Source: a virus. Taken from it: DNA of 64,000 nucleotides. The first letter of the stretch is position 1. The number at the start of each line of letters is the position of its first letter. Where the stretch lies: the IMG/VR virus record IMGVR_UViG_3300032088_002153, positions 17,906 to 81,905 of that record. One strand, written 5' to 3'. The notes under the pieces are model-generated. The model saw nothing but the letters and a program-made list of their open reading frames with translations, searched no databases and was not told the origin of the DNA. The position numbers and the translations under genes were made by a program. This document shows positions 1 through 64,000 of this stretch, one piece after another.

Positions 1-1518
1 GAACTAGAGTTTACAAAGGCTAATATATACAAACACCATATTATGGCAGAGTTAGCTGAAGAGTTTGACGAAGTTATGTATGTAGATATGGATGTTGTTT
101 TCAATACGGAAAAGAACGTGTTTGATGAATTGGATTTGAGTAAAGGCATTCACATCCAAGTACAGACACACGAAGTTACAAGCAAGGACATTGAAGGTGT
201 TATGTTTGAAAATATCGGAAACCGTTCTCCTACATTGAAATACCACATCACAAAAGATTTATTAAATGGTAAAGATAACCACGTAATGAATACTGGTATT
301 ATGATCGCCAAGTCTGAGCATATCAAGAAAATTAAATACATTGAAAGACTTCCTAGCATCATAAAAAGAATACAAGATATGCGAGTTTCTGGAGTAAGCA
401 ATGATGAATACAAATTTCTTAGAATGTATTACTACCCAAACAACGAAAGCATTTTTTCGTATATCATGGAAAGTACAGACATTCCTTATGAGATTATGGA
501 TGAGAGATGGCACAAGATCATCAAAGATACCCCGCAACCATTGGATTGGGATAACATTGAGATTGCGCATTTCATAGGTAAAAAGTTTAGCACGTTCTTC
601 CAAGATAAGACAAAGTTAATATATTCTATTTACATTGAAATACCCGATGAACACTTAGATAATCCAAGAGGACCTAAAGACGATCCTGTAAACAAAAGCA
701 AGCGAACTAAAGAAAGGCTGGCTGCATATAAAGATAAGCTGTACGACAACCATCTTGAATATGCACATGCTCAAAAGGCAACTTATATTCACTTTGGCAG
801 AGATGATAGATACGAAAAGTTTCGTGCTAGGTTTCCCGATTTGTCAGAATATGATATAATCAATTTATATAAGGTATATCTTTTAGATTACATGACGCAC
901 TATTATGATTTAGTATTGTACGTGGACTTTGATGTTTGGTTTGATAAATTCGAAGTTAACACCTTTGATTGGTTAATGGGTGAGCATCTGCTTTGTTGTG
1001 ATGCAGCTAACGCTGAAAATTCTGGCGTAAAACTTTGGGATGCATTATATCTTAAAAACTATGATAAAGACTTTAGGTCACCAGAAGCCAAGTATTGGAA
1101 CTGCCATGCAATGTTATCTGAAGAAGATGTTGAGCCTGACAATTATGTTTTCAATACAGGTATTATGATGGCAAGTAAAAAGGTTATGGAACAGTTAGAT
1201 TACTTTTCTGATATAGATGAAACCCTTGCTATGATGAAAGAACTAAAGGAAGACTCCATATATCCACCACAAGTGCAAGAATCATTTGGGTACGACAATG
1301 AAACAATCATGGCGTACAAAGTTAAAATGAATAATGTGTTTGTGCAAAGATTATCTCAGACGTGGCATCTTAAACATATGAGCGAAAAAATTCAAGCGTT
1401 TGATAAAAATACAAATGAATATGAAATTAGTAAACAAAAACTAAAAGCAGAAATGGCTGAACACAATACAGTAATGGTTCACATGATTTCTAAGAACTTT
1501 GGATTACTGGTCGAGTAA
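1..1518 (+). CDS. Tandem-domain glycosyltransferase (5' end outside window)
   Basis: The frame is open from base 1, and the first in-frame Met at 43 lies inside a conserved helix-strand unit, so the true start is upstream of the window. Two GT-A-like units are visible: the first has YVDMDVV just after the Met and NTGIMIA about 85 residues later; the second has YVDFDVW near residue 292 and FNTGIMM near residue 369. The DxD pairs are the usual metal/nucleotide-sugar ligands of GT8-like enzymes. The repetition suggests internal duplication. The acceptor is unknown; phage glycosyltransferases modify DNA, virion proteins or surface glycan. Its last 29 bases overlap the end of the convergent gene on the other strand. 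Confidence 0.75.
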   Translation, partial: ELEFTKANIYKHHIMAELAEEFDEVMYVDMDVVFNTEKNVFDELDLSKGIHIQVQTHEVTSKDIEGVMFENIGNRSPTLKYHITKDLLNGKDNHVMNTGIMIAKSEHIKKIKYIERLPSIIKRIQDMRVSGVSNDEYKFLRMYYYPNNESIFSYIMESTDIPYEIMDERWHKIIKDTPQPLDWDNIEIAHFIGKKFSTFFQDKTKLIYSIYIEIPDEHLDNPRGPKDDPVNKSKRTKERLAAYKDKLYDNHLEYAHAQKATYIHFGRDDRYEKFRARFPDLSEYDIINLYKVYLLDYMTHYYDLVLYVDFDVWFDKFEVNTFDWLMGEHLLCCDAANAENSGVKLWDALYLKNYDKDFRSPEAKYWNCHAMLSEEDVEPDNYVFNTGIMMASKKVMEQLDYFSDIDETLAMMKELKEDSIYPPQVQESFGYDNETIMAYKVKMNNVFVQRLSQTWHLKHMSEKIQAFDKNTNEYEISKQKLKAEMAEHNTVMVHMISKNFGLLVE

Positions 1519-2362
1519 GTGGACTCCAAGGAGTATAATGTCCTTTTATACTATTCTTATAACTATCATCCTGCTTCATAAGATGTAATGTTAAACCAAT
1601 CTTAGAACCCTCAAATTCGGTTGGCGCATGCAGCACTGATGTATCTTGTACGATTGCATGGCAATGTTCCCACGGAAATATATTTTCAATACTTAACCCA
1701 TCGTATACAGATAAAGGAATATGTTTAGGCATGATTTCTTTCAACTTATGTACGTCTCTATTACCAACATCAATATTATCCACTCCATAATATGAGTAGT
1801 TCATATGCTTAATCACGTTATGGTAATTTGCAAAGGAAGCTATTTCCCTTCCCTTCATAAACATAGTTGCATGTCCACGATACCTTTGATGGAACGTTAC
1901 ATAAGTGCCGGGACCATTAATTTCTAGTGGTATAATAATATCTTTGTATGGTCTGTAACCATCTAAGTGCGTAACGGCGTCGGTATGTAAACCATATGGC
2001 TTTACAGCTTTAAACATTTGATCGCCAACACTCATAGGATCATCGCCAGCTATATCCGAATAGAATATTGTATCCTCACCAAACTCTTCATATATTTTTG
2101 GTCTGATAATATCTGATATTTCTTTGATAAGCATTGGATATACTATTCTATAAATATGTTCGTTAATTATTTCGCCATTTGTATTAAAGTGGTAATCCCA
2201 TGCACATAGTAATTGTTCTCTTTCCGTGTCTGTTATGAAATCATGAATTACATAGGAAGGCTCGTTTTGATCTTTGAACATCTTAACGTTTGGGTTATGT
2301 ATAATGTCCATAGTTCTGAGTTCATCATCAGAAAAAGGTCTATCAGTTCTGTATATATTCAT
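1490..2362 (-). CDS. 2OG-Fe(II) oxygenase-like protein (last gene of minus operon)
   Basis: This is a 290-residue protein with a double-stranded beta-helix signature: HTD at residues 126-128 (two iron ligands) and a distal His at 245 (VLHAPTEFEG). The usual 2OG-anchoring Arg about ten residues after the distal His is a Lys (254). It is longer than its neighbours. Its start overlaps the previous gene by 20 nt, so it is translated as part of the same operon. The substrate is unknown. The family call rests on motif spacing only. Confidence 0.6.
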   Translation of the reverse strand: MNIYRTDRPFSDDELRTMDIIHNPNVKMFKDQNEPSYVIHDFITDTEREQLLCAWDYHFNTNGEIINEHIYRIVYPMLIKEISDIIRPKIYEEFGEDTIFYSDIAGDDPMSVGDQMFKAVKPYGLHTDAVTHLDGYRPYKDIIIPLEINGPGTYVTFHQRYRGHATMFMKGREIASFANYHNVIKHMNYSYYGVDNIDVGNRDVHKLKEIMPKHIPLSVYDGLSIENIFPWEHCHAIVQDTSVLHAPTEFEGSKIGLTLHLMKQDDSYKNSIKGHYTPWSPLTRPVIQSS

Positions 2363-2822
2363 TAGGTATTGCCTCTATTACTTCTTGCCAAGTTTCTCTC
2401 ATTACAAATTTCATCTGCAGCCTTTCATACGGTACTGGGTCAACCCAATGTCTTATATCGCCATTGTTAATTGCCATTGCTTCGTAAGGTACGTTGCCTA
2501 CACCTTCAATACCTATAACTGGCGTTTGATCCATTAAGTTTATTTGTATAGATGTAACATGATCTTCATCATAGTGTATAGGTATGTCGTTATTAGTTTC
2601 TAACCAATAAAACCTTGGTCTATTATCAAACTGTTGAATATTCAAAGCCTCTGCTACTTCATTTATATTAGGGTCCTCACCTTGTTGCGGATAAGTCTGC
2701 CACCATTTATCTACTTGGTCAAACTGTTTCCACTGATACCAGCGTCCGGTATTTCGCCATGCCTCTGCTACTTCTCTAAAGCGCGGTTTATCTATTTTAA
2801 AGTTAAGATGTAGTAAATTCAT
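2343..2822 (-). CDS. 2OG-Fe(II) oxygenase-like protein
   Basis: This 159-residue protein has HYD at 83-85, a distal His at 125 (RHWVDP) and Arg 134, the H-x-D...H...R order of 2OG-Fe(II) dioxygenases. The N-terminal 70 residues are rich in Trp and Arg and are not recognised. It overlaps both neighbours by 20 nt. The substrate cannot be read from the sequence; aspartyl/asparaginyl-hydroxylase-like folds are the closest visual match. Confidence 0.6.
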   Translation of the reverse strand: MNLLHLNFKIDKPRFREVAEAWRNTGRWYQWKQFDQVDKWWQTYPQQGEDPNINEVAEALNIQQFDNRPRFYWLETNNDIPIHYDEDHVTSIQINLMDQTPVIGIEGVGNVPYEAMAINNGDIRHWVDPVPYERLQMKFVMRETWQEVIEAIPNEYIQN

Positions 2823-3246
2823 ATTCAGATAATTCGTTAAAAATTTCTATTGCTTCATTAATTGGTTCTTGGAATGATATATTGATACTATACCTAGTAT
2901 GTTCGTTATTAAATACAGCATGCCTAGATTGAGTATTCAACAACATTACACCACTAAACGTTTCATCCTCAAAAGAGCAGGGTGCATAATGGCCAGATAG
3001 CGGATAGCTTAGTGCAGCGTTTCGTTTACCATCAACATGCCAATCCATAACGTCGTGTGGTTCTAACTTTATGAGTGCAACATTACGATTTGCAAATTTT
3101 AATCCTGTTTGATAATAATACATTCCCATACGATTACCTGATACTGTGGATTGATATGGTGTCCACTCTTTAACACTTTCAGCCATGTTTAAAAAATCGT
3201 TGTGACGCTCTTCCGATAAAAACCGTGGCAATTCATAATAATTCAT
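2803..3246 (-). CDS. 2OG-Fe(II) oxygenase, Asp/Asn-hydroxylase-like
   Basis: This compact 147-residue protein shows a clear motif set: DWHVDG (His 70, Asp 72), distal His 109 (SRHAVFNN) and Arg 118 (TRYSINISF). The distance between the two His residues (39) is similar to that in its neighbours (about 40-50), consistent with one shared fold. It overlaps the upstream gene by 4 nt (ATGA type), showing translational coupling. The substrate is unknown. Confidence 0.7.
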   Translation of the reverse strand: MNYYELPRFLSEERHNDFLNMAESVKEWTPYQSTVSGNRMGMYYYQTGLKFANRNVALIKLEPHDVMDWHVDGKRNAALSYPLSGHYAPCSFEDETFSGVMLLNTQSRHAVFNNEHTRYSINISFQEPINEAIEIFNELSEYEFTTS

Positions 3247-3962
3247 TTGTAAAATCCTTTAAATATTCTAAATATTTCTTGGTGACCTTTTGCATTAGGG
3301 TGTCTATCTTGTTTGCTAATCATACAATCCCCTTGCATTAATTCTTCAAAACAACAACCGCCATATTGCCAGTGAAAAGGCCAACCAAACATATTGCCTT
3401 TTCTCTTGTGTATCATATTAAAGTAATTAGAGTCTAACATATCATATACATCTTTGTTTTCAACAAGTGGATATATCATTTGAAACACAATAAGTTCTAT
3501 ATTTTTGTGTGAACATAAATCCATTAATACATATAATTGAAATAGAGTTTCTTCTACAAGGCATTTTTTAGTATTATCATCAAATGGAATAATATTAAAA
3601 TAATCGTCGTGTCTATTTGTCCATTTTTGATGTTTGGCTTTTTGTTCTTCAGACACGTCATTATCCCATACAACATTTTTGTTTGTGTTTGGATTAAAAC
3701 GATTGTCACCGGGAGTAGAAAATCTATACCACTGAGATAAGGCTATAATACATCTAGTAGTATTACATGTATATATTTGTTTTATTGCTCTCTTTATTAT
3801 TTCTACATTACCGAGAGCATCTCCATAAACGTTAACAACGTCCCAGTCATAATAATCTTGTAATAACTCATCCCACTTTGGATATGATGTGTCGTAGCTG
3901 GGGTGGATCCTTGGAAAATAATTTCTGTTAGACCAACTGCAGCCAGACAGTATTGTTTTCAT
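3243..3962 (-). CDS. SGNH/GDSL-hydrolase-like protein, paralogue A
   Basis: The 239-residue protein begins with the block I-like motif SGCSWS and ends with HPNAKGHQEI, which resembles the catalytic Asp/His block of SGNH hydrolases. A second gene at 49854-50666 shares both blocks and the phrase YDTSYPKW, so the two are paralogues in distant operons. SGNH enzymes remove or transfer acyl groups on glycans or lipids. Here the first block has Cys-Ser-Trp in place of the usual GDS, so activity is uncertain. It lies inside the oxygenase operon with 4-nt overlaps on both sides. Confidence 0.6.
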   Translation of the reverse strand: MKTILSGCSWSNRNYFPRIHPSYDTSYPKWDELLQDYYDWDVVNVYGDALGNVEIIKRAIKQIYTCNTTRCIIALSQWYRFSTPGDNRFNPNTNKNVVWDNDVSEEQKAKHQKWTNRHDDYFNIIPFDDNTKKCLVEETLFQLYVLMDLCSHKNIELIVFQMIYPLVENKDVYDMLDSNYFNMIHKRKGNMFGWPFHWQYGGCCFEELMQGDCMISKQDRHPNAKGHQEIFRIFKGFYK

Positions 3963-4453
3963 AACATAGTGCCGACGATATGAGTTCGAGATGATGTAGA
4001 AGCATTAACAAATGTGTGAATGTTTGTTGTGTCTACCTCATAAACACTGCCATCTGCCGGCAGCCTAAAGATTTCATCGTTCATAACAAAGAAGTTATTA
4101 TCGTTGGTTTCAATTGGTATATGTATTCTTTTAGTAAAGTCTTTGTGATAAGTATAACATGTTTTACCATTCAATATCATAACCCTACTATATGCCAGAT
4201 TGTATTTTCCTAACAAAGAGTTGATATATGGCAATGCAAAATGAAACTCAACCAAGTCTTTGGCTGTTACTTTCGTTTGTCTTTCCCAAGCGTTAGTTTG
4301 GTTTGTTGCAGGTACTATATGTTTAAATACACTATCTTCAACACGTTCACCTTGAAGTGCGTAAGTCGTTTCATGGTGAATAAGAGATAACTCACTCTTA
4401 ATTTTTTCGAGATCAACTGTATCAATTACTCTATAATAAGATTGTCTATCCAT
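3959..4453 (-). CDS. 2OG-Fe(II) oxygenase, Asp/Asn-hydroxylase-like
   Basis: This 164-residue protein has TYHKDF (His 103, Asp 105) followed by RIHIPIETN, a distal His at 146 (NIHTFVN) and Arg 156 (SSRTHIVG). The phrase HIPI(E/T)T is shared with the oxygenase at 5389-6192, so these two are closer relatives. It sits in the same overlapping operon. The target is not known. Confidence 0.7.
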   Translation of the reverse strand: MDRQSYYRVIDTVDLEKIKSELSLIHHETTYALQGERVEDSVFKHIVPATNQTNAWERQTKVTAKDLVEFHFALPYINSLLGKYNLAYSRVMILNGKTCYTYHKDFTKRIHIPIETNDNNFFVMNDEIFRLPADGSVYEVDTTNIHTFVNASTSSRTHIVGTML

Positions 4454-4890
4454 GCTTGTTCGCTCACTGTAAAATCATTTGGATGGTTAATTGTTATAGC
4501 GGTTTGTGTACCCGTAATTCCAGAAACGGAATTTTTAACGTGCGAGTCAATAAGATACCATTCTCCTGCTACCGCTGTAATAGAAGACGTAACATTATCG
4601 TCAGCATCGTGAGCATGTAATATTGTGCCTACAGGATCAATAATATATAATATTCTCCAACGCGACTCCGTTGTAAAAATTCTACTATTTTTAGTCGAGT
4701 CTGACTCCTGATAACGAGTGTGTGAGTTATTTAAAATCTCTTCTAATATTTGTTCGTCTACTAAAGTTGATGTTGCGTCTGCAAGAGTCCAAGCAGTGTA
4801 ATTGATAATTGAACTATCGTATTCAATTTCTAGTGCGTTGTGGATTGGCGAAGGCATTGTCAACTGTGGTAAGTTTAGTTTTTTAATCAT
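4426..4890 (-). CDS. Possible degenerate 2OG-oxygenase-fold protein
   Basis: This 154-residue protein sits between two recognisable oxygenases. It contains HAHD at 92-95, an equivalent His at 117 (IDSHVKNS) and Gln 129 where the family has Arg. The spacing fits a beta-helix iron site but the conserved residues are weaker, so it may be inactive or bind something else. It overlaps the downstream gene by 28 nt and the upstream gene by 4 nt. The oxygenase relationship is inference from context and spacing. Confidence 0.4.
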   Translation of the reverse strand: MIKKLNLPQLTMPSPIHNALEIEYDSSIINYTAWTLADATSTLVDEQILEEILNNSHTRYQESDSTKNSRIFTTESRWRILYIIDPVGTILHAHDADDNVTSSITAVAGEWYLIDSHVKNSVSGITGTQTAITINHPNDFTVSEQAWIDNLIIE

Positions 4891-5396
4891 TTTAGTTCTC
4901 CGAATGGAATGTCGTGTATCCCCATATGAAAGACGATACGTTCCTTTGTTGGCGATTTTACACCATGTGGTTTTTTTGTATTAAGTACAGTCATAGTGTC
5001 ATATACTATGGAGTCTCTTGTATTCCCATCATCAACATATAATTCGCCAGTATTTTCAGTTACAGGTATCAGTACTGAGCAATGGCTCTTAACATCAACA
5101 TGAACTGGCAACTCTCCACCTTCTAATACTCTAAAAAAGTTGCAGCGGAATTCTTGTGGTCTTATTTCAAATGTATTCCATATTTTTTTAATCAACCTAA
5201 GAAGTGGTCTATTAAAATTGTGTATCTCTTGGACAAAGAACTTATTCATTTCTTTACCACCTGTTGCATCACTAACATATTCTGAATATAGTTTATTACT
5301 ATCAGTCCATTCGCCAGTTATATAATTTTCCCAAAAAATTGGGTCAACCTTATAATCAGTTTTTATAAACGAATCATTTATCCATGTTTTATCCAT
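4887..5396 (-). CDS. 2OG-Fe(II) oxygenase-like protein
   Basis: The start is placed at the ATG at 5396 because AGGAAGA lies just upstream; an in-frame ATG at 5414 would add six residues. From 5396 the motifs are PVHVDV (His 99, Asp 101), distal His 144 (KKPHGVKS) and Arg 153 (ERIVFHMG). These residues match the iron-ligand and 2OG-binding positions of the family. It is part of the minus-strand operon. Confidence 0.65.
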   Translation of the reverse strand: MDKTWINDSFIKTDYKVDPIFWENYITGEWTDSNKLYSEYVSDATGGKEMNKFFVQEIHNFNRPLLRLIKKIWNTFEIRPQEFRCNFFRVLEGGELPVHVDVKSHCSVLIPVTENTGELYVDDGNTRDSIVYDTMTVLNTKKPHGVKSPTKERIVFHMGIHDIPFGELK

Positions 5397-6192
5397 GTAA
5401 ATCTTCCTGACCATTAACTGATATAATAATATGTGACCGTGTAGTCGTACCTTTGTTCCAAGCCGAATGCCTCATGCCTTGATTTAAAAACCATAGTGAT
5501 CCCGGTTCCATAGTCTGATTTATTTTGCTCCCATCTTTATCTATACAATAAAATCCACAATCATCATTTGTTGTAATCGGAATATGAAACCGAATAGAAT
5601 AATCGGTATTGTAGTCGATATGCTCGGCAACGTAAGCACCCGGCTCCATAATAGCAATTCTTGCTCGTGTAACTTCGCCTTTAAATGTTTTAAGTATTTC
5701 TTCTAGGTAAGTACCCTTTACCCAGTCTTTCATTAAGTTATAGTGTCTTTCGTCAAGTCTGCTTTTAGGTATTTTCTTTTCATAGATCCGATCTTCTTCA
5801 TCTGGGTTATATTTAGTCAAAGCAATTTGTTTATATGGCGATCCATTAACTTCAAATTTGCCCTTGCCATCTTCTACAATATAATCTTCAAATGGCTTTA
5901 CATAGTTTCTAAAATCCCAAGCCATACGCTTGCCGCCTAAACCATTACGGAACTCAGACTCTTTTACATCGTTATCTTGTAAGAATTGATAAGCATCTTC
6001 AATCGTATCAAATTTTAAACCAAAAGCTTTTTGTAACTTTGCAGTTTTTCCACCAACCAAATCTCCATAGCCATCTTTTTCTTTTAGATCGTCATTTTCT
6101 GGTGGCATATTACGAACAACTTCAATGATTTTGTTTACATCAAAATGTGCGTCAAGTTTTTGAAACGGTGGCAGCTCATATCTGGTTTTCAT
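5389..6192 (-). CDS. 2OG-Fe(II) oxygenase, aspartyl/asparaginyl-hydroxylase-like
   Basis: This 267-residue protein has a C-terminal catalytic domain with AEHIDYN (His 191, Asp 193), RFHIPITTN, a distal His 242 (MRHSAWN) and Arg 252 (TRSHIIIS). This is the best textbook match in the cluster to the aspartyl/asparaginyl beta-hydroxylase type. The N-terminal 170 residues are charged and unassigned and may bind the substrate. It couples by 4 nt to the acetyltransferase-like gene upstream. Confidence 0.75.
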   Translation of the reverse strand: MKTRYELPPFQKLDAHFDVNKIIEVVRNMPPENDDLKEKDGYGDLVGGKTAKLQKAFGLKFDTIEDAYQFLQDNDVKESEFRNGLGGKRMAWDFRNYVKPFEDYIVEDGKGKFEVNGSPYKQIALTKYNPDEEDRIYEKKIPKSRLDERHYNLMKDWVKGTYLEEILKTFKGEVTRARIAIMEPGAYVAEHIDYNTDYSIRFHIPITTNDDCGFYCIDKDGSKINQTMEPGSLWFLNQGMRHSAWNKGTTTRSHIIISVNGQEDLHG

Positions 6193-6689
6193 AATTTTGT
6201 ATATCCTTTATATTGTAAACATCCATGACCGTCACAAACCGGTACTTTTTTGTCATGCATATTCCATATTGTATCTGTTGCCATTGCCACTTTATTTATA
6301 AACTCTCGCAGCATTCTGGGGTTCTTTTCTCTACTTATAAATGCTGAGGTATATCCGAGTTCTTTTGCAAACTTCAATTGGTCTTTGACGGTAGATATAA
6401 TATGGCTTCTTGCTAATTCTCTACCGATACGACGCAATTCTTGGTTTTCCCAATAACGATTTAATATTCTAACCTCACCCTTTTCATAATATTCAGGTCT
6501 ATGCCATATAGAACTAAATCCTACTATGTCGTCACCATTTTGTAATATAGAAACACAATCAAACTGAAACCAGTCTAAACCATCATAATTAACGTGGTCA
6601 TAAACTGTTTCTGATAATTGCTTTATAATGTCTGGCCTATCCTCTGGAAAAAAGCTAGTGACACTACATTCTGAGTTCAGCAATGTCAT
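6189..6689 (-). CDS. GNAT-like acyltransferase (putative)
   Basis: The middle of this roughly 166-residue protein (VSILQNGDDIVGFSSIW, then GEVRILNRYW, then GYTSAFISREKNPRML) reads like the strand-turn-helix core of a GNAT fold, but the classical acyl-CoA loop R/Q-x-x-G-x-G/A is not clear. The ATG at 6689 is preferred over one at 6716, which would overlap the upstream gene by 53 nt. It is the only enzyme of its type in the oxygenase operon and could acylate the same substrate. Confidence 0.45.
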   Translation of the reverse strand: MTLLNSECSVTSFFPEDRPDIIKQLSETVYDHVNYDGLDWFQFDCVSILQNGDDIVGFSSIWHRPEYYEKGEVRILNRYWENQELRRIGRELARSHIISTVKDQLKFAKELGYTSAFISREKNPRMLREFINKVAMATDTIWNMHDKKVPVCDGHGCLQYKGYTKL

Positions 6690-7242
6690 TCCAAAACTCT
6701 TTCTTTTTCTTACCATGAATTAATAAATGTAATCTGTCTTCGTCAGAATTATTTTCAACCATATGTGGGTAGTGAATGTTTAAAACAAACGATGAACCGG
6801 GATGATATGGTATTTCCTCGCCGTCCATAACAAACTTACTTCCCTTTGGATATGTAATAGATATATTAAGAGGATCCAGCCAGTTATGTTCTGGCACATC
6901 GATATGTTCAGCAATATAACCACCAGATTTTATAACAAGATATCTGACATCATCTATTCGAGCATATGGTAATGAATTAACAAAATCCATAGTTGCAGGA
7001 CATTGCTTTCCAATTTCAGTAATATCCTTTTTAACTTTACGTCCATATTCCCAATGACTATTTGTATTATCAGAAGCAGTGCCGTATAATGTCATAGCAA
7101 ACCAATCCTTATGACCATCCTCTGGTCTATGGATAACTAATGAGTCTTTGACTAATTTATATTCTTTTTCTATATCAGAGCAAGGAACATTAAAGTTCAT
7201 CTTTACCCAATGTGCGTCGCTACTTCTTTGCATGATGATCAC
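6664..7242 (-). CDS. 2OG-Fe(II) oxygenase, Asp/Asn-hydroxylase-like
   Basis: The start is taken as the GTG at 7242, six bases after an AAGGAA ribosome site; an ATG at 7233 is the alternative. The motifs are AEHIDVP (His 113, Asp 115 from the GTG), distal His 160 (YPHMVEN) and Arg 170. The phrase GGYIAEHID closely resembles GAYVAEHID in the gene at 5389-6192, indicating common descent. It is the second gene of the operon, after the desaturase. Confidence 0.7.
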   Translation of the reverse strand: MIIMQRSSDAHWVKMNFNVPCSDIEKEYKLVKDSLVIHRPEDGHKDWFAMTLYGTASDNTNSHWEYGRKVKKDITEIGKQCPATMDFVNSLPYARIDDVRYLVIKSGGYIAEHIDVPEHNWLDPLNISITYPKGSKFVMDGEEIPYHPGSSFVLNIHYPHMVENNSDEDRLHLLIHGKKKKEFWNDIAELRM

Positions 7243-7774
7243 TGTGGTTTCCTTCAAGTGGAGCAAAAAGATTTATCCACCATTTATTAGCAGCGCCGTC
7301 GTCGTCATGGGCTACCAAATTAAGTAATCCGTAAAACATAAATGATGTTGGTAATAATAACAATAAATGCGCAAGAAATATTGGATTTATATAAAATGCT
7401 ACAATATAAGTTATAACGAAAACATATAATTTGTTCTTGTGGAAAAACATAACTCTTGGATTATTATAAAGGTCCTTTACAAACTTTCTTGGTATATGCT
7501 TTACTTTATAAGCCGAAAACAATACTTCATACCATTTTTTATATTTTGGACTATGTGGGTCTAACTCAGTATCAGCATATGCGTGATGCATACGATGAAC
7601 GCCTGCCCAACTTAATGGCGAACATGCGCTAGCCATAGTACCTAAGTAAATTATTATTGTTTCTAATATTGGGTGCAGTTTTATTTGCTTATGTGATATG
7701 CATCTATGATACCCTATCGTCAACCCGACAGCAGCTACTACCCAATAAAATATATAAAAGTGGACTAAAAACAT
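7220..7774 (-). CDS. Fatty-acid desaturase (acyl-CoA/lipid delta-9 type)
   Basis: This integral membrane di-iron enzyme of 184 residues has the three histidine boxes of the family: HRCISH near the N terminus, HRMHH in the middle and HSDHH near the C terminus, with hydrophobic segments between. Such enzymes insert a double bond into acyl chains and use electrons from a ferredoxin or cytochrome. The ATG at 7774 follows GAGG; a TTG at 7786 would add four residues. It is shorter than cellular delta-9 desaturases. It is first in the minus-strand operon, just downstream of a late promoter. Desaturases also occur in marine cyanophages. Confidence 0.85.
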   Translation of the reverse strand: MFLVHFYIFYWVVAAVGLTIGYHRCISHKQIKLHPILETIIIYLGTMASACSPLSWAGVHRMHHAYADTELDPHSPKYKKWYEVLFSAYKVKHIPRKFVKDLYNNPRVMFFHKNKLYVFVITYIVAFYINPIFLAHLLLLLPTSFMFYGLLNLVAHDDDGAANKWWINLFAPLEGNHSDHHAKK

Positions 7775-7801
7775 AATTATCCTCAAAAACCTTCATGTAG
7801 T

Positions 7802-7809
7802 TATTTATA
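7802..7809 (-). promoter_or_regulatory. Late promoter TATAAATA for the minus-strand operon
   Basis: TATAAATA on the minus strand is a perfect match to the T4 late-promoter box recognised by the gp55 sigma factor. Initiation would fall near 7796, about 20 bases before the desaturase ATG. It is the only plausible promoter seen for the ten-gene block. Confidence 0.7.
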
Positions 7810-7813
7810 TCTA

Positions 7814-7841
7814 TTGACATTGTTTGAAAACCGTATATAAT
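7814..7841 (+). promoter_or_regulatory. Sigma70-type promoter P1 upstream of tmRNA
   Basis: TTGACA (7814-7819), a 16-nt spacer and TATAAT (7836-7841) make both boxes full consensus. It drives the tmRNA region from further upstream and lies back-to-back with the minus-strand late promoter. Confidence 0.75.
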
Positions 7842-7925
7842 AGATTTATCTACTAAACAATAATAATAGTTGTTATAATGGCTGTAACAAAATAGTAACA
7901 GTATTTTTATTAAAATGGAAATCTA

Positions 7926-7954
7926 TTGACATTTTAGCTCTACTGTATTATATA
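7926..7954 (+). promoter_or_regulatory. Sigma70-type promoter P2 at the tmRNA 5' end
   Basis: TTGACA (7926-7931), a 17-nt spacer and TATATA (7949-7954). Initiation near 7961 would put the CCA end of the acceptor piece about 60 nt into the transcript, a plausible length for the acceptor piece of a two-piece tmRNA. Confidence 0.7.
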
Positions 7955-7960
7955 TAACTA

Positions 7961-8245
7961 GTGAACGTTGAAATGACGTGAATACGGATCGGACCTCGGG
8001 GCAGTACCGAGCATCTCCACCAAATTTACTCTGTAGGGTAAAAACTGATAATTTACTTTGTAGAGTAAATTTGATGGGGATGAACAAGGATCGACGGACG
8101 GAATAGCTTAATGGAGTTCATCGGGTGATCGCGTATAGATCAATTAAACTAAATGCAAATGAAAATTTCGCACCATCTGGATTTGCTCTAGCAGCATAAT
8201 CACAGGGGGGTTGTCCACTTACCTAGCAACAGAAAAGTGGTACTT
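7961..8245 (+). ncRNA. ssrA: Circularly permuted (two-piece) tmRNA, ssrA
   Basis: The gene order is acceptor piece first, coding piece second, as in alphaproteobacteria. The acceptor 3' strand CATCTCC-ACCA (8012-8022) pairs fully with GGGGATG (8076-8082), with one G-U. T-stem CTCGG/CCGAG lies at 7995-7999/8007-8011. The 53-nt intervening segment carries a perfect 10-bp inverted repeat (8022-8031/8063-8072) that continues the acceptor stem and would present both ends for processing. GGATCGACGGACGG follows the 5' end, close to the usual GATTCGACGGG. The tag frame starts at GCA 8155 and reads ANENFAPSGFALAA-stop (TAA 8197-8199). GTTG/CAAC interleaved with CCACTT/AAGTGG (8210-8240) forms an H-type pseudoknot. 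Oddity: the T-loop GGCAGTA lacks the normal TTC. Outer ends are estimated. Confidence 0.9.
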
Positions 8246-8274
8246 AATAAAACTATTACAAGGAAAAAGGTAAC

Positions 8275-9063
8275 ATGGGTAAATTCTTATTAACAACGGC
8301 ACTAACTTTGGTAGCCGGTGCAGCGATTGCACAGGAAGTAACCGAAGCACCAGTAGGATTAACTGGTAAAATTGAAACAGTAATTGCTGAAGGTGCTGGT
8401 GGAGATTGGGGTGCAACGTCATCTTTTGATCTTGGCGTATCTGCAGGATCTGGCTTAGCATCAGGTTCTATGTCTTTCGTCGTTGACTCAAATAACGATT
8501 TGGCTTTAGACGAATATTCAATCGGTACATCAATCGGTGGAACTGAATTGTCATTTGGAGACCAAGGCAATATTTGGATTGACACAGAAAACGGTTCTTC
8601 TATTGAAGAAGCAAAGATTGCTGATGAAAGCATTCAAGCAACTATCGCAGGTGTATCAGTAGCAGCCGGCTTAAACATGGATGATTTAACTGACATTCAA
8701 AACGTACAAGCTGGTTACGGTATTCCATTAGGAATTGCTAACATCAACGCAGTAGGTGACTATAACCTAAACAGTGAATCATGGATTGTAGCAGGTCGCG
8801 CAGACACAGACGGTATGTTGGAAAATGTACGTATCGGTGGTGCAGTATCATACGGTTCAATTTCAGAAAAACTTGGCTTTGAAGCTGACGCTACAGTAGG
8901 ACCATTAACTGGTTATATTGGCGGTGACCAAGATGATCTAATGAAAGATGCAGGCGTTAATGGTGAAGTTGCTGTTGCAGGTATCGATGTAGAAACTAAA
9001 TTGAACTATAACTTTGACAGTGAAGAATTAACACCATCAGTTGGTTTAAGTTTCAACTTCTAA
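8275..9063 (+). CDS. Outer-membrane porin-like beta-barrel protein A
   Basis: This 262-residue protein has a signal peptide (basic MGK, hydrophobic core, cleavage near AIAQ), then alternating short hydrophobic/polar strands rich in Gly, and a final SFNF with C-terminal Phe, the signal for BAM-mediated outer-membrane insertion. It resembles small alphaproteobacterial porins in style. It lies directly after the tmRNA with AAGGAAAAAGG as ribosome site and ends before a strong terminator. A phage copy could change nutrient uptake or block receptors against other phages; neither is shown. Confidence 0.7.
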   Translation: MGKFLLTTALTLVAGAAIAQEVTEAPVGLTGKIETVIAEGAGGDWGATSSFDLGVSAGSGLASGSMSFVVDSNNDLALDEYSIGTSIGGTELSFGDQGNIWIDTENGSSIEEAKIADESIQATIAGVSVAAGLNMDDLTDIQNVQAGYGIPLGIANINAVGDYNLNSESWIVAGRADTDGMLENVRIGGAVSYGSISEKLGFEADATVGPLTGYIGGDQDDLMKDAGVNGEVAVAGIDVETKLNYNFDSEELTPSVGLSFNF

Positions 9064-9085
9064 GTTTATAAAAAATCAATACTTT

Positions 9086-9108
9086 AGAGGGGCTTCGGCT
9101 CCTCTTTT
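9086..9108 (+). terminator. Rho-independent terminator after the porin gene
   Basis: An 8-bp stem (9086-9093/9098-9105, one G-U) closes a UUCG tetraloop and is followed by a short T run. It ends the tmRNA-porin transcript; a late promoter starts a new unit 7 bases later. Confidence 0.9.
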
Positions 9109-9114
9109 AGTTTG

Positions 9115-9122
9115 TATAAATA
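9115..9122 (+). promoter_or_regulatory. Late promoter TATAAATA for heme oxygenase
   Basis: A perfect TATAAATA box lies immediately downstream of a terminator and 34 bases before the heme oxygenase ATG. The position between terminator and gene makes a functional role likely. Confidence 0.7.
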
Positions 9123-9155
9123 AAAGGTACACCATAAAATAGAGGGCATTATATT

Positions 9156-9698
9156 ATGACTAATAAATTGAAGCAACTCACATGGGCACATCACCAAGCA
9201 GCTGAACGTAGAAAATTTGCTAAGCAACTAATTAGTGGTGGCATAGACCCATTCGTATATTATAAGTTTTTAAATTGTCAGTACTTAGTATACAGACTAT
9301 TAGAAGACATTGTAATTATTCCACCAAACCTTACTGCAATTTATAGAGCTCCGCGTATTCTTCAGGATATGGATGAGTTATCAGAAATTTATGGATTTGA
9401 CGATATTGATAGTTATCCAGAATCAGTTGGCAGATGTATGACACACATGCAAGGATTGGCTGATGCAGACGATAACGATAGTCTATTAGCACATATGTAT
9501 GTAAGGCATTTTGGTGAACTTCATGGTGGACAAATCATTAAAGCTAAGACACCCGGAAAAGGGATTATGTATGAATTTGAAGGTGACACAAAAGTACTTA
9601 TCGAAGAATTTAGAAAACTATTGCACGATGGTATGGAAGTAGAAGCTAAGAAATGCTTTGATTTCGCATCAGAATTATTTGACGAATTATCCAAATAA
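9156..9698 (+). CDS. hemO: Heme oxygenase (biliverdin-forming)
   Basis: Heme oxygenases open heme to biliverdin, CO and Fe2+ using electrons from a reductant such as ferredoxin. This 180-residue all-helical protein is a normal bacterial length. His 13 in HHQAAE matches the proximal heme ligand motif H-x-x-A-E, and MYVRHFGELHGGQ matches the distal helix with its flexible glycines. It precedes a bilin reductase gene (9929), so biliverdin is the likely intermediate, not only iron release. It has its own late promoter, while the bilin reductase has a host-type promoter. It is clearly of the HO family; whether it belongs to the HemO or Ho1 subgroup is not resolved. Confidence 0.9.
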   Translation: MTNKLKQLTWAHHQAAERRKFAKQLISGGIDPFVYYKFLNCQYLVYRLLEDIVIIPPNLTAIYRAPRILQDMDELSEIYGFDDIDSYPESVGRCMTHMQGLADADDNDSLLAHMYVRHFGELHGGQIIKAKTPGKGIMYEFEGDTKVLIEEFRKLLHDGMEVEAKKCFDFASELFDELSK

Positions 9699-9701
9699 CT
9701 A

Positions 9702-9730
9702 TTGACATTCTTAGCTATTTGTTATAAAAT
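9702..9730 (+). promoter_or_regulatory. Sigma70-type promoter before the bilin reductase operon
   Basis: TTGACA (9702-9707), a 17-nt spacer and TAAAAT (9725-9730), starting 4 bases after the heme oxygenase stop. It shares the CTATTGACATT block with several other promoters in this window. Confidence 0.75.
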
Positions 9731-9764
9731 ACTAATATAAATCAAAACATATAAGGAGAGTAAA

Positions 9765-9932
9765 ATGCAAGATGACGCATTAGATACAGTTAACCTTAAA
9801 CCAAAACCGCGCGCTGAACGAATGCTTAAAAGTAACAGCGCACGTCGGCGGCGAAGTGTACTCAAATCAATTAGAGAAACACGTTTGTTAAATGAATTCG
9901 CAAAACTCCGAAGATTAAGAAAAAGCAAATGA
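9765..9932 (+). CDS. Small Arg/Lys-rich protein (55 aa)
   Basis: The ATG at 9765 follows AAGGAGAG. The 55-residue product is strongly basic (SARRRR, FAKLRRLRK) with no membrane segment. Its TGA overlaps the start of the bilin reductase in ATGA, so the two are translationally coupled. The function is not recognised; the composition suggests nucleic-acid binding. Confidence 0.7.
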   Translation: MQDDALDTVNLKPKPRAERMLKSNSARRRRSVLKSIRETRLLNEFAKLRRLRKSK

Positions 9933-10615
9933 CTCCATTATGGGATAAATTGAATGATTACGCTGCGCATATTCGTGGCAAGTTTCAAGACAACTTTACT
10001 GAATATGAAGAGCCTGCTATGAACGATCTTTATTTTAAAGATTGGGATGATAGGTTTTGGCATTCACCCATTGTTAATAAAGCACATTTAAAGACTATCG
10101 TACCAGCAGATGGTAAAGGTCTTTGGTTGATGCACGTTAATGTTTTCCCTAAGGCTGGTTTAGAATTGCCAATCTTAGGGTTTGACATCGTTGCTGGACC
10201 AAAGAAAATTACTGGTTCGTTTATGGATTTCTCTCCGCTGCATGGCTTTGAGCATCCATATAGTGATTACATGGCTAATAAGGTTAAAGACTTAGAATGG
10301 AATAAACCAAGAGAACTACCAGATTGGGCAAAAGAAATATTTTCAAAATCAATGATTGCAGTTGGAAATATTAATACTGATAAAGAATTAGACCAATTCA
10401 TTGCTGTAACATCAGATCTAGTTAATTATTATTTAGATAATTTAAAAGATATGACTTATGTATCAAATCGCGATACATCACCTTTATTAAACAAATATTG
10501 TGTTAACCAAAAGAAAAATCCGCACCTTCATCGGTCAATACTTGCTATGGGTATTACTGAAGAAGACAAAGACGATTATGTAAATAATGTTCTTTTTGCG
10601 GAGATTAACGGTTGA
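9929..10615 (+). CDS. pcyX: Ferredoxin-dependent bilin reductase (PcyX/PebS-like)
   Basis: FDBRs reduce biliverdin stepwise to phycobilins with ferredoxin electrons. The 228-residue protein shows the family landmarks: FPKAGLELPILGFDIV (73-88), then MDFSPL (99-104) whose Asp 100 aligns with the catalytic Asp 105 of PcyA, Asp 182 in NRDTSPLL, and YCVNQKKNPHLHRSIL followed by YVNNVLF at the C terminus. Four-electron viral enzymes of this kind (PebS in cyanophages, PcyX in marine phages assigned to alphaproteobacterial hosts) make phycoerythrobilin; the PcyX assignment here is inference from host signals. It lies close behind heme oxygenase. No ferredoxin gene is visible in the window. Confidence 0.85.
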   Translation: MTPLWDKLNDYAAHIRGKFQDNFTEYEEPAMNDLYFKDWDDRFWHSPIVNKAHLKTIVPADGKGLWLMHVNVFPKAGLELPILGFDIVAGPKKITGSFMDFSPLHGFEHPYSDYMANKVKDLEWNKPRELPDWAKEIFSKSMIAVGNINTDKELDQFIAVTSDLVNYYLDNLKDMTYVSNRDTSPLLNKYCVNQKKNPHLHRSILAMGITEEDKDDYVNNVLFAEING

Positions 10616-10640
10616 CACTTTACGGTTGTTGTGATACAGT
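10612..10640 (+). promoter_or_regulatory. Sigma70-type promoter overlapping the bilin reductase stop
   Basis: TTGACA (10612-10617), a 17-nt spacer and TACAGT (10635-10640) with an extended TG upstream of the -10. The UGA of the bilin reductase lies inside the -35 box. Confidence 0.6.
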
Positions 10641-10959
10641 AGATATAAATCAAGGTTATGAGTATATAGAAATTGGCGGTTATCATTTTAAGGTAACTGT
10701 CACGTACTGCTCTAACTGTGGGTCAATGAAATCAACTTCAAATATTAAGGAAAGTAAAATGGCAGGCGACACTATTATTATGGAAAAAGCAGGTAAAACA
10801 CTTAAGGCTGAATACTTCAGTACAACTGATGGCAGCGGATGCCGGTTTTTTATTAATGAAGAATTTATTCAAGAAGAACTATATGAAGGTAAGTCAATTC
10901 ATTGGGCAGAAAGCGCGGCTGAAAACTGGCTTAGTGGGGTTAAATCATTGAATGGATAA
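10612..10959 (+). CDS. Putative zinc-ribbon protein
   Basis: The frame from TTG 10612 gives 115 residues with a Cys pair at 6-7 and CSNC at 33-36, a possible four-Cys zinc site. If the overlapping promoter is used, this TTG lies inside its -35 box and cannot be transcribed from it; an internal ATG at 10759 with AAGGAAAG ahead would then give a 67-residue form lacking the zinc site. Two products from one frame are therefore possible. The family is not recognised. Confidence 0.55.
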   Translation: MTLYGCCDTVDINQGYEYIEIGGYHFKVTVTYCSNCGSMKSTSNIKESKMAGDTIIMEKAGKTLKAEYFSTTDGSGCRFFINEEFIQEELYEGKSIHWAESAAENWLSGVKSLNG

Positions 10960-11215
10960 AGGCAATTCCCAAGAAAAAGTTATTAACCCTCGTACGCCTG
11001 AAAAGGTACATCACGAGATTTCAAGCATGTTATCAAATGGAGTTAATTATATTGATGCGTTAGTTGAATACGCGCGACAAAATGGATTGGAAATAGAGGC
11101 AGTAGCCGATATAGTCAAAAAGTCTTCTATCCTAAAAGAAAAAGTTAGGACTGAAGCAGTGAAAATGAAAATGGTGATAAAAGATGATCAAGACATCACA
11201 GAGCTTTGCGAATGA
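10952..11215 (+). CDS. 33: Late-transcription coactivator gp33-like
   Basis: The 87-residue protein has the pattern typical of T4-like gp33: YIDALVEYARQNGLEIEAV followed by DIVKKSSILKEKVR and a closing EAVKMKM. gp33 bridges RNA polymerase, with the gp55 sigma factor, to the sliding clamp to activate TATAAATA promoters during replication. Its position directly before gp59 is typical of T4-like marine phages, and it fits the late promoters seen here. It overlaps gp59 by 32 nt. Confidence 0.75.
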   Translation: MDKGNSQEKVINPRTPEKVHHEISSMLSNGVNYIDALVEYARQNGLEIEAVADIVKKSSILKEKVRTEAVKMKMVIKDDQDITELCE

Positions 11216-11786
11216 GGAATCATTTAACTGTTACGTAAAATACCTTGCAATGAAAAAGCATTTTACTACAGATGGATATGATTATCATAAGTACAGAGGA
11301 AAAATTAGAGCATCGTTTGAGACATACCGTACTCGGAACGATGTTTTCTTTTTTCACAAACTCGCTCAAAAGGAAGACCCTGAAAAATTGTTAATGGCTA
11401 ACATGATAGTCAAACCAAACATATGGATTAGGGAAATCGTTGAGCAAGACGGAGAAGATCGTTATGTGGAATGGACCAAGAAACGGGATTCATTATCACG
11501 CGTCGTTAAAGACGATCTTAATAAACTTAGAGACGAATACCAAGATAACTTTGTGTCTGTTCAAGGACAGCATCCAGCTATTATGACTCTCTATATTCAA
11601 CGGCAAATAACACTTGAGACGTTTACTATTTTAACCCATTGCGCAAATATTTTTTCGTATTGGGACCAAAAAGTAGTTGACAAAATCGTAGCAAGTGATA
11701 TAATTAGATTATCTAAGAAGTACTATCCTTTCTTAGAAATCGAACAGAAAAAGTTTAAAAATATTATACGTGAACACTTTTTCTAA
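11184..11786 (+). CDS. 59: Replicative helicase loader gp59-like
   Basis: gp59 loads the gp41 helicase onto gp32-covered forked DNA. The 200-residue length and the N-terminal pattern (YVKYLAMKKHFTT, then YDYHKYRGKIRASF and TRNDVFFFHKLA) fit T4-like gp59 proteins. The downstream order 59-32-uvsX-41 confirms it. The start at 11184 overlaps gp33 and could be slightly downstream. Confidence 0.85.
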   Translation: MIKTSQSFANEESFNCYVKYLAMKKHFTTDGYDYHKYRGKIRASFETYRTRNDVFFFHKLAQKEDPEKLLMANMIVKPNIWIREIVEQDGEDRYVEWTKKRDSLSRVVKDDLNKLRDEYQDNFVSVQGQHPAIMTLYIQRQITLETFTILTHCANIFSYWDQKVVDKIVASDIIRLSKKYYPFLEIEQKKFKNIIREHFF

Positions 11787-11794
11787 TATAAATA
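11787..11794 (+). promoter_or_regulatory. Late-type promoter TATAAATA before gene 32
   Basis: A perfect TATAAATA box begins at the gp59 stop and leaves a leader of about 68 nt before the gene 32 ATG. T4 gene 32 is also transcribed late and has a regulated leader. Confidence 0.6.
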
Positions 11795-11867
11795 GATGGT
11801 CGGCTTAACGACAAATACATCGCAATATAAACAAACGCTATACACAGCAAAATTAGGAGATATAACC

Positions 11868-12806
11868 ATGTCAATGGATTTCAACGCACTTAAGAAGAAT
11901 CGTTCAGCTTCTCTAAACAAATTGAACTCACAGCTCGAGAAAATTCAAACTAAGAGCTATTCAGATCCCAACGAAGGTAAAATGTGGAAACCAACGCGCG
12001 ATAAAGCGGGTAACGGTTTTGCTATTATTCGATTCTTGCCAGCCGCGCAAGGTGAAGAAATGCCATTCGTTCGCATCTGGGACCACGGTTTTCAAGGACC
12101 AACAGGATTATGGTATATTGAAAACTCACTTACGACCGTTAACCAAGACGATCCAGTATCCGAGTACAACTCAAAGTTGTGGAACTCTGGTCTCGAGTCT
12201 GATAAAGAGTTAGCTCGTAAACAAAAGCGTCGACTAAAGTACGTGGCAAATATCCTCGTCGTAAAAGACGGTGCAAACCCTGAAAATGATGGTAAAGTCT
12301 TTATGTACCAATTTGGTAAAAAGATTTTTGACAAACTAAACGATCTGATGAACCCAACGTTCGAAGACGAGAGACCAGTCAATCCATTTGATTTCTGGGA
12401 AGGCGCTAACTTCCGTTTGAAAATTCGTAAGTTTGAAGGATATCCTAACTATGACAAATCTGAGTTTGACTCACCATCGGCTATTGCTGATGACGACTCA
12501 GTAATCGAAGGTATTTGGAACCAACAGCACAAGTTGCAAGAGTTGGTAGATCCAAAGAACTTCAAATCATACGCAGAGTTGAAAACAAAACTTTATCGTG
12601 TACTTGCTTTAGGTGAAGAAGCTGCAGTGCCAGCCACCGCTGAGGAAAATGATGATTTGGATTTGAGCAGCTTTGGTAATACTAGCAAGTCAGCTCCAGA
12701 ACCAACCTTGAAAGAAGCAATGCCTGAGGCAAGCACTTCGCAAGGAATGTCAATGGACGATGACGACGATGATCTATCTATTTTTAAGGAACTAGCAAAT
12801 GGCTAA
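11868..12806 (+). CDS. 32: Single-stranded DNA-binding protein gp32
   Basis: gp32 coats ssDNA in replication and recombination. The ATG at 11868 with AGGAGA seven bases upstream gives 312 residues; a frame extension to 11796 lies in the leader. The core HGFQGPTGLWYIENS and KVFMYQFGKKIFDKL are typical, and the acidic end (DDDDDDLSIFKELANG) is the protein-interaction tail. The Cys residues of the T4 zinc site are absent although the corresponding His is kept, as I recall for marine relatives. It precedes a coiled-coil gene and uvsX. Confidence 0.9.
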   Translation: MSMDFNALKKNRSASLNKLNSQLEKIQTKSYSDPNEGKMWKPTRDKAGNGFAIIRFLPAAQGEEMPFVRIWDHGFQGPTGLWYIENSLTTVNQDDPVSEYNSKLWNSGLESDKELARKQKRRLKYVANILVVKDGANPENDGKVFMYQFGKKIFDKLNDLMNPTFEDERPVNPFDFWEGANFRLKIRKFEGYPNYDKSEFDSPSAIADDDSVIEGIWNQQHKLQELVDPKNFKSYAELKTKLYRVLALGEEAAVPATAEENDDLDLSSFGNTSKSAPEPTLKEAMPEASTSQGMSMDDDDDDLSIFKELANG

Positions 12807-13125
12807 TAAAGTCTACGAAGAAGTTCTAGACTTTGACTTTGGTTTCAGCTTTATTGATGAAGAGCTTCAAGAAAAAGAAGCTGAAGCCAAGGACGCCATT
12901 CAAAAAGTCAGCAGCGAGAAGCAAACACTTGAGGATCAACTCACTGATGCTAAACTTGCGGCTGACGACCTTGAATATCGTTTAGAACTATTATTTAAAT
13001 CGGTAACACCGTTCTTGGATAACTTATGTAAGAATTCTGAGAAATCAACAATTTATTGGCCTGATCGCGTAAGTAAGATTGAGGCTTATAAGAGTAAACT
13101 TAAATCAATAGTAGAAGGTAGTTAA
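12799..13125 (+). CDS. Conserved coiled-coil protein between gp32 and UvsX
   Basis: This 108-residue protein has a central coiled coil (roughly residues 20-65) and a C-terminal motif STIYWPDRVSKIEAYKSKL. Its start overlaps the end of gene 32 by 8 nt. Similar small proteins sit at this position in marine T4-like phages; the role is unknown and may relate to recombination. Confidence 0.75.
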   Translation: MANKVYEEVLDFDFGFSFIDEELQEKEAEAKDAIQKVSSEKQTLEDQLTDAKLAADDLEYRLELLFKSVTPFLDNLCKNSEKSTIYWPDRVSKIEAYKSKLKSIVEGS

Positions 13126-13126
13126 T

Positions 13127-14209
13127 ATGAGTCTTTTAGACAAGTTAGTGAAAAACAGTACAATTAAAATGACAGCGCCATTAATGGAATCAAAGGTTTT
13201 TGGTAAAAAGGATATGGCGCCGACAGATGTTCCAATGGTAAACGTTGCTTTATCAGGAAGAATTGACGGTGGTTTATCACCGGGACTATTGGTATTAGCA
13301 GGACCATCAAAACACTTTAAATCGGCATTTGCTCTGTTAATGGCAGGTGCTTATATGAAGCGTAATAAAGATGCTATCTTATTGTTTTATGATGCAGAGT
13401 TTGGTACGCCACAAGCGTACTTTGAAAGCTTTGGTATTGATATGGATAGAGTTGTACATACACCAATCACAGATGTTGAGCAACTTAAATTTGATATTTC
13501 CCAACAGCTTGATAAAATTGAAAAGAAAGATAATGTAGTTATTGTTATTGACTCAGTCGGTAACTTGGCATCAAAGAAAGAAACACAGGATGCACTTGAC
13601 GGTAAATCAGTTGCTGATATGTCAAGGGCAAAAGCCTTGAAATCTCTATTCCGTATTGTAACACCGCATCTTAATCTTAAAGATATTCCACTGATTGCGG
13701 TTAACCATACTTACCAAGAGATTGGTTTGTTTCCAAAGGCTATCGTATCTGGCGGTACAGGGATTTATTACTCTGCTGATGCCATTTGGATTATCGGTCG
13801 ACGCCAAGAAAAGGTTGGTACTGAAATTACAGGTTATCATTTCGTTATCAATATTGAGAAATCTCGACATGTTAAAGAGAAATCAAAAATTCCAATCTCA
13901 GTATCTTGGGATGGCGGTATTGTTAAATGGTCAGGTTTAATGGAAGTTGCTGAAAAAGGTGGTTACCTCAACAAACCAAAAGTTGGTTGGTATGAAGCAA
14001 TCAATCCAGAAACAGGCGAAGTTATTTCTGATAAGTTAATGAGAGCTAAAGAAGTAAACGATAATAAAGAGTTTTGGCTAAAAATGTTTGAAGAAACAAA
14101 CTTTGGTCAATATATCAAAGATGCGTTTACTGTCGGAGGATCAGGTGCTATCATGCGTGATGATGATATCGCCGCGATTGACGAAGCGATTGCTGACGCA
14201 ACGGAGTAA
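13127..14209 (+). CDS. uvsX: UvsX RecA-like recombinase
   Basis: UvsX forms filaments on ssDNA and performs strand exchange in recombination-dependent replication. The 360-residue protein has the T4-type Walker A GPSKHFKS (59-66), Walker B VVIVIDSVGNL, and the GGTGIYYSADAIWII segment typical of phage RecA homologues. It follows gp32 and the coiled-coil gene with a 1-nt gap. Confidence 0.95.
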   Translation: MSLLDKLVKNSTIKMTAPLMESKVFGKKDMAPTDVPMVNVALSGRIDGGLSPGLLVLAGPSKHFKSAFALLMAGAYMKRNKDAILLFYDAEFGTPQAYFESFGIDMDRVVHTPITDVEQLKFDISQQLDKIEKKDNVVIVIDSVGNLASKKETQDALDGKSVADMSRAKALKSLFRIVTPHLNLKDIPLIAVNHTYQEIGLFPKAIVSGGTGIYYSADAIWIIGRRQEKVGTEITGYHFVINIEKSRHVKEKSKIPISVSWDGGIVKWSGLMEVAEKGGYLNKPKVGWYEAINPETGEVISDKLMRAKEVNDNKEFWLKMFEETNFGQYIKDAFTVGGSGAIMRDDDIAAIDEAIADATE

Positions 14210-14216
14210 TTTTTAG

Positions 14217-14245
14217 TTGACATTTGTAACAAAATGTATTATTAT
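14217..14245 (+). promoter_or_regulatory. Sigma70-type promoter for the gp41 helicase
   Basis: TTGACA (14217-14222), a 17-nt spacer and TATTAT (14240-14245), just after the uvsX stop. Initiation falls at about 14252, within the following hairpin region. Confidence 0.7.
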
Positions 14246-14249
14246 AAAA

Positions 14250-14280
14250 GTATGGCGGTTCAATTACAGAGCCGCCATAT
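14250..14280 (+). promoter_or_regulatory. 5' leader hairpin of the gp41 mRNA
   Basis: TATGGCGG (14251-14258) and CCGCCATA (14272-14279) pair perfectly over 8 bp around a 13-nt loop, plus a G-U closing pair. It has no T run, so it is more likely a 5' stabiliser or protein-binding site than a terminator. Confidence 0.6.
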
Positions 14281-14304
14281 TCAACTCAGCCACTGGAATT
14301 AACA

Positions 14305-15735
14305 ATGATAGAGAACACCGTATTATCTAACCTCGTATTTAACGAGGATTATTTTCGTAAAGTATATCCGTACATAAAAACAGATTACTTTGAAGATAAT
14401 AACCACAAGAAAATATTTGAAACGTATTCAAGTTACGTTGAAGAATATAGAGATCCTCCTTCAGTTGAGGTACTCAAACTAACACTTGACAAACGTAAAG
14501 ATATGAATGAAGAGTCTTACAAAAGTGTAATGGCTTCAGTTGATACTCTTAAGCGCGATGAAGATACGGACCAAGAATGGTTGGTCAAAGAAACTGAAAA
14601 GTTTTGTCAAGATCGCGATTTATATAACGCAATTCGTAAAGCAATCCTCGTAGTTGATGGATCAGAAGCCGAACTCGGTAAAGATGGACTGCCTGCCTTA
14701 TTACAAGACTCACTCAGTATTAGTTTTGATAGTTCGGTTGGTCATGATTACCTTGAAGATTATGAATCACGTTATGATTTTTACCACAAGAAAGAAGAGC
14801 GTATTCCTTTTGATATTGAATTGCTCAACAAGATTACCAAAGGTGGATTACCACGTAAATCCATGACAGTCTTATTGGCTACAACCGGTGGTGGTAAATC
14901 ATTAGTCAAATGTCATGCGGCTGCTTCGGCTTTACTTCAAGGTAAAAACGTATTATATATTACAATGGAAATGGCAGAGGAACGTATCTCTGAACGTATT
15001 GATGCTAATATGATGGGTGTTACTATTGATGAAGTATCGGAAATGCCACGTGATGTATATAATAAAAGAATGGAACGTATCAAAGGTAAAACCACGGGTA
15101 AACTAGTTGTTAAAGAATATCCGACAGGTTCTGCTCATACTGGTCACTTCCGACATTTATTAACAGAGTTGCGAATGAAACGTAACTTCAAACCAGATGT
15201 TATTATGATTGACTATTTGAACATTTGCGCATCATCTCGAGTTAAAGGTGCCGCGGCTGCTAATTCATATACATTAGTTAAATCAATCGCTGAAGAAATC
15301 CGTGGTCTTGCTATGGAATATAATTGTGCCGTGATTACATCATCCCAGTTCAATAGAGATGGTTATGGTAATACTGATGTTGATTTGACAAATACGTCTG
15401 AGTCAATGGGTATTACTCACACAGCTGATTGTATCCTTGGTTTGATTACATCTGAAGAACTTGATGGTCTTGGACAATTAATGATTAAGCAACTTAAAAA
15501 TCGTTGGGGTGACTTGAGCCATTATCGTCGGTTTGTTGTTGGTGTTGATAGAGCAAAGATGCAGATATATGATTTAGAAGATAGTGCTCAAAAAGGTATC
15601 ACGCAAGGACAAGCAGTTGCTAACTCTATGCCTAAACCTTCAGTATCATTTAGTGATGATAGTCCTGTATTTGATAAAGGTAATATTGGTAAAGTCAAAA
15701 AGAAAGATTTGTTTAGTGCTGGCGAATTGATGTAG
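14305..15735 (+). CDS. 41: Replicative DNA helicase gp41 (DnaB-like)
   Basis: This hexameric 5'-3' helicase of the phage replisome partners with the gp61 primase (34350) and the gp59 loader. The 476-residue protein has Walker A ATTGGGKSL near residue 193, Walker B VIMIDYLNICAS and the DnaB-type SSQFNRDGYGN motif. The C terminus is Lys-rich. A host-type promoter and hairpin precede it. Confidence 0.95.
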   Translation: MIENTVLSNLVFNEDYFRKVYPYIKTDYFEDNNHKKIFETYSSYVEEYRDPPSVEVLKLTLDKRKDMNEESYKSVMASVDTLKRDEDTDQEWLVKETEKFCQDRDLYNAIRKAILVVDGSEAELGKDGLPALLQDSLSISFDSSVGHDYLEDYESRYDFYHKKEERIPFDIELLNKITKGGLPRKSMTVLLATTGGGKSLVKCHAAASALLQGKNVLYITMEMAEERISERIDANMMGVTIDEVSEMPRDVYNKRMERIKGKTTGKLVVKEYPTGSAHTGHFRHLLTELRMKRNFKPDVIMIDYLNICASSRVKGAAAANSYTLVKSIAEEIRGLAMEYNCAVITSSQFNRDGYGNTDVDLTNTSESMGITHTADCILGLITSEELDGLGQLMIKQLKNRWGDLSHYRRFVVGVDRAKMQIYDLEDSAQKGITQGQAVANSMPKPSVSFSDDSPVFDKGNIGKVKKKDLFSAGELM

Positions 15736-15743
15736 TTAGATAT

Positions 15744-15751
15744 TATAAATA
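15744..15751 (+). promoter_or_regulatory. Late promoter TATAAATA before the 15781 gene
   Basis: A perfect TATAAATA; initiation is expected near 15757, which lies after the 5' arm of the hairpin at 15750-15777, so late transcripts would lack that arm. Confidence 0.75.
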
Positions 15752-15777
15752 ACTCTAAACGAAGCACTACGGAGTTA
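15750..15777 (+). promoter_or_regulatory. Hairpin masking the ribosome site, overlapping a late promoter
   Basis: TAACTC (15750-15755) pairs with GAGTTA (15772-15777), with an extra U-G pair inward, and the 3' arm contains the GGAG ribosome site (15771-15774) of the 15781 gene. Read-through RNA from gp41 would fold it; RNA from the late promoter would not. T4 gene e uses the same logic. Confidence 0.55.
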
Positions 15778-15780
15778 ACT

Positions 15781-17019
15781 ATGAAGCGTTTTCAGGAATT
15801 TGTCACAGAAGCGAAACGCGGTGGCGCAAAGAAAAACCAAGTAAGTGCCACTGATATGGAAGCGGTTATCGTTGTTGCTTTCAACGGTGGTTGGGACAAA
15901 GCCAAAGATACATACGGTTTAAAACAAAATACATATGAAATTGGCGCTCCAATTGCAGAAAAAATTGCTGATGATATTAGAAAAACAACCAAGGCTTCTG
16001 CGAACTCACTAATACATTTTGGTTCTGGCGCAGGTCAGTTAAATCCAAAATGGTTAGGTTCCAATGGTACTCCTAAAACTGATTTATATTCAACAGACGG
16101 TATAAACATATCACTTAAACAAAAAGGTGGTTCTCAAGTTATGTCTGGATATAAAGAAGAAACAATTTCTACATTCTATGCAGCGATGGATAGTATGGGA
16201 GATAAAGCTCCTAAAGAAATTAATAAATTAGTAGCACAATTGGATCCTGTTCTCAAAAAGATTACTGTACCCGGAAATGTTAATACAATTATTAACTCAA
16301 TCAAAGGTAAATCAATGCCTAAAGGTGTTAAAGCACAAGTAGGTAATAGTAAACGTGTAATGGACATTAAGTTTGATAAAAGAGAATATGCTGCCAAGCA
16401 AGCAGAAATTGTCGACTGGAAAAACTCAATGAAGGAACTCAACCCAGTGTTTAGAGAATTCTTTGAGGACAACCAAGAGTTTAGACGATACTTTGTATAT
16501 GAAGCAGCTACTGGTGATTTTAAATTTGCCCCGGATAAATATGCTAACTCAAATTGGATGGTAGAGTTTGACCCTGCGTCTGGTACTAATAATAACATTG
16601 TCCAACTATCATTAGGCAATAACATACCGGCACCTTTTATTGATAAGCTAGCTAAAAAAGTTCAAGTTAGAATATCTCCAAAAACACCAACAGGTTCAAA
16701 AGTATCTGCGCAAGGTACATCATCAACTGTTGGATCGTTTAGATTAACAGTGGCTGAAAACAAAGGCGGGTTTGATACATTTGAAACAATGATGATAAGA
16801 GAACAAGCAAAGTTTACTGAGTCATTATTAACTGAAGATGTGTTAACTGAAGCAGGATTGTTTAGTAAACTTAAAACATGGTTATCTAAATTATATTACA
16901 AAGTAATTAAAAAGATTAAACAAATTGCTAAACTAGGATACGAAGCGTTATTATCGTTTTTCCAATTTGAAGTAAGCAAAGTTGATACAAAAGGCCTACA
17001 ACAGTTTGGATTTAAATAA
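15781..17019 (+). CDS. Capsid-targeted internal protein, unknown function
   Basis: The N terminus MKRFQEFVTEA closely resembles the T4 internal-protein capsid-targeting sequence MKTYQEFIAEA, with Glu at position 10 and a hydrophobic residue at position 8, as required for gp21 prohead protease cleavage. The 412-residue body has a PKTDLYSTDGINISLKQ segment that vaguely resembles a PD-(D/E)xK nuclease core, which is not secure. The C-terminal 60 residues contain a basic amphipathic stretch. It is the first gene of a late unit and sits 1 nt before another protein with the same signal. Confidence 0.75.
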   Translation: MKRFQEFVTEAKRGGAKKNQVSATDMEAVIVVAFNGGWDKAKDTYGLKQNTYEIGAPIAEKIADDIRKTTKASANSLIHFGSGAGQLNPKWLGSNGTPKTDLYSTDGINISLKQKGGSQVMSGYKEETISTFYAAMDSMGDKAPKEINKLVAQLDPVLKKITVPGNVNTIINSIKGKSMPKGVKAQVGNSKRVMDIKFDKREYAAKQAEIVDWKNSMKELNPVFREFFEDNQEFRRYFVYEAATGDFKFAPDKYANSNWMVEFDPASGTNNNIVQLSLGNNIPAPFIDKLAKKVQVRISPKTPTGSKVSAQGTSSTVGSFRLTVAENKGGFDTFETMMIREQAKFTESLLTEDVLTEAGLFSKLKTWLSKLYYKVIKKIKQIAKLGYEALLSFFQFEVSKVDTKGLQQFGFK

Positions 17020-18249
17020 ATGTTAAGTTTTAAAAATTACCTCGCTGAGGAAAAGAATGTTCATATGGAGCATCTTGAAGACTCGATTTTAAACCTTGGT
17101 GTTGATGGTACACGTTCTGCTATTAATTTCCTTAGAGCATTAAGAGATATGCTACAAGGTAGTTCAAAATCTAAAGTTAACGTATCAGTTAAATGGGACG
17201 GAGCACCTGCTATATTTGCGGGCGTTGATCCAAGCGACAAAAAATTCTTTGTTGCTAAAAAGGGTATTTTTAATAAGAACCCTAAAGTATATAAAACCGC
17301 CGCTGATGTCGATGCAGACACCAAAGGCGATTTAGCAGTGAAATTAAAACTAGCCTTGGAAGAGTTTCCTAAACTTGGTATCAAAGGTGTAGTACAAGGT
17401 GACTTTCTATATGATAAAAAAGATCTCAAGATATTGGACATTAAGGGTGAACCGCATGTTACTTTCCATCCTAATACGATCGTATACGCGGTACCTTCGG
17501 CATCAGACCTCGGTAAACAAATACTCAAATCCAAAATCGGAGTGGTCTGGCATACGGTATACAGAGGACGTAGCTTTGAAGAAATGTCTGCAAGTTTTGG
17601 AGAGGAGATTGCATCAAGCCTCAAAACAACGAAAACGTGCTGGTCGGTAGACGCGGTATATAGAGACGTTTCAGGCACGGCAACGATGACGGCTGCAGAG
17701 ACTGAAAAGGTTAATAAAATATTATCGGCTGCAGGAACTTTATTTCAAAAAATAAAACCAGCAACTCTAAACGGCGTAGCAAACAATCCTGACACGCTAA
17801 TGCGGACAAAAACATTTGTTAATACTAAAATTAGAGCTGGTGAAAAGATACGTAACACTCGTATGTTTGTAAAAGATTTAGAAAAGTATATTGATGATAT
17901 ATACGAAAAAGAAGCTGGCAAACGAAAAACCGATAAAGGTAAAAGAGCACAACGAGTTAAAAAAGATGCTACATTAGAATACTTTAAGAAAACATCAACA
18001 AAAGAATTAGTTGCTATGTTTGATTTGTATAACTTGCTCATAGATGCCAAACTTTTAATCATAAAGAAACTCGACAAAGCTGGTGGTTTAACAACGTTCC
18101 TTAAAACAGCTGACGGGCTTCAAGTAACAGGGCAAGAAGGCTTTGTTGCTATTGACCACATGGGTAAAACCGCAGTTAAGCTTGTTGACAGACTTGACTT
18201 TAGTAATGCTAATTTTAACGACAAGTATATTAAAGGGTGGGACAAATAA
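17020..18249 (+). CDS. Capsid-targeted protein with KWDG nucleotidyltransferase-like motif
   Basis: MLSFKNYLAEE fits the capsid-targeting signal (Glu at 10). Residues 58-61 are KWDG followed by APAIFAG, which resembles motif I (K-x-D-G) of ATP-grasp-unrelated nucleic-acid ligases and capping enzymes; GVVQGDFLYD and GVVWHTVYRG could be later motifs. The family is one I associate with T4-like marine phages, without known function. If the ligase reading is right, a packaged RNA/DNA end-joining or nucleotidyl-transfer enzyme would enter the cell with the genome. The length is 409 residues. Confidence 0.7.
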   Translation: MLSFKNYLAEEKNVHMEHLEDSILNLGVDGTRSAINFLRALRDMLQGSSKSKVNVSVKWDGAPAIFAGVDPSDKKFFVAKKGIFNKNPKVYKTAADVDADTKGDLAVKLKLALEEFPKLGIKGVVQGDFLYDKKDLKILDIKGEPHVTFHPNTIVYAVPSASDLGKQILKSKIGVVWHTVYRGRSFEEMSASFGEEIASSLKTTKTCWSVDAVYRDVSGTATMTAAETEKVNKILSAAGTLFQKIKPATLNGVANNPDTLMRTKTFVNTKIRAGEKIRNTRMFVKDLEKYIDDIYEKEAGKRKTDKGKRAQRVKKDATLEYFKKTSTKELVAMFDLYNLLIDAKLLIIKKLDKAGGLTTFLKTADGLQVTGQEGFVAIDHMGKTAVKLVDRLDFSNANFNDKYIKGWDK

Positions 18250-18584
18250 TGGCATGGGTTGACGTACCAGGATCACCAACAGTTTTAGTGGGTGGAACAC
18301 CTACTGCGATTTGGCAATATGATAATGCTCCTGTTTTAGGCACATTGGTAAACGCGAATGCAAAGGTCCAAGACGATCCTAATGTTGGCCCTACTGACCA
18401 ATATTACCGCGCTAACGGAACCGTAACTGCAGGGATTAGATCCTTTACACCAACAGGTGGTCCTATACAAGAAACATATGTAAAATGTAAAAAGGTTCAA
18501 CCAACTGGAAAAATTTATACTGATTCCAACACAAACGGTCCTTGGTCTGAATTAAACAAAAACTATTATGACGGAAAAATTTAA
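18249..18584 (+). CDS. Conserved virion-associated protein
   Basis: The ATG at 18249 overlaps the upstream stop (TAATG). The 111-residue product starts MAWVDVPGSPTVLVGG and has a Thr/Gly/Pro-rich beta composition. It is placed between a capsid-targeted protein and a larger structural protein. The structural role is inferred from context. Confidence 0.65.
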   Translation: MAWVDVPGSPTVLVGGTPTAIWQYDNAPVLGTLVNANAKVQDDPNVGPTDQYYRANGTVTAGIRSFTPTGGPIQETYVKCKKVQPTGKIYTDSNTNGPWSELNKNYYDGKI

Positions 18585-18600
18585 GAGGTAGGCAAGAGCA

Positions 18601-19386
18601 ATGGCTATTTGGAACAAATTAACTCAAGCATATTTACAAGGTAATAAAACTTTATTTGAAGCGTTTATGCTGGCAGATAAAGATGGTAATATCATCAATA
18701 CATTTGGTTCGGCGTCTAATATTCCAATTGCTGCAGGGCAAGTAGAAGGCTATTCACATATTAATAAGTTCGGTCATACAGGTGCCGATATTAATGGTAC
18801 GACTACTATTTGGGATGGTTCAAATGGTGTATATACTTGGCCAACCGCAGCGGGCGTAGTTACAGTTGCTTCTTCATCTCAATCTGGTGAAACAGTTGTG
18901 GTTGAAGGTCTTGATGTAAATTATAATATCATATCAGAAGAAACAACAATTGGTGGAACAACTACCGCAGAGTTTTATCGTATCTATCGTGCATATATGA
19001 CAGGCGACCAAAATGAGAATGATGTTACCTTCTCAATTGGTGGAACATCATACGCTATTATCCTAGCAGATAACGGTCAAACTTTGATGACGACCTATAC
19101 AGTTCCTGCTGGTAAAACGGCTTACCTAATGCAATTAACTTGCACAATGGATAAAGCAAATGCTCCAACATACTTTAGATTAATGTCACGCCCAGTTGAT
19201 AATGGAACTTCGTTTAATATCAAATCACAGCTTGGATCACAAGGTGGTAATCCAGTAAACTTTGAATATGCTGTACCCCTTAGGTTTCCAGAAAAAACTG
19301 ACATTAAAGTTGATGTTATTACTCAAGGTGCAGTTGGTGTTGGTGCAACTTACGATCTTATATTAGTGGATAATCCTACTCCATAA
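18601..19386 (+). CDS. Virion structural protein (beta-rich, head or fibre decoration)
   Basis: The 261-residue Thr/Gly-rich protein has no signal peptide and repeated beta-strand stretches; EGYSHINKFGHTG, TTIWDGSNGVYTWP and TYTVPAGKTAYL recall structural proteins common in marine myoviruses and pelagiphages. It probably decorates the capsid or forms a fibre. It ends just before a palindrome and a weak hairpin. Confidence 0.7.
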   Translation: MAIWNKLTQAYLQGNKTLFEAFMLADKDGNIINTFGSASNIPIAAGQVEGYSHINKFGHTGADINGTTTIWDGSNGVYTWPTAAGVVTVASSSQSGETVVVEGLDVNYNIISEETTIGGTTTAEFYRIYRAYMTGDQNENDVTFSIGGTSYAIILADNGQTLMTTYTVPAGKTAYLMQLTCTMDKANAPTYFRLMSRPVDNGTSFNIKSQLGSQGGNPVNFEYAVPLRFPEKTDIKVDVITQGAVGVGATYDLILVDNPTP

Positions 19387-19390
19387 CACC

Positions 19391-19403
19391 TGACATAATG
19401 TCA
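19391..19403. promoter_or_regulatory. 13-bp palindrome (operator-like)
   Basis: TGACAT-A-ATGTCA is a perfect palindrome 5 bases after the preceding stop. The loop is too short for a hairpin, so a dimeric DNA-binding protein is the more natural reading. Chance is possible. Confidence 0.35.
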
Positions 19404-19425
19404 CATTTGCATATAGTGAATACCG

Positions 19426-19441
19426 GCTAGTAAAAACTAGC
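19426..19441 (+). terminator. Weak hairpin after the structural gene
   Basis: GCTAGT-AAAA-ACTAGC is a perfect 6-bp stem with a 4-nt loop, followed within 10 nt by AATTTTA but not by a strong T run. It is a possible terminator of the upstream unit. Confidence 0.45.
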
Positions 19442-19462
19442 AAGCCTAATTTTACCTTTTTA

Positions 19463-19502
19463 CTAATAAATAAATTTGTTAAAACAAAGAAACATTTATT
19501 AG
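19463..19502 (+). promoter_or_regulatory. Leader hairpin of the small bioenergetic cassette
   Basis: CTAATAAAT (19463-19471) and ATTTATTAG (19494-19502) form a perfect 9-bp stem; a nested TTTGTT/AACAAA repeat lies inside. The 3' arm ends 2 bases before the AAAGGA ribosome site at 19504. The 5' arm contains TAATAAATA, a one-mismatch late-promoter box. Confidence 0.5.
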
Positions 19503-19515
19503 AAAAGGATTAATT

Positions 19516-19791
19516 ATGGCACACACGATTAATAGTAATTCATCTATTGCTTCAGTATTTGCATACAAAGTAGTAACATTCTTCGAAAGAATTGGCACGG
19601 CGATGGCTAAACGAGCAGAGCGTCGCGAAACATTCAAAACACTCCATAGATTAACAGATAGAGAATTAAACGACATTGGCATTAGCCGTGGCGATATTCG
19701 TTCTATTGCTAATGACACTTGGGAAGATACTCGTAAACGCGATTCATTACCATATGTATCAGTTAACCCAAATTTAAGAGGATCAGTATAA
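19516..19791 (+). CDS. DUF1127 (YjiS-like) small protein
   Basis: The 91-residue protein has a C-terminal segment ETFKTLHRLTDRELNDIGI followed by SRGDIRSIA, the DUF1127 signature common in alphaproteobacteria, where such Arg-rich proteins bind RNA and influence RNA turnover or phosphate and carbon responses. The N-terminal half has a short helix and a basic region. It heads the cassette; a second mini-copy is at 20443. It supports an alphaproteobacterial host. Confidence 0.8.
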   Translation: MAHTINSNSSIASVFAYKVVTFFERIGTAMAKRAERRETFKTLHRLTDRELNDIGISRGDIRSIANDTWEDTRKRDSLPYVSVNPNLRGSV

Positions 19792-19979
19792 TGGAAATCA
19801 CAGGTGAACAACCAGTAAGAATGCCAAAAATATTTAAACTATTAGCAAAAGGCTTAGTTGCTGTAGGAATGTTCTTATGGGCATTTGGCGAGTCAGCAGG
19901 CAGAGCAAGAGCAGCGAGTGAATTGTTTCGTCAAGGATATGTAGAAGAAGCAAGAAGATTAATGTTGGAGAGTAAATAA
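19791..19979 (+). CDS. Small membrane protein (62 aa)
   Basis: A single hydrophobic helix (about residues 17-35, [17 protein letters not shown]) is followed by an Arg/Glu-rich amphipathic tail ([20 protein letters not shown]). It shares one base with each neighbour, giving tight translational coupling with DUF1127 and the c-subunit gene. The function is unknown; the position suggests it works with the c subunit. Confidence 0.7.
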
Positions 19980-20206
19980 TGACTGGTGATATAGCAACAA
20001 TGGGCGCATTAATTGGCGCAGGATTGGCAACTTTAGGAATGGGTGGAGCGGCTATTGCCGTAGGAATTATAGTCGGAAGTGTGTTAAAAGTAATGCCTAA
20101 AAAGGGTGAAGGCGATCAGGGAACAATGTTTGTAGGTATCGCATTTGCAGAAGCGTTGGGTATCTTTGCATTCTTGGTAGCGTTGCTACTAATGTTTGCT
20201 GTATAA
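19979..20206 (+). CDS. atpE: F0F1 ATP synthase subunit c homologue
   Basis: Subunit c forms the proton-driven rotor ring of F0. This 75-residue hairpin has the normal bacterial length. Helix 1 carries the small-residue pattern [17 protein letters not shown] (13-29), a polar loop around [10 protein letters not shown], and helix 2 reads [20 protein letters not shown] with Glu 58 as the essential carboxylate in the family context A-x-A-E-A-L-G-I-F. The usual loop R-Q/N-P is altered to V-M-P. It overlaps both neighbours by 1 nt. No other ATP synthase subunit is in the window, so the product would have to mix into or replace the host ring, or act as a decoy. Confidence 0.8.
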
Positions 20207-20427
20207 TGGTTGGTGATCAGCATATAGAAATATCAGCACAGGTAGTGCAGAAGTTAGGTTTTTATATGTTCGTCGTTATGACTTCATTAATATTAATATG
20301 TATAGCGTTTGGATTTTACGCCGTGATTGACAAATACAAACAACCAAATTGGAAAGAAGTATGTATCGCAAAAGGCGGTGTACCAGTACAGTTAGAGAAA
20401 TCATTCTTTGACTGCAAAAAGATGTAA
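20206..20427 (+). CDS. Small membrane protein with C-terminal Cys pair
   Basis: The 73-residue protein has one transmembrane helix (about 18-41, FYMFVVMTSLILICIAFGF) and a short outer domain containing VCIAKGGVPV and FFDCKKM. The two Cys of this domain could form a disulfide if periplasmic. It is in the same 1-nt-overlap chain as the c subunit. The family is not recognised. Confidence 0.65.
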   Translation: MVGDQHIEISAQVVQKLGFYMFVVMTSLILICIAFGFYAVIDKYKQPNWKEVCIAKGGVPVQLEKSFFDCKKM

Positions 20428-20442
20428 GAAAGAGGAAACGGA

Positions 20443-20577
20443 ATGTTTAGACGATTTATGAAACTAATGGAATATAGAAGTTACTGCATGAGTATTAAGC
20501 AGTTGAGAGAGATGGGCATGTATGACAAAGCTAACGAAATCTCAGAGTTCAAACACAACATGTATAAAACAAGTTAG
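20443..20577 (+). CDS. Mini DUF1127-like protein (44 aa)
   Basis: The ATG at 20443 follows AGAGGAAACGG. The 44-residue product (FRRFMKLMEYRSYCMSIKQ, then LREMGMYDKANEISEF) resembles the basic helix-turn-helix part of DUF1127 and echoes the longer protein at 19516. It was too short for a standard ORF cutoff, but its spacing and ribosome site support it. Confidence 0.6.
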   Translation: MFRRFMKLMEYRSYCMSIKQLREMGMYDKANEISEFKHNMYKTS

Positions 20578-20585
20578 GATATAAT

Positions 20586-21008
20586 ATGAAAACACTTTAT
20601 TTTTATTTGGCACTATTCGCTGCAATTTTTACAGTGTCAGCAGCATCAGCAGACGTAACAATCGAAATGTTAAATAAGCGCGACGATGGCGCTAAGATGG
20701 TCTACTCACAAGATATTACACGTATCGAAGTAGGTGAGATTATCACATGGGTACCAACATCAAAAGGTCATAACGTAGAATTTATTGCAGGGCCAGACGG
20801 TTGGAAGAAACCAAAGAAATCAAAATTAAATAAAGTAGTTGAAATCCAGTTTAACACACCGGGTGTATATCTATATCAATGTTCACCACATAAGAGCATG
20901 GGTATGATTGCTATTGTAGTTGTAGGTGATGGAGATAATGATATTTCAAAAGCCAAAGTAAAGGGCAAATCAAAGAAAAAGCTTAAGGCTTTGTTAGGAG
21001 AACTATGA
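20586..21008 (+). CDS. Pseudoazurin-like periplasmic cupredoxin
   Basis: Pseudoazurins are small blue-copper electron carriers of the periplasm that feed nitrite and nitrous-oxide reductases or other terminal acceptors. The protein has a signal peptide (cleavage after SAASA, residue 22) and the copper site His 62 (KGHNVEF), Cys 99, His 102 and Met 107 (CSPHKSMGM); the Cys-to-Met spacing equals that of pseudoazurin and VPTSKGHNVE is almost its consensus. A Lys-rich C-terminal tail of about 20 residues is unusual. It lies 8 bases after the mini-DUF1127 gene in the membrane-protein cassette. Confidence 0.88.
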   Translation: MKTLYFYLALFAAIFTVSAASADVTIEMLNKRDDGAKMVYSQDITRIEVGEIITWVPTSKGHNVEFIAGPDGWKKPKKSKLNKVVEIQFNTPGVYLYQCSPHKSMGMIAIVVVGDGDNDISKAKVKGKSKKKLKALLGEL

Positions 21009-21067
21009 TAGATCCAGATCACACATTCATCAAACCTAAAGGTGAAAAGAAAAAAGGCGGCAAGTAA
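21005..21067 (+). CDS. Possible 20-aa basic peptide
   Basis: An ATGA overlap with the pseudoazurin stop starts a 20-residue frame ending KKKGGK, whose TAA overlaps the next ATG. The double overlap is the only support; it could be a translational bridge. Confidence 0.3.
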   Translation: MIDPDHTFIKPKGEKKKGGK

Positions 21068-21174
21068 TGCACGGTGATAGAGGTAACATTAAAATTGTTT
21101 GGTTAATGTTATTCTTGTGCGTATTCTTACACGTTGGATTAATACCAGTTTGGATGTGGTATTTAGGTTTATAA
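21067..21174 (+). CDS. Single-span membrane microprotein (35 aa)
   Basis: The ATG overlaps the preceding TAA. After MHGDRGNIK comes one hydrophobic helix (IVWLMLFLCVFLHVGLIPVW) ending YLGL. It resembles the size and style of small subunits that stabilise respiratory complexes, but no family is recognised. It is the last gene of the cassette before a terminator. Confidence 0.55.
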   Translation: MHGDRGNIKIVWLMLFLCVFLHVGLIPVWMWYLGL

Positions 21175-21190
21175 TAACTTCAAAAAAACT

Positions 21191-21198
21191 TATAAATA
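21191..21198 (+). promoter_or_regulatory. Late promoter TATAAATA for the methyltransferase/GT unit
   Basis: A perfect TATAAATA whose expected start (about 21204) falls inside the 5' arm of the terminator at 21202-21229, so late RNA would carry a broken terminator stem. Confidence 0.7.
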
Positions 21199-21201
21199 AA
21201 G

Positions 21202-21229
21202 GGTAGGCATTAAGTTGTCTACCTTTTTT
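21202..21229 (+). terminator. Rho-independent terminator ending the bioenergetic cassette
   Basis: GGTAGGCA (21202-21209) pairs with TGTCTACC (21216-21223), 8 bp with one G-U and a 6-nt loop, followed by six T. It overlaps the initiation point of the late promoter just upstream. Confidence 0.85.
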
Positions 21230-21248
21230 GATTCAACGGAGATATACT

Positions 21249-21812
21249 ATGGGAAGAATACGTGATAGAGGTAATGACGGCGGAAACGTCTATAGGTGGC
21301 AAACATTAGCCAACTTTGTTAACACTAATGGCTGGACAAAAGGCGCAGAGCTTGGTATCCACGATGGTGTTAATTTTAAATTTCTAATTAACAATTGTCC
21401 AAAACTACACATGATTGGTGTGGATTTGTATGAAGCGCAGCCAGATAATAATGGACCAGAAAAATGGACACCCGGAGAACATGGGCACGCTTGGGATCAT
21501 AATAGATACTATAACGATTTAAGAGAGTTTGAAGAATATAATCCAGACAGAGTTGATATTATAAAAGACTATACTACTGAAGCTGCTAAAACAGTTGACG
21601 ATAAAAGTTTAGATTTTGTTTTTGTTGATGCTGACCACGGATACGAAGGTTGCCTAAGAGATATTAAAGCTTGGGATAGTAAAGTAAGAGATGGTGGTAT
21701 TATGTTTGGACATGATATACATTTCCCTACTGTCAAACAGGCAGTAACAGAGTTTTATGGAGAGAACTCTTGGCACGTAGAAGACGATTTTATTTGGTGG
21801 GTACAGAAGTGA
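21249..21812 (+). CDS. Class I SAM-dependent methyltransferase
   Basis: The ATG at 21249 follows CGGAGAT; the frame extends in-frame to 21228 without a ribosome site. The protein has GAELGIHDG (SAM-binding loop), FVFVDADHGYEGC and GGIMFGHDIHF, the pattern of small-molecule or sugar methyltransferases (MT24-type). It is coupled to two glycosyltransferases and a sulfotransferase, suggesting that it methylates a glycan. Confidence 0.75.
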   Translation: MGRIRDRGNDGGNVYRWQTLANFVNTNGWTKGAELGIHDGVNFKFLINNCPKLHMIGVDLYEAQPDNNGPEKWTPGEHGHAWDHNRYYNDLREFEEYNPDRVDIIKDYTTEAAKTVDDKSLDFVFVDADHGYEGCLRDIKAWDSKVRDGGIMFGHDIHFPTVKQAVTEFYGENSWHVEDDFIWWVQK

Positions 21813-22459
21813 ACATTCCAAAAAGACTAAGCCAAATATGGGTTGGACCACGCCCTGCTCCACTCCAATGGCTTCACACTTGGAGAGACAAACATCCTGA
21901 GTGGGAATACTCTATATTTACTGATGAAATGTTACGATCGCGTAAATGGCATAATAGTCATTTGATTGAACACTATTATAACACAGGTAAATTCCCAGGA
22001 GTATCCGATCTTATCCGATACGAACTGCTATACGAACATGGTGGATTTTGGCCTGAGGCTGATATGACTTGTTTAGAAAATACTGATGAGTTATTTACAT
22101 CACCAGAGAATTACGCTTATTCTTGTTACGAAAATGAAAAACTACCAACACCAAACATTCAACCTATTATGGCATGTAATCCTGAGAATGTATTCGTCAA
22201 ACATGTTATTAATACACTCCATAAATTAAAACCAACTGATTTAAGCCCAGAGCCATTTAGATCCACGGGTAATCTATTTCTATCTAAACACCACCCAAAT
22301 TTTAAACATATGATAACTATATGGCCAAGTCATTATTTTATTCCGTTGTTTTATATTGGTGGCGCAAAAAGATATAATGGACCAGATAAAGTTTATGCAG
22401 ACCATAAATGGGGATCTACTGGACATGCAAATAGTATAACATATGATAAGGGTATATAA
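21809..22459 (+). CDS. GT32-like glycosyltransferase
   Basis: The start GTG 21809 overlaps the methyltransferase stop in GTGA. The 216-residue protein begins NIPKRLSQIWVGP and has GVSDLIRYELLYEHGGFWPEAD, where family GT32 has R-Y-x-x-L-Y-x-x-G-G-x-Y-x-D-x-D; the metal-binding DxD is reduced to E-A-D. It is probably an alpha-glycosyltransferase of surface glycan synthesis; the acceptor is unknown. Confidence 0.7.
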   Translation: MNIPKRLSQIWVGPRPAPLQWLHTWRDKHPEWEYSIFTDEMLRSRKWHNSHLIEHYYNTGKFPGVSDLIRYELLYEHGGFWPEADMTCLENTDELFTSPENYAYSCYENEKLPTPNIQPIMACNPENVFVKHVINTLHKLKPTDLSPEPFRSTGNLFLSKHHPNFKHMITIWPSHYFIPLFYIGGAKRYNGPDKVYADHKWGSTGHANSITYDKGI

Positions 22460-23130
22460 TGTACATATCTCACAAATATAAATTAATATTTTTACGAACA
22501 CCAAAAACTGCGAGCAGCAGCTTATCTGAGTTCTTTATTAAAAACATTCCTGATCCTAACGCAATTTATACACCGGTTGAAGATTCTAATATACCAGCCA
22601 CGTTAAGCCAAGATATAATTAATAAGTATAAATTAAACTTTAAATATTATCATTTTACATTACAGGATTTAGTTGAAAATCGTATTATAACTCCAATGGC
22701 TGCTATTGAATATAAATCTATTGCGGTCGTAAGAGATCCTGTTGATAGACAAAAAAGCTTTTACTATTTCTATAAGAGGTGGACTAATAATCATATACCG
22801 CCGTCAATAGAAGAATATAATTCTTGGACACCAAAAGGTCCTTTTATTGGCGAACCAAACTCTGGTATATTACAATCCGATATATTAAAATATAATAACG
22901 AAATACACGGTGAGTATTGGCTATACGAAAACATAAGCAACGACTTAAGTGCTCTTATGCGCGAATTAAATATACAAGTAAAGCATATGTTACCTAACCA
23001 TAAAAACGATTTTAGAAAAAACCGAAATAACGAAATAACTTTTGATAATAGAGCGATGGATGTTATGTTAGAATACTTTGCAAACGATATAACTTTATAT
23101 AACGAACTTGCTGAGGAAACATACGTATGA
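22459..23130 (+). CDS. Sulfotransferase-family protein
   Basis: The PAPS-binding sites are visible: FLRTPKTASSSL (5'-phosphosulfate loop) near residue 11 and AVVRDPVDRQKSFYYF (3'-phosphate site) near residue 90. Sulfotransferase-2-type enzymes place sulfate on carbohydrates. It overlaps GT32 by 1 nt and GT25 by 4 nt. A second sulfotransferase-like domain is fused to a GT at 43664, so sulfated glycan seems a theme of this phage. Confidence 0.75.
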   Translation: MYISHKYKLIFLRTPKTASSSLSEFFIKNIPDPNAIYTPVEDSNIPATLSQDIINKYKLNFKYYHFTLQDLVENRIITPMAAIEYKSIAVVRDPVDRQKSFYYFYKRWTNNHIPPSIEEYNSWTPKGPFIGEPNSGILQSDILKYNNEIHGEYWLYENISNDLSALMRELNIQVKHMLPNHKNDFRKNRNNEITFDNRAMDVMLEYFANDITLYNELAEETYV

Positions 23131-23816
23131 AGGCGTATATTTTAAAAATTGATAATAAGTTATCGCACGATTATGCAAAAGTTGCTGCTGACTCTTGTGA
23201 TAAGATTGGTTTACCTTGGACATATCATTTAGGATATAGTAATCAGTCAGGTAAAGCAGCATTTAAAGATTTAGGTATACCTAGATTACCAACTGAAAAT
23301 TATGAATATATTGCGGAACCAACTAATGGTCAAAAAGCAATGTGTTGTACCGCTGGTCATTTTGCTATATGGAAAAGGATTGCTGAAGGTACTGACAATA
23401 TAGGGATTGTACTTGAACACGATGCAATAATGCTCCAACGCCCTTGCAAATTTATAACTATACCAGAAAATACTATTGTTGTGTTAGGATATAAAATATC
23501 AGATCCAGAAAATTATAAACATGAAGAGGCTGGTCCACCAACTGATTTGATACCAATTATTGGTCATGAAGGAGCTCATGCATACGCTATGACTAGACGA
23601 ACTGCACAGTTTTTAATTAACGAAATATCCCAAAAAGGTATAAGAAGCGCAGTTGATAATGATTACTTTATTCGTGGTCAGCGTAGAACAGCCATGCCAT
23701 TACACATAGCCTCGCCAACTCCTGCACTTGGATGGATTAGGGAGTCGACTATTTGGGCAAAATCGGCTTCTAATAACTATGAATTCATACCCTCTTTTCA
23801 AAAATATTATAAATAG
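23127..23816 (+). CDS. GT25-like glycosyltransferase
   Basis: CCTAGHFAIWKRI and GIVLEHDAIML correspond to the GT25 motifs C-x-x-S-H-x-x-x-W and LEDDA, here with the DxD core as E-H-D. The family adds galactose or glucose in LPS or glycoprotein synthesis. It is the last gene of the four-gene glycan unit; its end overlaps the next late promoter. Confidence 0.65.
   Translation: MKAYILKIDNKLSHDYAKVAADSCDKIGLPWTYHLGYSNQSGKAAFKDLGIPRLPTENYEYIAEPTNGQKAMCCTAGHFAIWKRIAEGTDNIGIVLEHDAIMLQRPCKFITIPENTIVVLGYKISDPENYKHEEAGPPTDLIPIIGHEGAHAYAMTRRTAQFLINEISQKGIRSAVDNDYFIRGQRRTAMPLHIASPTPALGWIRESTIWAKSASNNYEFIPSFQKYYK
23808..23815 (+). promoter_or_regulatory. Late promoter TATAAATA before the cytidylyltransferase fusion
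   Basis: A perfect TATAAATA inside the last codons of the GT25 gene; the expected start near 23821 supports the ATG at 23848 as the next gene start. Confidence 0.65.
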
Positions 23817-23847
23817 AATTAAATCTAATATACTAGGATCTACAATT

Positions 23848-26199
23848 ATGGTTGACGAACCGCAAGACATTAATGACCCGAAGAATAACGATGAAGACGA
23901 AGTCAAACCTAAGCCAAAGGCGAAGGATAAAGATGGCAAGCGAAAACTTCAAAGCTTTAAAGGATTTGATGCAAACAAATATGTTGATGTTGAACCAACA
24001 TTAGCTGAGGCAGCTGGCGACGATAAACCAGCAGTCGTAACATTTGGCAGAATGAATCCAATTACAGTAGGTCATGAAAAATTAGCAGCCGCTGTTATTT
24101 CAAACGCGAAGCAACGTGGTGGTACCCCTTATATTTACCTTTCGCAATCACAAGATAAAAACAAAAATCCATTAAGTTATAATGATAAAATCAAATACGC
24201 GCAAAAGGCGTTTGGGCCAGCAGTCATTAAATCAAAAGCTCGTACTATCATTGAAGTGATGGTTGAGTTAAGTGGCAAACATAAAGATGTTATAGTAGTT
24301 GTTGGTTCTGACAGGGTAAAAGAATTTGATAGACTATTAAACAAATATAATAAATCCTCTGCTGGCTATGTATTCAATAATATAAAAGTTGTATCAGCAG
24401 GCCAACGCGATCCTGATGCCGAAGGCGTTAAAGGAATGTCTGGAACTAAAATGCGTGGCTACGCCGCGGATAACGATGTTAAGAAATTCGCAACCGGATT
24501 ACCAAGTAAACTAAAAACAAGCGCAGCCGCGATATTAGCCGACGTGCGAAAGGGAATGAACATGTCAGAAGATAACGATAACGAATTTGAAAACATTGAG
24601 GAAATTGTAGAAGATACACAAGATCTCGATGAAGTATTAGACCGTATGCAGCGCCGAGCTATTGGTATTAGAATGCGTAAAAACAGACATAAAATGAAAC
24701 GTGGTAGAGAAAAAGCGGCTCGACGAACTGCAACTATGGAAGTACTTAAGAAACGTGCTCGCAAACAGGCAATCATAAATCTTAAAAACCGTTTTGCAAA
24801 AAATAAACGATATGCTGATATGTCGTCTGGTGAAAAGATTGTAATTGATAAGCGTGTTGCTAAATTCTCTAAACAAAGATTAGATGCAATGGCGCGTAAG
24901 TTATTACCAAAAGTTAAAATTAAAGAACGCGATCGTAAAAGAGCTAAGAATAAAAATGAAAATTTGGATATGAATACGCAGTTCCAAAACTTTATGACAG
25001 AAAAAACTGGACCATATTATAAAGGTGTAGCTCAGGATAAAAAAGACGATCGTGAAGATCACTTTGAGCGTAATGCCAAAAAGGCTGATAACGATGCCTC
25101 TGCATATAAGCCGGCTCCCGGAGATAAAGAAGCAAAGACTAAAGAGTCAAAGCATACTAAAAAAGCTCGTGCAATGGGTTATACTGAAGAGTTGGAAGAA
25201 AGCCATATCTGGGGACAACGTCAAGGTAAACGCCCTCATATGCTTTTAGACAAAAATGGCAAGACAAAGTTTGATAAGCGTTTCAAAATGTATAAGCCAA
25301 AACTTCAAGAAAACGTTGATGAGTTTAACATTGAAGATATTACAGATTTAATGGAATCAACAGAGTCATATATTAAAGAAGATGCTGCTGATAAATCTTT
25401 GGCTAAAAAAGCTGACAAATCTGGTATGCCACAAGGTGTTTTAAAACAAGTATATAACCGTGGTGTAGCTGCGTGGAAAACTGGTCATAGACCGGGAACT
25501 ACACCAGAACAATGGGGACATGCTCGAGTAAACTCTTTTATTACTAAATCTTCTGGTACATGGGGCAAAGCTGATAAAGACTTGGCTGCTAAAGTACGTA
25601 AAGAAGAAGTAGAACTTGAAGAAACATATAAGATTACTAAAGTATATAATCCAACTACGAAAAAATCTCGTGCAGCTGGAAAAAGTACAGCAACGTTTGC
25701 GGTACATACACATGATCGTAAATACTTTAAAGAGTTTCCAAATCAAAAAGATGCTGAAAACCATATGAAATCTCTCGGTAAAAAAGAAGAAACCAACCTC
25801 GACGAAATGGATTTTTCTATTAAATCAGTAAAGAAATCTGGTTTAGCCAATGTTAAAAAGGCAAATAACTTTGATAAATTAAAAGCTGATATTGCTAAAA
25901 TGAGAAAAAATCTCAATAAAGGTAAACCACTTCAAGCTGAAGCAGAAATTAATGAGTTAGATAAAGATACGCTTGCTAACTATGCCAATAAGGCTATTAA
26001 AGATAAAGAGCAAGCTCAATATAACAAAAGCCGTGCTCAAAATTCTAGAGCAGCTAATGTTGTTCGTGGTAACTCAGACGGCATCAAAAAAGATGTTAAA
26101 GATATTGACAAAGCTGATGCGAGAATTAAACGTCGCGAACGTGGCGCAGCAAACTTCACTCGTAAAATATTAAAGGGTGATAAGGAAAACGAAGAATGA
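23848..26199 (+). CDS. Cytidylyltransferase-like protein fused to long Lys-rich virion segment
   Basis: The late promoter at 23808 argues for the ATG at 23848 (783 residues) over the frame opening at 23728. The N-terminal domain has VTFGRMNPITVGHEKL (HxGH-like nucleotide site), an IYLSQSQDK strand and GMSGTKMR (the S-S/T-x-x-R site), as in nucleotidyltransferases of the NMN-adenylyl or cytidylyl type. After about residue 240 the protein is Lys/Arg/Glu-rich. An internal MNTQFQNFMTE at 24969 copies the capsid-targeting/protease motif, so gp21-type cleavage or an internal start may split the chain. It precedes the payload run. Confidence 0.75.
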   Translation: MVDEPQDINDPKNNDEDEVKPKPKAKDKDGKRKLQSFKGFDANKYVDVEPTLAEAAGDDKPAVVTFGRMNPITVGHEKLAAAVISNAKQRGGTPYIYLSQSQDKNKNPLSYNDKIKYAQKAFGPAVIKSKARTIIEVMVELSGKHKDVIVVVGSDRVKEFDRLLNKYNKSSAGYVFNNIKVVSAGQRDPDAEGVKGMSGTKMRGYAADNDVKKFATGLPSKLKTSAAAILADVRKGMNMSEDNDNEFENIEEIVEDTQDLDEVLDRMQRRAIGIRMRKNRHKMKRGREKAARRTATMEVLKKRARKQAIINLKNRFAKNKRYADMSSGEKIVIDKRVAKFSKQRLDAMARKLLPKVKIKERDRKRAKNKNENLDMNTQFQNFMTEKTGPYYKGVAQDKKDDREDHFERNAKKADNDASAYKPAPGDKEAKTKESKHTKKARAMGYTEELEESHIWGQRQGKRPHMLLDKNGKTKFDKRFKMYKPKLQENVDEFNIEDITDLMESTESYIKEDAADKSLAKKADKSGMPQGVLKQVYNRGVAAWKTGHRPGTTPEQWGHARVNSFITKSSGTWGKADKDLAAKVRKEEVELEETYKITKVYNPTTKKSRAAGKSTATFAVHTHDRKYFKEFPNQKDAENHMKSLGKKEETNLDEMDFSIKSVKKSGLANVKKANNFDKLKADIAKMRKNLNKGKPLQAEAEINELDKDTLANYANKAIKDKEQAQYNKSRAQNSRAANVVRGNSDGIKKDVKDIDKADARIKRRERGAANFTRKILKGDKENEE

Positions 26200-26771
26200 A
26201 AAAATTTAAACAACACGTTCAATCAAAAGCTGGTGCCGGTGATATTGGTACTGATGAATTAGTCAAAACTCTTAAGTCTGATACTCCAATGGAAGAAGCT
26301 TGTTGGAGTACTCACAAACAAGTTGGTATGAAGAAAAAAGGGGACAAGATGGTTCCTAACTGTGTACCTAAAAATGAAGATGCTGAATACGATAACGAAG
26401 GTGGCATGTCAAAAAATCAATTAAAGACTATGATTGATGCTGCACAAGAGTTACATAGTATGCTTGACGACGACGAGAATATGCCTGAGTGGGTACAATC
26501 AAAAATTACAAAAGCAACTGATTACATTGATACTGTTAGAGATTATATGAAATCAAACGATGTAAGTGAAGGTTCTGAAACTTGGGAAGCTGGTTATAAA
26601 CGTCGTGTAGTTAAAACAACTAGTCCTGAACATAAAGAGGCTGGTCACAAATGGCGCATCAAAGGTAAAGATAAAGCAAACCTTTCTATTAAATTATATA
26701 AAGAAAAACCATCTCAACAAGAGTTTAATAAGCAAATGAAAAGAGTTGCTGGCCACGAGTTTGGCGGTTAA
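26196..26771 (+). CDS. Capsid-targeted internal protein with CW...PNCVPK motif
   Basis: The N terminus MKKFKQHVQSK fits the targeting pattern but has Ser, not Glu, at position 10. It contains ACWSTHKQVGMKKKGDKM directly followed by VPNCVPK, a two-Cys motif repeated in virion proteins of many marine T4-like phages, then a helical block (LKTMIDAAQELHSMLDDD) and a basic end. It overlaps the previous stop by 4 nt. Confidence 0.7.
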   Translation: MKKFKQHVQSKAGAGDIGTDELVKTLKSDTPMEEACWSTHKQVGMKKKGDKMVPNCVPKNEDAEYDNEGGMSKNQLKTMIDAAQELHSMLDDDENMPEWVQSKITKATDYIDTVRDYMKSNDVSEGSETWEAGYKRRVVKTTSPEHKEAGHKWRIKGKDKANLSIKLYKEKPSQQEFNKQMKRVAGHEFGG

Positions 26772-26772
26772 T

Positions 26773-27219
26773 GTGTTACGGTTTAAACAATATATGACTG
26801 AATATACTGTTAAGTCAATGGCAAAATACCATGAAATAACAGGCACAGAATTTATTAAGCCTAAGGTTAAATTATTAAAGTTACCAACAAAAAACGTAAC
26901 TGATAATGATTTAATATATGCTCATTTAATGTATGGTCACCTAGAAAGCTATCAGTATGCGGAACTTGCATTTCCGGGTTCTACCAGAAAGACTAATGCG
27001 TGGTTTAGTAAATATTCTAAAATGGCTAAAGTATATGGCGAAGAAAACGACGCAGGCGACCATTTATCTGTTATGAGAAAAGCTGCTGAAATGACTAGTG
27101 AACGTAGTAAAAACTTTAAATTAAATGGTAGAGAATGGAAATCTAGTAAACAAGGTAAAGCTTGGAATGCATGGGAAACTGAGCAAAGAAAAATTTATCC
27201 GGAGCAATGGAATGATTAG
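26773..27219 (+). CDS. Capsid-targeted internal protein
   Basis: The start is taken as GTG 26773, because it gives MLRFKQYMTEY, a full match to the targeting signal (Glu 10, hydrophobic 8). A TTG at 26746 would bury the signal and overlap the upstream gene by 26 nt. The remaining 138 residues are basic and helical; no family is recognised. Confidence 0.7.
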   Translation: MLRFKQYMTEYTVKSMAKYHEITGTEFIKPKVKLLKLPTKNVTDNDLIYAHLMYGHLESYQYAELAFPGSTRKTNAWFSKYSKMAKVYGEENDAGDHLSVMRKAAEMTSERSKNFKLNGREWKSSKQGKAWNAWETEQRKIYPEQWND

Positions 27220-27976
27220 GTTTAAACGTTATATAACAGAAAGTGCTAACTCTTCGCACGATCACCATCATACAAGTTCTAGTAAAATTGATACTGATAA
27301 GCACAATGCAGGTAAGGGTAAAAACCCAGAGCATCCTATGTGGTTATCTCATAATGCTCACCAAGCTGCGGGTTGGCATAAAAATCATGAACAAGAAAAT
27401 GGTTCAGCGCATACCTATAAGGTAAAAGTAAAGAACGTTGCTCATCATACAGACCCAAAGGTTAAAGCCTTATTTAAAAAGCATGGTCATAGTATGAAAG
27501 ATTATCACTCTGAGCTTGTTAGCAATCCAAGCCATAAAGAAGTACATAACCACCCAGCAACAAAAATGCTCAAGAAGGCTGGTTATCATGGGCATACTCA
27601 CTCAGATTATCATTCACATGACTTTTCTAAGGACCATGACTCAACTGTAGTATTTCACAGAAAACATGCGACAATGCACGACGCAAATAAAGAACCAGCT
27701 CATAAGCATGCTGATACTAAACACACCGTTGGAAATCATAGTGTTACACATAAAACTCATCAGGAATATATGGACGGAAGTCACCGACCACTAGACCATG
27801 GTGGTACAGAGTCTAGGCTATCAACATCACACGATCATGCCAAAACTCTTAAAGCAAAACTTAAAGGTACTGGTAATAAAATTAATATAACTAAAAATAA
27901 ATCTGGATCTAGGATAAAGGTTACGCATTCTGATAGTGCTGCTCGAGACACGTTCCATAAACACTTAAAAGGGTGA
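27212..27976 (+). CDS. Capsid-targeted His-rich protein
   Basis: The ATG at 27212 gives MIRFKRYITES (Glu 10, Ile 8), the targeting signal. The 254-residue body is exceptionally rich in His (for example SSHDHHHTSSS, HGHTHSDYHSH), a composition suited to binding Zn, Ni or Cu, or to buffering. The frame overlaps the previous gene by 8 nt. No catalytic fold is recognised. Confidence 0.7.
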   Translation: MIRFKRYITESANSSHDHHHTSSSKIDTDKHNAGKGKNPEHPMWLSHNAHQAAGWHKNHEQENGSAHTYKVKVKNVAHHTDPKVKALFKKHGHSMKDYHSELVSNPSHKEVHNHPATKMLKKAGYHGHTHSDYHSHDFSKDHDSTVVFHRKHATMHDANKEPAHKHADTKHTVGNHSVTHKTHQEYMDGSHRPLDHGGTESRLSTSHDHAKTLKAKLKGTGNKINITKNKSGSRIKVTHSDSAARDTFHKHLKG

Positions 27977-27980
27977 AAGT

Positions 27981-28337
27981 ATGAAAAGTTTTAAGGTGCA
28001 TTTAAACGAGGCGGTAGATAGACCACCTAGATGGAAAAAAGATACTTCTATGGGAGAGGGCGGCGCTCAAACTATTGAATTTCCAAAGACTAAGGGTAAG
28101 TACAGAGTTTCAAAGTTCCTTGATCATAATGAACGCCATAAAGGTGAATGGAATTTAGAAGTTTGGGACCCTCGGCGTAGAGAGTTCGTATGGTCTGAGA
28201 CTCTTGCTCCAAAGGCTTGGGTAAAAGAACTTTGCATATACAGAGGTCAGTTCAAACACGATGCGCGTGGGGATTTTGATAAAAAACAACAAGTAGCAGA
28301 TTATAGTAAAACATTTAAATTTGACGGGCATTACTAA
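27981..28337 (+). CDS. Capsid-targeted internal protein (118 aa)
   Basis: The N terminus MKSFKVHLNEA has Leu 8 and Glu 10 of the targeting signal. The rest (KYRVSKFLDHNERHKGEWN, WDPRRREFVW) is charged and Trp-rich with no recognised fold. It is 4 nt after the His-rich gene and overlaps the next start by 1 nt. Confidence 0.65.
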   Translation: MKSFKVHLNEAVDRPPRWKKDTSMGEGGAQTIEFPKTKGKYRVSKFLDHNERHKGEWNLEVWDPRRREFVWSETLAPKAWVKELCIYRGQFKHDARGDFDKKQQVADYSKTFKFDGHY

Positions 28338-28894
28338 TGAAAAGATTTAAAGAATTCACATCACACGATCTTAATGAAAGCGCCCTAACGGCACTTAGGG
28401 TCGCGACAAAGGCCCATTCTGGTCAAACACGTAAAAGCGGCGGTCAATATATTGAACATCCAAAAGAAGTTGCGCGATTTGTAAAAAAGTTTAAAAAATC
28501 TAATAACCTTTCTGCATTAGTACAAGCGGCGTACTTGCACGATACTATTGAAGATACTGATACTACATATGCAGATTTAGTTAAACAGTTTGGTGCTCTC
28601 GTGGCTGACATGGTTAAAGAATTAACTACTGACAAAGCTGCATCTGATGCTATCGGTAAAGGCGAGTACATTGCTAATAAAATGGCTAAGATGTCAAGTT
28701 GGTCTTTAGTTATTAAACTTGCTGATAGATTAGCAAACGTACAGGATATTGATACACGACCAGCAGCTTTCCAGAAAAAATATGCTGCAGACACTACATT
28801 AGCAATAAAACGTTTAAGATCTGATAGATATTTAAGTAAGACTCACAATAAAATCATTTCAGCTATCGAAAAGAAAATTAAGGAATACGTATAA
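28337..28894 (+). CDS. HD-domain (p)ppGpp hydrolase-like protein, possibly packaged
   Basis: The 185-residue protein matches small alarmone hydrolases (RelA/SpoT-type HD, MESH1 size). Metal-site residues are His 27 (HSGQTRKSGG), His 68-Asp 69 (LHDTIEDTDTT) and Asp 129 (LADRLANV), and YIEHP at 38-42 is typical. Such enzymes cleave the 3'-pyrophosphate of (p)ppGpp and so lower the stringent response; some act on other pyrophosphorylated nucleotides. No synthetase domain is present. The first residues MKRFKEFTSHD resemble the capsid-targeting signal of neighbours but have His at 10, so cleavage is uncertain. It is coupled by 1 nt to flanking targeted genes. Confidence 0.8.
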   Translation: MKRFKEFTSHDLNESALTALRVATKAHSGQTRKSGGQYIEHPKEVARFVKKFKKSNNLSALVQAAYLHDTIEDTDTTYADLVKQFGALVADMVKELTTDKAASDAIGKGEYIANKMAKMSSWSLVIKLADRLANVQDIDTRPAAFQKKYAADTTLAIKRLRSDRYLSKTHNKIISAIEKKIKEYV

Positions 28895-29538
28895 TGAAAA
28901 GTTTTAAAACACATATTAGTGAATTATATACTATCGGACATACGAGATCCTATGATGCTGTCGCCAATCGAGCAAAGCAAAATGTAAAACATGGTTCAAC
29001 TGATCCAAAGGATAAAAGATTTGGTACTAAACTTGGTGGTCAAAAAGGTGAGCATGGAGGTGCAGCGTATAAAACTCCGGAAGATGCTACAAAAGGTGCT
29101 AAGGCGTTAAAGAAAGAGTTTCCGGGCAGAAAATACAGTGTATATAAAATGAAAGGTGATTTTGATAAAGACACTTATCATAGCAATAAAACTGGTATGA
29201 ACCATGTAAAAAAAGATACTGAAATTACTCATAAAGTAGCTCATAATGTATCAGAAGAAAAAGATCCACGTTTAGCTCGAGCTGGCGTAAAAGGTTTTAA
29301 CAAAGCCAAAGGTACTCCCTCGCATCCTACTAAAAGTCATATTGTTGTTGCTAAAGACGGCGACAAAATAAAGACTATTCGTTTTGGTGAGCAAGGTGCT
29401 TCGACTGCAGGCGATCCTAAAAAGGGTGAGTCTGATAAAATGAAAGCGAAACGTAAATCATTTAAGGCACGCCACGGTAAAAACATTGCTAAAGGCAAAA
29501 TGTCAGCTGCATACTGGGCTGACAAGGTCAAATGGTAA
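28894..29538 (+). CDS. Capsid-targeted basic protein with KSFKARHGKNI motif
   Basis: The targeting signal is MKSFKTHISEL (Ile 8, Glu 10). The C-terminal part (IRFGEQGASTAG, KRKSFKARHGKNIAKGKMS, AYWADKVKW) is a module shared widely by phage virion and internal proteins. It is highly basic and probably binds DNA inside the head. Confidence 0.75.
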   Translation: MKSFKTHISELYTIGHTRSYDAVANRAKQNVKHGSTDPKDKRFGTKLGGQKGEHGGAAYKTPEDATKGAKALKKEFPGRKYSVYKMKGDFDKDTYHSNKTGMNHVKKDTEITHKVAHNVSEEKDPRLARAGVKGFNKAKGTPSHPTKSHIVVAKDGDKIKTIRFGEQGASTAGDPKKGESDKMKAKRKSFKARHGKNIAKGKMSAAYWADKVKW

Positions 29539-29544
29539 TTATTT

Positions 29545-29552
29545 TATAAATA
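29545..29552 (+). promoter_or_regulatory. Late promoter TATAAATA before the Cys-rich core protein
   Basis: A perfect TATAAATA 29 bases before the ATG at 29581, in a short non-coding gap. Confidence 0.7.
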
Positions 29553-29580
29553 GACAGTAATATATCTAAAGGAAATCACA

Positions 29581-30240
29581 ATGAAACGGTTTAAGACACA
29601 TTTTAACGAAGCTAAAGACACACATTGTTCAGACAAGTGTTGTGGCGCTGATGTAAAAGCAGAAGATTGTGATTGCCCTGCTGATTGCGCTCACTGTAAT
29701 TGTAATGCCAAGAATGAAGCGTTTGACCCTAAACATCCAAAGGTTGTAGCTGCTCGTAAAGCTGTTAAAAACGGTACTTATAATGGTAATATGGATACGA
29801 ATGGTAATGCTATTGTACACATTGATGGTAAACCTCATACAGTAACTAAAGGCGATCCTGCTGCAAAGAATGAAGCAACTAACGAAGACATTATTGCTAT
29901 TATTAACGAACATAATATTACTCTAGAACAATTAGAGAATATGACCGAAGAAGAACTTAACGAATTACTAGGAAAAGCAATTGGTGGCGTGGCTAAGGTT
30001 ATTGGTGGGGTTGCCAAAGGCGCCGGAAGATTGGCGGGCGCAGGTATTAAACGAGCAGTAATGACAAAGCAAGGTAGTATTCGTGGTACTAAGGCTGCAA
30101 AACAAGATAAAGCAGGCGATAGAGCAGAAAAAATGGCTAGAGAAAGAGAAAAAGAATTCAAGCGCAAAAAGCGGATTTCTGACATGAAGCAAAGAGCTAG
30201 TGACTTGGATCAAAAAATCTCTGACTTAAATAATAAATAA
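29581..30240 (+). CDS. Capsid-targeted protein with Cys-rich cluster
   Basis: The N terminus MKRFKTHFNEA has Phe 8 and Glu 10. Residues 17-41 hold eight Cys (HCSDKCCG, EDCDCPADCAHCNC), which resembles a metallothionein or two zinc knuckles. A Gly/Ala-rich hydrophobic segment (GKAIGGVAKVIGGVAKGAG) and a basic coiled coil follow. It could be a prohead core or packaged protein; the metal binding is inferred from composition. Confidence 0.7.
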   Translation: MKRFKTHFNEAKDTHCSDKCCGADVKAEDCDCPADCAHCNCNAKNEAFDPKHPKVVAARKAVKNGTYNGNMDTNGNAIVHIDGKPHTVTKGDPAAKNEATNEDIIAIINEHNITLEQLENMTEEELNELLGKAIGGVAKVIGGVAKGAGRLAGAGIKRAVMTKQGSIRGTKAAKQDKAGDRAEKMAREREKEFKRKKRISDMKQRASDLDQKISDLNNK

Positions 30241-30277
30241 ATACAACTATAACTAAACCTCATTAAGGAGAACTACA

Positions 30278-30586
30278 ATGGGATCATGGGCAAAATTGGA
30301 TAACGCAGCATCGGCACCGAAATGGCTTTCTGCTGACGCTAATAATCCAAATAAATCAAACGATAAAGATAACGCAATCTTTGTTTCTGATGAAGAAGCA
30401 GCTGTTGCATCAAACCGTGCCAAAGGTATTACAGGACCGGGTTGGTGGTTGTATCATACAGATGGTGGAAGACACCACGCTGAATGCTTAGTGCCAATGA
30501 AAGGCGGAACAGTGGATCAAGCTACTGTCGGCGATGATGGTGTTACTGGTACAGGCGACGATACAATCGTAGCAGATCCTGCATAA
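30278..30586 (+). CDS. Small conserved virion protein
   Basis: This 102-residue acidic protein begins MGSWAKLDNAASAPKWL and has GPGWWLYHTDGGRHHAE. The ribosome site TTAAGGAG is strong. Comparable Trp/Gly-rich small proteins occur near structural genes of marine T4-like phages; the exact role is not known. Confidence 0.6.
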   Translation: MGSWAKLDNAASAPKWLSADANNPNKSNDKDNAIFVSDEEAAVASNRAKGITGPGWWLYHTDGGRHHAECLVPMKGGTVDQATVGDDGVTGTGDDTIVADPA

Positions 30587-30604
30587 TAGAATAGAAGATA
30601 AATT

Positions 30605-30979
30605 ATGAAATTGACAGAATCAACCTTTCTGTTGTTTGCTTCGAAATATTACGACAATCCTAATTGTACTGATATAGTCGAATTTGATGAGGACTTGAAA
30701 AGATTTCAGTATTTACGCAAACTATTTGGTAGATACAAACAAGATAATGATTTGAAAGAAAGGTTGATCCTGAACCACTTGATCGTTATATACAATATCT
30801 TTGGGCCTGAAGCAACTAACATGCTTTTTATGAAACTCCATGAATACCATGGGTTTTTAAAACCATTCGTGGAATATTTAAATTTCATGCCACAGGTCGT
30901 TATGTACGACGAATTTGTAATACATAGAGATAGTATAGAATCAGATAAATACATTAGCGATAAGCTAAAAGGAATATAA
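30605..30979 (+). CDS. Conserved T4-like marine phage protein
   Basis: This 124-residue helical protein (KRFQYLRKLFGRYKQDNDL, FGPEATNMLFMKL) has no catalytic motif. It sits between virion genes, 2 nt before the next gene. The function is unknown; the regular position in the structural region suggests an assembly role. Confidence 0.6.
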   Translation: MKLTESTFLLFASKYYDNPNCTDIVEFDEDLKRFQYLRKLFGRYKQDNDLKERLILNHLIVIYNIFGPEATNMLFMKLHEYHGFLKPFVEYLNFMPQVVMYDEFVIHRDSIESDKYISDKLKGI

Positions 30980-30981
30980 AC

Positions 30982-31701
30982 ATGGTAGTAGATCTATTTT
31001 TAGTATACCAATTTATCCGTCGTCTAGCAACTCCATTTGAAAAATGGGATGCATACAAAGAAGGCATTATTGATAAAAATGGTAAGGTACTAATTAAATC
31101 AAAGAATTTTACAACGAAAAAGCAACGTGCTGCTTGGCGTATTTTTGATCGTATGATTGCTAACCTGAAAAAATTATTGGCTAAAGTACCGGGTGGTAGT
31201 TCAAAACTAGCATCATATGCGGCTGCCTTATTTTTAATTAAAGAATATAAAGCGTTTACCGACGAGTCAATGTTAAATGAAGATATCACTGATGAAAAAC
31301 TAGATGAATCAATACAATTATTTTCTAGTAGATATAATCATTATACCACACTTGCAGAAAATGTCAATAGAAAAAATGAAGCGTTTGGCAGAGCAAGGTT
31401 TAGACAACAATTGGCAAAACGTGGAATGGACGTTGATAAACTCCATACTCAAAATGTTAAAGACGCTGATGCTGCAAAGAAAAGACAGCAAGCCGCGTCA
31501 GCTGATTTAAAATCGTTTAGAAAAAAATATAAAATCAATACAAAACCAGAGATCCAAGAAGAACCTACAAATAGCGTTAGTAGTGGAAACATTGCTGGCA
31601 TGGATGGCGGTCATATGTCTAAAGAAGGACAAAAGAAATGGACGTCAAGTAATAAAAGTTCAAAGAAAAAGAGACTAAGAGACATAATGGGAGACAAATA
31701 A
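30982..31701 (+). CDS. Conserved virion-region protein
   Basis: The 239-residue protein begins VVDLFLVYQFIRRLATPF, has a central helical part (LAKVPGGSSKLASYAAALFL) and a basic C terminus with NSVSSGNIAGMDGG, a phrase recurrent in phage structural proteins. No enzyme motif is seen. It lies directly before the endolysin. Confidence 0.65.
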   Translation: MVVDLFLVYQFIRRLATPFEKWDAYKEGIIDKNGKVLIKSKNFTTKKQRAAWRIFDRMIANLKKLLAKVPGGSSKLASYAAALFLIKEYKAFTDESMLNEDITDEKLDESIQLFSSRYNHYTTLAENVNRKNEAFGRARFRQQLAKRGMDVDKLHTQNVKDADAAKKRQQAASADLKSFRKKYKINTKPEIQEEPTNSVSSGNIAGMDGGHMSKEGQKKWTSSNKSSKKKRLRDIMGDK

Positions 31702-32550
31702 GTGATTACTTTAGAACAATTTAGTGCAATGATTCCTTCAAATAAAGATCCCGAGGCTTGGTACGAAGCAGCGGTTCCGATGTTTGAAAAATATGAAATC
31801 AATACAAATAATCGTATCGCTGGCTTTATGGCACAATGTGCACATGAGTCATTAGACTTTACCCGCTTAGTAGAAAATCTTAATTATTCAGAAAAAGCAT
31901 TGAACTCAGTGTTTGGTCGTTATTTTGGAAAAGGAAAACGTGATGCAAAGGAATATGCAAGAGACCAAGAAAAAATCGCAAACTATGTCTACCAAGATGA
32001 GTTTAGATCCAAACGAGGAGCCTTGGGAAACGTTAATCCCGGCGATGGCTGGCTCTTTAGGGGTAGAGGTATCAAGCAGCTTACAGGAAGAAATAATTAC
32101 GCACAATTTGGAAGTTCAATCGACATAAGTGCTGAGGAAGCTGCTGAATATGTATCAACACCAAAAGGCGCTCTCGAGTCTGCTTGTTGGTTTTGGTCTA
32201 CTAATAAATTAGAAAAGTGGGCTGACAAAGGTGACAATAAAGGTTTAACCAAAAAGATTAATGGTGGTACAATTGGATTAGAAGATCGTAATCGCCGTTG
32301 GGACGAAGCGTTAGCAATCCTTGGTGGTAAAGTACCAGCTCCTAAGAAAACAACAAAAGGCGCAGTACGTACTCTACGTAAAGGTATGCAAGGCGATGAC
32401 GTTAAGAAAATGCAAAAAGCAATTGGCGTAGCAGCTGACGGCGATTTTGGATTTGGAACTCTTACCGCCGTAAAGAAATGGCAAAATGTAAATGGATTAG
32501 TTGCTGATGGCATTGTAGGTCCTGCTACCCAGACTAAAATGTTTAAATAG
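31702..32550 (+). CDS. Endolysin: GH19-like muramidase/chitinase with peptidoglycan-binding domain
   Basis: The GTG start gives 282 residues. The N-terminal domain (about 1-210) follows the GH19 lysozyme-like fold: NNRIAGFMAQCAHESLDFT with catalytic Glu 49, and GDGWLFRGRGIKQLTGRNNY. After a Lys/Thr linker, residues 215-282 form a PG_binding_1 domain (LRKGMQGDDVKKMQKAIGV, ADGIVGPATQTKM). There is no signal peptide, so it needs a holin or membrane damage for release; the spanins lie 0.4 kb downstream. Confidence 0.9.
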   Translation: MITLEQFSAMIPSNKDPEAWYEAAVPMFEKYEINTNNRIAGFMAQCAHESLDFTRLVENLNYSEKALNSVFGRYFGKGKRDAKEYARDQEKIANYVYQDEFRSKRGALGNVNPGDGWLFRGRGIKQLTGRNNYAQFGSSIDISAEEAAEYVSTPKGALESACWFWSTNKLEKWADKGDNKGLTKKINGGTIGLEDRNRRWDEALAILGGKVPAPKKTTKGAVRTLRKGMQGDDVKKMQKAIGVAADGDFGFGTLTAVKKWQNVNGLVADGIVGPATQTKMFK

Positions 32551-32588
32551 ATAAATAGAATATAGAAATCAACCAAAAGGAGATAGAA

Positions 32589-32957
32589 ATGTCTTTAGAA
32601 AAAATTATCAAAGAAGCGTTGGATAAAAATCCATTGGAAATGAAAGACGCATTCGCAGAAGAAATGGCAACACGTATTGCCGCTGCTTTAGAAGAAAAAT
32701 ATAAATCAGCTTTAAAAGAAGATTTAGAAGAAGCAAAAGACGACGATGATGAAGACGAAGATGATGATGATGACGATGACGACGACGACGATTCTGACGA
32801 CGACGATGACTCGGACGACGACGCTAAAATCGGCGCTGACATGAAAAAATTAAATGCATCTTGCACAAAAACAGAAATGTATGGTAAGATGAAAGAAAAG
32901 TATGGCTGTTCAAAAGGAAAATTTGAAGGTCTATACGCATCATATTGCTCAAAGTAA
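32589..32957 (+). CDS. 67: Prohead core scaffold protein gp67-like, poly-Asp
   Basis: The 122-residue acidic protein starts MSLEKIIKEALDKNPLEMKD and ends KEKYGCSKGKFEGLYASYC, the pattern I associate with gp67-like core proteins of marine T4-like phages. The centre is an almost pure Asp run of about 30 residues encoded by GAY repeats. Core proteins are cleaved by the gp21 protease during maturation. Its location among lysis genes is unusual relative to T4. Confidence 0.6.
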   Translation: MSLEKIIKEALDKNPLEMKDAFAEEMATRIAAALEEKYKSALKEDLEEAKDDDDEDEDDDDDDDDDDDSDDDDDSDDDAKIGADMKKLNASCTKTEMYGKMKEKYGCSKGKFEGLYASYCSK

Positions 32958-32969
32958 TAAGGTGTCAGG

Positions 32970-33413
32970 ATGGCTAAACTATATCTATTAATTATTGTCT
33001 GTGGTTTATTTGCAGGTGTAGGATATGGTGCCAAACAGTATTACGATTGGTCTGAGGAAACGATAAGCGTTCTTCGGACCAATAACGTTAAACTAGTAGC
33101 GGCTACTGAAACATTACAAAATACTGTGGACACAATGGTTGCCGATGCCCAGAGAAACGAAAAATTAAACCAAAATCTTACAAAACAATTAGCAGAGTCG
33201 CGTGAGTATTTAAATACATTGCGTAACAAATTTGCTCGCATTGATTTAGACATGGAAGCGTTAACTGACCCTGTTGATCTAGAAGAAAGAGTACAGAATG
33301 CAGTTAACAAACTTATTGACGAAATCGCCGAAGATACTACTCCTCCTTCCGATGTTGATGATACTGACGGGGTGTCTGAGCCAACCGGAACCAGTAGTGG
33401 TAACTCAGACTGA
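32970..33413 (+). CDS. Inner-membrane spanin (Rz-like)
   Basis: A type II membrane protein: an N-terminal helix (LYLLIIVCGLFAGVGYG) is followed by a long periplasmic coiled coil (about 30-90) and an acidic, Ser/Thr-rich tail. The outer-membrane partner gene starts inside it in another frame. Spanins fuse inner and outer membrane in the last lysis step. Confidence 0.75.
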   Translation: MAKLYLLIIVCGLFAGVGYGAKQYYDWSEETISVLRTNNVKLVAATETLQNTVDTMVADAQRNEKLNQNLTKQLAESREYLNTLRNKFARIDLDMEALTDPVDLEERVQNAVNKLIDEIAEDTTPPSDVDDTDGVSEPTGTSSGNSD

Positions 33414-33672
33414 ATATCAAAAACAAAATATCCCAATACAAGAGAGACCGCCTTTAGTTGACTTCCCTCCTATGGAGTGGATGGTTATTACTGAGGATAA
33501 CCTTGACGAAAAAGTAAATGAGCTCAAAGGTAAAAATGGAAATTTTGTAGTATTTGCTATTAGCTCAAAAGGTTATGAAAACCTTGCTATTGGTATTGGA
33601 GAATTGCGAAGATATATAAACGAACAAAAAGCAATAATTGTCTATTATGAAGAGGCGTTGCGTGATAAATAG
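33298..33672 (+). CDS. Outer-membrane spanin lipoprotein (Rz1-like)
   Basis: The signal peptide ends in the lipobox LTGC (Cys 26), predicting a lipoprotein. The mature part carries the Pro-rich QERPPLVDFPPMEW typical of o-spanins, then a globular end longer than usual (total 124 residues). The first 116 nt overlap the i-spanin gene in the +1 frame, the classic embedded arrangement, with the rest extending beyond it. Confidence 0.75.
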   Translation: MQLTNLLTKSPKILLLLPMLMILTGCLSQPEPVVVTQTEYQKQNIPIQERPPLVDFPPMEWMVITEDNLDEKVNELKGKNGNFVVFAISSKGYENLAIGIGELRRYINEQKAIIVYYEEALRDK

Positions 33673-33700
33673 TAGCGTATACAAATTATATTATTTTAAG

Positions 33701-33715
33701 TGATTAAGTTAATCA
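33701..33715. promoter_or_regulatory. 15-bp palindrome in the gap after the spanins
   Basis: TGATTAA-G-TTAATCA is a perfect palindrome in a 94-nt gap between the o-spanin and the 33767 gene. It is operator-like; no other feature explains it. Confidence 0.4.
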
Positions 33716-33766
33716 TGGAGTTCGCCACTAGCCTCCGTTATCAAAAGGCATTAAAGGAATAATATT

Positions 33767-34258
33767 TTGGCTACAGAAAAAAATTGGGAAACCGATATAC
33801 GGTTAATCCAAAGTGATATTAAACAAATTCAAAAGTTCTTTAACAAGGTTGAAACATCAATGGATGTTATGGTTGACCTTAGCAAGAACGTAGCTGTTCA
33901 ATCAGAAGTAATTGCTTTTACTAAAGAAAAGCTTGAAGAAATTGAAAGAACAGTAGACGAAACGCGAAAAACTGAAGATTTACGTTTGCAAGTATTGAGC
34001 GATAGGCTCGAAGAATATAGGCGATCGTCACGTGGTGACCATGAAAAACTTGCTCAGCACAACGCTGAAAAACGAGCTATGAGTAATAAAGAAATACTCG
34101 AAAAGCTTGAAATCATGGAGCGTGGTTTGCATTCTCGTATTAACGATCAAACAAAAAAGATTTCAACATTGGAAAACTGGCGTTACTATATCATGGGTGT
34201 AAGTGCTGTTATTATGTTTTTCTTTGCTAAATGGTCTTGGCCTGATCTATTTGGTTGA
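33767..34258 (+). CDS. Coiled-coil protein with C-terminal membrane anchor
   Basis: The TTG start follows AAAGGAAT. The 163-residue protein is an extended charged coiled coil with one C-terminal helix (YYIMGVSAVIMFFFAKW), a tail-anchored layout. The position after the spanins suggests a lysis or membrane role (holin partner or antiholin), which is only inference. Its UGA lies inside the -35 box of the next promoter. Confidence 0.65.
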   Translation: MATEKNWETDIRLIQSDIKQIQKFFNKVETSMDVMVDLSKNVAVQSEVIAFTKEKLEEIERTVDETRKTEDLRLQVLSDRLEEYRRSSRGDHEKLAQHNAEKRAMSNKEILEKLEIMERGLHSRINDQTKKISTLENWRYYIMGVSAVIMFFFAKWSWPDLFG

Positions 34259-34283
34259 CATACAATTAAATCTGTGATATACT
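34255..34283 (+). promoter_or_regulatory. Sigma70-type promoter P1 for the primase
   Basis: TTGACA (34255-34260), a 17-nt spacer and TATACT (34278-34283). The -35 box contains the stop codon of the preceding gene. Confidence 0.75.
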
Positions 34284-34293
34284 AAATTAACGG

Positions 34294-34322
34294 TTGACAT
34301 TATAGCGCTCTATTGTTATAAT
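34294..34322 (+). promoter_or_regulatory. Sigma70-type promoter P2 for the primase (perfect consensus)
   Basis: TTGACA (34294-34299), exactly 17 nt, TATAAT (34317-34322). It is a tandem partner of P1, 39 bp apart, 28 bases before the primase ATG. Confidence 0.85.
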
Positions 34323-34349
34323 GTTTATATTCAATATGGAAAGTATATA

Positions 34350-35369
34350 ATGGTAGATTTTGTCGACATTCAGTATGCTCAGATGTTATCTGGCAGACTT
34401 GATAACTTTAAAATACGTAACACAAATCCCTATAAAATTAACTTCCGCTGCCCTATTTGTGGTGACTCTCAAAAGTCCCGCTCAAAGGCACGTGGTTGGT
34501 TATTGGAGCGGGATAATAAGTTCTCTTTTTACTGTCACAACTGTGGTACATCTCAGGGCTTCTCGTACTTCCTTAAAGGACAAGACCAGCAACTATATAA
34601 TGACTATGTGGCTGATAAGTTTGTAGGTAAAGCCAATAATACTATCAAGGATACTAAAGATAAAGAAGTTGACGATAGTAAGTTTAAAACAAAAGCACCT
34701 ACGTTTAAAAAACAAAATCCCCTTTCTAAAATCAAAAAAGTTAGTCAATTAAAACATGACCACCCAGTCAAGTATTATATTGAACAACGCAAAATCCCTA
34801 CAAGTCACCATTATCGTTTATACTATGCTCCTAAGTTTAAGACATGGATCAATAGTATTATACCAAATAAATTTCCAAATTTTAAAAAAGACGAACCGCG
34901 TTTAATCATACCATTTCTTGATGAACGTGGCAATTGCTTTGGTGTATCCGCTCGTGGTTTTGATCCAGACGGAATTAGATATATAACTATATTGTTTGAA
35001 GAAAGACCAAAGATTTTTGGTTTGGACAAAGTCGATTTCAGCCAACCTTATTATATTGTTGAAGGCGCCATAGACAGTATGTTCCTCGAGAATGCTATCT
35101 CTATGAATGGCGCAGAAGGCAATGGCAACTCTGCAAGTGATAATGCGATATATGTATTTGATGCTGAGCCACGTAATAAGGAAATTTGCGATCGTATGGA
35201 AAAAGTAATCAAAGCTGGATATAAAGTATGTATTTGGCCTGAGAACGTTCCCGCGAAAGACATAAACGATATCTATATGAAAGGGTATGATCCTGAAAAA
35301 ATGATAGAAGAAAATATCTACCAAGGTTTGGTAGCTGAATTAAAATTTGCTAATTGGAGGAAATCTTGA
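34350..35369 (+). CDS. 61: DNA primase gp61-like
   Basis: The primase makes RNA primers for lagging strands and associates with gp41. The 339-residue protein has an N-terminal zinc ribbon (FRCPICGDS and FYCHNCG; Cys 34, 37, 62, 65) and a TOPRIM-like core with YYIVEGAIDSMFLEN and AIYVFDAEPRN. It has two strong promoters. Confidence 0.92.
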   Translation: MVDFVDIQYAQMLSGRLDNFKIRNTNPYKINFRCPICGDSQKSRSKARGWLLERDNKFSFYCHNCGTSQGFSYFLKGQDQQLYNDYVADKFVGKANNTIKDTKDKEVDDSKFKTKAPTFKKQNPLSKIKKVSQLKHDHPVKYYIEQRKIPTSHHYRLYYAPKFKTWINSIIPNKFPNFKKDEPRLIIPFLDERGNCFGVSARGFDPDGIRYITILFEERPKIFGLDKVDFSQPYYIVEGAIDSMFLENAISMNGAEGNGNSASDNAIYVFDAEPRNKEICDRMEKVIKAGYKVCIWPENVPAKDINDIYMKGYDPEKMIEENIYQGLVAELKFANWRKS

Positions 35370-35521
35370 ACTTACTTAATTTAAAACCAGAATTAATAGA
35401 AACTATAATTAAAACACTTGAACCATCAAAAGATAAAGAGTGGCTTGAGCTGCAATTTAAAGAACAACAAAATGGCGGCGCATGGAAGGCCCGCATCCGC
35501 GAACAAGGATACGTAATATGA
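35366..35521 (+). CDS. Small coupled protein (51 aa)
   Basis: The TTG at 35366 overlaps the primase UGA (TTGA) and has a perfect GGAGG six bases upstream. The product (LLNLKPELIETIIKTLEP, FKEQQNGGAWKARIREQGY) ends in a TGA overlapping the ThyX ATG, so it bridges primase and ThyX. The function is unknown. Confidence 0.65.
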   Translation: MNLLNLKPELIETIIKTLEPSKDKEWLELQFKEQQNGGAWKARIREQGYVI

Positions 35522-36186
35522 AAGCTAGACTAATTGCATACTCACAACCAGTTAAAGATGAAATCATTGGCTTAGATGATGTACAAGATTTGATTGCATA
35601 TTGTGCTAGAGTATCAAATCCATCCAATCAGTTAAACCAAGAGACTGCGCCTAAACTGCTCAACTATCTATCAAAACATTCTCATTGGTCTCCATTTGAA
35701 ATGGCTAATGCAACATTGGAAATTGAAACAACTCGTGATATCGCTCGCCAAATGTTACGCCACCGTTCATTTGCATTCCAAGAGTTTAGTCAACGCTATG
35801 CCGATATTCGTGACTTAGATAGTAAAATGGTTGTTCGTAAGGCTCGATTGCAAGATCCAAAGAACCGTCAAAATAGTGTTATGACTGATGATGTTTCTCT
35901 GCATATGGCTTGGGAAGTTCATCAACGAAAGGTTTGGAACGAAGCTATGAAATCATATGCTTGGGCTATTGAAAACGGTATCGCAAAAGAACAAGCTCGT
36001 GCCCTTTTACCTGAAGGTAATACACCAAGCCGTTTATATATGCAAGGTTCTATTCGTTCATGGATCCATTATGTTGAACTGCGTTCGTCTAATGGAACAC
36101 AACAAGAACATATGGAAATTGCTATAGCTTGTGCCGAAGCGATTACAAAAATCTTCCCGTCAATGGATAAGTTTATTGAAAAATAA
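35518..36186 (+). CDS. thyX: Flavin-dependent thymidylate synthase ThyX
   Basis: ThyX converts dUMP to dTMP with FAD, NADPH and methylene-THF. The ThyX signature RHRSFAFQEFSQRY (R-H-R-x7-S-x-R-Y) is intact, and the C terminus has the SRLYMQGSIRSWIHY substrate-site region. The ATG at 35518 is chosen over an in-frame upstream codon at 35482 because it overlaps the preceding stop. The product is 222 residues. Confidence 0.95.
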   Translation: MKARLIAYSQPVKDEIIGLDDVQDLIAYCARVSNPSNQLNQETAPKLLNYLSKHSHWSPFEMANATLEIETTRDIARQMLRHRSFAFQEFSQRYADIRDLDSKMVVRKARLQDPKNRQNSVMTDDVSLHMAWEVHQRKVWNEAMKSYAWAIENGIAKEQARALLPEGNTPSRLYMQGSIRSWIHYVELRSSNGTQQEHMEIAIACAEAITKIFPSMDKFIEK

Positions 36187-36211
36187 TGTTTCCAAAATAA
36201 ATTTATTTTTA

Positions 36212-36240
36212 TTGACATTTAGGGATATATGTAGTATAGT
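36212..36240 (+). promoter_or_regulatory. Sigma70-type promoter for nrdB-nrdA-hemA
   Basis: TTGACA (36212-36217), a 17-nt spacer and TATAGT (36235-36240). It starts a leader of about 115 nt before nrdB. Confidence 0.75.
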
Positions 36241-36244
36241 AACT

Positions 36245-36252
36245 TATAAATA
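36245..36252 (+). promoter_or_regulatory. Possible late promoter TATAAATA in the nrd leader
   Basis: A perfect box overlapping the initiation region of the sigma70-type promoter. It could prolong nrd expression late; chance occurrence cannot be excluded in this AT-rich leader. Confidence 0.4.
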
Positions 36253-36262
36253 TAGCTACCAG

Positions 36263-36279
36263 TTGACTGTAGAAGTCAA
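36263..36279 (+). promoter_or_regulatory. Leader hairpin of the nrdB mRNA
   Basis: TTGACT-GTAGA-AGTCAA is a perfect 6-bp stem near the expected 5' end of the nrdB transcript. The role is unknown; the remaining roughly 80 nt of leader hold nothing that I recognise. Confidence 0.4.
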
Positions 36280-36362
36280 TGAATATCCAATTAGAATAAA
36301 CAATATAGTGCCTTATGGGTGCCGTGTTGTTTATACACATTAACATATAAGAGGCGCCAAGG

Positions 36363-37655
36363 ATGTTAGAAAACACTCAATCAATTTCAAATGTAATAGA
36401 ATTACCTAGACTAGTTAATTATGTAACTAAACGTGACGGGACCACTAAGGACTTCGATAAAAATAAGATTACATATGCAGTAGAAAAGGCAATGAAAGGA
36501 ATTGGTATTCGAAGTAAAAACTTATCAAGTGAAATTACTTCAGAGGTGGTTGAAACCATCAACAACGAATCAACTGACGTTATTGTGAGTGTTGATACTA
36601 TTCACAAAACAGTTGAAAACGTTATTATGGATATGGGATTACACGACTTGGCGAGAGAGTATATCCTATTCCGTTTTAACAATAAGCCTGACATCTTTCG
36701 TAAACGTACGAGTCTTAAACCATACGAATATCCTCAGCTGGTAGAATTTACTGATGCTATTCGCCATTCATATTGGGTACATACAGAGTTTAATTACTCG
36801 TCAGATATCCAAGATATGAAAGTTAAAATGACAGAGCCAGAAGTTGAAATCGTAAAGAAAGCTATGTTGGCTATCTCTCAGATTGAAGTTGCGGTTAAAA
36901 CATTTTGGGCTAAGATTGGCGACCGTTTCCCTAAACCAGAAGTAGCAGCGGTAGGCATTACGTTTGGCGAATCAGAAGTACGTCATGCTGATGCGTATTC
37001 AAATCTAATTGAAATCATGGGTCTTAACGAAGAGTTTGAAAAGGTAGTCGAAGTACCGGCTATGAAAAAGCGTATCGCTTACCTTGAGCAATCAATCGGT
37101 GCCCCCGCAGATGATAAAGACTATTTCCACAAAATTATTCTATTCTCTATGTTTGTGGAAAACGTTTCATTGTTTAGTCAATTCCTTATTATGATGGCTT
37201 TCAATAAACATAAGAATGTTCTCAAAGGTATTTCAAATGCTGTTGAAGCAACATCAAAAGAAGAAGATATTCACGCTCGTTTTGGTTTTGAACTAGTGAA
37301 TATTATTAGAGAAGAAAACCCAGATTGGTTCGACAAAGATAGTAACAATGAAGTTAATCGTCTTTGCCGTGACGCATTCAAAGCAGAGTCTGCTATCGTT
37401 GATTGGATTTATGCCGACCACGATTTAGACTTTTTACCTAAAGCAACAGTGAAAGAATTCTTAAAGCATCGTTTCAATCAATCATTGAAAGCAATTGATA
37501 TGAAGCCTTTATATGAGGTAGACGAAGAGGCAGTCGCAAGTACTGACTGGTTTGTAGAAGAAATCCTAAGTACTAAAAATGTTGACTTTTTCGTCAAGCG
37601 TTCAACCGCTTATTCAAAGAAAACAAAAGCCTTCACCGAAGACGACCTCTTTTAG
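36363..37655 (+). CDS. nrdB: Class I ribonucleotide reductase small subunit with N-terminal ATP cone
   Basis: The 430-residue protein has an ATP-cone domain at about 18-105 (VTKRDGTTKDFDKNKI, then LAREYILFRF) before the ferritin-like radical subunit. Metal/radical residues are visible in GESEVRHADAYSNLI (His followed by Tyr four residues later), FVENVSLFSQF and EEDIHARFGFEL. ATP cones normally sit in NrdA and sense dATP/ATP; in this operon NrdA lacks one. A few bacterial NrdBs with this architecture are controlled through NrdB oligomerisation. It lies 11 nt before nrdA. Confidence 0.92.
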   Translation: MLENTQSISNVIELPRLVNYVTKRDGTTKDFDKNKITYAVEKAMKGIGIRSKNLSSEITSEVVETINNESTDVIVSVDTIHKTVENVIMDMGLHDLAREYILFRFNNKPDIFRKRTSLKPYEYPQLVEFTDAIRHSYWVHTEFNYSSDIQDMKVKMTEPEVEIVKKAMLAISQIEVAVKTFWAKIGDRFPKPEVAAVGITFGESEVRHADAYSNLIEIMGLNEEFEKVVEVPAMKKRIAYLEQSIGAPADDKDYFHKIILFSMFVENVSLFSQFLIMMAFNKHKNVLKGISNAVEATSKEEDIHARFGFELVNIIREENPDWFDKDSNNEVNRLCRDAFKAESAIVDWIYADHDLDFLPKATVKEFLKHRFNQSLKAIDMKPLYEVDEEAVASTDWFVEEILSTKNVDFFVKRSTAYSKKTKAFTEDDLF

Positions 37656-37666
37656 AAAGATATATT

Positions 37667-39364
37667 ATGAGAAAATACAAGAAATTTTATTGGCTAAACG
37701 ATGATGCGCGTACATTTTTGTCGCGCGGTTATCTAGAAGAAAAAGAAAAGCCACAAGACCGCATCCGTGTCATTGCTGATAAAGCTGAATGGTACCTAAA
37801 GGATATGGCAAAAACAAAAGCAAGTAAAGCCAAATACGATGGCTTTGCTGATAAATTTTATGACTATATGAGTCGTGGATTTTATTCATTAGCATCACCT
37901 ATATGGGCTAACTATGGTAAAGAACGAGGTTTACCAGTATCATGTTTTGGCTCATTCATTGATGATAGTATGCAAGCTATTTTATTTGGTCATGCCGAGA
38001 ATGGTATGTTAATGAAAAACGGTGGTGGTACATCGGGTTACTTTGGTGCAATTCGTCATCGTGGTGCTCCTATTAGAGACTCAGGTGAATCTTCAGGTTC
38101 AGTACACTTTATGCAAATGTATGATACGTTGGCGTCAGTTGTATCGCAGGGTTCAGTACGTCGAGGCTTCTTCGCTGCCTACCAAGATATTGAACACCCA
38201 GATGCTGATGAGTTTTTAGATATTGGTACAGAAGGTAATCCTATCCAAGGCTTAACGACTGGTATTAATGTTAGTAACAAATTCATTGACGAAATGAAAG
38301 CTGGCGATCCAGAAAAACGTCGTCTATGGGCAAAGGTATTACAACGTCGTTCTGAAATTGGTTTCCCTTATATTCTATTCTCAGATAACGTAAACGATGG
38401 TAGACCACAAGTATATAAAGATAAAGATATGCGAGTACATGCTTCAAATATGTGTGCTGAAATCGCATTGCCATCTTCGCACGAAGAAACGTTTACATGC
38501 GTATTATCATCTCTTAATGTTTTACATTGGGATGAAATTAAAGAAACAGACGCGATTGAAACATTGACTATGTTCCTTGATACAGTATGCGAAGAGTTTG
38601 TTCGTAAGACTGCTGGTCAAATATATATGAAACGTGCTCGTGATTTTGCTATGAAACACCGTGCCCTTGGTGCTGGTATTTTAGGTTGGCATTCGCATTT
38701 ACAATCTAAAATGATTTCTTTTGAGTCAAAAGAAGCAGCTCAGTTAAACCTCGAGATTGCCAAAACGATGCAGGAAAAATCATATGAAGCTTCTCGTCAA
38801 ATGGCAAAAACATTAGGTGAACCAGAGTTGCTTGAAGGTTATGGAATGCGTAATACCACAACAATGGCTATTGCTCCAACAAAATCATCAAGCTTTATTC
38901 TTGGTCAAGTATCACAGTCTATTGAGCCAGAATTCTCTAACGCGTATGTTAAAGATTTGGCGAAAATGAAAGTTACTATTCGTAATCCATACCTAAAAGA
39001 ATTATTAATTGAAAAAGAACAAGATACACCAGATGTATGGGAATCAATTAAAAATCGCGACGGTTCAGTTCAGCACCTTGAGTTTTTAACTGAAGACGAA
39101 CGCGCAGTATTTAAAACATTCTCAGAAATTAGTCCAAATACTATTATTGACCAAGCTGCTATTCGTCAAGAATACATTGACCAATCTCAAAGTTTAAATC
39201 TTATGCTTGATCCAGATATGACAGTTAAAGATATTAACGCGTTATATCTATATGCAAATGAAATGGGTGTGAAAAGTTTATATTACGCTTACTCAATGTC
39301 AGCGGCTCAATCATTAACAAGAAAACGCGTTATGAGCGCAGATTGTGCGGCATGTGAAGCATAG
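37667..39364 (+). CDS. nrdA: Class I ribonucleotide reductase large subunit
   Basis: This catalytic subunit makes dNDPs. The 565-residue chain is short because it has no N-terminal ATP cone. SNMCAEIALPSS contains the N-x-C-x-E active-site motif, and the C terminus SADCAACEA carries the CxxC that exchanges electrons with glutaredoxin or thioredoxin; a phage glutaredoxin is at 51691. The hemA start follows after 3 nt. Confidence 0.93.
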   Translation: MRKYKKFYWLNDDARTFLSRGYLEEKEKPQDRIRVIADKAEWYLKDMAKTKASKAKYDGFADKFYDYMSRGFYSLASPIWANYGKERGLPVSCFGSFIDDSMQAILFGHAENGMLMKNGGGTSGYFGAIRHRGAPIRDSGESSGSVHFMQMYDTLASVVSQGSVRRGFFAAYQDIEHPDADEFLDIGTEGNPIQGLTTGINVSNKFIDEMKAGDPEKRRLWAKVLQRRSEIGFPYILFSDNVNDGRPQVYKDKDMRVHASNMCAEIALPSSHEETFTCVLSSLNVLHWDEIKETDAIETLTMFLDTVCEEFVRKTAGQIYMKRARDFAMKHRALGAGILGWHSHLQSKMISFESKEAAQLNLEIAKTMQEKSYEASRQMAKTLGEPELLEGYGMRNTTTMAIAPTKSSSFILGQVSQSIEPEFSNAYVKDLAKMKVTIRNPYLKELLIEKEQDTPDVWESIKNRDGSVQHLEFLTEDERAVFKTFSEISPNTIIDQAAIRQEYIDQSQSLNLMLDPDMTVKDINALYLYANEMGVKSLYYAYSMSAAQSLTRKRVMSADCAACEA

Positions 39365-39367
39365 ATT

Positions 39368-40564
39368 ATGAACTATCTGAAATACTTTGAAAAAACAGTT
39401 AAAGAATTTAAAGCCGATGGCAGATATAGAGTCTTTAACGATATACTTAGAGAGCGAGGGTCTTTCCCTCGTTCAATATGGTATGGTAAGTATGCTCCAA
39501 AAAATATAGTGAACTGGTGTTCTAATGATTATTTAGGTATGGGTCAAAATCCATATGTTATTGATTCAATGCATACAGCTTTGGATCAGACAGGTGCTGG
39601 ATCAGGCGGTACTCGTAATATAGGTGGAACATCACATTACCATGTTACATTAGAGCGAGAGATAGCATCTTTACATAAAACTCAATCGGCATTAATATTT
39701 ACAAGCGCATATGTTGCTAATGAATGGTCACTTATAGCCTTATCTAAAATTATACCAAATATATGTTTTGTTTCTGATAGCAAAAACCATGCTTCAATTA
39801 TTATGGGTATGGTAAATAGTAGAGCAGAAAAACTAATATTTGAACATAACGATATGTCTGATTTGGAAACAAAACTCAAACTGGCGCTTAAACGTAAACT
39901 AAACCCCGTAATTGTATTTGAGTCAATATACTCGATGGACGGAGATGTATCACCTATAAAATCAATAGTTGATCTGGCATATAAATATAAGGCAATGACT
40001 TATATAGACGAGGTCCATGCAGTAGGTCTTTATGGTAAAACAGGCGCTGGGTATTGTGAAGAGCTAAACTTATATTCTGATAGTATCGACATTGTGAACG
40101 GTACATTGGGAAAAGCTTACGGCGTCCAAGGAGGTTACATTGCAGGTAATCAAACTATTATTGACGCTATTAGGTCGACGGCAAGTGGTTTCATATTCAC
40201 TACCAGTATGTCACCAGTTATATGCGCTGGGGCACTCGCCAGTATAAATTATCTAAAGGATCACAACTCCCTTAGAGAAAAACATCAAGAACGTGTTGCC
40301 AAACTCAAAGGCATGCTTATTGATGCAGGAATAAATATCCATCCAAACGCTTGTACTCACATTATACCAGTGATGGTCAATGATGCGTTTAAATGTAAAG
40401 AAGCTTCGGATAGATTAATAAACGAATTCGGTATATACATACAACCAATTAATTCTCCAACAGTGGAACAAGGGACCGAGCGATTACGTATCGCACCTAC
40501 TCCATACCATACCGATATAATGATGGTAGAATTAGTTGAAGCGCTGAAAGAAGTATTGAAATGA
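39368..40564 (+). CDS. hemA: 5-aminolevulinate synthase (Shemin pathway)
   Basis: This PLP enzyme condenses glycine and succinyl-CoA to 5-aminolevulinate, the first step of tetrapyrrole synthesis. The 398-residue protein has [19 protein letters not shown] (79-97), [10 protein letters not shown], the PLP-contact [12 protein letters not shown] (Asp 214) and the Schiff-base Lys 249 in NGTLGKAYG, all matching ALAS more closely than other alpha-oxoamine synthases. ALAS in bacteria is characteristic of alphaproteobacteria. It is 3 nt behind nrdA, so it is made in the early/middle phase, and it overlaps the DUF454 frame. With hemO and the bilin reductase it forms an open tetrapyrrole route completed by host enzymes. 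Confidence 0.92.
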
Positions 40565-40605
40565 ATCAATTAGAAAATGCATTCTTCAGTAAAAAGGAAA
40601 ATAAC

Positions 40606-41025
40606 ATGACTAGAATTAAAAAAGCTTTTTGGTTTACACTTGGAATTCTATTAGTCGGCGTAGCTTACCTCGGTGTAATACTACCCGGACTACCTTGGAG
40701 TACACCAATCTTAGGCGCAACATTTTGTTTTGCAAAGTCAAGTGATAGGCTACACGGTTGGATTATGAATCATCCAAAGTTTGGTCCGTTTGTTAAAAAC
40801 TGGTCAACATACAGAGTTTATCCAACCTTAGCAAAATGGGCAATGGTTGGCGTTATGTCAACATCATTAGCATTTATGTACTTTGGTACAGGTAATGAAA
40901 AAGCAACATTATATATGTTTATTACTTTTGCACTTATAGTTTTTTGGGCATGGCGTTACCCAGGATCGCAAGCTGAAGCTGAACGTCGTATTGAAGCCGG
41001 TGAAAAAATCGGTTGGTTGAAATAA
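40606..41025 (+). CDS. DUF454 (YbaN-like) inner-membrane protein
   Basis: The ATG at 40606 follows AAAAAGGAAA; an ATGA-coupled start at 40561 is possible. The 139-residue protein has GVAYLGVILPGLPWSTPI, FAKSSDRLHGWI and two further hydrophobic segments, the DUF454 layout. The family function is unsettled. Its place between ALA synthase and a porin suggests a link to tetrapyrrole or metal handling, which is inference. Confidence 0.75.
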   Translation: MTRIKKAFWFTLGILLVGVAYLGVILPGLPWSTPILGATFCFAKSSDRLHGWIMNHPKFGPFVKNWSTYRVYPTLAKWAMVGVMSTSLAFMYFGTGNEKATLYMFITFALIVFWAWRYPGSQAEAERRIEAGEKIGWLK

Positions 41026-41036
41026 AGGATTAAGAT

Positions 41037-41981
41037 ATGAAAACACTTACAAGTACTATTATTGCATCACTTATGGCATCAGGTGCCATAGCTGGTGGAC
41101 ATGACCATGCAGAAGCAAAGGATGGTCCTTTCATTAATGGTACATTTGAAATCTATATTGATGATACGAATACTGAAGGTCATGTAGACACTCGATTTGA
41201 AGCAGTGGGAGGTTATGAAACAGAACTTGACCATCCATTAGCAAATTGGGCAGGATTTTCAGCCAAGTTTGATACAAATTATGCGTTAGATCGTAACCTT
41301 GATAATACCATTACTGAAAAGCAAATGGGTTTAGGTGTCGGTAATAACGCAAGAATTTGGTTTGGTGAAACTGACATTCAGCGTTTAGGATTTGCCAAGA
41401 CATCAAAAATTGGTGCACCAGTGATTATCACAAAACAAAATTCGCGTATTGACCACCAAGAAAAGATTGCGCTTACATTTGGTGGATGGGGATATAATGA
41501 TGAGTTTGCATTTAATAACTATCGTTTACAAAGAGATATGCCATATGCTGGTGTAGTCGCTTGGGATCCGGAAACAAAAGCAATGTATTACGGCGTAACT
41601 GCTCGTGCAAAAATTGTTGATGTATCATATATGCAAATTGATACAGATGGTGAAACACAAACAGGTTATTCAGTAGGTACCTCGTTGCATCGTATGGGTA
41701 TACCAATTGGTATAGGATATGAACAATGGGAAGATGCCGAAAATACTCGTAAAGATATTGGTGTAATGTATAACTATAGCAAAGAATTAATGTTTACTGC
41801 GCACAACGTAACGGACGATGATTTAGGATTTACATATAATTACCTAGCAGCCATCCATACAAAAGGTCCAGTAGAGTTAGGTCTATATTACCATAATGAT
41901 AAGGTACAAGTTAGTCCATGGACAGGCCAAACATCAAACATTGATGATAGTGTGAAGGCAACAATCAAATATAAATTCTGA
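41037..41981 (+). CDS. Outer-membrane porin-like beta-barrel protein B
   Basis: The signal peptide (MKTLTSTIIASLMASGAIAGG) is followed by HDHAEAKDG, a possible metal-binding start, then about a dozen alternating beta strands and a C-terminal YKF. The 314-residue length fits a small trimeric porin. It is unrelated by eye to porin A except in architecture. It is the last gene of the nrd-hem unit, directly before a late promoter and hairpin. Confidence 0.7.
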   Translation: MKTLTSTIIASLMASGAIAGGHDHAEAKDGPFINGTFEIYIDDTNTEGHVDTRFEAVGGYETELDHPLANWAGFSAKFDTNYALDRNLDNTITEKQMGLGVGNNARIWFGETDIQRLGFAKTSKIGAPVIITKQNSRIDHQEKIALTFGGWGYNDEFAFNNYRLQRDMPYAGVVAWDPETKAMYYGVTARAKIVDVSYMQIDTDGETQTGYSVGTSLHRMGIPIGIGYEQWEDAENTRKDIGVMYNYSKELMFTAHNVTDDDLGFTYNYLAAIHTKGPVELGLYYHNDKVQVSPWTGQTSNIDDSVKATIKYKF

Positions 41982-41982
41982 T

Positions 41983-41990
41983 TATAAATA
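41983..41990 (+). promoter_or_regulatory. Late promoter TATAAATA for the glycan cluster
   Basis: A perfect box right after the porin stop; initiation near 41996 places the following hairpin at the very 5' end of late RNA. Confidence 0.7.
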
Positions 41991-42001
41991 CAATTAATAT
42001 G

Positions 42002-42035
42002 ACAACCACCTCTGATTATCACGTGGTTGTTCTTT
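42002..42035 (+). terminator. Terminator-like hairpin after porin B, 5' of the glycan operon
   Basis: ACAACCAC (42002-42009) and GTGGTTGT (42023-42030) form a perfect 8-bp stem with a 13-nt loop, followed by TCTTT. It can terminate the nrd-hem-porin transcript, and it is also the 5' hairpin of the late transcript starting at about 41996. Confidence 0.75.
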
Positions 42036-42063
42036 ACACTATGATTTTGATGAAGGAGATATT

Positions 42064-43089
42064 ATGTCAAAAAGAATTCTGATTACCGGCGGTGGTGGTT
42101 TTATCGCACACCATTTAATTAACCGAGTACTTAAACAAACTGACTGGGAAATTATTACAGTCGATCGTTTAGACTATAGCGGTAATTTAAACAGATTACA
42201 TGATCTCTTACAAGAACGTACTGCAGAAGAACGCAAACGTCTTCGTACAATTTTCCACGATTTAAAAGCTGAATTTAATCCAATGCTTATTGCTGACATT
42301 GGACCAATTGATATTGTAGCACACTTGGCTGCAGGTTCACACGTAGATCGTTCTATTGATTTTCCAATGGAATTTGTTATGGATAATGTTGTCGGTACAT
42401 GTAACATTTTAGAGTTTGCACGTAAACAAGAAAACCTTGAGCGTTTCCTATATTTCTCAACTGATGAAGTATTTGGACCAGCGCCAGAAGGTGTTAATTA
42501 TGATGAATATGATCGTTACAATTCAACTAATCCGTACTCGGCTTCAAAGGCTGGTGCTGAAGAGCTTTGTGTAGCATATCAGAATTCTTATAACATGCCA
42601 ATTTATATTACACATACTATGAATGTATTTGGCGAAAGACAACATCCCGAGAAATTTATTCCTATGACTATTCGTAATGTACGAGATGGTGGTAAGGTAA
42701 CAATTCATAGTGATGCGTCAAAAACAATCCCAGGATCTCGTCATTATATCCATGCTGAAGATGTGGCAGATGCAACTCTGTTTTTATTAGAACATGAGGG
42801 TACTCTTAATATTACTAATAACTCTGGCGTCAAATGTCCAAAGTTTAATATCTGTGGTGCAACTGAATTGAATAATTTAGAATTGGCTCAAATGATTGCT
42901 GACGCTCAAGGTAAGCCACTCAATTATGAGTTTATGGATTTCCATAGTTCTCGACCTGGGCATGATTTGCGTTATGCATTAAGTGGTAATAGAATGAAAG
43001 AAATGGGATGGGAACCAAAGCCAGTACAAGAACGTATTGCTGAGGTAGTTAACTGGACATTAAACAATACAAGGTGGTTAGACATATGA
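42064..43089 (+). CDS. NDP-sugar 4,6-dehydratase/epimerase (RmlB-like)
   Basis: An extended short-chain dehydrogenase with LITGGGGFIAHHL (NAD-binding Rossmann loop), YFSTDEVFGPAP, the catalytic YSASK near residue 157 and FGERQHPEKFIP. The STDEVFG motif favours dTDP-glucose 4,6-dehydratase-like chemistry over simple epimerases. The 341-residue length is normal. It is the first gene of the glycan operon. Confidence 0.82.
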   Translation: MSKRILITGGGGFIAHHLINRVLKQTDWEIITVDRLDYSGNLNRLHDLLQERTAEERKRLRTIFHDLKAEFNPMLIADIGPIDIVAHLAAGSHVDRSIDFPMEFVMDNVVGTCNILEFARKQENLERFLYFSTDEVFGPAPEGVNYDEYDRYNSTNPYSASKAGAEELCVAYQNSYNMPIYITHTMNVFGERQHPEKFIPMTIRNVRDGGKVTIHSDASKTIPGSRHYIHAEDVADATLFLLEHEGTLNITNNSGVKCPKFNICGATELNNLELAQMIADAQGKPLNYEFMDFHSSRPGHDLRYALSGNRMKEMGWEPKPVQERIAEVVNWTLNNTRWLDI

Positions 43090-43664
43090 GTTTCGTACAA
43101 TTTATAGAAGGCGAATATAATAACGCCAAGAATACATTTTCTGATATTAATGAGCATCTCGAGCTGCTATTTAATTTAGGAATGGAATGTGAACATATTA
43201 CAGAAATGGGAGTGCGTGATGGTCAAAGTACTAAAGCATTCCTTAATACAAATGCAGCTTTAAGATCATACGATATTGAATTGAACTGGGAAGTAAGCGA
43301 GTTATTTAAACGAGCTAAAACCGTAGGTAAAGATGTTGTATACGAAAAAGCAAACGTATTGAATATTGATATAGAACAAACTGATTTACTCTTTATTGAT
43401 ACATGGCATTCTGGTTCCCAACTAAAACGTGAGCTAGCAATGCATGGTAATAAAGCAAATAAGTATTTGGTTTTCCACGATACTCAAACATATGGCTGCA
43501 GAGACGAAAAAGAAAACTGGAGAGATTTCGCTGATAAACGACCAATGCCTAATGAAGGTTTAATTGGACCAATCGTTAACTTTGTTATCAACAATCCTGA
43601 GTGGAAATTTAAAGAATTCCGAACTAACAATAACGGACTTACTGTACTTGAAAGGACTAAGTAA
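43086..43664 (+). CDS. Class I methyltransferase-like protein
   Basis: The ATG at 43086 overlaps the preceding stop (ATGA). ITEMGVRDGQSTKAFL looks like a SAM-binding loop, and LLFIDTWHSGSQLKRELAMH with KYLVFHDTQTYG gives the acidic and metal-like sites of MT24-type enzymes; it resembles the protein at 21249 in outline. It is probably a sugar O-methyltransferase or a related hydrolase fold. Confidence 0.6.
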   Translation: MSFVQFIEGEYNNAKNTFSDINEHLELLFNLGMECEHITEMGVRDGQSTKAFLNTNAALRSYDIELNWEVSELFKRAKTVGKDVVYEKANVLNIDIEQTDLLFIDTWHSGSQLKRELAMHGNKANKYLVFHDTQTYGCRDEKENWRDFADKRPMPNEGLIGPIVNFVINNPEWKFKEFRTNNNGLTVLERTK

Positions 43665-45202
43665 TGATTGTTGATTGCTTTCCATTTTTTGCTCCTACTG
43701 GAGTTGAACTCTTAAAACTTAGAGTTAATCTTTTAAAAGATGTAGTGGATAAGTTTATTATTGTTGAGTCTAATAAAACACACAGCGGTAAACCAGTTGA
43801 ACGTAAATTTTTAGAGATTGCACGCCAGCAAGGTTTACCAATGGAAAAAATCCATTATGTTGAACACGATATTGCTGAACAAGAAGACTTAGTAATTGAA
43901 AAGGTTGATAGGATTAATGCTGGTGCAAATAGAGACAGTGAAAACTCTTTATATGCTAGGGTACGTGAGCGTTTACAAAAAGACGCTGTTATGCAAGCCA
44001 TGGATAACTTTAATGACAACGACGTATTCATATATGGTGATGCAGATGAAATCATTAAACCAGAAAATGTTAAATGGGTTGCTCAGATGTGCAGGAATAA
44101 TCCAGAAATTATTCTTAAAATACCATTAGCATATTTGCAAGGTCGCGCAGATTTACGAGCATTTAATACTGATGGCAGCCACGTAGTTTGGTGGAAAGCC
44201 ATGTTCTTTGCAACTAAGTTTCAGATTATGAAAACGTCTGTAAACAGAATACGTTGTGGGTCAATGCATTATCCTGTTCGTTGGCCTACTCATCAAAACA
44301 AAATCATTCAAGATATGGGTTGGCATTTCGCATGGATGGGTGGAGCTGAAACGCGAAAAGTTAAAGCCGACTCTTTTGCTCATGCCTTTGACTCTTTTAA
44401 ATGGATGGAAGATATTAGAGGTTATAGTGAATACTCTAAACTTGACGAGAGTCTAATGGAAGAAGGTCCTGCGCCAGATGGTAATAACACACATATCTTA
44501 AAAAGATTTCCAATTGATAAATTACCAGCATTGGCACTTGAAGATCCTGAGATTAGAGAATTCTTATTGCCTACAACCAAATTAGACAAAGACTTTCAAT
44601 TTAATAAATGTAATTGTTTTTGGTGTCAAAAGCTTAAGTTCCCATTAATGTATAACCTTGATGGTAAACGAAATTGGTTTGAAATACCAAGAAGCTGCAG
44701 TGTAACAGTTAAAGAAACATTCCCAGATCGTAAACAGGTATTTAGAGATACTGATGAATACGATGATGCACGAGGCAGACCTCTTGTTGTATATTCAGAT
44801 CCTGTTGAAAGGTTCGTTTCATGTATTAATGCATATGTTACTGAAAAGCAAAGATATTATCATTATGGTGAAGATATATTTTCTACCTTTGGAGTTGAAC
44901 TAAGTAAATGTACTAAACAGGAAAAGATTGACTACTTCTTTGCTAATTTACATAAAATTGGTTCAGCACATCAATTACATCATTTCCACCCACAGGCATG
45001 GTTTATTGATATTGATAAATTCGTTGGATTTACGGTAATTAAAAAGCATGACGTTTGCAGCCACTTTGGAATAACACAGAAGCTAAATCAAACTAAAAAA
45101 GAAATCACTGCTGATGATTTTAGTGAAGAGCAAATCGCGTTTATTAAAAAGGTTTACCAAATAGACTACGATTTTTACGAGAAATACGGTAATGAAAGTT
45201 AA
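43664..45202 (+). CDS. GT17-like glycosyltransferase fused to sulfotransferase-like domain
   Basis: Residues 1-300 follow family GT17: MIVDCFPFFAPTGVELLKLR, FIIVESNKTHSGKP, FIYGDADEIIKPENV and GWHFAWMGG. Residues about 310-510 contain VVYSDPVERFVSCINAYV, the 3'-phosphate motif of sulfotransferase-2 enzymes, and HFHPQAWFIDIDKF. A single chain would add and sulfate a sugar; the 5'-phosphosulfate loop is not obvious, so the second domain may be inactive. Confidence 0.65.
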   Translation: MIVDCFPFFAPTGVELLKLRVNLLKDVVDKFIIVESNKTHSGKPVERKFLEIARQQGLPMEKIHYVEHDIAEQEDLVIEKVDRINAGANRDSENSLYARVRERLQKDAVMQAMDNFNDNDVFIYGDADEIIKPENVKWVAQMCRNNPEIILKIPLAYLQGRADLRAFNTDGSHVVWWKAMFFATKFQIMKTSVNRIRCGSMHYPVRWPTHQNKIIQDMGWHFAWMGGAETRKVKADSFAHAFDSFKWMEDIRGYSEYSKLDESLMEEGPAPDGNNTHILKRFPIDKLPALALEDPEIREFLLPTTKLDKDFQFNKCNCFWCQKLKFPLMYNLDGKRNWFEIPRSCSVTVKETFPDRKQVFRDTDEYDDARGRPLVVYSDPVERFVSCINAYVTEKQRYYHYGEDIFSTFGVELSKCTKQEKIDYFFANLHKIGSAHQLHHFHPQAWFIDIDKFVGFTVIKKHDVCSHFGITQKLNQTKKEITADDFSEEQIAFIKKVYQIDYDFYEKYGNES

Positions 45203-45440
45203 GGCAGGCAGTGCTAGTATAGACATATTAAGACTTGAAATTAAAGATTTAAATAGAGAAATTAATGAGTTATACAAAGAACATGATATAATAAAGAATC
45301 AAAATATGATGTTACTTGAAGTACTATCGGATCTGACTGGCGACGAGAGTTATTGGTCAGATGAAGCCAAAAAGTCAGGCTTGATATTTAAACTAACAAA
45401 CGTTTTAACTCAAATAAAAAGTAACTTTGGACACAATTAA
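45192..45440 (+). CDS. Small coiled-coil protein (82 aa)
   Basis: A leucine-rich coiled coil covers residues 10-50 (LEIKDLNREINELYKEHD), followed by a short polar end. It overlaps the GT17 fusion by 11 nt. The function is not recognised. Confidence 0.55.
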   Translation: MKVKAGSASIDILRLEIKDLNREINELYKEHDIIKNQNMMLLEVLSDLTGDESYWSDEAKKSGLIFKLTNVLTQIKSNFGHN

Positions 45441-45443
45441 CTA

Positions 45444-45472
45444 TTGACATAGCGTATAGAATCAGTTATATT
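45444..45472 (+). promoter_or_regulatory. Sigma70-type promoter for the SleB-like gene
   Basis: TTGACA (45444-45449), a 17-nt spacer and TATATT (45467-45472), followed by AGAATCAACAAATA, the same tail as in the promoters at 51975 and 52606. Confidence 0.75.
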
Positions 45473-45506
45473 AGAATCAACAAATATAAAAACTGAGGCA
45501 AAAACT

Positions 45507-46022
45507 ATGAAACTTAAAACAGCAATTTGTGCACTTCTTATTAATACCACTGCGTTTGCAGGATTTATTCAATTGGGCTCCGAATTAAAGGCTCAGGAGG
45601 TTGATGCAGCATTAGCTGAGTTCCACGCAGATGAACTTGAGTGTATGGCTCTAAACATCTATTATGAGACCAGAGCGTCTTCACTTATTGACGCAGTATC
45701 AGTATCTGATGTGGTATTAAACCGTGTTGAAAGTTCACGTTATCCAAATACAGTTTGTGGTGTAGTACAAGACGGTTATAAACCTAATCGTGTGACATGC
45801 CAGTTTTCTTGGTACTGTGATGGTAAGTCAGATGTACCACAGGATGATGAGTCTTGGGAAAAGTCACGTAAACATGCTCGTGATATGTATGTACACCAAA
45901 CACATCGTGGCATTACAGAAAGCGCAACACACTACCACGCTACATACGTATCGCCATACTGGGCACCTTCTATGCATAGAGTAGCACGTATGGGTTCACA
46001 TATTTTTTATAGAGAAGACTAA
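45507..46022 (+). CDS. Secreted SleB/CwlJ-type cell-wall hydrolase
   Basis: A signal peptide (cleavage near AFAG) precedes the Hydrolase_2 domain: CMALNIYYETRASS with the catalytic Glu, then NRVESSRYPNTVCGVVQ and CQFSWYCDGK, and a SATHYHATYVSPYW end. These enzymes are lytic transglycosylases or amidases of peptidoglycan. Its early-type promoter and Sec signal distinguish it from the late cytosolic endolysin at 31702; it may remodel the wall early or serve in superinfection control. Confidence 0.85.
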   Translation: MKLKTAICALLINTTAFAGFIQLGSELKAQEVDAALAEFHADELECMALNIYYETRASSLIDAVSVSDVVLNRVESSRYPNTVCGVVQDGYKPNRVTCQFSWYCDGKSDVPQDDESWEKSRKHARDMYVHQTHRGITESATHYHATYVSPYWAPSMHRVARMGSHIFYRED

Positions 46023-46023
46023 T

Positions 46024-46152
46024 ATGGTACAAATTAAAGCATATTATGGGAATGTAAAAGTTAATAAATACTTCGCGTGCCAAATTGACGCGCAAGAATA
46101 TCGAGAATGGCTTGACGCAAGATATGCTAAAGTCATTTGGATAAATCACTAA
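46024..46152 (+). CDS. Small protein (42 aa)
   Basis: The ATG is 1 nt after the SleB-like stop; the product (MVQIKAYYGNVKVNKYFAC, then WLDARYAKVIWINH) has no known motif. The tight spacing supports it. Confidence 0.5.
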   Translation: MVQIKAYYGNVKVNKYFACQIDAQEYREWLDARYAKVIWINH

Positions 46153-46163
46153 GGAGAATACAA

Positions 46164-46493
46164 ATGTCAGAAGATAACGACGAACGTTATGTCGTGACTA
46201 CTGTGGTGTCTACACATCGCATGCGTTACCTCGTACCTATGAGTGCGTTGGAAGAAGACGGAAAAGTTCCATCAATCGCAGAAGCTATTGAATGGACAAA
46301 CGACTCAGTAACTATGGAAGAAGTTAAAGAATTTTCGCAACACTGGTTAGGTGAGCAAATTCTAGACACGTTTATTTTAGATGAAGAACGTGTATTACAA
46401 TTATGGGACAGAGATAATCCCCACATGGTAGAAGGTGTTTCAAAAGAAGAAAAGCTTAAACTAATTCATAATTGGAAAGAGGTTCGTGAATAA
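46164..46493 (+). CDS. Hypothetical acidic protein
   Basis: The ATG at 46164 follows AAGGAGAATAC. The 109-residue product contains RYLVPMSALEEDGKVPSIAEAI and EEVKEFSQHWLGEQILDT, features I associate with marine phage early proteins without known role. It overlaps the next gene by 8 nt. Confidence 0.65.
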   Translation: MSEDNDERYVVTTVVSTHRMRYLVPMSALEEDGKVPSIAEAIEWTNDSVTMEEVKEFSQHWLGEQILDTFILDEERVLQLWDRDNPHMVEGVSKEEKLKLIHNWKEVRE

Positions 46494-46824
46494 TCACGAA
46501 TATTTGCCAGATTGTTGGGTTCTGATAAAGGTTACGAAGGAACAAGGATCCCACTACAGAGTACTCGCAGGGTTTAACGAAAAACCTAGAAATAGCGACG
46601 ATTGGAGAATAAGCAACGATATTACGTCAATAGATTGTATAGATAATGTATATCATTTTAATTGTTCATCAGGATCATTATACATGTGTCGTAAATCGGA
46701 ATATAATTTAACAAAGAAGATTGACCACGTTTGGAAAGCATTACAAAATCAAAAACCAAACGAGGTAGAATTAATGAAGAGCCATCCTAATTGGCTAAAA
46801 TATGAATGGACTTATATGGAATGA
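46486..46824 (+). CDS. Hypothetical protein (112 aa)
   Basis: The GTG start lies in the end of the previous gene. The protein has WVLIKVTKEQGSHYRVLAG, LYMCRKSEYNLT and KYEWTYME. Two Cys pairs are scattered without a zinc pattern. The function is unknown; similar proteins occur in marine T4-like phages. Confidence 0.6.
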   Translation: MNNHEYLPDCWVLIKVTKEQGSHYRVLAGFNEKPRNSDDWRISNDITSIDCIDNVYHFNCSSGSLYMCRKSEYNLTKKIDHVWKALQNQKPNEVELMKSHPNWLKYEWTYME

Positions 46825-47570
46825 AAATTGTAATATGTGGTCATGGTTTTGTTGGTAAGGCTCACGGGCTATTTTTATCAACAGACCATGATATTAAAGT
46901 TTGGGATCCGCAATTAGGTTATAAAGATAAATCAGTATTTAAAAATGCTGATGCCGTGATTATTGCAGTGTCAACGCCAGAAGGCGAAGATGGCATGTGT
47001 GATATGAATAACGTATATAAATGTTTAGAATTGTGTAACGATGTTCCCATATTAATAAAATCAACTATCAGCATAGAAGGCTGGAGATTACTCAACCGTG
47101 GATATGGTAATAGACAAATAACGTTTTCACCAGAATACTTACGAGCAGCTCATGCCTTTGAAGATTTCAGAAAGCACTCGTCAATTTCTATTGGCGGTGG
47201 CGATACTGGTTTTTGGCTTGAGGTATTATCCAATTCGTTAAATGTACGTGTTGATGTTAAAGATCCTGAAGTTTTAATTTTGACTAAATATTTTAGAAAC
47301 GCGTTCTTAGCAACAAAGGTGGCGTTTTTCAATCAGATATATGATATGGCAAAAAATGCTGGTGTTGAACCAAATGAACTATTAATGAATGTTAGTGACG
47401 ATCCACGTATCGGTAAAAGCCATACATACGTTAATGAAGATGATCGTGGATTTGGAGGGCACTGTTTCCCTAAGGATACAAATGCCATTGTGTATAGCGC
47501 AAATAAATCTGGTTATGATTTAAGCATTATACGCAAAGCAATAAGTTATAATAAAGGAATACGTGAATGA
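46821..47570 (+). CDS. UDP-glucose/GDP-mannose dehydrogenase-like, C-terminally short
   Basis: An NAD-binding start (VICGHGFVGKAHG) is followed by KSTISIEGW, FSPEYLRAAHAF and the catalytic Cys region GFGGHCFPKDTNAI. Enzymes of this family oxidise nucleotide sugars to uronic acids. At 249 residues it lacks most of the C-terminal nucleotide-sugar domain, so the substrate may differ. The ATG at 46821 overlaps the previous stop. Confidence 0.8.
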   Translation: MKIVICGHGFVGKAHGLFLSTDHDIKVWDPQLGYKDKSVFKNADAVIIAVSTPEGEDGMCDMNNVYKCLELCNDVPILIKSTISIEGWRLLNRGYGNRQITFSPEYLRAAHAFEDFRKHSSISIGGGDTGFWLEVLSNSLNVRVDVKDPEVLILTKYFRNAFLATKVAFFNQIYDMAKNAGVEPNELLMNVSDDPRIGKSHTYVNEDDRGFGGHCFPKDTNAIVYSANKSGYDLSIIRKAISYNKGIRE

Positions 47571-47974
47571 TTGTTGGTTTCACGGCATCAGCATTTGATT
47601 TGCTCCACGCTGGGCATGTTCAAATGTTGAGAGAAGCGAAAGAGCAATGCGACTATTTACTATGTGGTTTACAAATGGATCCTGCAACGGATCGTTCTCA
47701 CAAGAATGCTCCTATCCAAAGTATTGTTGAAAGATACACGCAATTAAAAGCTGTAAGTTATGTTGACGAAATCATTCCGTATTTGACAGAATCAGATTTA
47801 TGTGATATATTATCAATGTACCATATAGATATACGAATTCTTGGCGAAGAATATAAAACGCAAGATTTTACCGGTAAAGACATTTGTAGGTCTCGTGGTA
47901 TAGAATTATATTTTAATAAAAGAGATCATCGGTTTAGTACGAGTGATCTAAGAAAGAGAGTATGTAATGACTGA
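47567..47974 (+). CDS. Glycerol-3-phosphate cytidylyltransferase-like (TagD-type)
   Basis: The HxGH motif DLLHAGHVQML and the end motif RFSTSDLRKR are those of small cytidylyltransferases (135 residues). These activate glycerol-3-phosphate or similar alcohols as CDP derivatives. It overlaps the dehydrogenase by 4 nt and belongs to the nucleotide-sugar cluster. Confidence 0.82.
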   Translation: MIVGFTASAFDLLHAGHVQMLREAKEQCDYLLCGLQMDPATDRSHKNAPIQSIVERYTQLKAVSYVDEIIPYLTESDLCDILSMYHIDIRILGEEYKTQDFTGKDICRSRGIELYFNKRDHRFSTSDLRKRVCND

Positions 47975-48146
47975 AGGACCATTTAAAAGTGCGTTTGACG
48001 CAGATACTAACGGTGTTATTCGTAGAGAAATTGTAACCTATCGTGTTAAGAATGGAATTATGACTAAAGAAAGCGCAACCCGCGATTACTATGGTGATAA
48101 CGATTATAACGACAGCATATCGTCACAACCTCTGGTGCAAAGATGA
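47967..48146 (+). CDS. Small protein (59 aa)
   Basis: The ATG lies within the end of the cytidylyltransferase, and the TGA overlaps the next ATG (ATGA). The product (VIRREIVTYRVKNGIMTKE, then RDYYGDNDYNDSISS) is recognisable as a recurrent small phage protein pattern without known function. Confidence 0.6.
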   Translation: MTEGPFKSAFDADTNGVIRREIVTYRVKNGIMTKESATRDYYGDNDYNDSISSQPLVQR

Positions 48147-48337
48147 TTGAAAAACGCGAACCATATGATGTCAACAAAGTAATGCAAGAAGACTTAAAAT
48201 TAATTGATGTTATGCAAGTATTGGCTAATGAAGAAACAAATCCAATTGCGAAAAAGACATTGAAAAAAGTAATCGGCAGACTTATTGATTTAACTAGCAA
48301 AGCACATACTCGTGGTCATTGGACTGGTAGCGAATAG
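48143..48337 (+). CDS. Small helical protein (64 aa)
   Basis: An ATGA-coupled start. The product (EDLKLIDVMQVLANEETNP, then KKTLKKVIGRLIDLT) is helical and basic at the end. No family is recognised. Confidence 0.6.
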   Translation: MIEKREPYDVNKVMQEDLKLIDVMQVLANEETNPIAKKTLKKVIGRLIDLTSKAHTRGHWTGSE

Positions 48338-48516
48338 TGAGTTTTATTTGGGCACTTACGGTTATCACTACGGTTTCTGCTGAAGTAAATAACTATTCTT
48401 ATATCAAAGAATATGACGATCGTACTAAATGCGAAATAAATAAAGCTGTGTTTATTGTTAATTATAGACCATTTAATAATAACGAACAAGTAAAGTGTGT
48501 AATTGTTTATGAGTAA
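48337..48516 (+). CDS. Small secreted or membrane protein (59 aa)
   Basis: The GTG shares a base with the preceding TAG. A short hydrophobic start (SFIWALTVITTVSAEV) looks like a signal peptide; two Cys follow, possibly one disulfide. It overlaps the carbamoyltransferase start by 8 nt. The function is unknown. Confidence 0.5.
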   Translation: MSFIWALTVITTVSAEVNNYSYIKEYDDRTKCEINKAVFIVNYRPFNNNEQVKCVIVYE

Positions 48517-49870
48517 AATATTGGGTTTAAGCGAAGGATTTCACGACGCTGGCGCAACATTGATACAAGATGGAAATATACTATCAGCCACCCATGCTGA
48601 AAGAATAAGTCGTGTTAAAAACGATAGATGGTTACACTACACTCAAATAGATGATGCCGATACCACTGCCTTTTATGAAAAGGATTGGTTGAAAAGAACA
48701 CGACAAATATATGCTGGTCAACCTTATGCAAAGCCACGTATTAAAACTGATGTTTCTTTTTACCATCATCAATCGCATGCCGCTGCAGGTTTCTATACTT
48801 CAAAGTTTGACGAATGCAACATATTGGTTGTTGATGCCATTGGCGAATGGGACACTGTTTCTGTTTGGAAAGGTTGGACTAAAAACGATAAACCTCAAAT
48901 GAAAAAGATTAAATCATTTAAATATCCGTACTCAATTGGATTGTTTTATTCAGCAATTACAAAGTACTTAGGTTTAAGACCGATGGAAGATGAATATATA
49001 ACAATGGGTATGGCAGCCTTTGGTTTTCCAACTGAAACGTTATTAATGGAAAATATATTAGAAAATGTTAATTGTCATAAAGGTTTGCCTGATATTCCAG
49101 AGTTACGTTATATAAGTAAAGAGAATTTGGCGTCCTCTGCTCAGAGTGTGGTCGAAGCCAAACTTACTAATTTAGTATTAAAACACTGCCCTTCTCGTAA
49201 TCTCGTTATGATGGGTGGCGTGGCTCTTAATTGTGTTGCTAATAGTAAAATAGCAGGACTAGGTAAAAATATTTGGATTATGCCAAACCCAGGTGATTGT
49301 GGATCGTCTCTTGGTGCTGCAGCGTTAGCATATGGTAAAAAGTTAAATTGGGTTGATCCATACCTTGGAACGGATATAAAAAATGATATTAAAATTAAAG
49401 AAGTTGTTAGCCATCTTATTGACCATAGTTATTGTGGTATTGCAAATGGTCGTAGTGAGTTTGGCCCTCGTGCCCTTGGCAATCGTAGCCTTATCGCTGA
49501 CCCTAGACGAGATATTAAGGACACTATTAATCAAGTTAAACGGCGCCAACAGTTTCGACCCTTTGGACCTGCGATCTTGGAAGAATACGCTTATGAATAT
49601 TTCAAAGGACCAATGAACGAGTATATGCAATTCGTGGCAAAGGCAAAGCATGATTATAAATCAGTAACACATGTTGATGGCACTGCACGAGTTCAAATAG
49701 TTAAACCAAATTGTAAATCTATAATAAGACCAATCCTTGAAGAATGGTATGAGCAAACTAAATGCCCAATGTTATTAAACACAAGCTTAAATATTAAAGG
49801 TCAGCCAATGGTTGATACGTGGAAAGATGCTCTAAAATTTCAAAAGGAATATAATGTCAAAGTCTTCTAA
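48509..49870 (+). CDS. Carbamoyltransferase (NodU/CmcH/TobZ family)
   Basis: The N-terminal Kae1-like part (ILGLSEGFHDAGATLIQDG, ATHAERISRVKND, FYHHQSHAAAGFYTS) and the C-terminal GRSEFGPRALGNRSLIADPR are the signatures of O-carbamoyltransferases acting on sugars or antibiotics. At 453 residues it is shorter than NodU (about 560). It probably carbamoylates the sugar made by neighbouring genes. Confidence 0.85.
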   Translation: MSKILGLSEGFHDAGATLIQDGNILSATHAERISRVKNDRWLHYTQIDDADTTAFYEKDWLKRTRQIYAGQPYAKPRIKTDVSFYHHQSHAAAGFYTSKFDECNILVVDAIGEWDTVSVWKGWTKNDKPQMKKIKSFKYPYSIGLFYSAITKYLGLRPMEDEYITMGMAAFGFPTETLLMENILENVNCHKGLPDIPELRYISKENLASSAQSVVEAKLTNLVLKHCPSRNLVMMGGVALNCVANSKIAGLGKNIWIMPNPGDCGSSLGAAALAYGKKLNWVDPYLGTDIKNDIKIKEVVSHLIDHSYCGIANGRSEFGPRALGNRSLIADPRRDIKDTINQVKRRQQFRPFGPAILEEYAYEYFKGPMNEYMQFVAKAKHDYKSVTHVDGTARVQIVKPNCKSIIRPILEEWYEQTKCPMLLNTSLNIKGQPMVDTWKDALKFQKEYNVKVF

Positions 49871-50666
49871 GTACATTTTAGCTGCTGGGTGTAGTTTTAC
49901 CGATAAAGACTTTAAGTCTACAATACACAAAGACTATGACACATCGTATCCAAAATGGCCTGAGATATTTGGCGAATACCAAGGCATGGATGTAGTTAAT
50001 CTTGGTAAATCTGGTGTTGGTAATGATTACATTTGTAACGTATTAACTAAGCGTATTCTTGAAGATCAAAAAAATATAGACACTGTTGTCGTAGGTTGGT
50101 CAGAAGTGTATAGGTATGGAATGTTTGGTGGTAACTACCGATTAAATCCAATAACCGCGTTATACAGACCTGACCGCAAACAAGATCCATGGCAAGAAGC
50201 ATCACGCCCTATGTTTGAGCTTATGTTTGATGGAGATTTGCTAAAGAAATCACATAATGTTAATGATATGAATAATCTAGCAGTATGGATGTTAAGTAGT
50301 TGGTTGGAATCCATGTGGCAAATCCAAGAACTTTGTAAGGTGTTAAATATAAAATATATTCAAACTAAGCTTTGTGGCAGTATTACGCTTGCTAAATTCA
50401 GACAAATAGAAAATTCTTTTTCTGAACCGCTTGGGTTTACAGAAAAGGAATGGCACGTTCAATTTGGTAGGATTAAAACTCTTTTTGAACTTGACAGAAG
50501 CCACTACATAGGGTATCCATTTCTAAACACATTTAATGGTTTTTGTCTTCAAGATAAACTTATTAGTGAGTTAACTATAAGTAATGGAGACGCGCATCCA
50601 AACGCTGAAGGTCATGAATTTATAGGAAGGAAGTTCTATGAACACTATACAAAAATTTATCCTTAA
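49854..50666 (+). CDS. SGNH/GDSL-hydrolase-like protein, paralogue B
   Basis: Block I is AAGCSFTD, a Gly/Asn block GKSGVGNDYI is present, and the end block NGDAHPNAEGHEFIG carries the Asp-x-x-His-type dyad. It shares YDTSYPKW and the end block with the gene at 3243-3962. This copy keeps more SGNH features. It overlaps the carbamoyltransferase by 17 nt, so it may esterify or de-esterify the same glycan. Confidence 0.65.
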   Translation: MSKSSKYILAAGCSFTDKDFKSTIHKDYDTSYPKWPEIFGEYQGMDVVNLGKSGVGNDYICNVLTKRILEDQKNIDTVVVGWSEVYRYGMFGGNYRLNPITALYRPDRKQDPWQEASRPMFELMFDGDLLKKSHNVNDMNNLAVWMLSSWLESMWQIQELCKVLNIKYIQTKLCGSITLAKFRQIENSFSEPLGFTEKEWHVQFGRIKTLFELDRSHYIGYPFLNTFNGFCLQDKLISELTISNGDAHPNAEGHEFIGRKFYEHYTKIYP

Positions 50667-50766
50667 GTTAAAGTTTAAATTTATTATTTTTAAAATGAGA
50701 TTTACAAAGCACGAAACAGAGGCTGATAAGAGTGAGGGGTTTATATATGAAAGAGACGAAGATTAG
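50638..50766 (+). CDS. Possible small basic protein (42 aa)
   Basis: The ATG lies inside the end of the SGNH gene after AGGAAGGAAG; the product starts MNTIQKFILKLKFKFIIFK and is amphipathic-basic. Its end overlaps the phosphomannomutase start by 20 nt. It could be a gene or a coupling leader. Confidence 0.4.
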   Translation: MNTIQKFILKLKFKFIIFKMRFTKHETEADKSEGFIYERDED

Positions 50767-51463
50767 ATATATTTTTGATGTTGATGGTACACTTACGCCA
50801 AGCCGACAAAAGATGGATCCTAAATTTAAACATTTCTTTTTAAAGTTTATAGAAACGAATAAGGTATGGTTGGTAACAGGATCTGACTATGCCAAAACAA
50901 AAGAGCAGCTTGGCGCAGACATTACTGAAAACGTAGTTACTTGCTACAATTGCAGTGGATCCGAAACAAGGCATCGTGGTAAAATTGTCAATGCTTCAAG
51001 TTGGACATTACCTGACGGAGCGAGATCTTGGCTTGATACACAGCTTTTATTATCAGATTTTAAATTACGTACAGGCAATCATATTGAAGAACGTCGTGGT
51101 TGTGTTAATTACAGTATCGTTGGTAGAAACGCTACGTTTAAGGAACGCAATGAATATATTGAATATGATAAGAAATACAAAGAAAGAAGTAATATCGCCA
51201 ATACATTTAATTATATTTTTGGTAAAGAATCACTAGGTTTGCATGCAGCGATTGGCGGCGAGACTGGTTTGGATATATATCCTATAGGTAAAGATAAATC
51301 GCAAATACTTGACGACTTCGACGAAGATGATAACATTCATTTCTTTGGAGACAAAATGGATATGAGCGGTAACGATTATCCACTAGCACGAGCAAATAAA
51401 GCAGGAACCAATCACCACGTAAAAGATTGGCAACACACATTTAAAATATTGAGGAGTTTATAA
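50747..51463 (+). CDS. Phosphomannomutase, eukaryotic PMM/HAD type
   Basis: HAD-fold motifs are present: FDVDGTLTPSRQ (catalytic Asp pair), GGETGLDIYPIGKDKSQ and HFFGDKMDMSGNDYPLA. These match the PMM2-type phosphomannomutase rather than bacterial ManB. The 238-residue product converts mannose-6-phosphate to mannose-1-phosphate for GDP-mannose. The ATG at 50747 follows GAGGGG. Confidence 0.82.
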   Translation: MKETKIRYIFDVDGTLTPSRQKMDPKFKHFFLKFIETNKVWLVTGSDYAKTKEQLGADITENVVTCYNCSGSETRHRGKIVNASSWTLPDGARSWLDTQLLLSDFKLRTGNHIEERRGCVNYSIVGRNATFKERNEYIEYDKKYKERSNIANTFNYIFGKESLGLHAAIGGETGLDIYPIGKDKSQILDDFDEDDNIHFFGDKMDMSGNDYPLARANKAGTNHHVKDWQHTFKILRSL

Positions 51464-51694
51464 ATGTTTACAATAGAAATGGATTGGGATGAAACAGCAA
51501 TCACCGTATTAGACCAAACAGGCGAAAATGAAGATGTACAATTTTTGATATATGATGACATAGCATATATACGTCAATTTGATAACGACACAAATAGGTT
51601 TAGTATAATCACAATGTCACCAGACCAAATTGGAGAAATCATAGCTTCAATGAACTTGCCAGAAGGCGCATATTTAATGGGAGAAACGCGATGA
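51464..51694 (+). CDS. Conserved small acidic protein (76 aa)
   Basis: The product (VQFLIYDDIAYIRQFDND, MSPDQIGEIIASMNLPEGA) resembles a recurrent small protein of T4-like marine phages. It immediately follows phosphomannomutase and overlaps glutaredoxin by 4 nt. The function is unknown. Confidence 0.65.
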   Translation: MFTIEMDWDETAITVLDQTGENEDVQFLIYDDIAYIRQFDNDTNRFSIITMSPDQIGEIIASMNLPEGAYLMGETR

Positions 51695-51945
51695 TTTTGA
51701 TATATGGGACACCAACCTGTGGATATTGTTTAAGGGCTAAAAAGTTAGCAGCGCGGTACGACTTACTACATGAATATAAAGATATTACATACTCTGCTAA
51801 TAGAGATGAAATGATTAACCGCCTTGGTAAAAATGCTAAAACAGTTCCTCAAATTTTTTGGTATGGAAAACATATTGGTGGTTATAATGAGTTTGCTAGT
51901 GAAGTAGAAAATACACGCAATTATGGTGATGGTGATTTAAGCTAA
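51691..51945 (+). CDS. grx: Glutaredoxin
   Basis: The 84-residue thioredoxin-fold protein has active site CGYC (residues 10-13) and the cis-Pro segment TVPQIFW followed by GGYNEF. It can supply electrons to the phage NrdA through its C-terminal CxxC. Confidence 0.9.
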   Translation: MILIYGTPTCGYCLRAKKLAARYDLLHEYKDITYSANRDEMINRLGKNAKTVPQIFWYGKHIGGYNEFASEVENTRNYGDGDLS

Positions 51946-51959
51946 ATTAATTTCGTATG

Positions 51960-51983
51960 AAATGAAATTAACTATTGACATTC
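51960..51983 (+). repeat. 24-bp promoter-module repeat, copy 1
   Basis: This 24-base sequence, ending in TTGACATTC, occurs identically at 52591-52614 and 59206-59229. Each copy places the -35 box of an early promoter. Confidence 0.8.
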
Positions 51984-52003
51984 CTACATTTAGTTGGTAT
52001 ATT
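51975..52003 (+). promoter_or_regulatory. Sigma70-type promoter, repeated module
   Basis: TTGACA (51975-51980), a 17-nt spacer and TATATT (51998-52003), followed by AGAATCAACAAATAAAGGA. An AT-rich 8-bp inverted repeat (51947-51954/51964-51971) lies just upstream. Confidence 0.8.
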
Positions 52004-52030
52004 AGAATCAACAAATAAAGGAATACTAAA

Positions 52031-52219
52031 ATGCATAAAACGTTATCAAATAAAATCGAATTAATTGCTGAAATTTTACTTTTCAACTGTGAGTCAACAT
52101 GGAATGAAGTAAAACCATCGCTTGAAAAAATGTCAATCGTAGCTTTACAAGATCACTTGTTTTATGACCTTACTGAAGGTACTATGTACACTTATACATA
52201 CACAGGAGAATTAGCATAA
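52031..52219 (+). CDS. Small early protein (62 aa)
   Basis: The first gene after a repeated early promoter, with AAAGGA as ribosome site. The product (NKIELIAEILLFNCESTWN, LTEGTMYTYTYTGEL) has no known motif. Its last base is shared with the next start. Confidence 0.65.
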   Translation: MHKTLSNKIELIAEILLFNCESTWNEVKPSLEKMSIVALQDHLFYDLTEGTMYTYTYTGELA

Positions 52220-52596
52220 TGTCTTATACATTTTCTACTGAAATCTTTTCAGACCTTCATAAAGATGCTTTTGGTTACCGTCCAAGTAGTGTCCACCCTT
52301 TTTACTCTTCAGATGATGCCAGCAAACAAGAATGCTGGGATTACACTATCGAGCGATTAGAAGCTCGTGAGCTTGAAGAAAAAGAAGCTGAAGCTGAAGC
52401 CGTTAAACAATTTAAGATAGATATGTTTAGTATCAACTCAATGGATACAAATGAGCAAGCCTTAGCTCGAATGGTAAATGTTGATACTTTAGAGCATGAC
52501 CAAGCTATTGAGCATTGGGTATGGTCTTTTGGAATTCTATTCACACCATTCGGTAAAGAAATTGTTGAAACTTTAAAAAATATGAAATTAAAATGA
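52219..52596 (+). CDS. Early hypothetical protein (125 aa)
   Basis: The protein has a Glu/Ala-rich helix in the centre (RLEARELEEKEAEAEAVKQ) and a C-terminal IEHWVWSFGILFTPFGKEI. No function is recognised. The following repeated promoter begins at its stop. Confidence 0.6.
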   Translation: MSYTFSTEIFSDLHKDAFGYRPSSVHPFYSSDDASKQECWDYTIERLEARELEEKEAEAEAVKQFKIDMFSINSMDTNEQALARMVNVDTLEHDQAIEHWVWSFGILFTPFGKEIVETLKNMKLK

Positions 52597-52614
52597 AATT
52601 AACTATTGACATTC
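52591..52614 (+). repeat. 24-bp promoter-module repeat, copy 2
   Basis: Identical to copies at 51960 and 59206; it overlaps the stop codon of the preceding gene. Confidence 0.8.
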
Positions 52615-52634
52615 CTGTTTATATTTGGTATATT
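52606..52634 (+). promoter_or_regulatory. Sigma70-type promoter, repeated module
   Basis: TTGACA (52606-52611), a 17-nt spacer and TATATT (52629-52634), followed by the same AGAATCAACAAATAAAGGA tail as at 51975. Confidence 0.8.
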
Positions 52635-52662
52635 AGAATCAACAAATAAAGGAATATATAAT

Positions 52663-52875
52663 ATGTCAAATTTTAACGTATATCAAGTAGATGGTTCTCA
52701 CGATGGTCCATTAGGAATTTATTCATCTAAGAAAAAAGCATTAGCAGCGGCTATTGCATATGTTCAGTCAAATGGTGATGATAACTACGATATTGATGAT
52801 GTTAGTTGGAATACTATAACAACAATTTCAAATGATGATAACTCAGCTGACGTAATTCAGTGGGGAGTAAAATAA
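52663..52875 (+). CDS. Small early protein (70 aa)
   Basis: The ATG at 52663 is used; an upstream TTG at 52606 falls in the -35 box. The product (FNVYQVDGSHDGPLGIYSS, KKKALAAAIAYVQSN) is a small alpha/beta protein of unknown role. Confidence 0.6.
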   Translation: MSNFNVYQVDGSHDGPLGIYSSKKKALAAAIAYVQSNGDDNYDIDDVSWNTITTISNDDNSADVIQWGVK

Positions 52876-53126
52876 TGTCTTATCAAATGACTAATTTAAA
52901 TACGATGCAATTTATTACTGAGGACGTTGTGTTCTCTTTCCAAAAAGCAATCGCAAATAAAAATAACTTAGAACAAAAATTTGGTTCAACAAACTTTTGG
53001 AACTTTGTTTCAGCTGATATGCATATGGATCTAAAAAAGAGATATGATACAAAGTACATTGATGAGTCTTTTGACTTTTTGACTGAGTGTGAAATAGAAG
53101 ACCGTAGGGTTGAAGCCTACTGGTAG
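52875..53126 (+). CDS. Small early protein (83 aa)
   Basis: The ATG overlaps the preceding TAA (TAATG). The product (FSFQKAIANKNNLEQKFGS, then FWNFVSADMHMDLKK) is helical; no family is recognised. Confidence 0.6.
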   Translation: MSYQMTNLNTMQFITEDVVFSFQKAIANKNNLEQKFGSTNFWNFVSADMHMDLKKRYDTKYIDESFDFLTECEIEDRRVEAYW

Positions 53127-53137
53127 TAGGATATAAA

Positions 53138-53347
53138 ATGGTTAGAGTTGTACACTACGTTGGTATGACTGAAGAAAAGTATCAACGCGCACGTAGGGTC
53201 TTTGGAGGTCCTGCGTATTTCCACCGTAGAATGGACGACAGAGTATTTTCTGAAGTTGGTCCAGAAGACATGGTGGTTTTTGATGATGAGAGACGTTGTC
53301 CTTATGTGTGGGATGCGTCTGCAGTTCCGAGGAGATATACAGAATGA
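53138..53347 (+). CDS. Small basic protein (69 aa)
   Basis: The product (VRVVHYVGMTEEKYQRARR, VFGGPAYFHRRMDDRVF) has many Arg and His and lies in an ATGA-coupled chain with the next gene. The function is unknown. Confidence 0.6.
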   Translation: MVRVVHYVGMTEEKYQRARRVFGGPAYFHRRMDDRVFSEVGPEDMVVFDDERRCPYVWDASAVPRRYTE

Positions 53348-53676
53348 GTATGCATATGATACGTGGAGTTCAAGTCCACGGCAAGATGAAAAAGAAACTA
53401 ACACCAAAGGATCGTTTGGCTGCAATCGAGCACGAGAAGTTCCTTAAGAAAATGGGTGTTGGTAAAACTAAAGCTCGGAATACAAATACAATTCCAGACT
53501 ATTCATCTAATAATAAAGTCGAGCTCAGCAATAAAATTGCTGGGAACGGCACTGCTAAAGAAAGCACTCAATATACTGGTGATTATATCATTGGTATTGG
53601 TCAGATGCATAAAAGTAATGGTGTTCCTATTACACGTAAAGAAGATGCCGTTGCCATCGCAAACATGAGGAGATGA
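53344..53676 (+). CDS. Conserved early protein (110 aa)
   Basis: The ATG at 53344 forms an ATGA overlap. The motif LTPKDRLAAIEHEKFLKKMGV is recurrent in T4-like marine phages, and YIIGIGQMHKSNGVPITRKEDA closes the protein. The role is unknown. Confidence 0.7.
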   Translation: MSMHMIRGVQVHGKMKKKLTPKDRLAAIEHEKFLKKMGVGKTKARNTNTIPDYSSNNKVELSNKIAGNGTAKESTQYTGDYIIGIGQMHKSNGVPITRKEDAVAIANMRR

Positions 53677-53677
53677 T

Positions 53678-53875
53678 ATGAAAACAACATGGGTAGATCC
53701 ACCTAAAGGATGGAAATATGGTTTTCCAAAATCATTACCAAATCCGTTACCAGAACCTTGGAGTTTAAATCTATGGCTAATGTCAGAGGGTTATCCAATG
53801 GCAGAGTTTGCTAACTTTGGTGATAACTTCAATGATTACGTGAGAGTGTGGTATACATATGACTGGCAAGATTGA
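53678..53875 (+). CDS. Small Trp/Pro-rich protein (65 aa)
   Basis: The product is rich in Trp and Pro (WVDPPKGWKYGFPKSLPNP). It is coupled to neighbours by short spacing. The function is not recognised. Confidence 0.55.
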   Translation: MKTTWVDPPKGWKYGFPKSLPNPLPEPWSLNLWLMSEGYPMAEFANFGDNFNDYVRVWYTYDWQD

Positions 53876-54032
53876 TTTAGACAAAGTTACTCGAGTTGAA
53901 GTAATTGATAATAAAGGAAGGTCATATGCCAAACATAATGTTGAACGCGTATGGCTTTCCTTGCAAGATGATAACCAAACCTTAAAGGTAATGGTCACAT
54001 ATGAAGACGAAGAGGAAATCTGTATAGATTGA
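53859..54032 (+). CDS. Conserved small protein (57 aa)
   Basis: The ATG lies 17 nt before the end of the previous gene. VTRVEVIDNKGRSYAKHNVE and VWLSLQDDNQTLKVMVTYED match a small beta-rich protein family seen in T4-like marine phages. The acidic end precedes a GATAAATAG sequence. Confidence 0.65.
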   Translation: MTGKIDLDKVTRVEVIDNKGRSYAKHNVERVWLSLQDDNQTLKVMVTYEDEEEICID

Positions 54033-54062
54033 TAAATAGCTCTATTACTATGGAGTTATTAC

Positions 54063-54497
54063 ATGTGGCACTACAAGGGTGAGGAATTCACCTCTGAAAT
54101 GATTGGTGATTATATTGGATTTGTTTATATAATCACTGATGGTTCAAACGATAAAAAATATATCGGTAAAAAGATTTTCAAATCAAAAAGAAAACTTAAA
54201 CCTTTGAAGGGTAAGACTCGACGAAGGACCAAGATAGTTGAGTCAGATTGGCAAAAGTACTATGGTTCATCAGAAGAAGTCAAACTTATGGTTGAAGAAA
54301 AAGGTACAGACAACTTTTACCGAGAGATAATCCACCTTTGTGATAAAAAAGGCGAAATGGGTTACCTTGAACTTTATGAGCAAATTACACGACATGCTTT
54401 ACTTGACGATTCATTTTATAATGGTATATGTCAAGCCAAAATCCACAGAAGCCACGTTAAAGGATTAAAATGGCTTATGGACAAAAATAATAGTTGA
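54063..54497 (+). CDS. GIY-YIG-like endonuclease
   Basis: GFVYIITDGSNDKKYIGKK (18-36) matches the G-x-VY...YIG core of GIY-YIG nucleases, followed by DWQKYYGSS and a Glu-containing helix. It may be a free-standing homing-type (Seg-like) or repair nuclease; no nearby intron is seen. Its UGA lies inside the next -35 box. Confidence 0.65.
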   Translation: MWHYKGEEFTSEMIGDYIGFVYIITDGSNDKKYIGKKIFKSKRKLKPLKGKTRRRTKIVESDWQKYYGSSEEVKLMVEEKGTDNFYREIIHLCDKKGEMGYLELYEQITRHALLDDSFYNGICQAKIHRSHVKGLKWLMDKNNS

Positions 54498-54522
54498 CAT
54501 TTCATAATACTTGGTTTATATT
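54494..54522 (+). promoter_or_regulatory. Sigma70-type promoter overlapping a stop codon
   Basis: TTGACA (54494-54499), a 17-nt spacer and TATATT (54517-54522); the preceding gene's UGA is within the -35 box. Confidence 0.75.
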
Positions 54523-54557
54523 GGTAGTATACTAAGAATCATTCCATGGAGCATATT

Positions 54558-54785
54558 ATGATCATCAAACGTTCATCAGCATATAGCGGCAAAGTTCGCC
54601 AAAAGAATATACCTGTAGATCCTCAAGACTGGGCAATGTACCAAGGCGGTTACGCATCTATCCACGAGGTTATGCCTTATCTTACAAATGAAGACCGCGA
54701 GTTTATTTTGTCAGGTATGGTACCTTCTGAATGGAAAGAAGCATGTGCTGAAATTAACGCAATCGTGGAAGACACATTCGCATGA
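54558..54785 (+). CDS. Small early protein (75 aa)
   Basis: The ATG at 54558 with GGAG upstream. The product (IIKRSSAYSGKVRQKNIPVD, YLTNEDREFILSGMVPSEW) has features of small phage regulatory proteins but no assignable family. It overlaps the kinase by 4 nt. Confidence 0.6.
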   Translation: MIIKRSSAYSGKVRQKNIPVDPQDWAMYQGGYASIHEVMPYLTNEDREFILSGMVPSEWKEACAEINAIVEDTFA

Positions 54786-55423
54786 TAGTTTTATTTAATG
54801 GTCCTCCTCAGTCAGGTAAAGATGCTGCAGCCGACTACTTTAAAGCAAAAGGTTGGAAACATCTTTCGTTTAAATACCAATTATATAAAGAAACATGCAA
54901 ATACTTTGGATGTGATTACGAATGGTTTATGGAAAGATATGATGATCGTTCCGTTAAAGAAGTTCCTCATATGGATCTTGGTCATATGTCTTGCCGTGAA
55001 GCAATGATATACGTATCGGAAAAAATTGTAAAGCCTAAACGTGGTTTAGATTACTTTGGAAAACAAGTTGCTAATGAAATTGATTTGAATAAAAATTACG
55101 CAATTTCTGATGGTGGTTTTGTTGATGAACTTATACCTATTATAAATAAAATTGGAGATAACAATTTCGTACTTGTTCAACTTACACGAGATGGCTGTGA
55201 TTATTCTACTGACTCTCGAAGATATTTTGATGGCGATGTCCAACAGGAATACATAAATTCCCATCGTACAGAAATAAACAAAAAGTATGTGTTACCTCAT
55301 AAGTTTAATGTAAAGACTTACAGGATTCACAACAACTCTACTATTGAATCATTTCATTCAGTGTTAGAACAGATACATAAGAAGGAATTTTATGGAAGAG
55401 GAGCGAAATGCGAAGCAGCCTAA
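54782..55423 (+). CDS. 1: Deoxynucleoside monophosphate kinase gp1-like
   Basis: The P-loop FNGPPQSGKDAAADYF is near the N terminus, and the 213-residue length and HLSFKYQLYKETCKYFG pattern fit T4 gp1, which phosphorylates dNMPs including modified ones. It complements the phage RNR and ThyX in dNTP supply. Confidence 0.8.
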   Translation: MIVLFNGPPQSGKDAAADYFKAKGWKHLSFKYQLYKETCKYFGCDYEWFMERYDDRSVKEVPHMDLGHMSCREAMIYVSEKIVKPKRGLDYFGKQVANEIDLNKNYAISDGGFVDELIPIINKIGDNNFVLVQLTRDGCDYSTDSRRYFDGDVQQEYINSHRTEINKKYVLPHKFNVKTYRIHNNSTIESFHSVLEQIHKKEFYGRGAKCEAA

Positions 55424-55637
55424 ACCAAAGCCAACTCTTAAGCCGATATTTTACGAAAACCCTTACGACATAGAAACGTTTTTTGAAGGTATGAATATCG
55501 CAATAGAGCATGGAAAAGAGTTTCAATATGTTGATAGATTTATTACTCATATGAGAATAGATCCGATGCAAGACACTGCAGATATATCTTTTAAGGTTTT
55601 AAACCACGATTTAAAATTATTAGATTTCTCTGACTAA
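55392..55637 (+). CDS. Small protein (81 aa)
   Basis: It starts inside the end of the dNMP kinase gene. The product has a Lys/Pro-rich start (KQPKPKPTLKPIFY) and FEGMNIAIEHGKEFQYVDR. No family is recognised. Confidence 0.55.
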   Translation: MEEERNAKQPKPKPTLKPIFYENPYDIETFFEGMNIAIEHGKEFQYVDRFITHMRIDPMQDTADISFKVLNHDLKLLDFSD

Positions 55638-55638
55638 G

Positions 55639-55646
55639 TATAAATA
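55639..55646 (+). promoter_or_regulatory. Late promoter TATAAATA before the SH3-like protein gene
   Basis: A perfect box in the 38-nt gap between genes, 30 bases before the ATG at 55676. Confidence 0.6.
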
Positions 55647-55675
55647 AAATAGTTGACAATGAAAAGGAATACATT

Positions 55676-55933
55676 ATGGAAATCAACAAAGAACAAGCAA
55701 TCGCACAATTAGTCGCAGGACCATGTGATATTGTATTTACAAAAAAGAATGGTGACAAGCGCGAAATGCGTTGTACACTCGAAGCTTCAATGCTTCCTCC
55801 TCAGCTTCCACTTGAAGAAGGTCAGGAAAAACAAAAACGTACAGTTAACCCAGATGTCCTAGCAGTGTTTGATCTTGAAGCACAAGGCTGGCGTTCATTC
55901 CGATGGGATAGCCTACAATCAATCAATACATAA
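55676..55933 (+). CDS. Sm/SH3-barrel-like DUF2693 (WYL_2) protein
   Basis: The 85-residue protein has CDIVFTKKNGDKREMRCTL and VFDLEAQGWRSFRWDSLQS, the pattern of the small WYL_2/DUF2693 beta-barrel found in many T4-like phages. Its role is unknown; a nucleic-acid or protein-binding barrel is likely. Confidence 0.75.
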   Translation: MEINKEQAIAQLVAGPCDIVFTKKNGDKREMRCTLEASMLPPQLPLEEGQEKQKRTVNPDVLAVFDLEAQGWRSFRWDSLQSINT

Positions 55934-55947
55934 TTTGGAGCTAACAT

Positions 55948-56904
55948 ATGAGTATGATTCATAAAGGTCATATCGTCGAGTCAGAACTATCTAAAAACTC
56001 AAAAGGCGGTACTGAAATGATGCGCAAACGCGTACTCGATAACGTTAATTCTGAATTGCTATCAAACGTAGCAATTCATTTTTCACGTCCACGGGAAATC
56101 CCTACAGATGTAAAAAACATCATGTATTGCCACGATCTTGCTGAAGATCCAGAAAACAATATTTTAAAAGATGGCGGTTGGAAAACATTCGACCATTTTG
56201 TTTTCGTATCACAATGGCAGCGAGATCAATACATTACATATTATGGATTACCATACTCAAAATGTACAGTAATTCCAAATGCGGTAGAGAAAGAATTTTC
56301 TGCTCCAGAGAATATGAGTCACGAAGGTAAAGTACGATTTATTTACCATACAACACCACATCGTGGATTGGAATTACTATATCCAATCTTTGATGAACTC
56401 AGTAAACACCATAAAAATATCCATCTTGATGTTTATTCATCATTTGCAATTTATGGTTGGGCACAACGTGATGATCCGTATGTTGGATTATTTACAGAAA
56501 TTCATAACCACCCAAATATGACATACCATGGATCAGTTCCAAACTCGGATATCATATCAGCATTAGAACAAGCTGATGTATTCTTATATCCAAACATTTG
56601 GAAAGAAACATCGTGTATTGCTCTTATTGAAGCAATTAAATGTGGTGTGTTATGTATCCATCCAAACTATGGTGCTTTAACAGAAGTATCAGGCGGTCAG
56701 ACATTAATGTATGATTATAGTGAGGATAACAATGCGAATGCAAACGCTGCTTATAGTATTGCTGACCAAGTGTTAAACACACAAAAGGAAGATAACGAAT
56801 TCCTTAAACGGTTTACTACAACAGATAGAGCATTCTTATCTAAGAATAGTATTCCTATTTTCGCGAATAACTGGAATAAACTATTGAAAGAACTAAATGG
56901 CTGA
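55948..56904 (+). CDS. GT4-family glycosyltransferase
   Basis: The 318-residue protein carries the GT-B C-terminal pattern: TVIPNAVEKEF, RFIYHTTPHRGLELL, YHGSVPNSDIISALEQADVF and KETSCIALIEAIKCGVL with the donor-binding Glu. The N-terminal domain is short. It follows a late promoter unit and overlaps the next gene by 8 nt. Confidence 0.82.
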   Translation: MSMIHKGHIVESELSKNSKGGTEMMRKRVLDNVNSELLSNVAIHFSRPREIPTDVKNIMYCHDLAEDPENNILKDGGWKTFDHFVFVSQWQRDQYITYYGLPYSKCTVIPNAVEKEFSAPENMSHEGKVRFIYHTTPHRGLELLYPIFDELSKHHKNIHLDVYSSFAIYGWAQRDDPYVGLFTEIHNHPNMTYHGSVPNSDIISALEQADVFLYPNIWKETSCIALIEAIKCGVLCIHPNYGALTEVSGGQTLMYDYSEDNNANANAAYSIADQVLNTQKEDNEFLKRFTTTDRAFLSKNSIPIFANNWNKLLKELNG

Positions 56905-57259
56905 TATTATAGAATTTCCAAAGGACAAGCAAAATAGTCCGCCGCAGTCCCAAGAAGAAGTTGCTGAAAAGCTGCTTGAATTTAAATTAGGACACGCGGA
57001 CCAAATTTCAGAAGCACTTTGGCAATATGTATTAACAGAGCTCATTAGAGCTGGATGTATCTTTACCTCAGAAGGACCTGCAGAGACAAATAAACATTTT
57101 CCTGCAATGGTTTTAGTATTAGAGGCAATTAAATCACTTCACCTGTCAACGTACGGGATACATCACCCTTTACAAGACTTCGCTGGAGATTCAATTAATA
57201 TTGATGATTATAGGGAAGAACAAGAAATAACCGTTGACATTGATGAAGATATAGATTAG
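56897..57259 (+). CDS. Conserved hypothetical protein (120 aa)
   Basis: This acidic helical protein (EEVAEKLLEFKLGHADQIS, LVLEAIKSLHLSTYGIHHP) has a very acidic end that also encodes the promoter at 57234. Similar genes precede RNase H in marine T4-like phages. Confidence 0.65.
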   Translation: MADIIEFPKDKQNSPPQSQEEVAEKLLEFKLGHADQISEALWQYVLTELIRAGCIFTSEGPAETNKHFPAMVLVLEAIKSLHLSTYGIHHPLQDFAGDSINIDDYREEQEITVDIDEDID

Positions 57260-57262
57260 AAT
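57234..57262 (+). promoter_or_regulatory. Sigma70-type promoter for RNase H, inside coding sequence
   Basis: TTGACA (57234-57239), a 17-nt spacer and TAGAAT (57257-57262), located in the last codons of the previous gene. The next ATG is 37 bases downstream. Confidence 0.65.
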
Positions 57263-57298
57263 GGATCTATAAATTAAACTATAACATGAGAAAACAAA

Positions 57299-58159
57299 AT
57301 GGCTATACTAGTAGACTATAATCAGGTTATCTTAGCCTCGCTGTTCGCGAGTATCGGTAACCACCACAACATTGACATTGACGAGAATATCATTCGTCAT
57401 ATGTTTTTAAATTCAATACGACACAACCGTAAAAAGTTCCATAAAGACTTTGGTGAAATCGTAATTTGTGCTGATGGTAAAAATACATGGCGCAGAGAAG
57501 CATATCCTTATTATAAAGGTAACCGTAAAAAATCACGCGATGAGTCTGATTTAGATTGGAATAACCTTTTTAGTATTATGAATACTATTCGTGATGAACT
57601 CAAAGAATACTTTCCTTATAAAGTAATTCATATTGACCATTGTGAAGCCGATGATATTATCGGTACTATTATTCATGACAATGGAACAGAATTGAATATG
57701 GGGTCAGAACCTTACTTGGTTCTATCAGCTGATAAAGATTTCATTCAGCTTCAGACATACGCCAATGTTCAGCAATTTGATCCAATTCGCAAACGTTGGA
57801 TTAAAAACGATAACCCATCTATGTACCTTGAAGAACATATTCTAAAAGGCGATACTGGTGATGGTGTACCAAATATCTTATCACCAGATAACTGTTTGGC
57901 AATTGGTCAACGGCAAAAGCCAATGACTCAAAAACGTCTTGCTCAATATAGAGGTGGCACAGAAGAAATGGATGAGGAAACTCTACGTCGTTTTCATAGA
58001 AATAAAATGATGATTGACCTTACTCAAATTCCTCAGAAACTCCAAGAGCAAATTCGTGCAGAATATAACCAAGAGAAAGATGTTGGACGGTCTCAACTGT
58101 TTAACTTCTTTGTTCAGAAAAAACTTAAAAACTTAGTTTCAGATATACAGGATTTCTAA
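57299..58159 (+). CDS. rnh: RNase H / 5'-3' exonuclease (T4 rnh-like)
   Basis: This FEN1/5'-nuclease-family protein of 286 residues removes RNA primers. Visible metal-site segments are ILVDYNQVI, VICADGKNTWRREAYPYYKG, HCEADDIIG and VLSADKDFIQL, followed by GDTGDGVPNI of the H3TH region. The length and order fit T4 RNase H. Confidence 0.9.
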   Translation: MAILVDYNQVILASLFASIGNHHNIDIDENIIRHMFLNSIRHNRKKFHKDFGEIVICADGKNTWRREAYPYYKGNRKKSRDESDLDWNNLFSIMNTIRDELKEYFPYKVIHIDHCEADDIIGTIIHDNGTELNMGSEPYLVLSADKDFIQLQTYANVQQFDPIRKRWIKNDNPSMYLEEHILKGDTGDGVPNILSPDNCLAIGQRQKPMTQKRLAQYRGGTEEMDEETLRRFHRNKMMIDLTQIPQKLQEQIRAEYNQEKDVGRSQLFNFFVQKKLKNLVSDIQDF

Positions 58160-58587
58160 TGGCAATACGTAGATCAATTTCAGAAATAATTAACCACTGC
58201 TCTACTATTAAAAGTAAGAGTGACAAAGTTGCGTGGCTGCAGGAAAACACCTCCCAACCATTGCAAGTTGTGTTAAAAAATATATATGATAGTAGAGTTG
58301 AATTTTTAATACCTGATACAGCCCCTCCTTGGACTCCTAATGAGTTTGAGGATGAGGCAAAATCATTACTATTCAGAGAAGCTCGAAGACTCAATATTTT
58401 TATTAAAGGTGGAGGATATGATAATTTAAACAAAATTAAACGAGAGACACTGTTCATTAGTTTACTTGAGGATTTAGACAATGATGATGCTAAATTATTA
58501 GCTAACCATATGATTTCTCAAAAACCAGTTAAAGGTTTGACTAAAGCAGTCGTTAACGAAGCATTTCCAAATTTAATAGAAGAATAA
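58159..58587 (+). CDS. DUF6433-like phage protein
   Basis: The 142-residue helical protein begins RRSISEIINHCSTIKSKSDK and has the phrase NIFIKGGGYDNLNKIKRE. A family of this kind follows RNase H in marine T4-like phages; the family name is from memory. It shares 1 nt with the RNase H stop. Confidence 0.65.
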   Translation: MAIRRSISEIINHCSTIKSKSDKVAWLQENTSQPLQVVLKNIYDSRVEFLIPDTAPPWTPNEFEDEAKSLLFREARRLNIFIKGGGYDNLNKIKRETLFISLLEDLDNDDAKLLANHMISQKPVKGLTKAVVNEAFPNLIEE

Positions 58588-58592
58588 GATTT

Positions 58593-58766
58593 ATGGCCAA
58601 AACATTTAGAAAATTCCGTGAAGATTACGATGATTGGGACGAGGTAGGCGATGACGATGTATCGTTGAAAGAACAACGCCTTAAAAATCGCAGAGATCGT
58701 AAGCGAAACAAAAGAGAAGAAAAGAATAAAACTTTTGATGAAAAAGTTGATATGAAACGAAAATAA
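58593..58766 (+). CDS. Small highly charged protein (57 aa)
   Basis: The acidic N-terminal half (EDYDDWDEVGDDDVS) and the basic C-terminal half (RLKNRRDRKRNKREEK) make a bipolar protein that could bind DNA or polymerase. It ends 3 nt before a sigma70-type promoter. Confidence 0.6.
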   Translation: MAKTFRKFREDYDDWDEVGDDDVSLKEQRLKNRRDRKRNKREEKNKTFDEKVDMKRK

Positions 58767-58769
58767 CTA

Positions 58770-58798
58770 TTGACATTTGAGTTCTAATAGTGTATATT
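58770..58798 (+). promoter_or_regulatory. Sigma70-type promoter
   Basis: TTGACA (58770-58775), a 17-nt spacer and TATATT (58793-58798), with the shared CTATTGACATT start. Confidence 0.78.
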
Positions 58799-58832
58799 GA
58801 TTCTATAAGGTAAACAAAAAGGAATCAATACT

Positions 58833-59207
58833 ATGGGTACTTCATCAATGATCGGTTATATTAAAGAAGACGGTACAGTTGCTACTACATATTGTCACTA
58901 TGATGGTTATGTAGAGTATAATGGCCGTCTTCTTTTAGATTCATTTAACACTCCAGAAAAAGCAAAAGAAGTTGCCGAAACAGGTTACCTTTCTGGTCTA
59001 AAAGCTGACTTAGAAATGTCTAAATCAGAGTCTGTTCACAAAGAAGAACCTTCAGTATATCTTACACCAAAATTGTTCATAGATAATGGCGACATAACAC
59101 ATGGCGCTCAGTATCTTTACCTTTACGATGGTGAAGATTGGTTGATTACTTCAACTGAAAATCTTGAAAACCGTAAGTGGTCATTAGTAGAAGATAAATT
59201 AAATTAA
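58833..59207 (+). CDS. Early hypothetical protein (124 aa)
   Basis: The single gene of a short transcription unit with its own promoter. The product (MIGYIKEDGTVATTYCHYDG, then YVEYNGRLLLDSF) resembles small phage proteins that read like a beta-sheet sensor fold. The function is unknown. Confidence 0.6.
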   Translation: MGTSSMIGYIKEDGTVATTYCHYDGYVEYNGRLLLDSFNTPEKAKEVAETGYLSGLKADLEMSKSESVHKEEPSVYLTPKLFIDNGDITHGAQYLYLYDGEDWLITSTENLENRKWSLVEDKLN

Positions 59208-59229
59208 ATGAAATTAACTATTGACATTC
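59206..59229 (+). repeat. 24-bp promoter-module repeat, copy 3
   Basis: Identical to the copies at 51960 and 52591; again directly at the end of a gene. Confidence 0.8.
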
Positions 59230-59249
59230 TCAATAGAATCAGTTATATT
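59221..59249 (+). promoter_or_regulatory. Sigma70-type promoter, repeated module
   Basis: TTGACA (59221-59226), a 17-nt spacer and TATATT (59244-59249). The 15 bases ending in the -10 box (AGAATCAGTTATATT) are the same as in the promoter at 45444. Confidence 0.8.
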
Positions 59250-59284
59250 GTATATATCAAATGAAAACAAATAGGAAAAATAAA

Positions 59285-59644
59285 ATGACAAAGACAATCA
59301 CAAAATTCGACAAACCAACACTTCGCAATCTTCGTGTTGAAATGCAAGCATTGCTTGAGGCATATGGAGTTGAAACTAATTTGGAGATTTCTGTAGGAAA
59401 CATGAGTTACTCAGATGCTGAAGTCAATATTAAAATCCAAGCAAAAGTAAAAGGTGCAGTTACTATGACTGACCGAATTCTTCAAATGGAAGTTGATCGT
59501 CTTGGTCTAAAAATGGTAAACTTTGCAGGTGATAAACTTGTATCGTATAAAACACGAGCTCAAAAATACTCATTTGTATATGAGTCTCACGGAAAATTGT
59601 ATAAGACTGATGAGCGTGGTGTAAAAGCACGTTTCGCAGCTTAA
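59285..59644 (+). CDS. Hypothetical protein (119 aa)
   Basis: The ATG at 59285 follows AGGAAAAA; an ATG at 59261 would add eight basic residues. The product (VEMQALLEAYGVETNLEIS, TRAQKYSFVYESHGKLYK) is similar in style to small conserved T4-like marine phage proteins. The function is unknown. Confidence 0.6.
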   Translation: MTKTITKFDKPTLRNLRVEMQALLEAYGVETNLEISVGNMSYSDAEVNIKIQAKVKGAVTMTDRILQMEVDRLGLKMVNFAGDKLVSYKTRAQKYSFVYESHGKLYKTDERGVKARFAA

Positions 59645-59662
59645 GTTAAGAAAGAATATAAT

Positions 59663-60241
59663 ATGAAATTAAACGAAAAACTAATACTCGTTGATTGTGA
59701 TGGGGTACTGCTTGATTGGCAGTACTCCTTCTATAAATGGATGGCTGAACGTGGTCATAATCCAGTTGCCGATGGTGTTTATGACATGGGTAAAGTCTTT
59801 GATATGTCATATGACGAAGCCAAAAAAATGTGTGAATATTTTAATTGTTCGGCTGCCATTGGTTGGTTAACACCTTTCCGAGATGCAGTGAAATATGTAC
59901 GAAAGTTACATGAAGATCATGGCTTCGTATTTCATTGTATTACATCTCTGTCTACAGATAAATATGCTGGTAAACTACGGACTAAAAACCTTGAAGCAAT
60001 CTTTGGTAAAAAGGTTTTTGAAGAAGTGATTTGCTTAGAATGTGGCGGTGACAAAGATGAAGCTTTAGAACCATACCGTGATAGCGGATGTTTCTGGGTA
60101 GAAGATAAGGAAGAGAATGCAGACCTTGGTCTAAAACTCGGCTTAAACTCTCTATTAATCCAACACGAACATAATAAAGATTATCGTGGAAATGCAATTA
60201 AAGTTGCAAATTGGCGTGAAATTTACGAACTGATATTATAA
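59663..60241 (+). CDS. HAD-superfamily phosphatase / 5'(3')-nucleotidase-like
   Basis: The HAD motif LVDCDGVLLDW (catalytic Asp pair) is at the start, VFHCITSLSTD supplies motif II, and the late FWVEDKEENADLG motif IV. It is 192 residues. T4-like phages carry such enzymes for nucleotide dephosphorylation. Confidence 0.78.
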   Translation: MKLNEKLILVDCDGVLLDWQYSFYKWMAERGHNPVADGVYDMGKVFDMSYDEAKKMCEYFNCSAAIGWLTPFRDAVKYVRKLHEDHGFVFHCITSLSTDKYAGKLRTKNLEAIFGKKVFEEVICLECGGDKDEALEPYRDSGCFWVEDKEENADLGLKLGLNSLLIQHEHNKDYRGNAIKVANWREIYELIL

Positions 60242-60244
60242 ATA
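60237..60244 (+). promoter_or_regulatory. Late promoter TATAAATA
   Basis: A perfect box overlapping the stop of the HAD gene, 22 bases before the next start. Confidence 0.6.
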
Positions 60245-60265
60245 GAACCATGGAAGGAAGTTTAA

Positions 60266-60502
60266 TTGCCCAGTTACACTTTTAAGAATATTGAAACAGA
60301 TGAAATTTTTGACTCGATCATGTCAATGGCCGAGAGGGAAACTTTCCTTACAGACAATCCAAACATAACACAATTAGTTGGAAGGCCACCGTCAATCGGT
60401 GACCCTATTCGTTTAGGCATTAAAAAGCCAGATGACGGATTTCGTGATGTACTAAGAAATGTTCAACATCATCACAAAAAGGATAACATCAATACTTGGT
60501 AG
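60266..60502 (+). CDS. Small conserved protein before PhoH (78 aa)
   Basis: The TTG start follows GGAAGGAAG. The product PSYTFKNIETDEIFDSIMSM, then GDPIRLGIKKPDDGFRDVL is a pattern that I associate with the gene next to phoH in marine T4-like phages. It resembles the start of FmdB-type zinc ribbons but lacks the Cys residues. Confidence 0.65.
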   Translation: MPSYTFKNIETDEIFDSIMSMAERETFLTDNPNITQLVGRPPSIGDPIRLGIKKPDDGFRDVLRNVQHHHKKDNINTW

Positions 60503-60520
60503 TATCCACAAGGAGGTTTC

Positions 60521-61273
60521 ATGGCAAAACAGCGAAGACTATCCCGCAAGGAAAAACGCAGAATAGAAAGAGATCAAGATCATATGATGGGTATTTTAAA
60601 CACTAAGTTTTCAATGCGCAAAATAAGACCACTCACGCCCTCACAGGCAGATTTATTCGAGTCGTACAACGAAGGATATAATTTAGCAGCCATCGGAACA
60701 GCAGGTACAGGAAAAACAATGTGTGCTACATACTTAGCACTCAATGATGTACTACAGAAAGGAGAGTATGAAAAAGTCGTCATAATTAGATCTGCAGTTC
60801 AGACTAGGGAGCAAGGTTTTATGCCGGGCACTCAGGCACAAAAAGAAGCGGTATTTGAAGCACCATATTTAGATATCGTAAACGATCTATTCGATAGAAA
60901 AGATGCATATAATCTAATGAAGTCAAAAGGAATGATTGAGTTTAAAACTTCATCATTTGTCAGAGGATTAACTTTTGATAACGCAATCATAATCGTAGAC
61001 GAATGTCAGTCAATGACTTATCACGAACTTGATAGTATTATCACAAGGGTCGGAGAATCATCAAAAATTGTATTTTGTGGAGACACAAAGCAGGATGATC
61101 TGGCAACATCTAGAAATCGCGCAGACATTACAGGACTACACGATTTCCTAAAAGTCTTATACGCAATACCATCGTTTGACGTAGTAAGATTTGGGATTAA
61201 TGACATTGTTCGCTCCGGATTAGTAAAGGAGTACATTATGGCGAAAGAACAAATACTCGAAGATGTGGCATAA
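60521..61273 (+). CDS. phoH: PhoH-like ATPase
   Basis: The P-loop GTAGTGKTMCATYLA and Walker B IIIVDECQSMTYHELD are present in a 250-residue protein with RSAVQTREQGFMPGTQAQK. PhoH-like proteins are RNA-helicase-related ATPases very common in marine phages. AGGAGG is the ribosome site. A terminator follows. Confidence 0.92.
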   Translation: MAKQRRLSRKEKRRIERDQDHMMGILNTKFSMRKIRPLTPSQADLFESYNEGYNLAAIGTAGTGKTMCATYLALNDVLQKGEYEKVVIIRSAVQTREQGFMPGTQAQKEAVFEAPYLDIVNDLFDRKDAYNLMKSKGMIEFKTSSFVRGLTFDNAIIIVDECQSMTYHELDSIITRVGESSKIVFCGDTKQDDLATSRNRADITGLHDFLKVLYAIPSFDVVRFGINDIVRSGLVKEYIMAKEQILEDVA

Positions 61274-61278
61274 GTATG

Positions 61279-61286
61279 TATAAATA
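61279..61286 (+). promoter_or_regulatory. Late promoter TATAAATA for the PAAR-fibre unit
   Basis: A perfect box between phoH and the terminator-like hairpin; initiation near 61292 puts the hairpin at the RNA 5' end. Confidence 0.7.
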
Positions 61287-61296
61287 AACTAAATAG

Positions 61297-61326
61297 AATG
61301 CCTTGGATTAGTTCTGAGGCATTTTT
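61297..61326 (+). terminator. Rho-independent terminator after phoH
   Basis: AATGCCT (61297-61303) pairs with AGGCATT (61317-61323), followed by T residues. It overlaps the 5' leader of the late PAAR transcript. Confidence 0.75.
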
Positions 61327-61343
61327 AGTAAAAGGATAACATA

Positions 61344-61652
61344 ATGCCATTAGTCACAACAGATGCTTATACGCATATTGGACATGCTTGTAACGGTCCA
61401 CCTCCGGGCCACCCAAAACCTTTTCATAAAACAAATTATGTCGCTTCACAAAATAAAGCTACTTGTGGAGGAAGACCGGTAATACGTCAAGGTGATGCAA
61501 CACGATGTGGAGATCCTGTAGCTTCCTTTTCAAGCAAAGTTAAAGTTGCTGGCAAAGGTGTACATCGTTTAGGTGATGCAACTTCTGGACATGCATGTCA
61601 TTTCGTGGCTAACGCATCGGCAGGTGGACACCCTAAAGTAAACGCGGGATAA
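61344..61652 (+). CDS. PAAR-motif tail-spike tip protein (gp5.4-like)
   Basis: PAAR proteins cap the puncturing spike of contractile tails with a metal-stabilised beta point. The 102-residue protein has Gly/His/Cys-rich repeats (PPPGHPKPFH, IRQGDATRCGDPVASFSS, HRLGDATSGHACHFV) with the His and Cys ligands of the tip. It is first in the late unit that leads into the fibre genes. Confidence 0.85.
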   Translation: MPLVTTDAYTHIGHACNGPPPGHPKPFHKTNYVASQNKATCGGRPVIRQGDATRCGDPVASFSSKVKVAGKGVHRLGDATSGHACHFVANASAGGHPKVNAG

Positions 61653-61656
61653 GGAT

Positions 61657-62085
61657 ATGATTAACGGTAAAGTATCTGGATTCGTAAATTTTACGAGATC
61701 AAATCCGGATTACTTCGCATTATTAACGGCATTAGCTGCCGAAACTGATCCTATACTTAGGGCAGAAATTGAAGCTAAAATTGTATTTACATCTCCTTTA
61801 TCCAGAGATGAACAAGAATTATTTGAATATGCGCATTTTGATTATATAGAAGATAACCCAGGGTACGTAAGCGCAGAAGCAGCTTTACCTTATGTTGCAG
61901 TGAATTATGTGGCAAATGGATATATTAGTAGTACAGCCTTGGCTGCGGCAGTGCCATATGTTTTAGAAAATTACGTGATAGATGGTTATATAAATATAGA
62001 GAACAACGGAGTTAGTATCAGCAATGAAAGCGGTTGGACTGCTTACGTAGGTGAATACTACAGTCAAGACGGGGAAATAACATAA
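61657..62085 (+). CDS. Tail-associated hypothetical protein
   Basis: The 142-residue acidic protein has two approximate repeats (ALPYVAVNYVANGYISSTA and AVPYVLENYVIDGYIN). It stands between PAAR and the collagen-like fibre and shares 1 nt with the fibre start. It is likely a structural tail or fibre-attachment protein. Confidence 0.65.
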   Translation: MINGKVSGFVNFTRSNPDYFALLTALAAETDPILRAEIEAKIVFTSPLSRDEQELFEYAHFDYIEDNPGYVSAEAALPYVAVNYVANGYISSTALAAAVPYVLENYVIDGYINIENNGVSISNESGWTAYVGEYYSQDGEIT

Positions 62086-64000
62086 TGGCAATTACTAAAC
62101 GCAGCGATAAGGGTAGTGCTTTAACATATAACGAAATGGACGATAACTTTGATGCTATCGCTCCACGTACAAGCGAAACTGGTGCAATTCAAATTCCCGC
62201 TGGTACAACCGGTGAAAGACCAACAGGTCAAGAAGGTCATTTACGTTTTAATACCGCATCTAAACAATTTGAAGGATTTCAAGGAACAACTTGGTCAAGC
62301 ATTGGCGGTGCTGGTGGCGGTGGCGGTGGAAGCCCAGGGATCCAAGGTGTACAAGGTACTGACGGAAACGCTGGTCCTGCAGGTAATCCCGGTTTGCAAG
62401 GTTCAACTGGAGACCCAGGGCTTGAAGGAGATCCGGGTCCGCAGGGTATTACTGGTTCAACAGGTGACGAAGGACAACAAGGTGACCCAGGGATCCAAGG
62501 TCCAGCTGGTTCTGTCCAAGGTTTACAAGGTACTTCCGGATTTCAAGGTACTACTGGTTTAGGTATTCAAGGTACTACCGGTTCAGGCTCTGATGGAGAC
62601 CCAGGTGCTCAAGGTATTCAGGGTGCTGCTGGATCTACACAAGGTGTTCAAGGTTTAAGAGGTCCAGACGGTTCTGATGGATTTGGTAACCAAGGTACGA
62701 CTGGTGCTCAGGGACCAGCAGGATCTATTCAAGGTTTACAAGGTACGATTGGTCCAGCAGGATTTGGCGCACAAGGTATTCAGGGTATCCAAGGTATTGA
62801 AGGTGAAGTAGGCGAAGATGGTCCTGCAGGTTTGCAAGGTGCTGATGGAGCAGGTGCTCAAGGTACTGATGGCTTCCAAGGTTTTCAAGGTACTGATGGC
62901 TTTCAAGGTAACGATGGTTTTGGGCTGCAAGGTTTACAAGGTCAACTCGGTAACGATGGACCACAAGGTGTACAAGGCGATTTAGGTTTACAAGGTCAAA
63001 CAGGTACAGGCGCCGATGGTGTTCAAGGTCCTATTGGTGTGCAAGGTTTTGCTGGAGATGTTCAAGGTGTGCAAGGTTCAACTGGTGCAGGTCAACAAGG
63101 TACACAAGGTATTCTTGGTCCTATTGGTATTCAAGGAAACTTTGGTCCATCGCTTCAAGGTATTCAAGGTCAAGCTGGTTCAACACAAGGTTTTACAGGA
63201 ACAATAGGTCCTGATGGTATTCAAGGTATTCAAGGTACACAAGGTTTATCATTACAAGGTGAGCAAGGTTTGCAGGGTCAACCCGGAACTGATGCAGCTG
63301 GTTTCCAAGGTACTCAAGGTCTATTAGGTAATCAAGGTACACAAGGTTCTCAAGGACCAACTGCATTCCAAGGTATTCAAGGATTTGGTGGACCGGGTGC
63401 GGTTGGTGTACAAGGTGTCCAAGGTAACCAAGGTTTTGTTGGTGAACAAGGTGACGACGGCGGAGCAGGACCTATAGGCCCACAAGGTGTCCAAGGTGTA
63501 AGAGGACCAATCGGTGATACTGGTGATGCAGGTTCAGACGGTGCAGGTGGTTTACAAGGTCTCCAAGGTACAGACGGAACTCTTAGTAATATAGTAGATG
63601 ATACATCACCACAGCTTGGTGGTAACTTAGATATTAACTCAAAGAAATTCCTTAATGTAAACCCAATTAGTTTTGTTGAAGATGTTGCTAACCCATTAGA
63701 TATTTCTACTGATGCAAATATTCAAATTAACCTTGAAGCTACAGATGGTTCTGCATATCAAACTAGGGCAACTATGTATTCTCAAAACAACTTACTGAGA
63801 ATTACATCGCACGATAGAACTAATAACCCTGCACAAAATTATCAGCAATTAGCAATCAGACCAATTCTTAATAGTAGCACTTTACAATTATCAAGTGTTG
63901 TGGCTGGTGCAGCAACAAACTATGAAGTTACTACTGAATATAACGCAATGACTCATATTGCGCAAAACATGGAATACCTAAGTAATCCAGTAAGATTTAA
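62085..64000 (+). CDS. Collagen-like tail fibre protein (3' end outside window)
   Basis: The ATG at 62085 overlaps the previous stop (TAATG) and the frame stays open to the window end (at least 638 residues). The N terminus (KRSDKGSALTYNEMDDNFDA) is the attachment pattern of phage fibre proteins. From about residue 80 to 500 it is G-x-y collagen repeat with very frequent G-I/V/F/L-Q, expected to form a trimeric rod. A beta-rich distal domain starts near DDTSPQLGGNLDINS. It probably binds the host receptor. Confidence 0.9.
   Translation, partial: MAITKRSDKGSALTYNEMDDNFDAIAPRTSETGAIQIPAGTTGERPTGQEGHLRFNTASKQFEGFQGTTWSSIGGAGGGGGGSPGIQGVQGTDGNAGPAGNPGLQGSTGDPGLEGDPGPQGITGSTGDEGQQGDPGIQGPAGSVQGLQGTSGFQGTTGLGIQGTTGSGSDGDPGAQGIQGAAGSTQGVQGLRGPDGSDGFGNQGTTGAQGPAGSIQGLQGTIGPAGFGAQGIQGIQGIEGEVGEDGPAGLQGADGAGAQGTDGFQGFQGTDGFQGNDGFGLQGLQGQLGNDGPQGVQGDLGLQGQTGTGADGVQGPIGVQGFAGDVQGVQGSTGAGQQGTQGILGPIGIQGNFGPSLQGIQGQAGSTQGFTGTIGPDGIQGIQGTQGLSLQGEQGLQGQPGTDAAGFQGTQGLLGNQGTQGSQGPTAFQGIQGFGGPGAVGVQGVQGNQGFVGEQGDDGGAGPIGPQGVQGVRGPIGDTGDAGSDGAGGLQGLQGTDGTLSNIVDDTSPQLGGNLDINSKKFLNVNPISFVEDVANPLDISTDANIQINLEATDGSAYQTRATMYSQNNLLRITSHDRTNNPAQNYQQLAIRPILNSSTLQLSSVVAGAATNYEVTTEYNAMTHIAQNMEYLSNPVRF
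62328..63580 (+). repeat. Collagen-like G-x-y coding repeat
   Basis: A degenerate 9-18-bp repeat dominated by GGTxxxCAAGGT units codes for G-x-Q-G triplets. It is a natural site for slippage and recombination, so fibre length may vary between relatives. Confidence 0.85.

Follow-up and report, generated by a model that had tools for sequence, protein, structure and literature searches.

Here we report a contiguous operon of overlapping genes from a marine T4-like virus, in which seven genes encode Fe(II)/2OG oxygenases with intact predicted active sites and an eighth encodes a degenerate member of the set. Multiple 2OG genes in phages are already known, and what appears to be new is their arrangement in a contiguous overlapping array. 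The location of the oxygenase operon beside genes typical of tail-fibre regions suggests that the virus chemically decorates a component used in host recognition. Few unexplained genes are as common in marine phages as those for 2OG oxygenases; an old, conserved, and modular array tied to a host-recognition region points to one shared role, argues against viewing each 2OG gene as a separate stray metabolic gene, and represents an experimentally tractable set.

The analyzed stretch of 64,000 nucleotides, referred to here as the window, covers positions 17906-81905 of the 81,905-base IMG/VR virus record IMGVR_UViG_3300032088_002153, which is itself a fragment. The virus is T4-like, with genes for UvsX (best phage match 65%, Phage C48C1), gp32, and the gp59 helicase loader found after the operon region. 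The minus strand between 1490 and 7774 carries 11 overlapping ORFs transcribed in the order K, J, I, H, G, F, E, D, C, B, A, with overlaps of 4 to ~50 nt between adjacent ORFs, in agreement with the single overlapping operon proposed in a preliminary description of this DNA. Comparison with one orthologous operon gave dN/dS values of ~0.01-0.10 for all 11 genes, showing at the sequence level that each of them is under strong purifying selection. The operon and its flanking features are as follows:

7802-7809, minus strand: TATAAATA, T4-type late promoter motif, 28 nt upstream of the K start
7220-7774, minus strand: K, fatty-acid desaturase, membrane protein, first gene of the operon
6664-7233, minus strand: J, Asp/Asn-hydroxylase-like 2OG oxygenase, 189 aa (H110-x-D112, H157, R167), cluster core
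6189-6716, minus strand: I, conserved protein (dN/dS 0.058)
5389-6192, minus strand: H, Asp/Asn-hydroxylase-like 2OG oxygenase, 267 aa (H191-x-D193, H242, R252), cluster core
4887-5414, minus strand: G, 2OG oxygenase, 175 aa (H105-x-D107, H150, R159), cluster core
4426-4890, minus strand: F, degenerate 2OG-fold protein, 154 aa (fold match, broken metal/2OG site)
3959-4453, minus strand: E, Asp/Asn-hydroxylase-like 2OG oxygenase, 164 aa (H103-x-D105, H146, R156)
3243-3962, minus strand: D, candidate SGNH/GDSL-like hydrolase or acyltransferase, assigned at the motif level only (GCSW...DxHPN.xGH)
2803-3246, minus strand: C, 2OG oxygenase, 147 aa (H70-x-D72, H109, R118)
2343-2822, minus strand: B, 2OG oxygenase, 159 aa (H83-x-D85, H125, R134)
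1490-2362, minus strand: A, PhyH/P4H-like 2OG oxygenase, 290 aa (HTD126-128, H245, K254; predicted fold)
43-1518, plus strand: putative tandem glycosyltransferase with two DxD-type motifs (VDMD/VDFD), convergent with A

Since 66 of 302 unrelated genes (22%) contain a loose H-x-D...H...R/K pattern, the presence of the motif by itself was not accepted as proof of 2OG membership, and the assignments are decided by homology and fold. Three proteins pass the Pfam gathering cut-off for PF05118 (Asp_Arg_Hydrox), namely E (24.7 bits), H (47.8 bits), and J (48.0 bits), and these match one another; for A, B, C, F, and G, no PF05118 score exceeded the cut-off, and single-protein scans against Pfam and PHROG yielded nothing significant. 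Iterated profile searches over 47 non-redundant loci united C, E, G, H, and J, while B joined this group via G (hhalign E-value 2e-4; 39 shared members in the iterated search). Among the window proteins, the H-family profile retrieved C (4e-7), G (1e-20), E (7e-32), and J (8e-62), with E-values that are inflated because relatives were included in the iteration. The residues aligned in the iterated searches are the catalytic ones. H was further aligned through its HxD, H, and R residues to solved hydroxylases, the nucleoside-antibiotic beta-hydroxylase 7v4f (E-value 2e-8) and proline cis-4-hydroxylase (1e-6); PDB sequence searches with the A, G, and J profiles returned chance matches only. The PF05118 family, which includes AspH and these two hydroxylases, is thus matched by H, J, and E, although at low identity and with the long N-terminal region of H lying outside the family model. 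The HxD...H iron triad and the distal Arg or Lys are conserved in orthologues of all seven proteins; the motifs of B and C are invariant among their orthologues, and that of G, a family present in 39 loci, is kept in 13 orthologues.

Protein A has no detectable sequence similarity to the other 2OG proteins of the operon. Among 30 homologues of A, 15 columns are invariant, including H126, D128, H245, and K254. Its AlphaFold model (pLDDT 84) has the proline hydroxylase H11 as the top Foldseek match (5.7e-6) and, among the matches listed, 2OG enzymes only; the Z scores are 15.8 for SnoN, 15.3 for the P. putida P4H, and 15.0 for the viral collagen prolyl hydroxylase (vCPH). The invariant HxD...H...K residues and the predicted fold confirm the assignment of A as a 2OG oxygenase. 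The double-stranded beta-helix fold is predicted from models for A and F and by homology for the remaining members. PF05118 matches, iterated HMMs, invariant motifs, and the predicted fold of A confirm A, B, C, E, G, H, and J (1490-7233) as the seven 2OG-Fe(II)-oxygenase-like genes of the preliminary description, and HMM searches did not place most of them outside the 2OG/cupin superfamily, the outcome it had named as refuting.

The eighth gene, previously proposed to have a degenerate site, has the fold and a broken metal/2OG site. The model of F matches proline 3-hydroxylase (Z 11.4) and AspH (Z 10.3), with a pLDDT of 81 that belongs to the best of five widely differing models. In the window's lineage, the distal His is replaced by Asn, the Arg by Gln, and the HxD is lost; in F orthologues of another lineage, the distal H...R is retained and HxS stands instead of HxD. 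F therefore lacks the metal- and 2OG-binding residues of the family, has only the 2OG/cupin fold, and is probably not a canonical 2OG enzyme. The possibility that F is a decaying pseudogene was rejected by its dN/dS of 0.098 against the orthologous operon, and this purifying selection leads us to read F as a maintained non-catalytic or altered-site protein.

Relatives of the array were collected as many marine loci from scans of viral contigs, most of them incomplete, and every ORF was labeled; several contigs are near-identical, so the independent lineages are fewer than the loci. The core K-(TauD)-J-I-H-G recurs among these loci, and the genes that come after it differ between lineages: F-E-D-C-B-A in this virus, L074, and L005; F-MTase-C-B-A in L063; C-B-A in L043 and L046; A-A in L057 and L061; and E-TauD-F-A plus one further gene in L068, L031, L034, L064, and L065. 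The last five loci carry ten 2OG genes, including two TauD (PF02668), in ~8.5 kb, so that the tandem set is as unusually large as first noted and is larger still in some relatives. A tree of the PF05118-like superfamily, which could not accommodate A or F, resolves each of B, C, E, G, H, and J as a clade of its own across marine viral contigs, mostly with SH-aLRT support of 96 or more (88 for G). The stems of these position-specific clades measure ~0.8-2.6 changes per site, compared with ~0.05-0.5 between orthologues, which indicates that these genes are not recent copies. A recent tandem duplication of the six genes was thus rejected, and the array is, as judged from the tree, an old expansion or assembly of distinct enzymes.

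The genomic neighborhood links the array to host recognition. The gene that comes after the last 2OG gene, or converges with it, encodes in ~20 loci either a tail-fibre family protein (PHROG) or one carrying the N-terminal domain of the major tropism determinant (Mtd_N; PF18454, 40.5 bits). In the isolated SAR11 phage Mosig EXVC030M, an Asp_Arg_Hydrox gene adjoins annotated tail-fibre genes. A virion-like ORF located upstream in the window's contig (L001:11855-12856) has no PHROG match, either here or in relatives, and its putative connection to tail fibres is solely its position beside tail-fibre genes in relatives; the tail-fibre part of the cluster is accordingly only putative in the window's own record. 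Two radical SAM proteins encoded to the left of the operon carry a SPASM/twitch domain at the N-terminus (NF033640), the first of them scoring on one side of the cut-off and the second on the other, so that one lies above it and one below. Two glycosyltransferase-like proteins that show DxD-type motifs and one methyltransferase-like protein, all three lacking a Pfam match, are encoded there as well. The counterpart of the glycosyltransferase at 43-1518 adjoins the 2OG genes in relatives and has the same direction. The radical SAM, glycosyltransferase-like, methyltransferase-like, and 2OG genes are all co-directional in L090; the window and L074 carry the 2OG half in inverted orientation, so that it converges on the glycosyltransferase-like gene. 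Some relatives also carry TauD, sulfotransferase, nitroreductase, and methyltransferase genes. We infer that the 2OG array belongs to a larger host-recognition cluster, together with the radical SAM, putative glycosyltransferase, methyltransferase-like, and desaturase genes.

In pelagimyophages, a similar variable island, the 'host recognition cluster' (HRC), combines genes for tail fibres and glycosyltransferases with radical SAM cassettes; its glycosyltransferases were interpreted as LPS-modifying, and an Asp/Asn beta-hydroxylase was reported as core to these phages (Zaragoza-Solas 2020, PMC7029224). The HRC features, namely a tail-fibre, glycosyltransferase, and radical SAM island in a marine T4-like phage, were found in relatives of the array, with the glycosyltransferases recognized by motifs. 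The passages of PMC7029224 considered here do not mention seven to ten 2OG enzymes in tandem. The HRC lies between VrlC and gp14 in phages of SAR11 hosts, and this virus is likened to it by gene content. The Mosig cluster (MT647606) contains Asp_Arg_Hydrox, FA_desaturase, TauD, N-acetyltransferase, and Asp_Arg_Hydrox genes beside tail fibres with radical SAM nearby, but its 2OG genes are interspersed with other enzymes, and none of the families A, B, C, E, F, and G was recovered in it; no isolated phage with the A or G family was found in the phage collection. Several non-orthologous 2OG-Fe(II) genes per genome are also known in cyanophages and pelagiphages (PMC3037559, PMC9599517, PMC11561400), with up to five in cyanophages (Sullivan 2010, PMC3037559) and eight kinds, non-adjacent, in pelagipodophages (Wittmers 2022, PMC9599517). 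These genes are reported to be often nearby but not adjacent, whereas here eight form one overlapping operon, and we found no description of a contiguous 2OG operon of this kind in the papers cited here on marine-phage 2OG genes and the HRC.

The late timing proposed earlier is indirectly favored, though not proven, by the late-type TATAAATA motif 28 nt upstream of K and by the neighboring genes. Among 17 such motifs in the window, 8 precede a same-strand ORF start by no more than 60 nt, compared with 1.1 for random positions, and none of 2000 random trials was as high as observed. The same motif also precedes gp32 and is therefore not exclusive to late genes.

In the reading that we tentatively prefer, non-redundant cytoplasmic oxygenases would modify one shared host-recognition product late in infection, the first-choice product being a tail-fibre or adhesin protein from the adjacent genes. 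The operon would be transcribed from the late-type promoter, and the oxygenases would act successively, or at different sites, on a product made or decorated by the cluster; the new hydroxyls would alter this product or prime further modification, such as glycosylation, and F may have a scaffolding or regulatory role as a subunit. Membrane segments are absent from the 2OG proteins, which points to cytoplasmic action. That each enzyme keeps its own conserved active site speaks for distinct target sites or steps, the common operon and conserved gene order for one product, and the position beside host-recognition genes for a product with that function. The substrates of PF05118 and related 2OG families range from proteins and amino acids to lipid A and small molecules, and the fold matches of the models do not discriminate between them. 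A search for EGF-like substrates found none. In a bolder and rather unlikely version, at least seven 2OG hydroxylases together with radical SAM enzymes and glycosyltransferases would form an oxygenase assembly line that densely modifies receptor-binding proteins in a lineage-specific manner; if true, gain and loss of oxygenase genes would diversify host recognition by chemistry, beyond sequence alone.

It is possible, if less probable, that the target of the operon is instead a glycan or lipid of the host surface (LPS, O-antigen, or lipid A), remodeled for instance to keep out competing phages, and that the oxygenases hydroxylate sugars or acyl chains together with the desaturase, the SGNH-like protein, and glycosyltransferases. 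The desaturase K, as the leading gene of the operon, points towards lipids and against an adhesin protein, and the TauD, sulfotransferase, nitroreductase, and methyltransferase genes of relatives are typical of surface-polymer loci. J is weakly similar to the lipid A hydroxylase LpxO (14.6 bits, E-value 0.013), but this score is far under the LpxO equivalog cut-off of 500 bits (NF033391). LpxO-type enzymes are expected to have a membrane anchor, and none of the 2OG proteins has such segments; nor did the stretch of the cluster that was read show genes for glycan assembly or export (flippase, ligase). The LPS-modifying role assigned to HRC glycosyltransferases (PMC7029224) also fits a surface polymer. 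We rank this explanation second, after the adhesin, because the desaturase and the wider enzyme mix of relatives also suit an envelope polymer.

We consider hydroxylation of Pro or Lys in the Gly-X-Y repeats of a collagen-like phage fibre, as in giant viruses, quite improbable. Collagen-like ORFs are present in the window (62055-63998; PF01391) and in a close relative (1594 aa, G001), and A is structurally near vCPH, although its Z score of 15.0 is tied with many other 2OG enzymes. No collagen match was found in seven other cluster contigs, most of them incomplete, or in phage Mosig, so collagen is not supported as a general substrate across relatives, and it would leave the shared core J-H-G unexplained. 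An auxiliary metabolic role, in which the enzymes would use up 2OG and O2 or adjust iron or nitrogen metabolism and each would act on different host metabolites, is improbable. Cyanophage 2OG genes have been proposed to affect 2OG/N signaling (PMC3037559), and heme oxygenase and bilin reductase are encoded next door; however, 2OG drawdown does not need seven divergent, individually conserved active sites, and the 2OG genes share an operon and adjoin host-recognition genes. Among the substrates proposed in the preliminary description, protein and glycan or lipid stay candidates, and DNA is the least likely. Hypermodification of DNA or nucleotides before packaging would recall the phage 2OG enzymes that oxidize 5mC, and the record encodes a carbamoyltransferase and glycosyltransferase-like proteins. 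It is nevertheless highly improbable, as no Tet_JBP (PF12851) match was found in the record, itself a fragment, each of the seven intact proteins resembles AspH or PhyH/P4H in family or predicted fold, and relatives place the array with tail-fibre genes rather than DNA-metabolism genes.

The remaining operon genes bear out the preliminary description in part. K is a desaturase as proposed (PF00487, 34.8 bits, above the cut-off) and contains hydrophobic segments. D, for which a homologue is present in phage Mosig, has the motifs of an SGNH-like protein, although its match to Pfam Lipase_GDSL_2 is not significant (E-value 0.21). The acyltransferase-like identity of I was not borne out, with no Pfam match and no detectable family; a GNAT identity was not supported either, the link to the Mosig N-acetyltransferase being weak (hhalign probability 9%). 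A host assignment from a Rhodobacteraceae MAG match was also rejected, since this bin has seven UvsX copies, indicating that phage contigs were binned with it.

In the orthologues of the degenerate 2OG-fold protein F from the related loci L073 and L068 and their relatives, HxS replaces HxD and the distal H...R pair is kept; a missing Asp ligand is a known feature of 2OG halogenases. The related loci L068, L031, L034, L064 and L065 each carry an island of ten 2OG-type genes, two of which are TauD, and the same island includes a sulfotransferase and a nitroreductase. The operon is also found on L090, a 71-kb contig inside the MAG Rhodobacteraceae bacterium Water_Bin34, a bin whose seven UvsX genes indicate that it took in several phage contigs.

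Further genes lie beside the operon and elsewhere in the virus record (L001, in record positions; the others in window positions):

8275-9063, plus strand: 262-aa ORF with a signal-peptide-like N-terminus and a porin-like appearance
9156-10615, plus strand: tandem heme oxygenase (PF01126) and ferredoxin-dependent bilin reductase (PF05996) adjoining the operon
39368-49870, plus strand: aminotransferase, nucleotide-sugar epimerase, GT17-like and Nol-like carbamoyltransferase genes
62055-63998, plus strand: collagen-like ORF containing numerous Gly-X-Y repeats (PF01391 Collagen, 116.8 bits)
L001:3737-4468, minus strand: class 3 lipase (PF01764, 80.9 bits)
L001:13441-14163, minus strand: phage-encoded protein-kinase-like ORF (PF00069, 38.5 bits)

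Pfam and PHROG searches gave no match for the 262-aa ORF. The heme oxygenase/bilin reductase tandem resembles those of cyanophages and of the SAR11 phage Mosig, and the genes at 39368-49870 possibly constitute a second sugar-modification set. The collagen-like ORF is incomplete, extending past the record end; among the other cluster-bearing contigs examined, such an ORF was absent from all except the relative G001, where it encodes 1594 aa. The protein-kinase-like ORF has a virion-like ORF on one side and the radical SAM genes on the other.

Follow-up and report, generated by a model that had tools for sequence, protein, structure and literature searches.

A T4-like phage contig with a lysine-type bilin reductase and a heme oxygenase behind separate early- and late-type promoter motifs

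The window analyzed here is a stretch of 64,000 nucleotides that comprises bases 17906 to 81905 of an 81,905-bp contig from a marine virus, and profile matches to gp33, gp59, gp32, and a DnaB-like helicase identified T4-like genes on this contig. The window contains genes for a heme oxygenase (HemO) and a ferredoxin-dependent bilin reductase (FDBR), both of which are intact, with open reading frames that match the coordinates in Table 1. An earlier note, made from the sequence without database searches, had described these two genes as lying together. Both genes and their families were confirmed, but they are separated by 230 bp containing a promoter and an open reading frame (ORF) for a basic protein of 55 amino acids, which had no Pfam or PHROG match. 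The stop codon of this small ORF overlaps the start codon of the FDBR gene (ATGA), which suggests translational coupling. Together with 5-aminolevulinate synthase (AlaS), on which the earlier note is silent, the predicted pathway entry, heme opening, and bilin reduction steps are all encoded on the phage.

Table 1. Predicted features of the window around hemO, the FDBR gene, and alaS (positions are those of the window)
Feature	Position	Strand	Basis or remark
Intrinsic-terminator-like hairpin	9086..9105	+	upstream of hemO
T4-type late promoter box TATAAATA	9115..9122	+	before hemO; motif
hemO, heme oxygenase, 180 aa	9156..9698	+	PF01126; HmuO and family alignments
Sigma70-type (early) promoter TTGACA-N17-TAAAAT	9702..9730	+	before 55-aa ORF and FDBR
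Basic ORF, 55 aa, conserved	9765..9932	+	between hemO and FDBR
FDBR, ferredoxin-dependent bilin reductase, K-type (Lys55, His69, Asp86), 228 aa	9929..10615	+	PF05996, 5owg, model/fold, residues, tree
115-aa ORF (orf115), CxxC protein, downstream in the same early operon	10612..10959	+	
gp33-like late-transcription coactivator	10952..11215	+	PF16805 2.2e-9
gp59-like helicase loader	11184..11786	+	PHROG 269 5e-49
gp32-like single-strand DNA-binding protein	11796..12806	+	PF08804 1.8e-46
Sigma70-type promoter (36212-36240), then late box (36245-36252), ahead of nrdB-nrdA-alaS	36212..36252	+	
alaS, 5-aminolevulinate synthase, 398 aa, immediately following nrdA	39368..40564	+	TIGR01821, 7x98

The window belongs to a family of hundreds of related loci. 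The gene order tmRNA-(porin)-hemO-small ORF-FDBR-orf115-gp33-gp59-gp32 was kept in more than 50 of them, with HemO identity down to 58%. A small basic protein is encoded between hemO and the FDBR gene in nearly all relatives, and many carry an additional AbrB-like small protein (judged by eye) behind it. The gene at window positions 8275 to 9063 encodes a signal-peptide protein that by eye resembles an outer-membrane beta-barrel or porin and had no Pfam or PHROG match; it is conserved between the tmRNA and hemO and evolves faster than hemO. Single relatives differed in this region: a corrinoid (B12)-binding protein of the methyltransferase type (by eye) is encoded directly behind the FDBR gene in one of them (L143:1760-2449), an A-type Fe-S carrier-like gene lies between the FDBR gene and orf115 in L144 (7266-7550) and L145, and a glycosyltransferase-like gene (by eye; L015:9005-9814) lies between hemO and the small ORF in a lineage without the early promoter.

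All three enzymes scored above the thresholds of their family profiles. HemO matched PF01126 (4.9e-18, 66 bits versus a cut-off of 23), and the FDBR matched PF05996 (1.7e-16, 61.1 bits versus a curated cut-off of 31), with PcyX_EBK42635 (PDB 5owg) as its best solved relative (1.7e-41). The AlphaFold model of the FDBR (pLDDT 93, pTM 0.91) had the FDBR fold, with Z scores of 24.2 against PcyA and 21.9 against PcyX (rmsd 1.7 over 178 residues). Pairwise dN/dS values were approximately 0.04 to 0.08 for hemO (pairs with unsaturated dS) and approximately 0.06 to 0.10 for the FDBR gene (against three relatives); these values, well below 1, indicate strong purifying selection on both. AlaS catalyzes the first step of heme synthesis. 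The phage protein reached 544 bits with TIGR01821 (equivalog cut-off, 339), matched 7x98 at 1.7e-132, and contains the pyridoxal phosphate-lysine motif GTLGKAYG (pattern GTLxKA(F/Y)G). It was present in the long relatives too, and the cultured phage records in our collection contained no convincing AlaS, the best matches having approximately 30 to 37% identity and several being annotated as related enzymes. Its last residue is number 398, and a Lys occupies the position aligned with His342, which together with Cys400 is a heme-inhibition residue (register read by hand).

The reductase differs from its relatives PcyA and PcyX at position 55, which is a Lys and aligns with Glu76 of PcyA and Asp55 of PcyX. 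Among 180 distinct FDBR sequences of the PcyA/PcyX branch, extracted from the fetched loci, this residue was Lys in all 80 members of the window group, Asp in all 60 members of the group formed by PcyX and Pelagibacter phage Mosig EXVC030M (MT647606, cultured on HTCC1062), and Glu in all 40 PcyA sequences, while the catalytic residues His69 and Asp86 were invariant in the three groups. In trees computed without the alphaproteobacterial PcyA (AX clade), the window clade and PcyX grouped together, apart from PcyA, with a support of 100, and this value was 100/100 when the trait column for position 55 was removed. The Lys group formed one clade (support, 99) in the full tree and was paraphyletic at the base with that column removed, so that Lys may be ancestral within the phage group. 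The earlier designation of the enzyme as PcyX-type therefore stands as far as the side of the tree is concerned and falls short at the active site: with Asp55 replaced by Lys, the predicted enzyme is not a canonical PcyX.

The locus could be an ordinary PcyX cassette, a divergent member of the known AMG set in which Lys55 is neutral and phycoerythrobilin (PEB) is made as by PcyX, and we lean only slightly against this. The FDBR stands next to PcyX in the trees, it keeps the Asp-His pair, and in the structure study of PcyX (FEBS J 2018) Asp55 itself is reported not to be catalytic, which keeps the plain PcyX reading alive. However, the strict division into Lys, Asp, and Glu groups argues that position 55 matters, identity to the Mosig PcyX is only 36%, the operon architecture differs, and Wegner et al. 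2024 (PMC11480375) name Asp55 as the PcyX-specific catalytic residue. The characterized PcyX EBK42635, a phycoerythrobilin synthase, shares the fold, His69, and Asp86 with the window enzyme, whose activity is predicted, but differs from it in residue 55 and belongs to a separate tree group.

A PcyA-like activity that yields phycocyanobilin (PCB) appears very unlikely. The same paper describes one PcyX class with Asp55 as well as a PcyA from the freshwater phage CB_2 (compared here by description), which likewise lacks Asp55 and makes PCB (PMC11480375). However, Glu76, which is required for the 18-vinyl reduction that gives PCB (PMC10151467), is replaced by Lys in every relative of the window phage, and the FDBR groups with PcyX rather than PcyA in the tree. 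Cyanobacterial and cyanophage PcyA enzymes share the FDBR fold and the catalytic His and Asp with the window enzyme but have only 22 to 29% identity to it.

In the literature we found no characterized precedent for a Lys at the Glu76/Asp55 position, and the chemistry and product of this FDBR are therefore extrapolated. Consequently, the statement in the earlier note that enzymes of this type make phycoerythrobilin is not supported as written, since with Lys55 the product is not deducible from the sequence. As far as the literature that we read goes, the Lys55 variant with its changed active-site residue is what is new at this locus. The main-text parts of PMC11480375 mention neither this residue nor the HemO substitutions and promoter split described below. 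The Lys group adds a third class of active site to the PcyA/PcyX branch, in which regiospecificity can be tested.

HemO also carries active-site changes, which the earlier note had overlooked. It shares with the HmuO/HO-1 family the profile, the GG of the distal helix, and the proximal ligand, with His13 aligned to HmuO His20 and conserved across the aligned phage sequences. In contrast, the distal catalytic Asp (Asp136 in HmuO, Asp140 in HO-1) is replaced by Glu121, and His123 stands where HmuO has Ser138. Glu in place of the distal Asp was found in the HemO of most phages in the window group, and the motif RHFGELHGGQ occurred in 59 distinct relatives, never paired with a PcyX-type reductase. 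By analogy, it is plausible but not certain that the Glu121-type HemO is active: the distal Asp is also absent from plant heme oxygenases, yet the Asp140His substitution lowers the activity of human HO-1 (PMC7948506). The idea that Lys55 always goes with the Glu/His type of HemO was considered and rejected, as Lys-type FDBRs occur with an Asp/Ser HemO in L224, L225, L228, L267, L268, and most of L273 to L281. Because some phages with a Lys-type FDBR carry the Asp/Ser form, HemO appears to have been exchanged.

The earlier note had also assigned hemO a late promoter and the reductase an early-type one. In the window alone, neither motif type was clearly above chance; across the relatives both were. 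Of 32 distinct regions upstream of hemO, 27 had the late box TATAAATA at most 90 nt from the gene (shuffles gave a mean of 0.34 and a maximum of 3). Of 24 distinct regions upstream of the small ORF leading the FDBR operon, 20 had a sigma70-type promoter (TTGACA-N16-18-TAnnnT) at most 100 nt from that ORF (shuffles gave a mean of 0.12 and a maximum of 2). In two of the four regions without this early motif, TTTACA is present instead. In the same upstream regions, the late box was not found before the FDBR operon, nor the sigma70-type promoter before hemO. Since both motifs far exceed the shuffles across the relatives, without crossover, the early/late split, with its classes defined by consensus motifs, is a conserved trait of the window phage group, and the assignment in the earlier note was borne out. 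The early promoter is absent in L015/L155, and hemO lies directly behind the tmRNA, without a late box, in L126, L129, L130, L132, L134, and L137. Many relatives likewise have a T-run hairpin ahead of the late box.

The split may have no functional meaning for timing and follow simply from gene order, with the FDBR gene at the head of a replication operon; we regard this as quite possible and lean somewhat against it. The FDBR gene is upstream of gp33-gp59-gp32 in every locus that includes them, and other genes have been freely inserted within the conserved hemO-FDBR-gp32 stretch in some relatives. On the other side, the hemO late box and the sigma70-type promoter of the FDBR operon have both been kept over a large divergence, and in 59 of the 73 PcyX-type phage loci the two genes share one operon with an overlap of 7 to 10 nt (taken from the matches). 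If the split is functional, HemO and the FDBR are naturally set apart in time, by which pigment and iron hypotheses become separately testable.

The window phage and Mosig are both T4-like phages (the Mosig host is a heterotrophic alphaproteobacterium) with HemO and FDBR genes as neighbors and genes for Fe-dependent oxygenases nearby. However, the hemO and pcyX genes of Mosig are adjacent and overlapping in one operon beside neck genes, whereas the window has split early and late units beside gp33-gp59-gp32, with the promoter and small ORF between them. Mosig also has Asp55 in its FDBR and the distal Asp in its HemO, which is 32% identical to that of the window. Wegner et al. 2024 report cassettes of alaS, hemO, and pcyA/X, some complete and some broken, from phages of marine and fresh waters and connect the marine cassettes with pelagimyophages (PMC11480375). 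The window has the same three enzymes and the same proposed pathway; its cassette is broken, alaS lying far away from hemO. The genomic context, which the earlier note had called new, is thus not so: because Mosig and the published metagenomic alaS/hemO/pcyA/X cassettes exist, phage bilin genes in a non-cyanobacterial host are already known in general. The reason for such genes in phages of hosts without phycobilisomes is called enigmatic in the literature.

The search for a ferredoxin, which the earlier note had reported missing nearby, was extended to the whole 81.9-kb contig and to the contigs of six relatives (three of them 183 to 221 kb), and no Fer2 ferredoxin (PF00111) was found in any of these; the electrons for the FDBR would therefore have to come from the host. 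The search for a phycobiliprotein or other bilin acceptor gave a single sub-threshold PF00502 match, located within an open frame of 3674 aa in G003, so that a pigment would have no visible use.

We consider it fairly likely that the phage encodes a heme-to-bilin module of AlaS, HemO, and a K-type FDBR supplied by host ferredoxin, with a product of the DHBV/PEB type, the FDBR made early, and HemO made late. AlaS would push flux into the host heme pathway, and HemO would open heme to biliverdin, CO, and iron, presumably by a cut at the alpha position. The FDBR would then reduce biliverdin with electrons from host ferredoxin to a reduced linear tetrapyrrole, most likely not phycocyanobilin but a compound of the 15,16-dihydrobiliverdin/phycoerythrobilin type, with the likeness to PEB being extrapolated. 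As the first recognizable enzyme of the gp33-gp59-gp32 operon, the FDBR would be made early, and late synthesis of HemO would delay heme breakdown until replication has begun, which may spare host heme proteins during that phase. The goal of such a module would be the bilin itself rather than iron.

The opposite goal, iron recycling, would have HemO free heme iron late for iron-dependent phage enzymes, with the FDBR merely disposing of biliverdin. Candidate consumers are encoded by the phage: a single block (window 3959-7786, minus strand) holds genes for three Asp/Asn beta-hydroxylase-like proteins together with one for a DesA-like fatty acid desaturase, and the phage also has a class I ribonucleotide reductase and an A-type Fe-S carrier (ErpA/IscA-like; L020:2984-3268, minus strand). 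In Mosig, genes for 2OG-Fe(II) oxygenases and for a ferrochelatase are neighbors of hemO-pcyX, and iron supply is discussed for such cassettes in PMC11480375. We nevertheless judge iron recycling to be distinctly unlikely: AlaS on the same phage feeds heme synthesis, and heme that is made and then degraded gives no net iron gain, which favors the bilin as the goal; furthermore, the FDBR promoter is of an earlier type than that of HemO, opposite to what a clean-up role would require. A bolder version of the bilin module is that the K-type FDBR and the Glu/His HemO form a new pathway variant that makes another biliverdin isomer, a reduced bilin that is neither PEB nor PCB, or both, in a marine host without photosynthesis and for a use other than light harvesting; this is tentative, and we think it rather unlikely.

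The host is probably not a cyanobacterium. No photosystem reaction-centre genes were found on this T4-like phage, and profiles, fold, and trees support its HemO and the placement of its FDBR on the PcyA/PcyX branch. A permuted (two-piece) tmRNA of the alphaproteobacterial type lies at window positions 7906 to 8290 (RF01849, 104.5 bits, tag ANENFAPSGFALAA); its start bears a TTGACA-N17-TATATA promoter, and in most relatives the porin-like gene and hemO follow it closely. The tmRNA type, AlaS, and the absence of photosystem genes point to a host that is probably alphaproteobacterial. Naming the host through the tmRNA was tried and abandoned, as the phage RNA, with 104 bits versus 250 to 310 for the best-scoring alphaproteobacterial ones, is too divergent. 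Similar tmRNAs are known from Melnitz-like phages. Against the tmRNA as a pointer to the host, such two-piece tmRNAs occur in marine phages, including one infecting OM43 (PMC9004378).

As a host gene, the FDBR was absent from 397 genomes of one alphaproteobacterial order and from 384 other Alphaproteobacteria, where the sole genome with matches was a metagenome-assembled genome (MAG) carrying phage contigs. Lys-type contigs, probably of phages, were found in a Rhodobacteraceae MAG (Water_Bin34: L163, L165, and L166) and in a Bacteroidetes MAG (UBA4009: L164); because the coverage values in the contig names are unequal, these placements are suggested to be binning errors. Phage contigs binned into bacterial MAGs in this way could mislead annotation. 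PcyA-like genes were also present in records titled Nonlabens xiamenensis (L172) and Bifidobacterium breve MAG (L176), and L176 groups among Synechococcaceae, so that its label is probably wrong.

Follow-up and report, generated by a model that had tools for sequence, protein, structure and literature searches.

The window analysed here, a 64-kb stretch of DNA out of an 81.9-kb virus record, encodes the T4-type proteins gp59, UvsX and gp41 together with a ribonucleotide reductase, and the phage context of the gene described below is certain. This gene, which encodes a pseudoazurin-type copper protein, lies within a cassette, a run of short genes whose stops and starts overlap or are closely spaced. 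The cassette and the promoter box just after it are composed as follows:

19516-19791, plus strand: DUF1127 protein of 91 aa that opens the cassette (Pfam PF06568, 3.4e-12; a conserved neighbour)
19791-19979, plus strand: small membrane-type protein of 62 aa (no Pfam match; in 44 of 83 loci)
19979-20206, plus strand: homologue of the F0 ATP synthase c-subunit (AtpE), 75 aa (Pfam ATP-synt_C, 1.5e-11)
20206-20427, plus strand: single-TM protein of 73 aa whose tail contains two Cys, almost always adjoining phage AtpE
20443-20577, plus strand: 44-aa protein with an EYRSYCM motif, conserved in the cassette
20586-21008, plus strand: pseudoazurin-type cupredoxin, 140 aa (Pfam, NCBIfam, PDB, alignment and AlphaFold)
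21067-21174, plus strand: single-TM peptide of 35 aa at the cassette end, read from the sequence; its family lies downstream of pseudoazurin in 12 loci
21191-21198, plus strand: T4-type late promoter box TATAAATA, from a motif scan

The start of AtpE overlaps the preceding stop in a TAATG, and the start of the 73-aa protein overlaps the AtpE stop in the same way. The pseudoazurin ORF spans 140 codons, with a Shine-Dalgarno-like AGGATA. Over both strands of the window 17 TATAAATA boxes were found, several directly upstream of genes; since about 8 per strand are expected by chance from the base composition, this count alone is not evidence. A promoter scan across the cassette gave matches no more frequent than chance. 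At about 21204-21231, a hairpin (GGTAG...CTACC) followed by TTTTTT was read by eye and is unscored by the terminator scan.

Elsewhere the window holds further host-like genes, including an ALA-synthase-like PLP enzyme (39368-40564), a heme oxygenase (9156-9698, with a TATAAATA late-promoter box just upstream at 9115), a fatty-acid desaturase (7220-7786) and a DUF454 gene. A permuted tmRNA of alphaproteobacterial type lies at 7906-8290 (tag ANENFAPSGFALAA); two-piece tmRNAs are known from marine T4-like phages (PMC9004378). About ten overlapping short minus-strand genes at 1490-7266 run against the direction of most of the window, and the low-complexity, repetitive ORFs in several frames at 62149-63494 are possibly a collagen-like fibre gene in its true frame. 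Seven plus-strand proteins, starting at 15781, 17020, 26196, 27981, 28337, 28894 and 29581, share similar short leaders (MKRFKxH.., MKSFKxH.., MKRFQEF..), which we take to resemble the T4 capsid-targeting sequence; by this analogy they are perhaps a set packaged into the head.

The copper protein is assigned to its family by several comparisons. Pfam Copper-bind matches the ORF with E 2.9e-14. Among solved structures, pseudoazurins match at E ~1e-22, amicyanin at ~1e-9 and plastocyanin at ~1e-7; the list opens with 22 distinct solved sequences, all of them pseudoazurins except for a blue copper protein that the fold search identifies as a pseudoazurin, and continues with amicyanins and then plastocyanins. 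The nearest relatives are thus electron-transfer cupredoxins, which removes the objection, foreseen in an earlier note on this DNA, that they might be cupredoxins of another function. The profile comparison proposed there likewise favours pseudoazurin, with NCBIfam scores of 96.7 bits for pseudoazurin (TIGR02375), 43.6 for amicyanin (TIGR02657) and 32.5 for plastocyanin (TIGR02656). The latter two are far under the curated cut-offs of 110.2 and 87.85, and the protein is assigned to neither family. The pseudoazurin score is 13 bits short of the equivalog cut-off of 109.85, and the protein is therefore filed in a sister pseudoazurin-like clade and not as an equivalog; against the same profile, other viral copies score 97.6-110.7 and marine cellular copies 90.1-109.9.

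All four type-1 copper ligands are present (H62, C99, H102 and M107), with the C-x2-H-x4-M spacing of pseudoazurin, as had been read earlier. They are invariant in 20 of 20 diverse viral copies and in all 33 viral and cellular copies aligned; a loss of Cys 99 or His 102 in related phages, named beforehand as a sign against the assignment, is nowhere seen among the aligned viral copies. By inspection, the N-terminus resembles a signal peptide (a K, a hydrophobic stretch and ASA directly before D23; putative signal peptide 1-22), and D23 aligns beside the mature start of Achromobacter pseudoazurin (1BQK). The AlphaFold model, built with 33 window and locus sequences, has a mean pLDDT of 90.6 and a C-terminal helix at 128-139. 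Its best 27 PDB matches are all pseudoazurins (rmsd 1.3-2.3); the best matches among the BFVD viral structures, which include a cyanophage plastocyanin, are far weaker than those in the PDB. The Lys-rich tail (8 Lys per 22 residues, net +6) is real, but the suggestion that it is a phage-specific docking element was rejected, as this tail is the usual C-terminal helix of the family and is shared by cellular relatives. Judged from sequence and modelled fold, the viral protein is a predicted pseudoazurin-like electron carrier of the secreted type, belonging to a marine sister clade.

The gene is widespread in viruses. The search in related phage contigs that the earlier note had called for found at least 335 IMG/VR stretches encoding relatives of the window pseudoazurin. 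Our viral locus set comprises 160 pseudoazurin loci with 83 distinct proteins, some contigs having been fetched twice, and a T4-type hallmark gene is found in 71 of the 160 loci within the short flank covered. Identical or 90%+ copies, in the same gene order, recur in many independent contigs. The median pairwise dN/dS (Nei-Gojobori, unsaturated pairs only) amounts to ~0.12 for the mature domain of pseudoazurin and to 0.09 for the phage AtpE; these low ratios, together with the invariant ligands, indicate that the pseudoazurin and c-subunit genes are kept as working proteins. In a phage collection of 50,697 records, the sole pseudoazurin matches are cyanophage plastocyanins, which are weak (phage PetE, 29.7% identity to the window protein, E 1e-3), and the c-subunit and DoxX have no match. 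A pelagiphage version was also sought with a SAR11 pseudoazurin as query; no relatives were found in viral contigs, and the viral type thus differs from the SAR11 type.

The neighbourhood is conserved in part. Within 4 kb, among the 83 distinct proteins, a DoxX-family membrane protein is found near 45, the 62-aa protein near 44, a 71-aa membrane protein and DUF1127 near 37 each, and two other small membrane families near 33 and 28. DoxX lies close to the phage pseudoazurin in lineages other than that of the window (for example L061:6502-6909). The c-subunit and the 73-aa protein co-occur across viral loci, and many viral pseudoazurin loci are without AtpE. A possible identity of the 71-aa neighbour as aa3 oxidase subunit IV was dropped, as it has no Pfam match. 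The pseudoazurin gene is one module of a putative phage respiration cassette, apparently undescribed; the earlier note had passed over its AtpE-like c-subunit, DUF1127 and small membrane proteins.

The phylogeny bears on both the protein type and the host. In a tree of 129 rows, the viral sequences group with marine alphaproteobacterial ones, and two sets of Rhodobacteraceae chromosomal copies, L156, L158 and L159 on the one hand and L157 on the other, fall among the viral rows. A smaller tree, to which classic pseudoazurins were added, separates the classic type from the marine and viral sequences with 100/100 support, again placing L157 with a viral copy and L156, L158 and L159 beside viral rows. 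The viral protein is thus placed in a sister clade, not inside the classic one. L157, the chromosomal pseudoazurin of Rhodobacteraceae MED-G08, has a viral partner in each of the two trees, and transfer from phage to host or from host to phage is a possible explanation.

The window AtpE is 67-69% identical to that of Rhodobacteraceae and at most 50% identical to those of the other alphaproteobacterial genomes searched. This affinity, the type of the tmRNA and the pseudoazurin tree together point to marine Rhodobacteraceae, carrying an aa3 oxidase, as probable hosts, which we infer from sequence relationships and do not put forward as a host assignment. The identity of the tmRNA fixes no host: its strong matches were confined to a bin containing phage contigs, and MED-G08 gave a single short one. 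The species-genome collection contains phage contigs inside bacterial bins, namely L154 and L155 (Rhodobacteraceae Water_Bin34 and Muricauda TMED12); both were rejected as bacterial homologues because phage genes surround them. Water_Bin34 carries several tmRNA-like copies on different contigs. The proposal of a phage-encoded pseudoazurin-type carrier for non-photosynthetic hosts is supported.

That proposal had left respiration and denitrification side by side, and the gene content of the genomes that carry each type of pseudoazurin separates the two. NirK and/or NosZ are present in 10 of 10 sampled genomes with a high-scoring classic pseudoazurin, whereas neither NirK above its cut-off nor NosZ was found in any of 15 sampled genomes with the marine type (Fisher p 3e-7), many of these being incomplete MAGs or SAGs in which single absences are soft. 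The respiratory half of the claim is thus favoured and the denitrification half is not. Subunit I of the aa3 oxidase, CtaD, was found in 4 of 7 Rhodobacteraceae genomes, and CcoN of the cbb3 oxidase in none of these 7; in 8 other marine genomes, CtaD is full length in 7 and a fragment in 1. The simplest reading of this gene content is that the viral pseudoazurin would be a carrier from bc1 to the aa3 oxidase.

We propose the following, with a probability of roughly 55%: the phage protein is an auxiliary periplasmic type-1 copper carrier that passes electrons from bc1 to aa3 and sustains respiration in an infected marine alphaproteobacterium, as part of the respiration cassette. In the infected cell, most likely one of the Rhodobacteraceae, the phage would supply its own soluble periplasmic copper carrier, which would be reduced by the cytochrome bc1 complex and would in turn reduce the aa3 cytochrome c oxidase. 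It would act in parallel with the host cytochrome c, whose renewal would cease after host shut-down, and would thereby keep the respiratory chain going through the lytic cycle; in the window lineage, the same cassette would also deliver an ATP synthase c-subunit. Export, copper loading, the partners, the direction of electron flow and the benefit to the virus are what we infer in this scheme. The energy genes that accompany pseudoazurin (AtpE and DoxX, and in the window the ALA-synthase-like enzyme and the heme oxygenase) are counted for the respiratory reading. The contig yielded no further enzyme of the respiratory chain, and the pseudoazurin would accordingly rely wholly on host partners. 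A pseudoazurin under selection beside a modified c-subunit suggests a virus that tunes host respiration while it multiplies.

The strongest competing explanation starts from the c-subunit. The phage AtpE, modelled as a two-helix hairpin (pLDDT 78.6), retains the Gly-rich helix 1 and the proton-carrying Glu58 of helix 2, and in the window protein PKK-GEGD stands in place of the conserved RNPSAA polar loop. In all full-length phage copies of this family, RNP gives way to PKK or PKN followed by a short and mainly acidic segment, and the loop is 3-5 residues shorter; L150, a more distant viral copy, is likewise without RNP. The R-[NQ]-P polar loop is present as RNP in 8 of 8 cellular c-subunits aligned (RNPSAA in nearly all) and in no full-length viral copy. 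The phage protein scores 65.8 against the AtpE equivalog cut-off of 85, compared with 111.1 for a Rhodobacteraceae c-subunit, and its RNP-less form is conserved in ~38 distinct viral sequences. The polar loop belongs to the structure that joins the c-ring to the central stalk (PMC3542316), and another report calls the delta-c interface critical for the transfer of rotation (PMC2903591); a phage subunit that joined the host ring might thus change coupling.

On this basis the cassette could rewire oxidative phosphorylation: the RNP-less subunit would join the host c-ring and loosen coupling or block assembly, and pseudoazurin, joined in other lineages by DoxX, would sustain electron flow. We regard this as a tentative possibility, clearly behind the carrier reading. 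In its favour, the phage AtpE keeps its Gly-rich packing helix and essential Glu yet loses RNPSAA under strong purifying selection, a conservation not expected of a disabled and unconstrained protein, and it shares the cassette of overlapping genes with pseudoazurin. Against it, the new loop may yet make contact with F1, and the absence of AtpE from many pseudoazurin loci makes the pair separable. The wider form of the idea, that a cassette of T4-like phages of marine heterotrophic Alphaproteobacteria remodels host oxidative phosphorylation and sets the balance of respiration, membrane potential and ATP through pseudoazurin and a c-subunit that enters the ring, is conceivable at about the same low level.

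Two roles outside this respiratory route were also considered. The protein might serve copper handling or protection against redox stress, as a periplasmic copper buffer or as a donor to cytochrome c peroxidase that shields the virocell. Its single-copper fold could serve this purpose, and glutaredoxin and Hsp20 occur at some neighbouring loci; the complete pseudoazurin fold with all type-1 ligands, however, is typical of electron carriers, and no copper-export genes were seen nearby, and we consider this role unlikely. Donation of electrons to NirK or NosZ, which would support denitrification in the infected cell, is less probable still: the pseudoazurins of denitrifiers are the nearest solved relatives, but the marine-clade genomes are devoid of NosZ and of NirK above the cut-off, and the viral copies stand outside the classic clade with full support. 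That the gene was picked up from a host by accident, or joined to the contig in a chimeric assembly, and plays no part in infection is scarcely credible, for although phage contigs do occur in bacterial bins, the recurrence of the same gene order around near-identical copies, the adjacent T4 hallmarks and the low dN/dS of the gene all speak against it.

We return to the carrier reading, in which the phage pseudoazurin sustains respiration, and to its place among known systems. No description of a phage pseudoazurin was found in the literature, within the open-licence papers searched. In the main text of an AMG survey of the global ocean, plastocyanin occurs once, and azurin and ATP synthase do not occur; an older virome study names electron-transport genes, ATP synthase among them, on the basis of virome data that lack the present gene context. 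Novelty lies chiefly in the cassette, and within it most of all in the altered c-subunit, whose replaced coupling loop opens viral action on the rotary ATP synthase to direct test. Viral ALA synthase and heme oxygenase are known as AMGs of aquatic phages, and a pelagiphage-like scaffold carries a desaturase, HemO and AlaS (PMC11480375); the window resembles this scaffold in its ALAS-like enzyme, HemO and desaturase, and azurin, plastocyanin, cupredoxin and ATP synthase are unmentioned in that report.

The closest known counterparts are of three kinds. First, classic pseudoazurin (TIGR02375; Achromobacter 1BQK, Alcaligenes 1PAZ and Sinorhizobium 3TU6) shares with the viral protein the cupredoxin fold, the H-C-H-M ligands in C-x2-H-x4-M spacing, the C-terminal helix and the signal-peptide-like N-terminus. 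The viral type differs in forming a sister clade with scores around the cut-off, in the lack of NirK and NosZ in carrier genomes and in being phage-encoded; a pseudoazurin-like clade is thereby defined apart from the denitrification proteins. Second, the chromosomal copies of marine Alphaproteobacteria (Rhodobacteraceae, SAR11, OCS116 and SAR116) belong to the same clade as the viral ones but, in the copies examined, are not surrounded by the phage cassette. Third, the cyanophage plastocyanin PetE (phrog_515) is likewise a phage-encoded type-1 copper carrier, at ~30% identity and weak E-values. PetE feeds the host electron-transport chain and serves photosystem I, which is absent from non-photosynthetic hosts. 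Cyanophages are documented to take over the electron-transport chain of photosynthesis; with a widespread pseudoazurin under selection, phages of heterotrophs would do the same for respiration, and the effect would reach a large part of the carbon remineralised in the sea.
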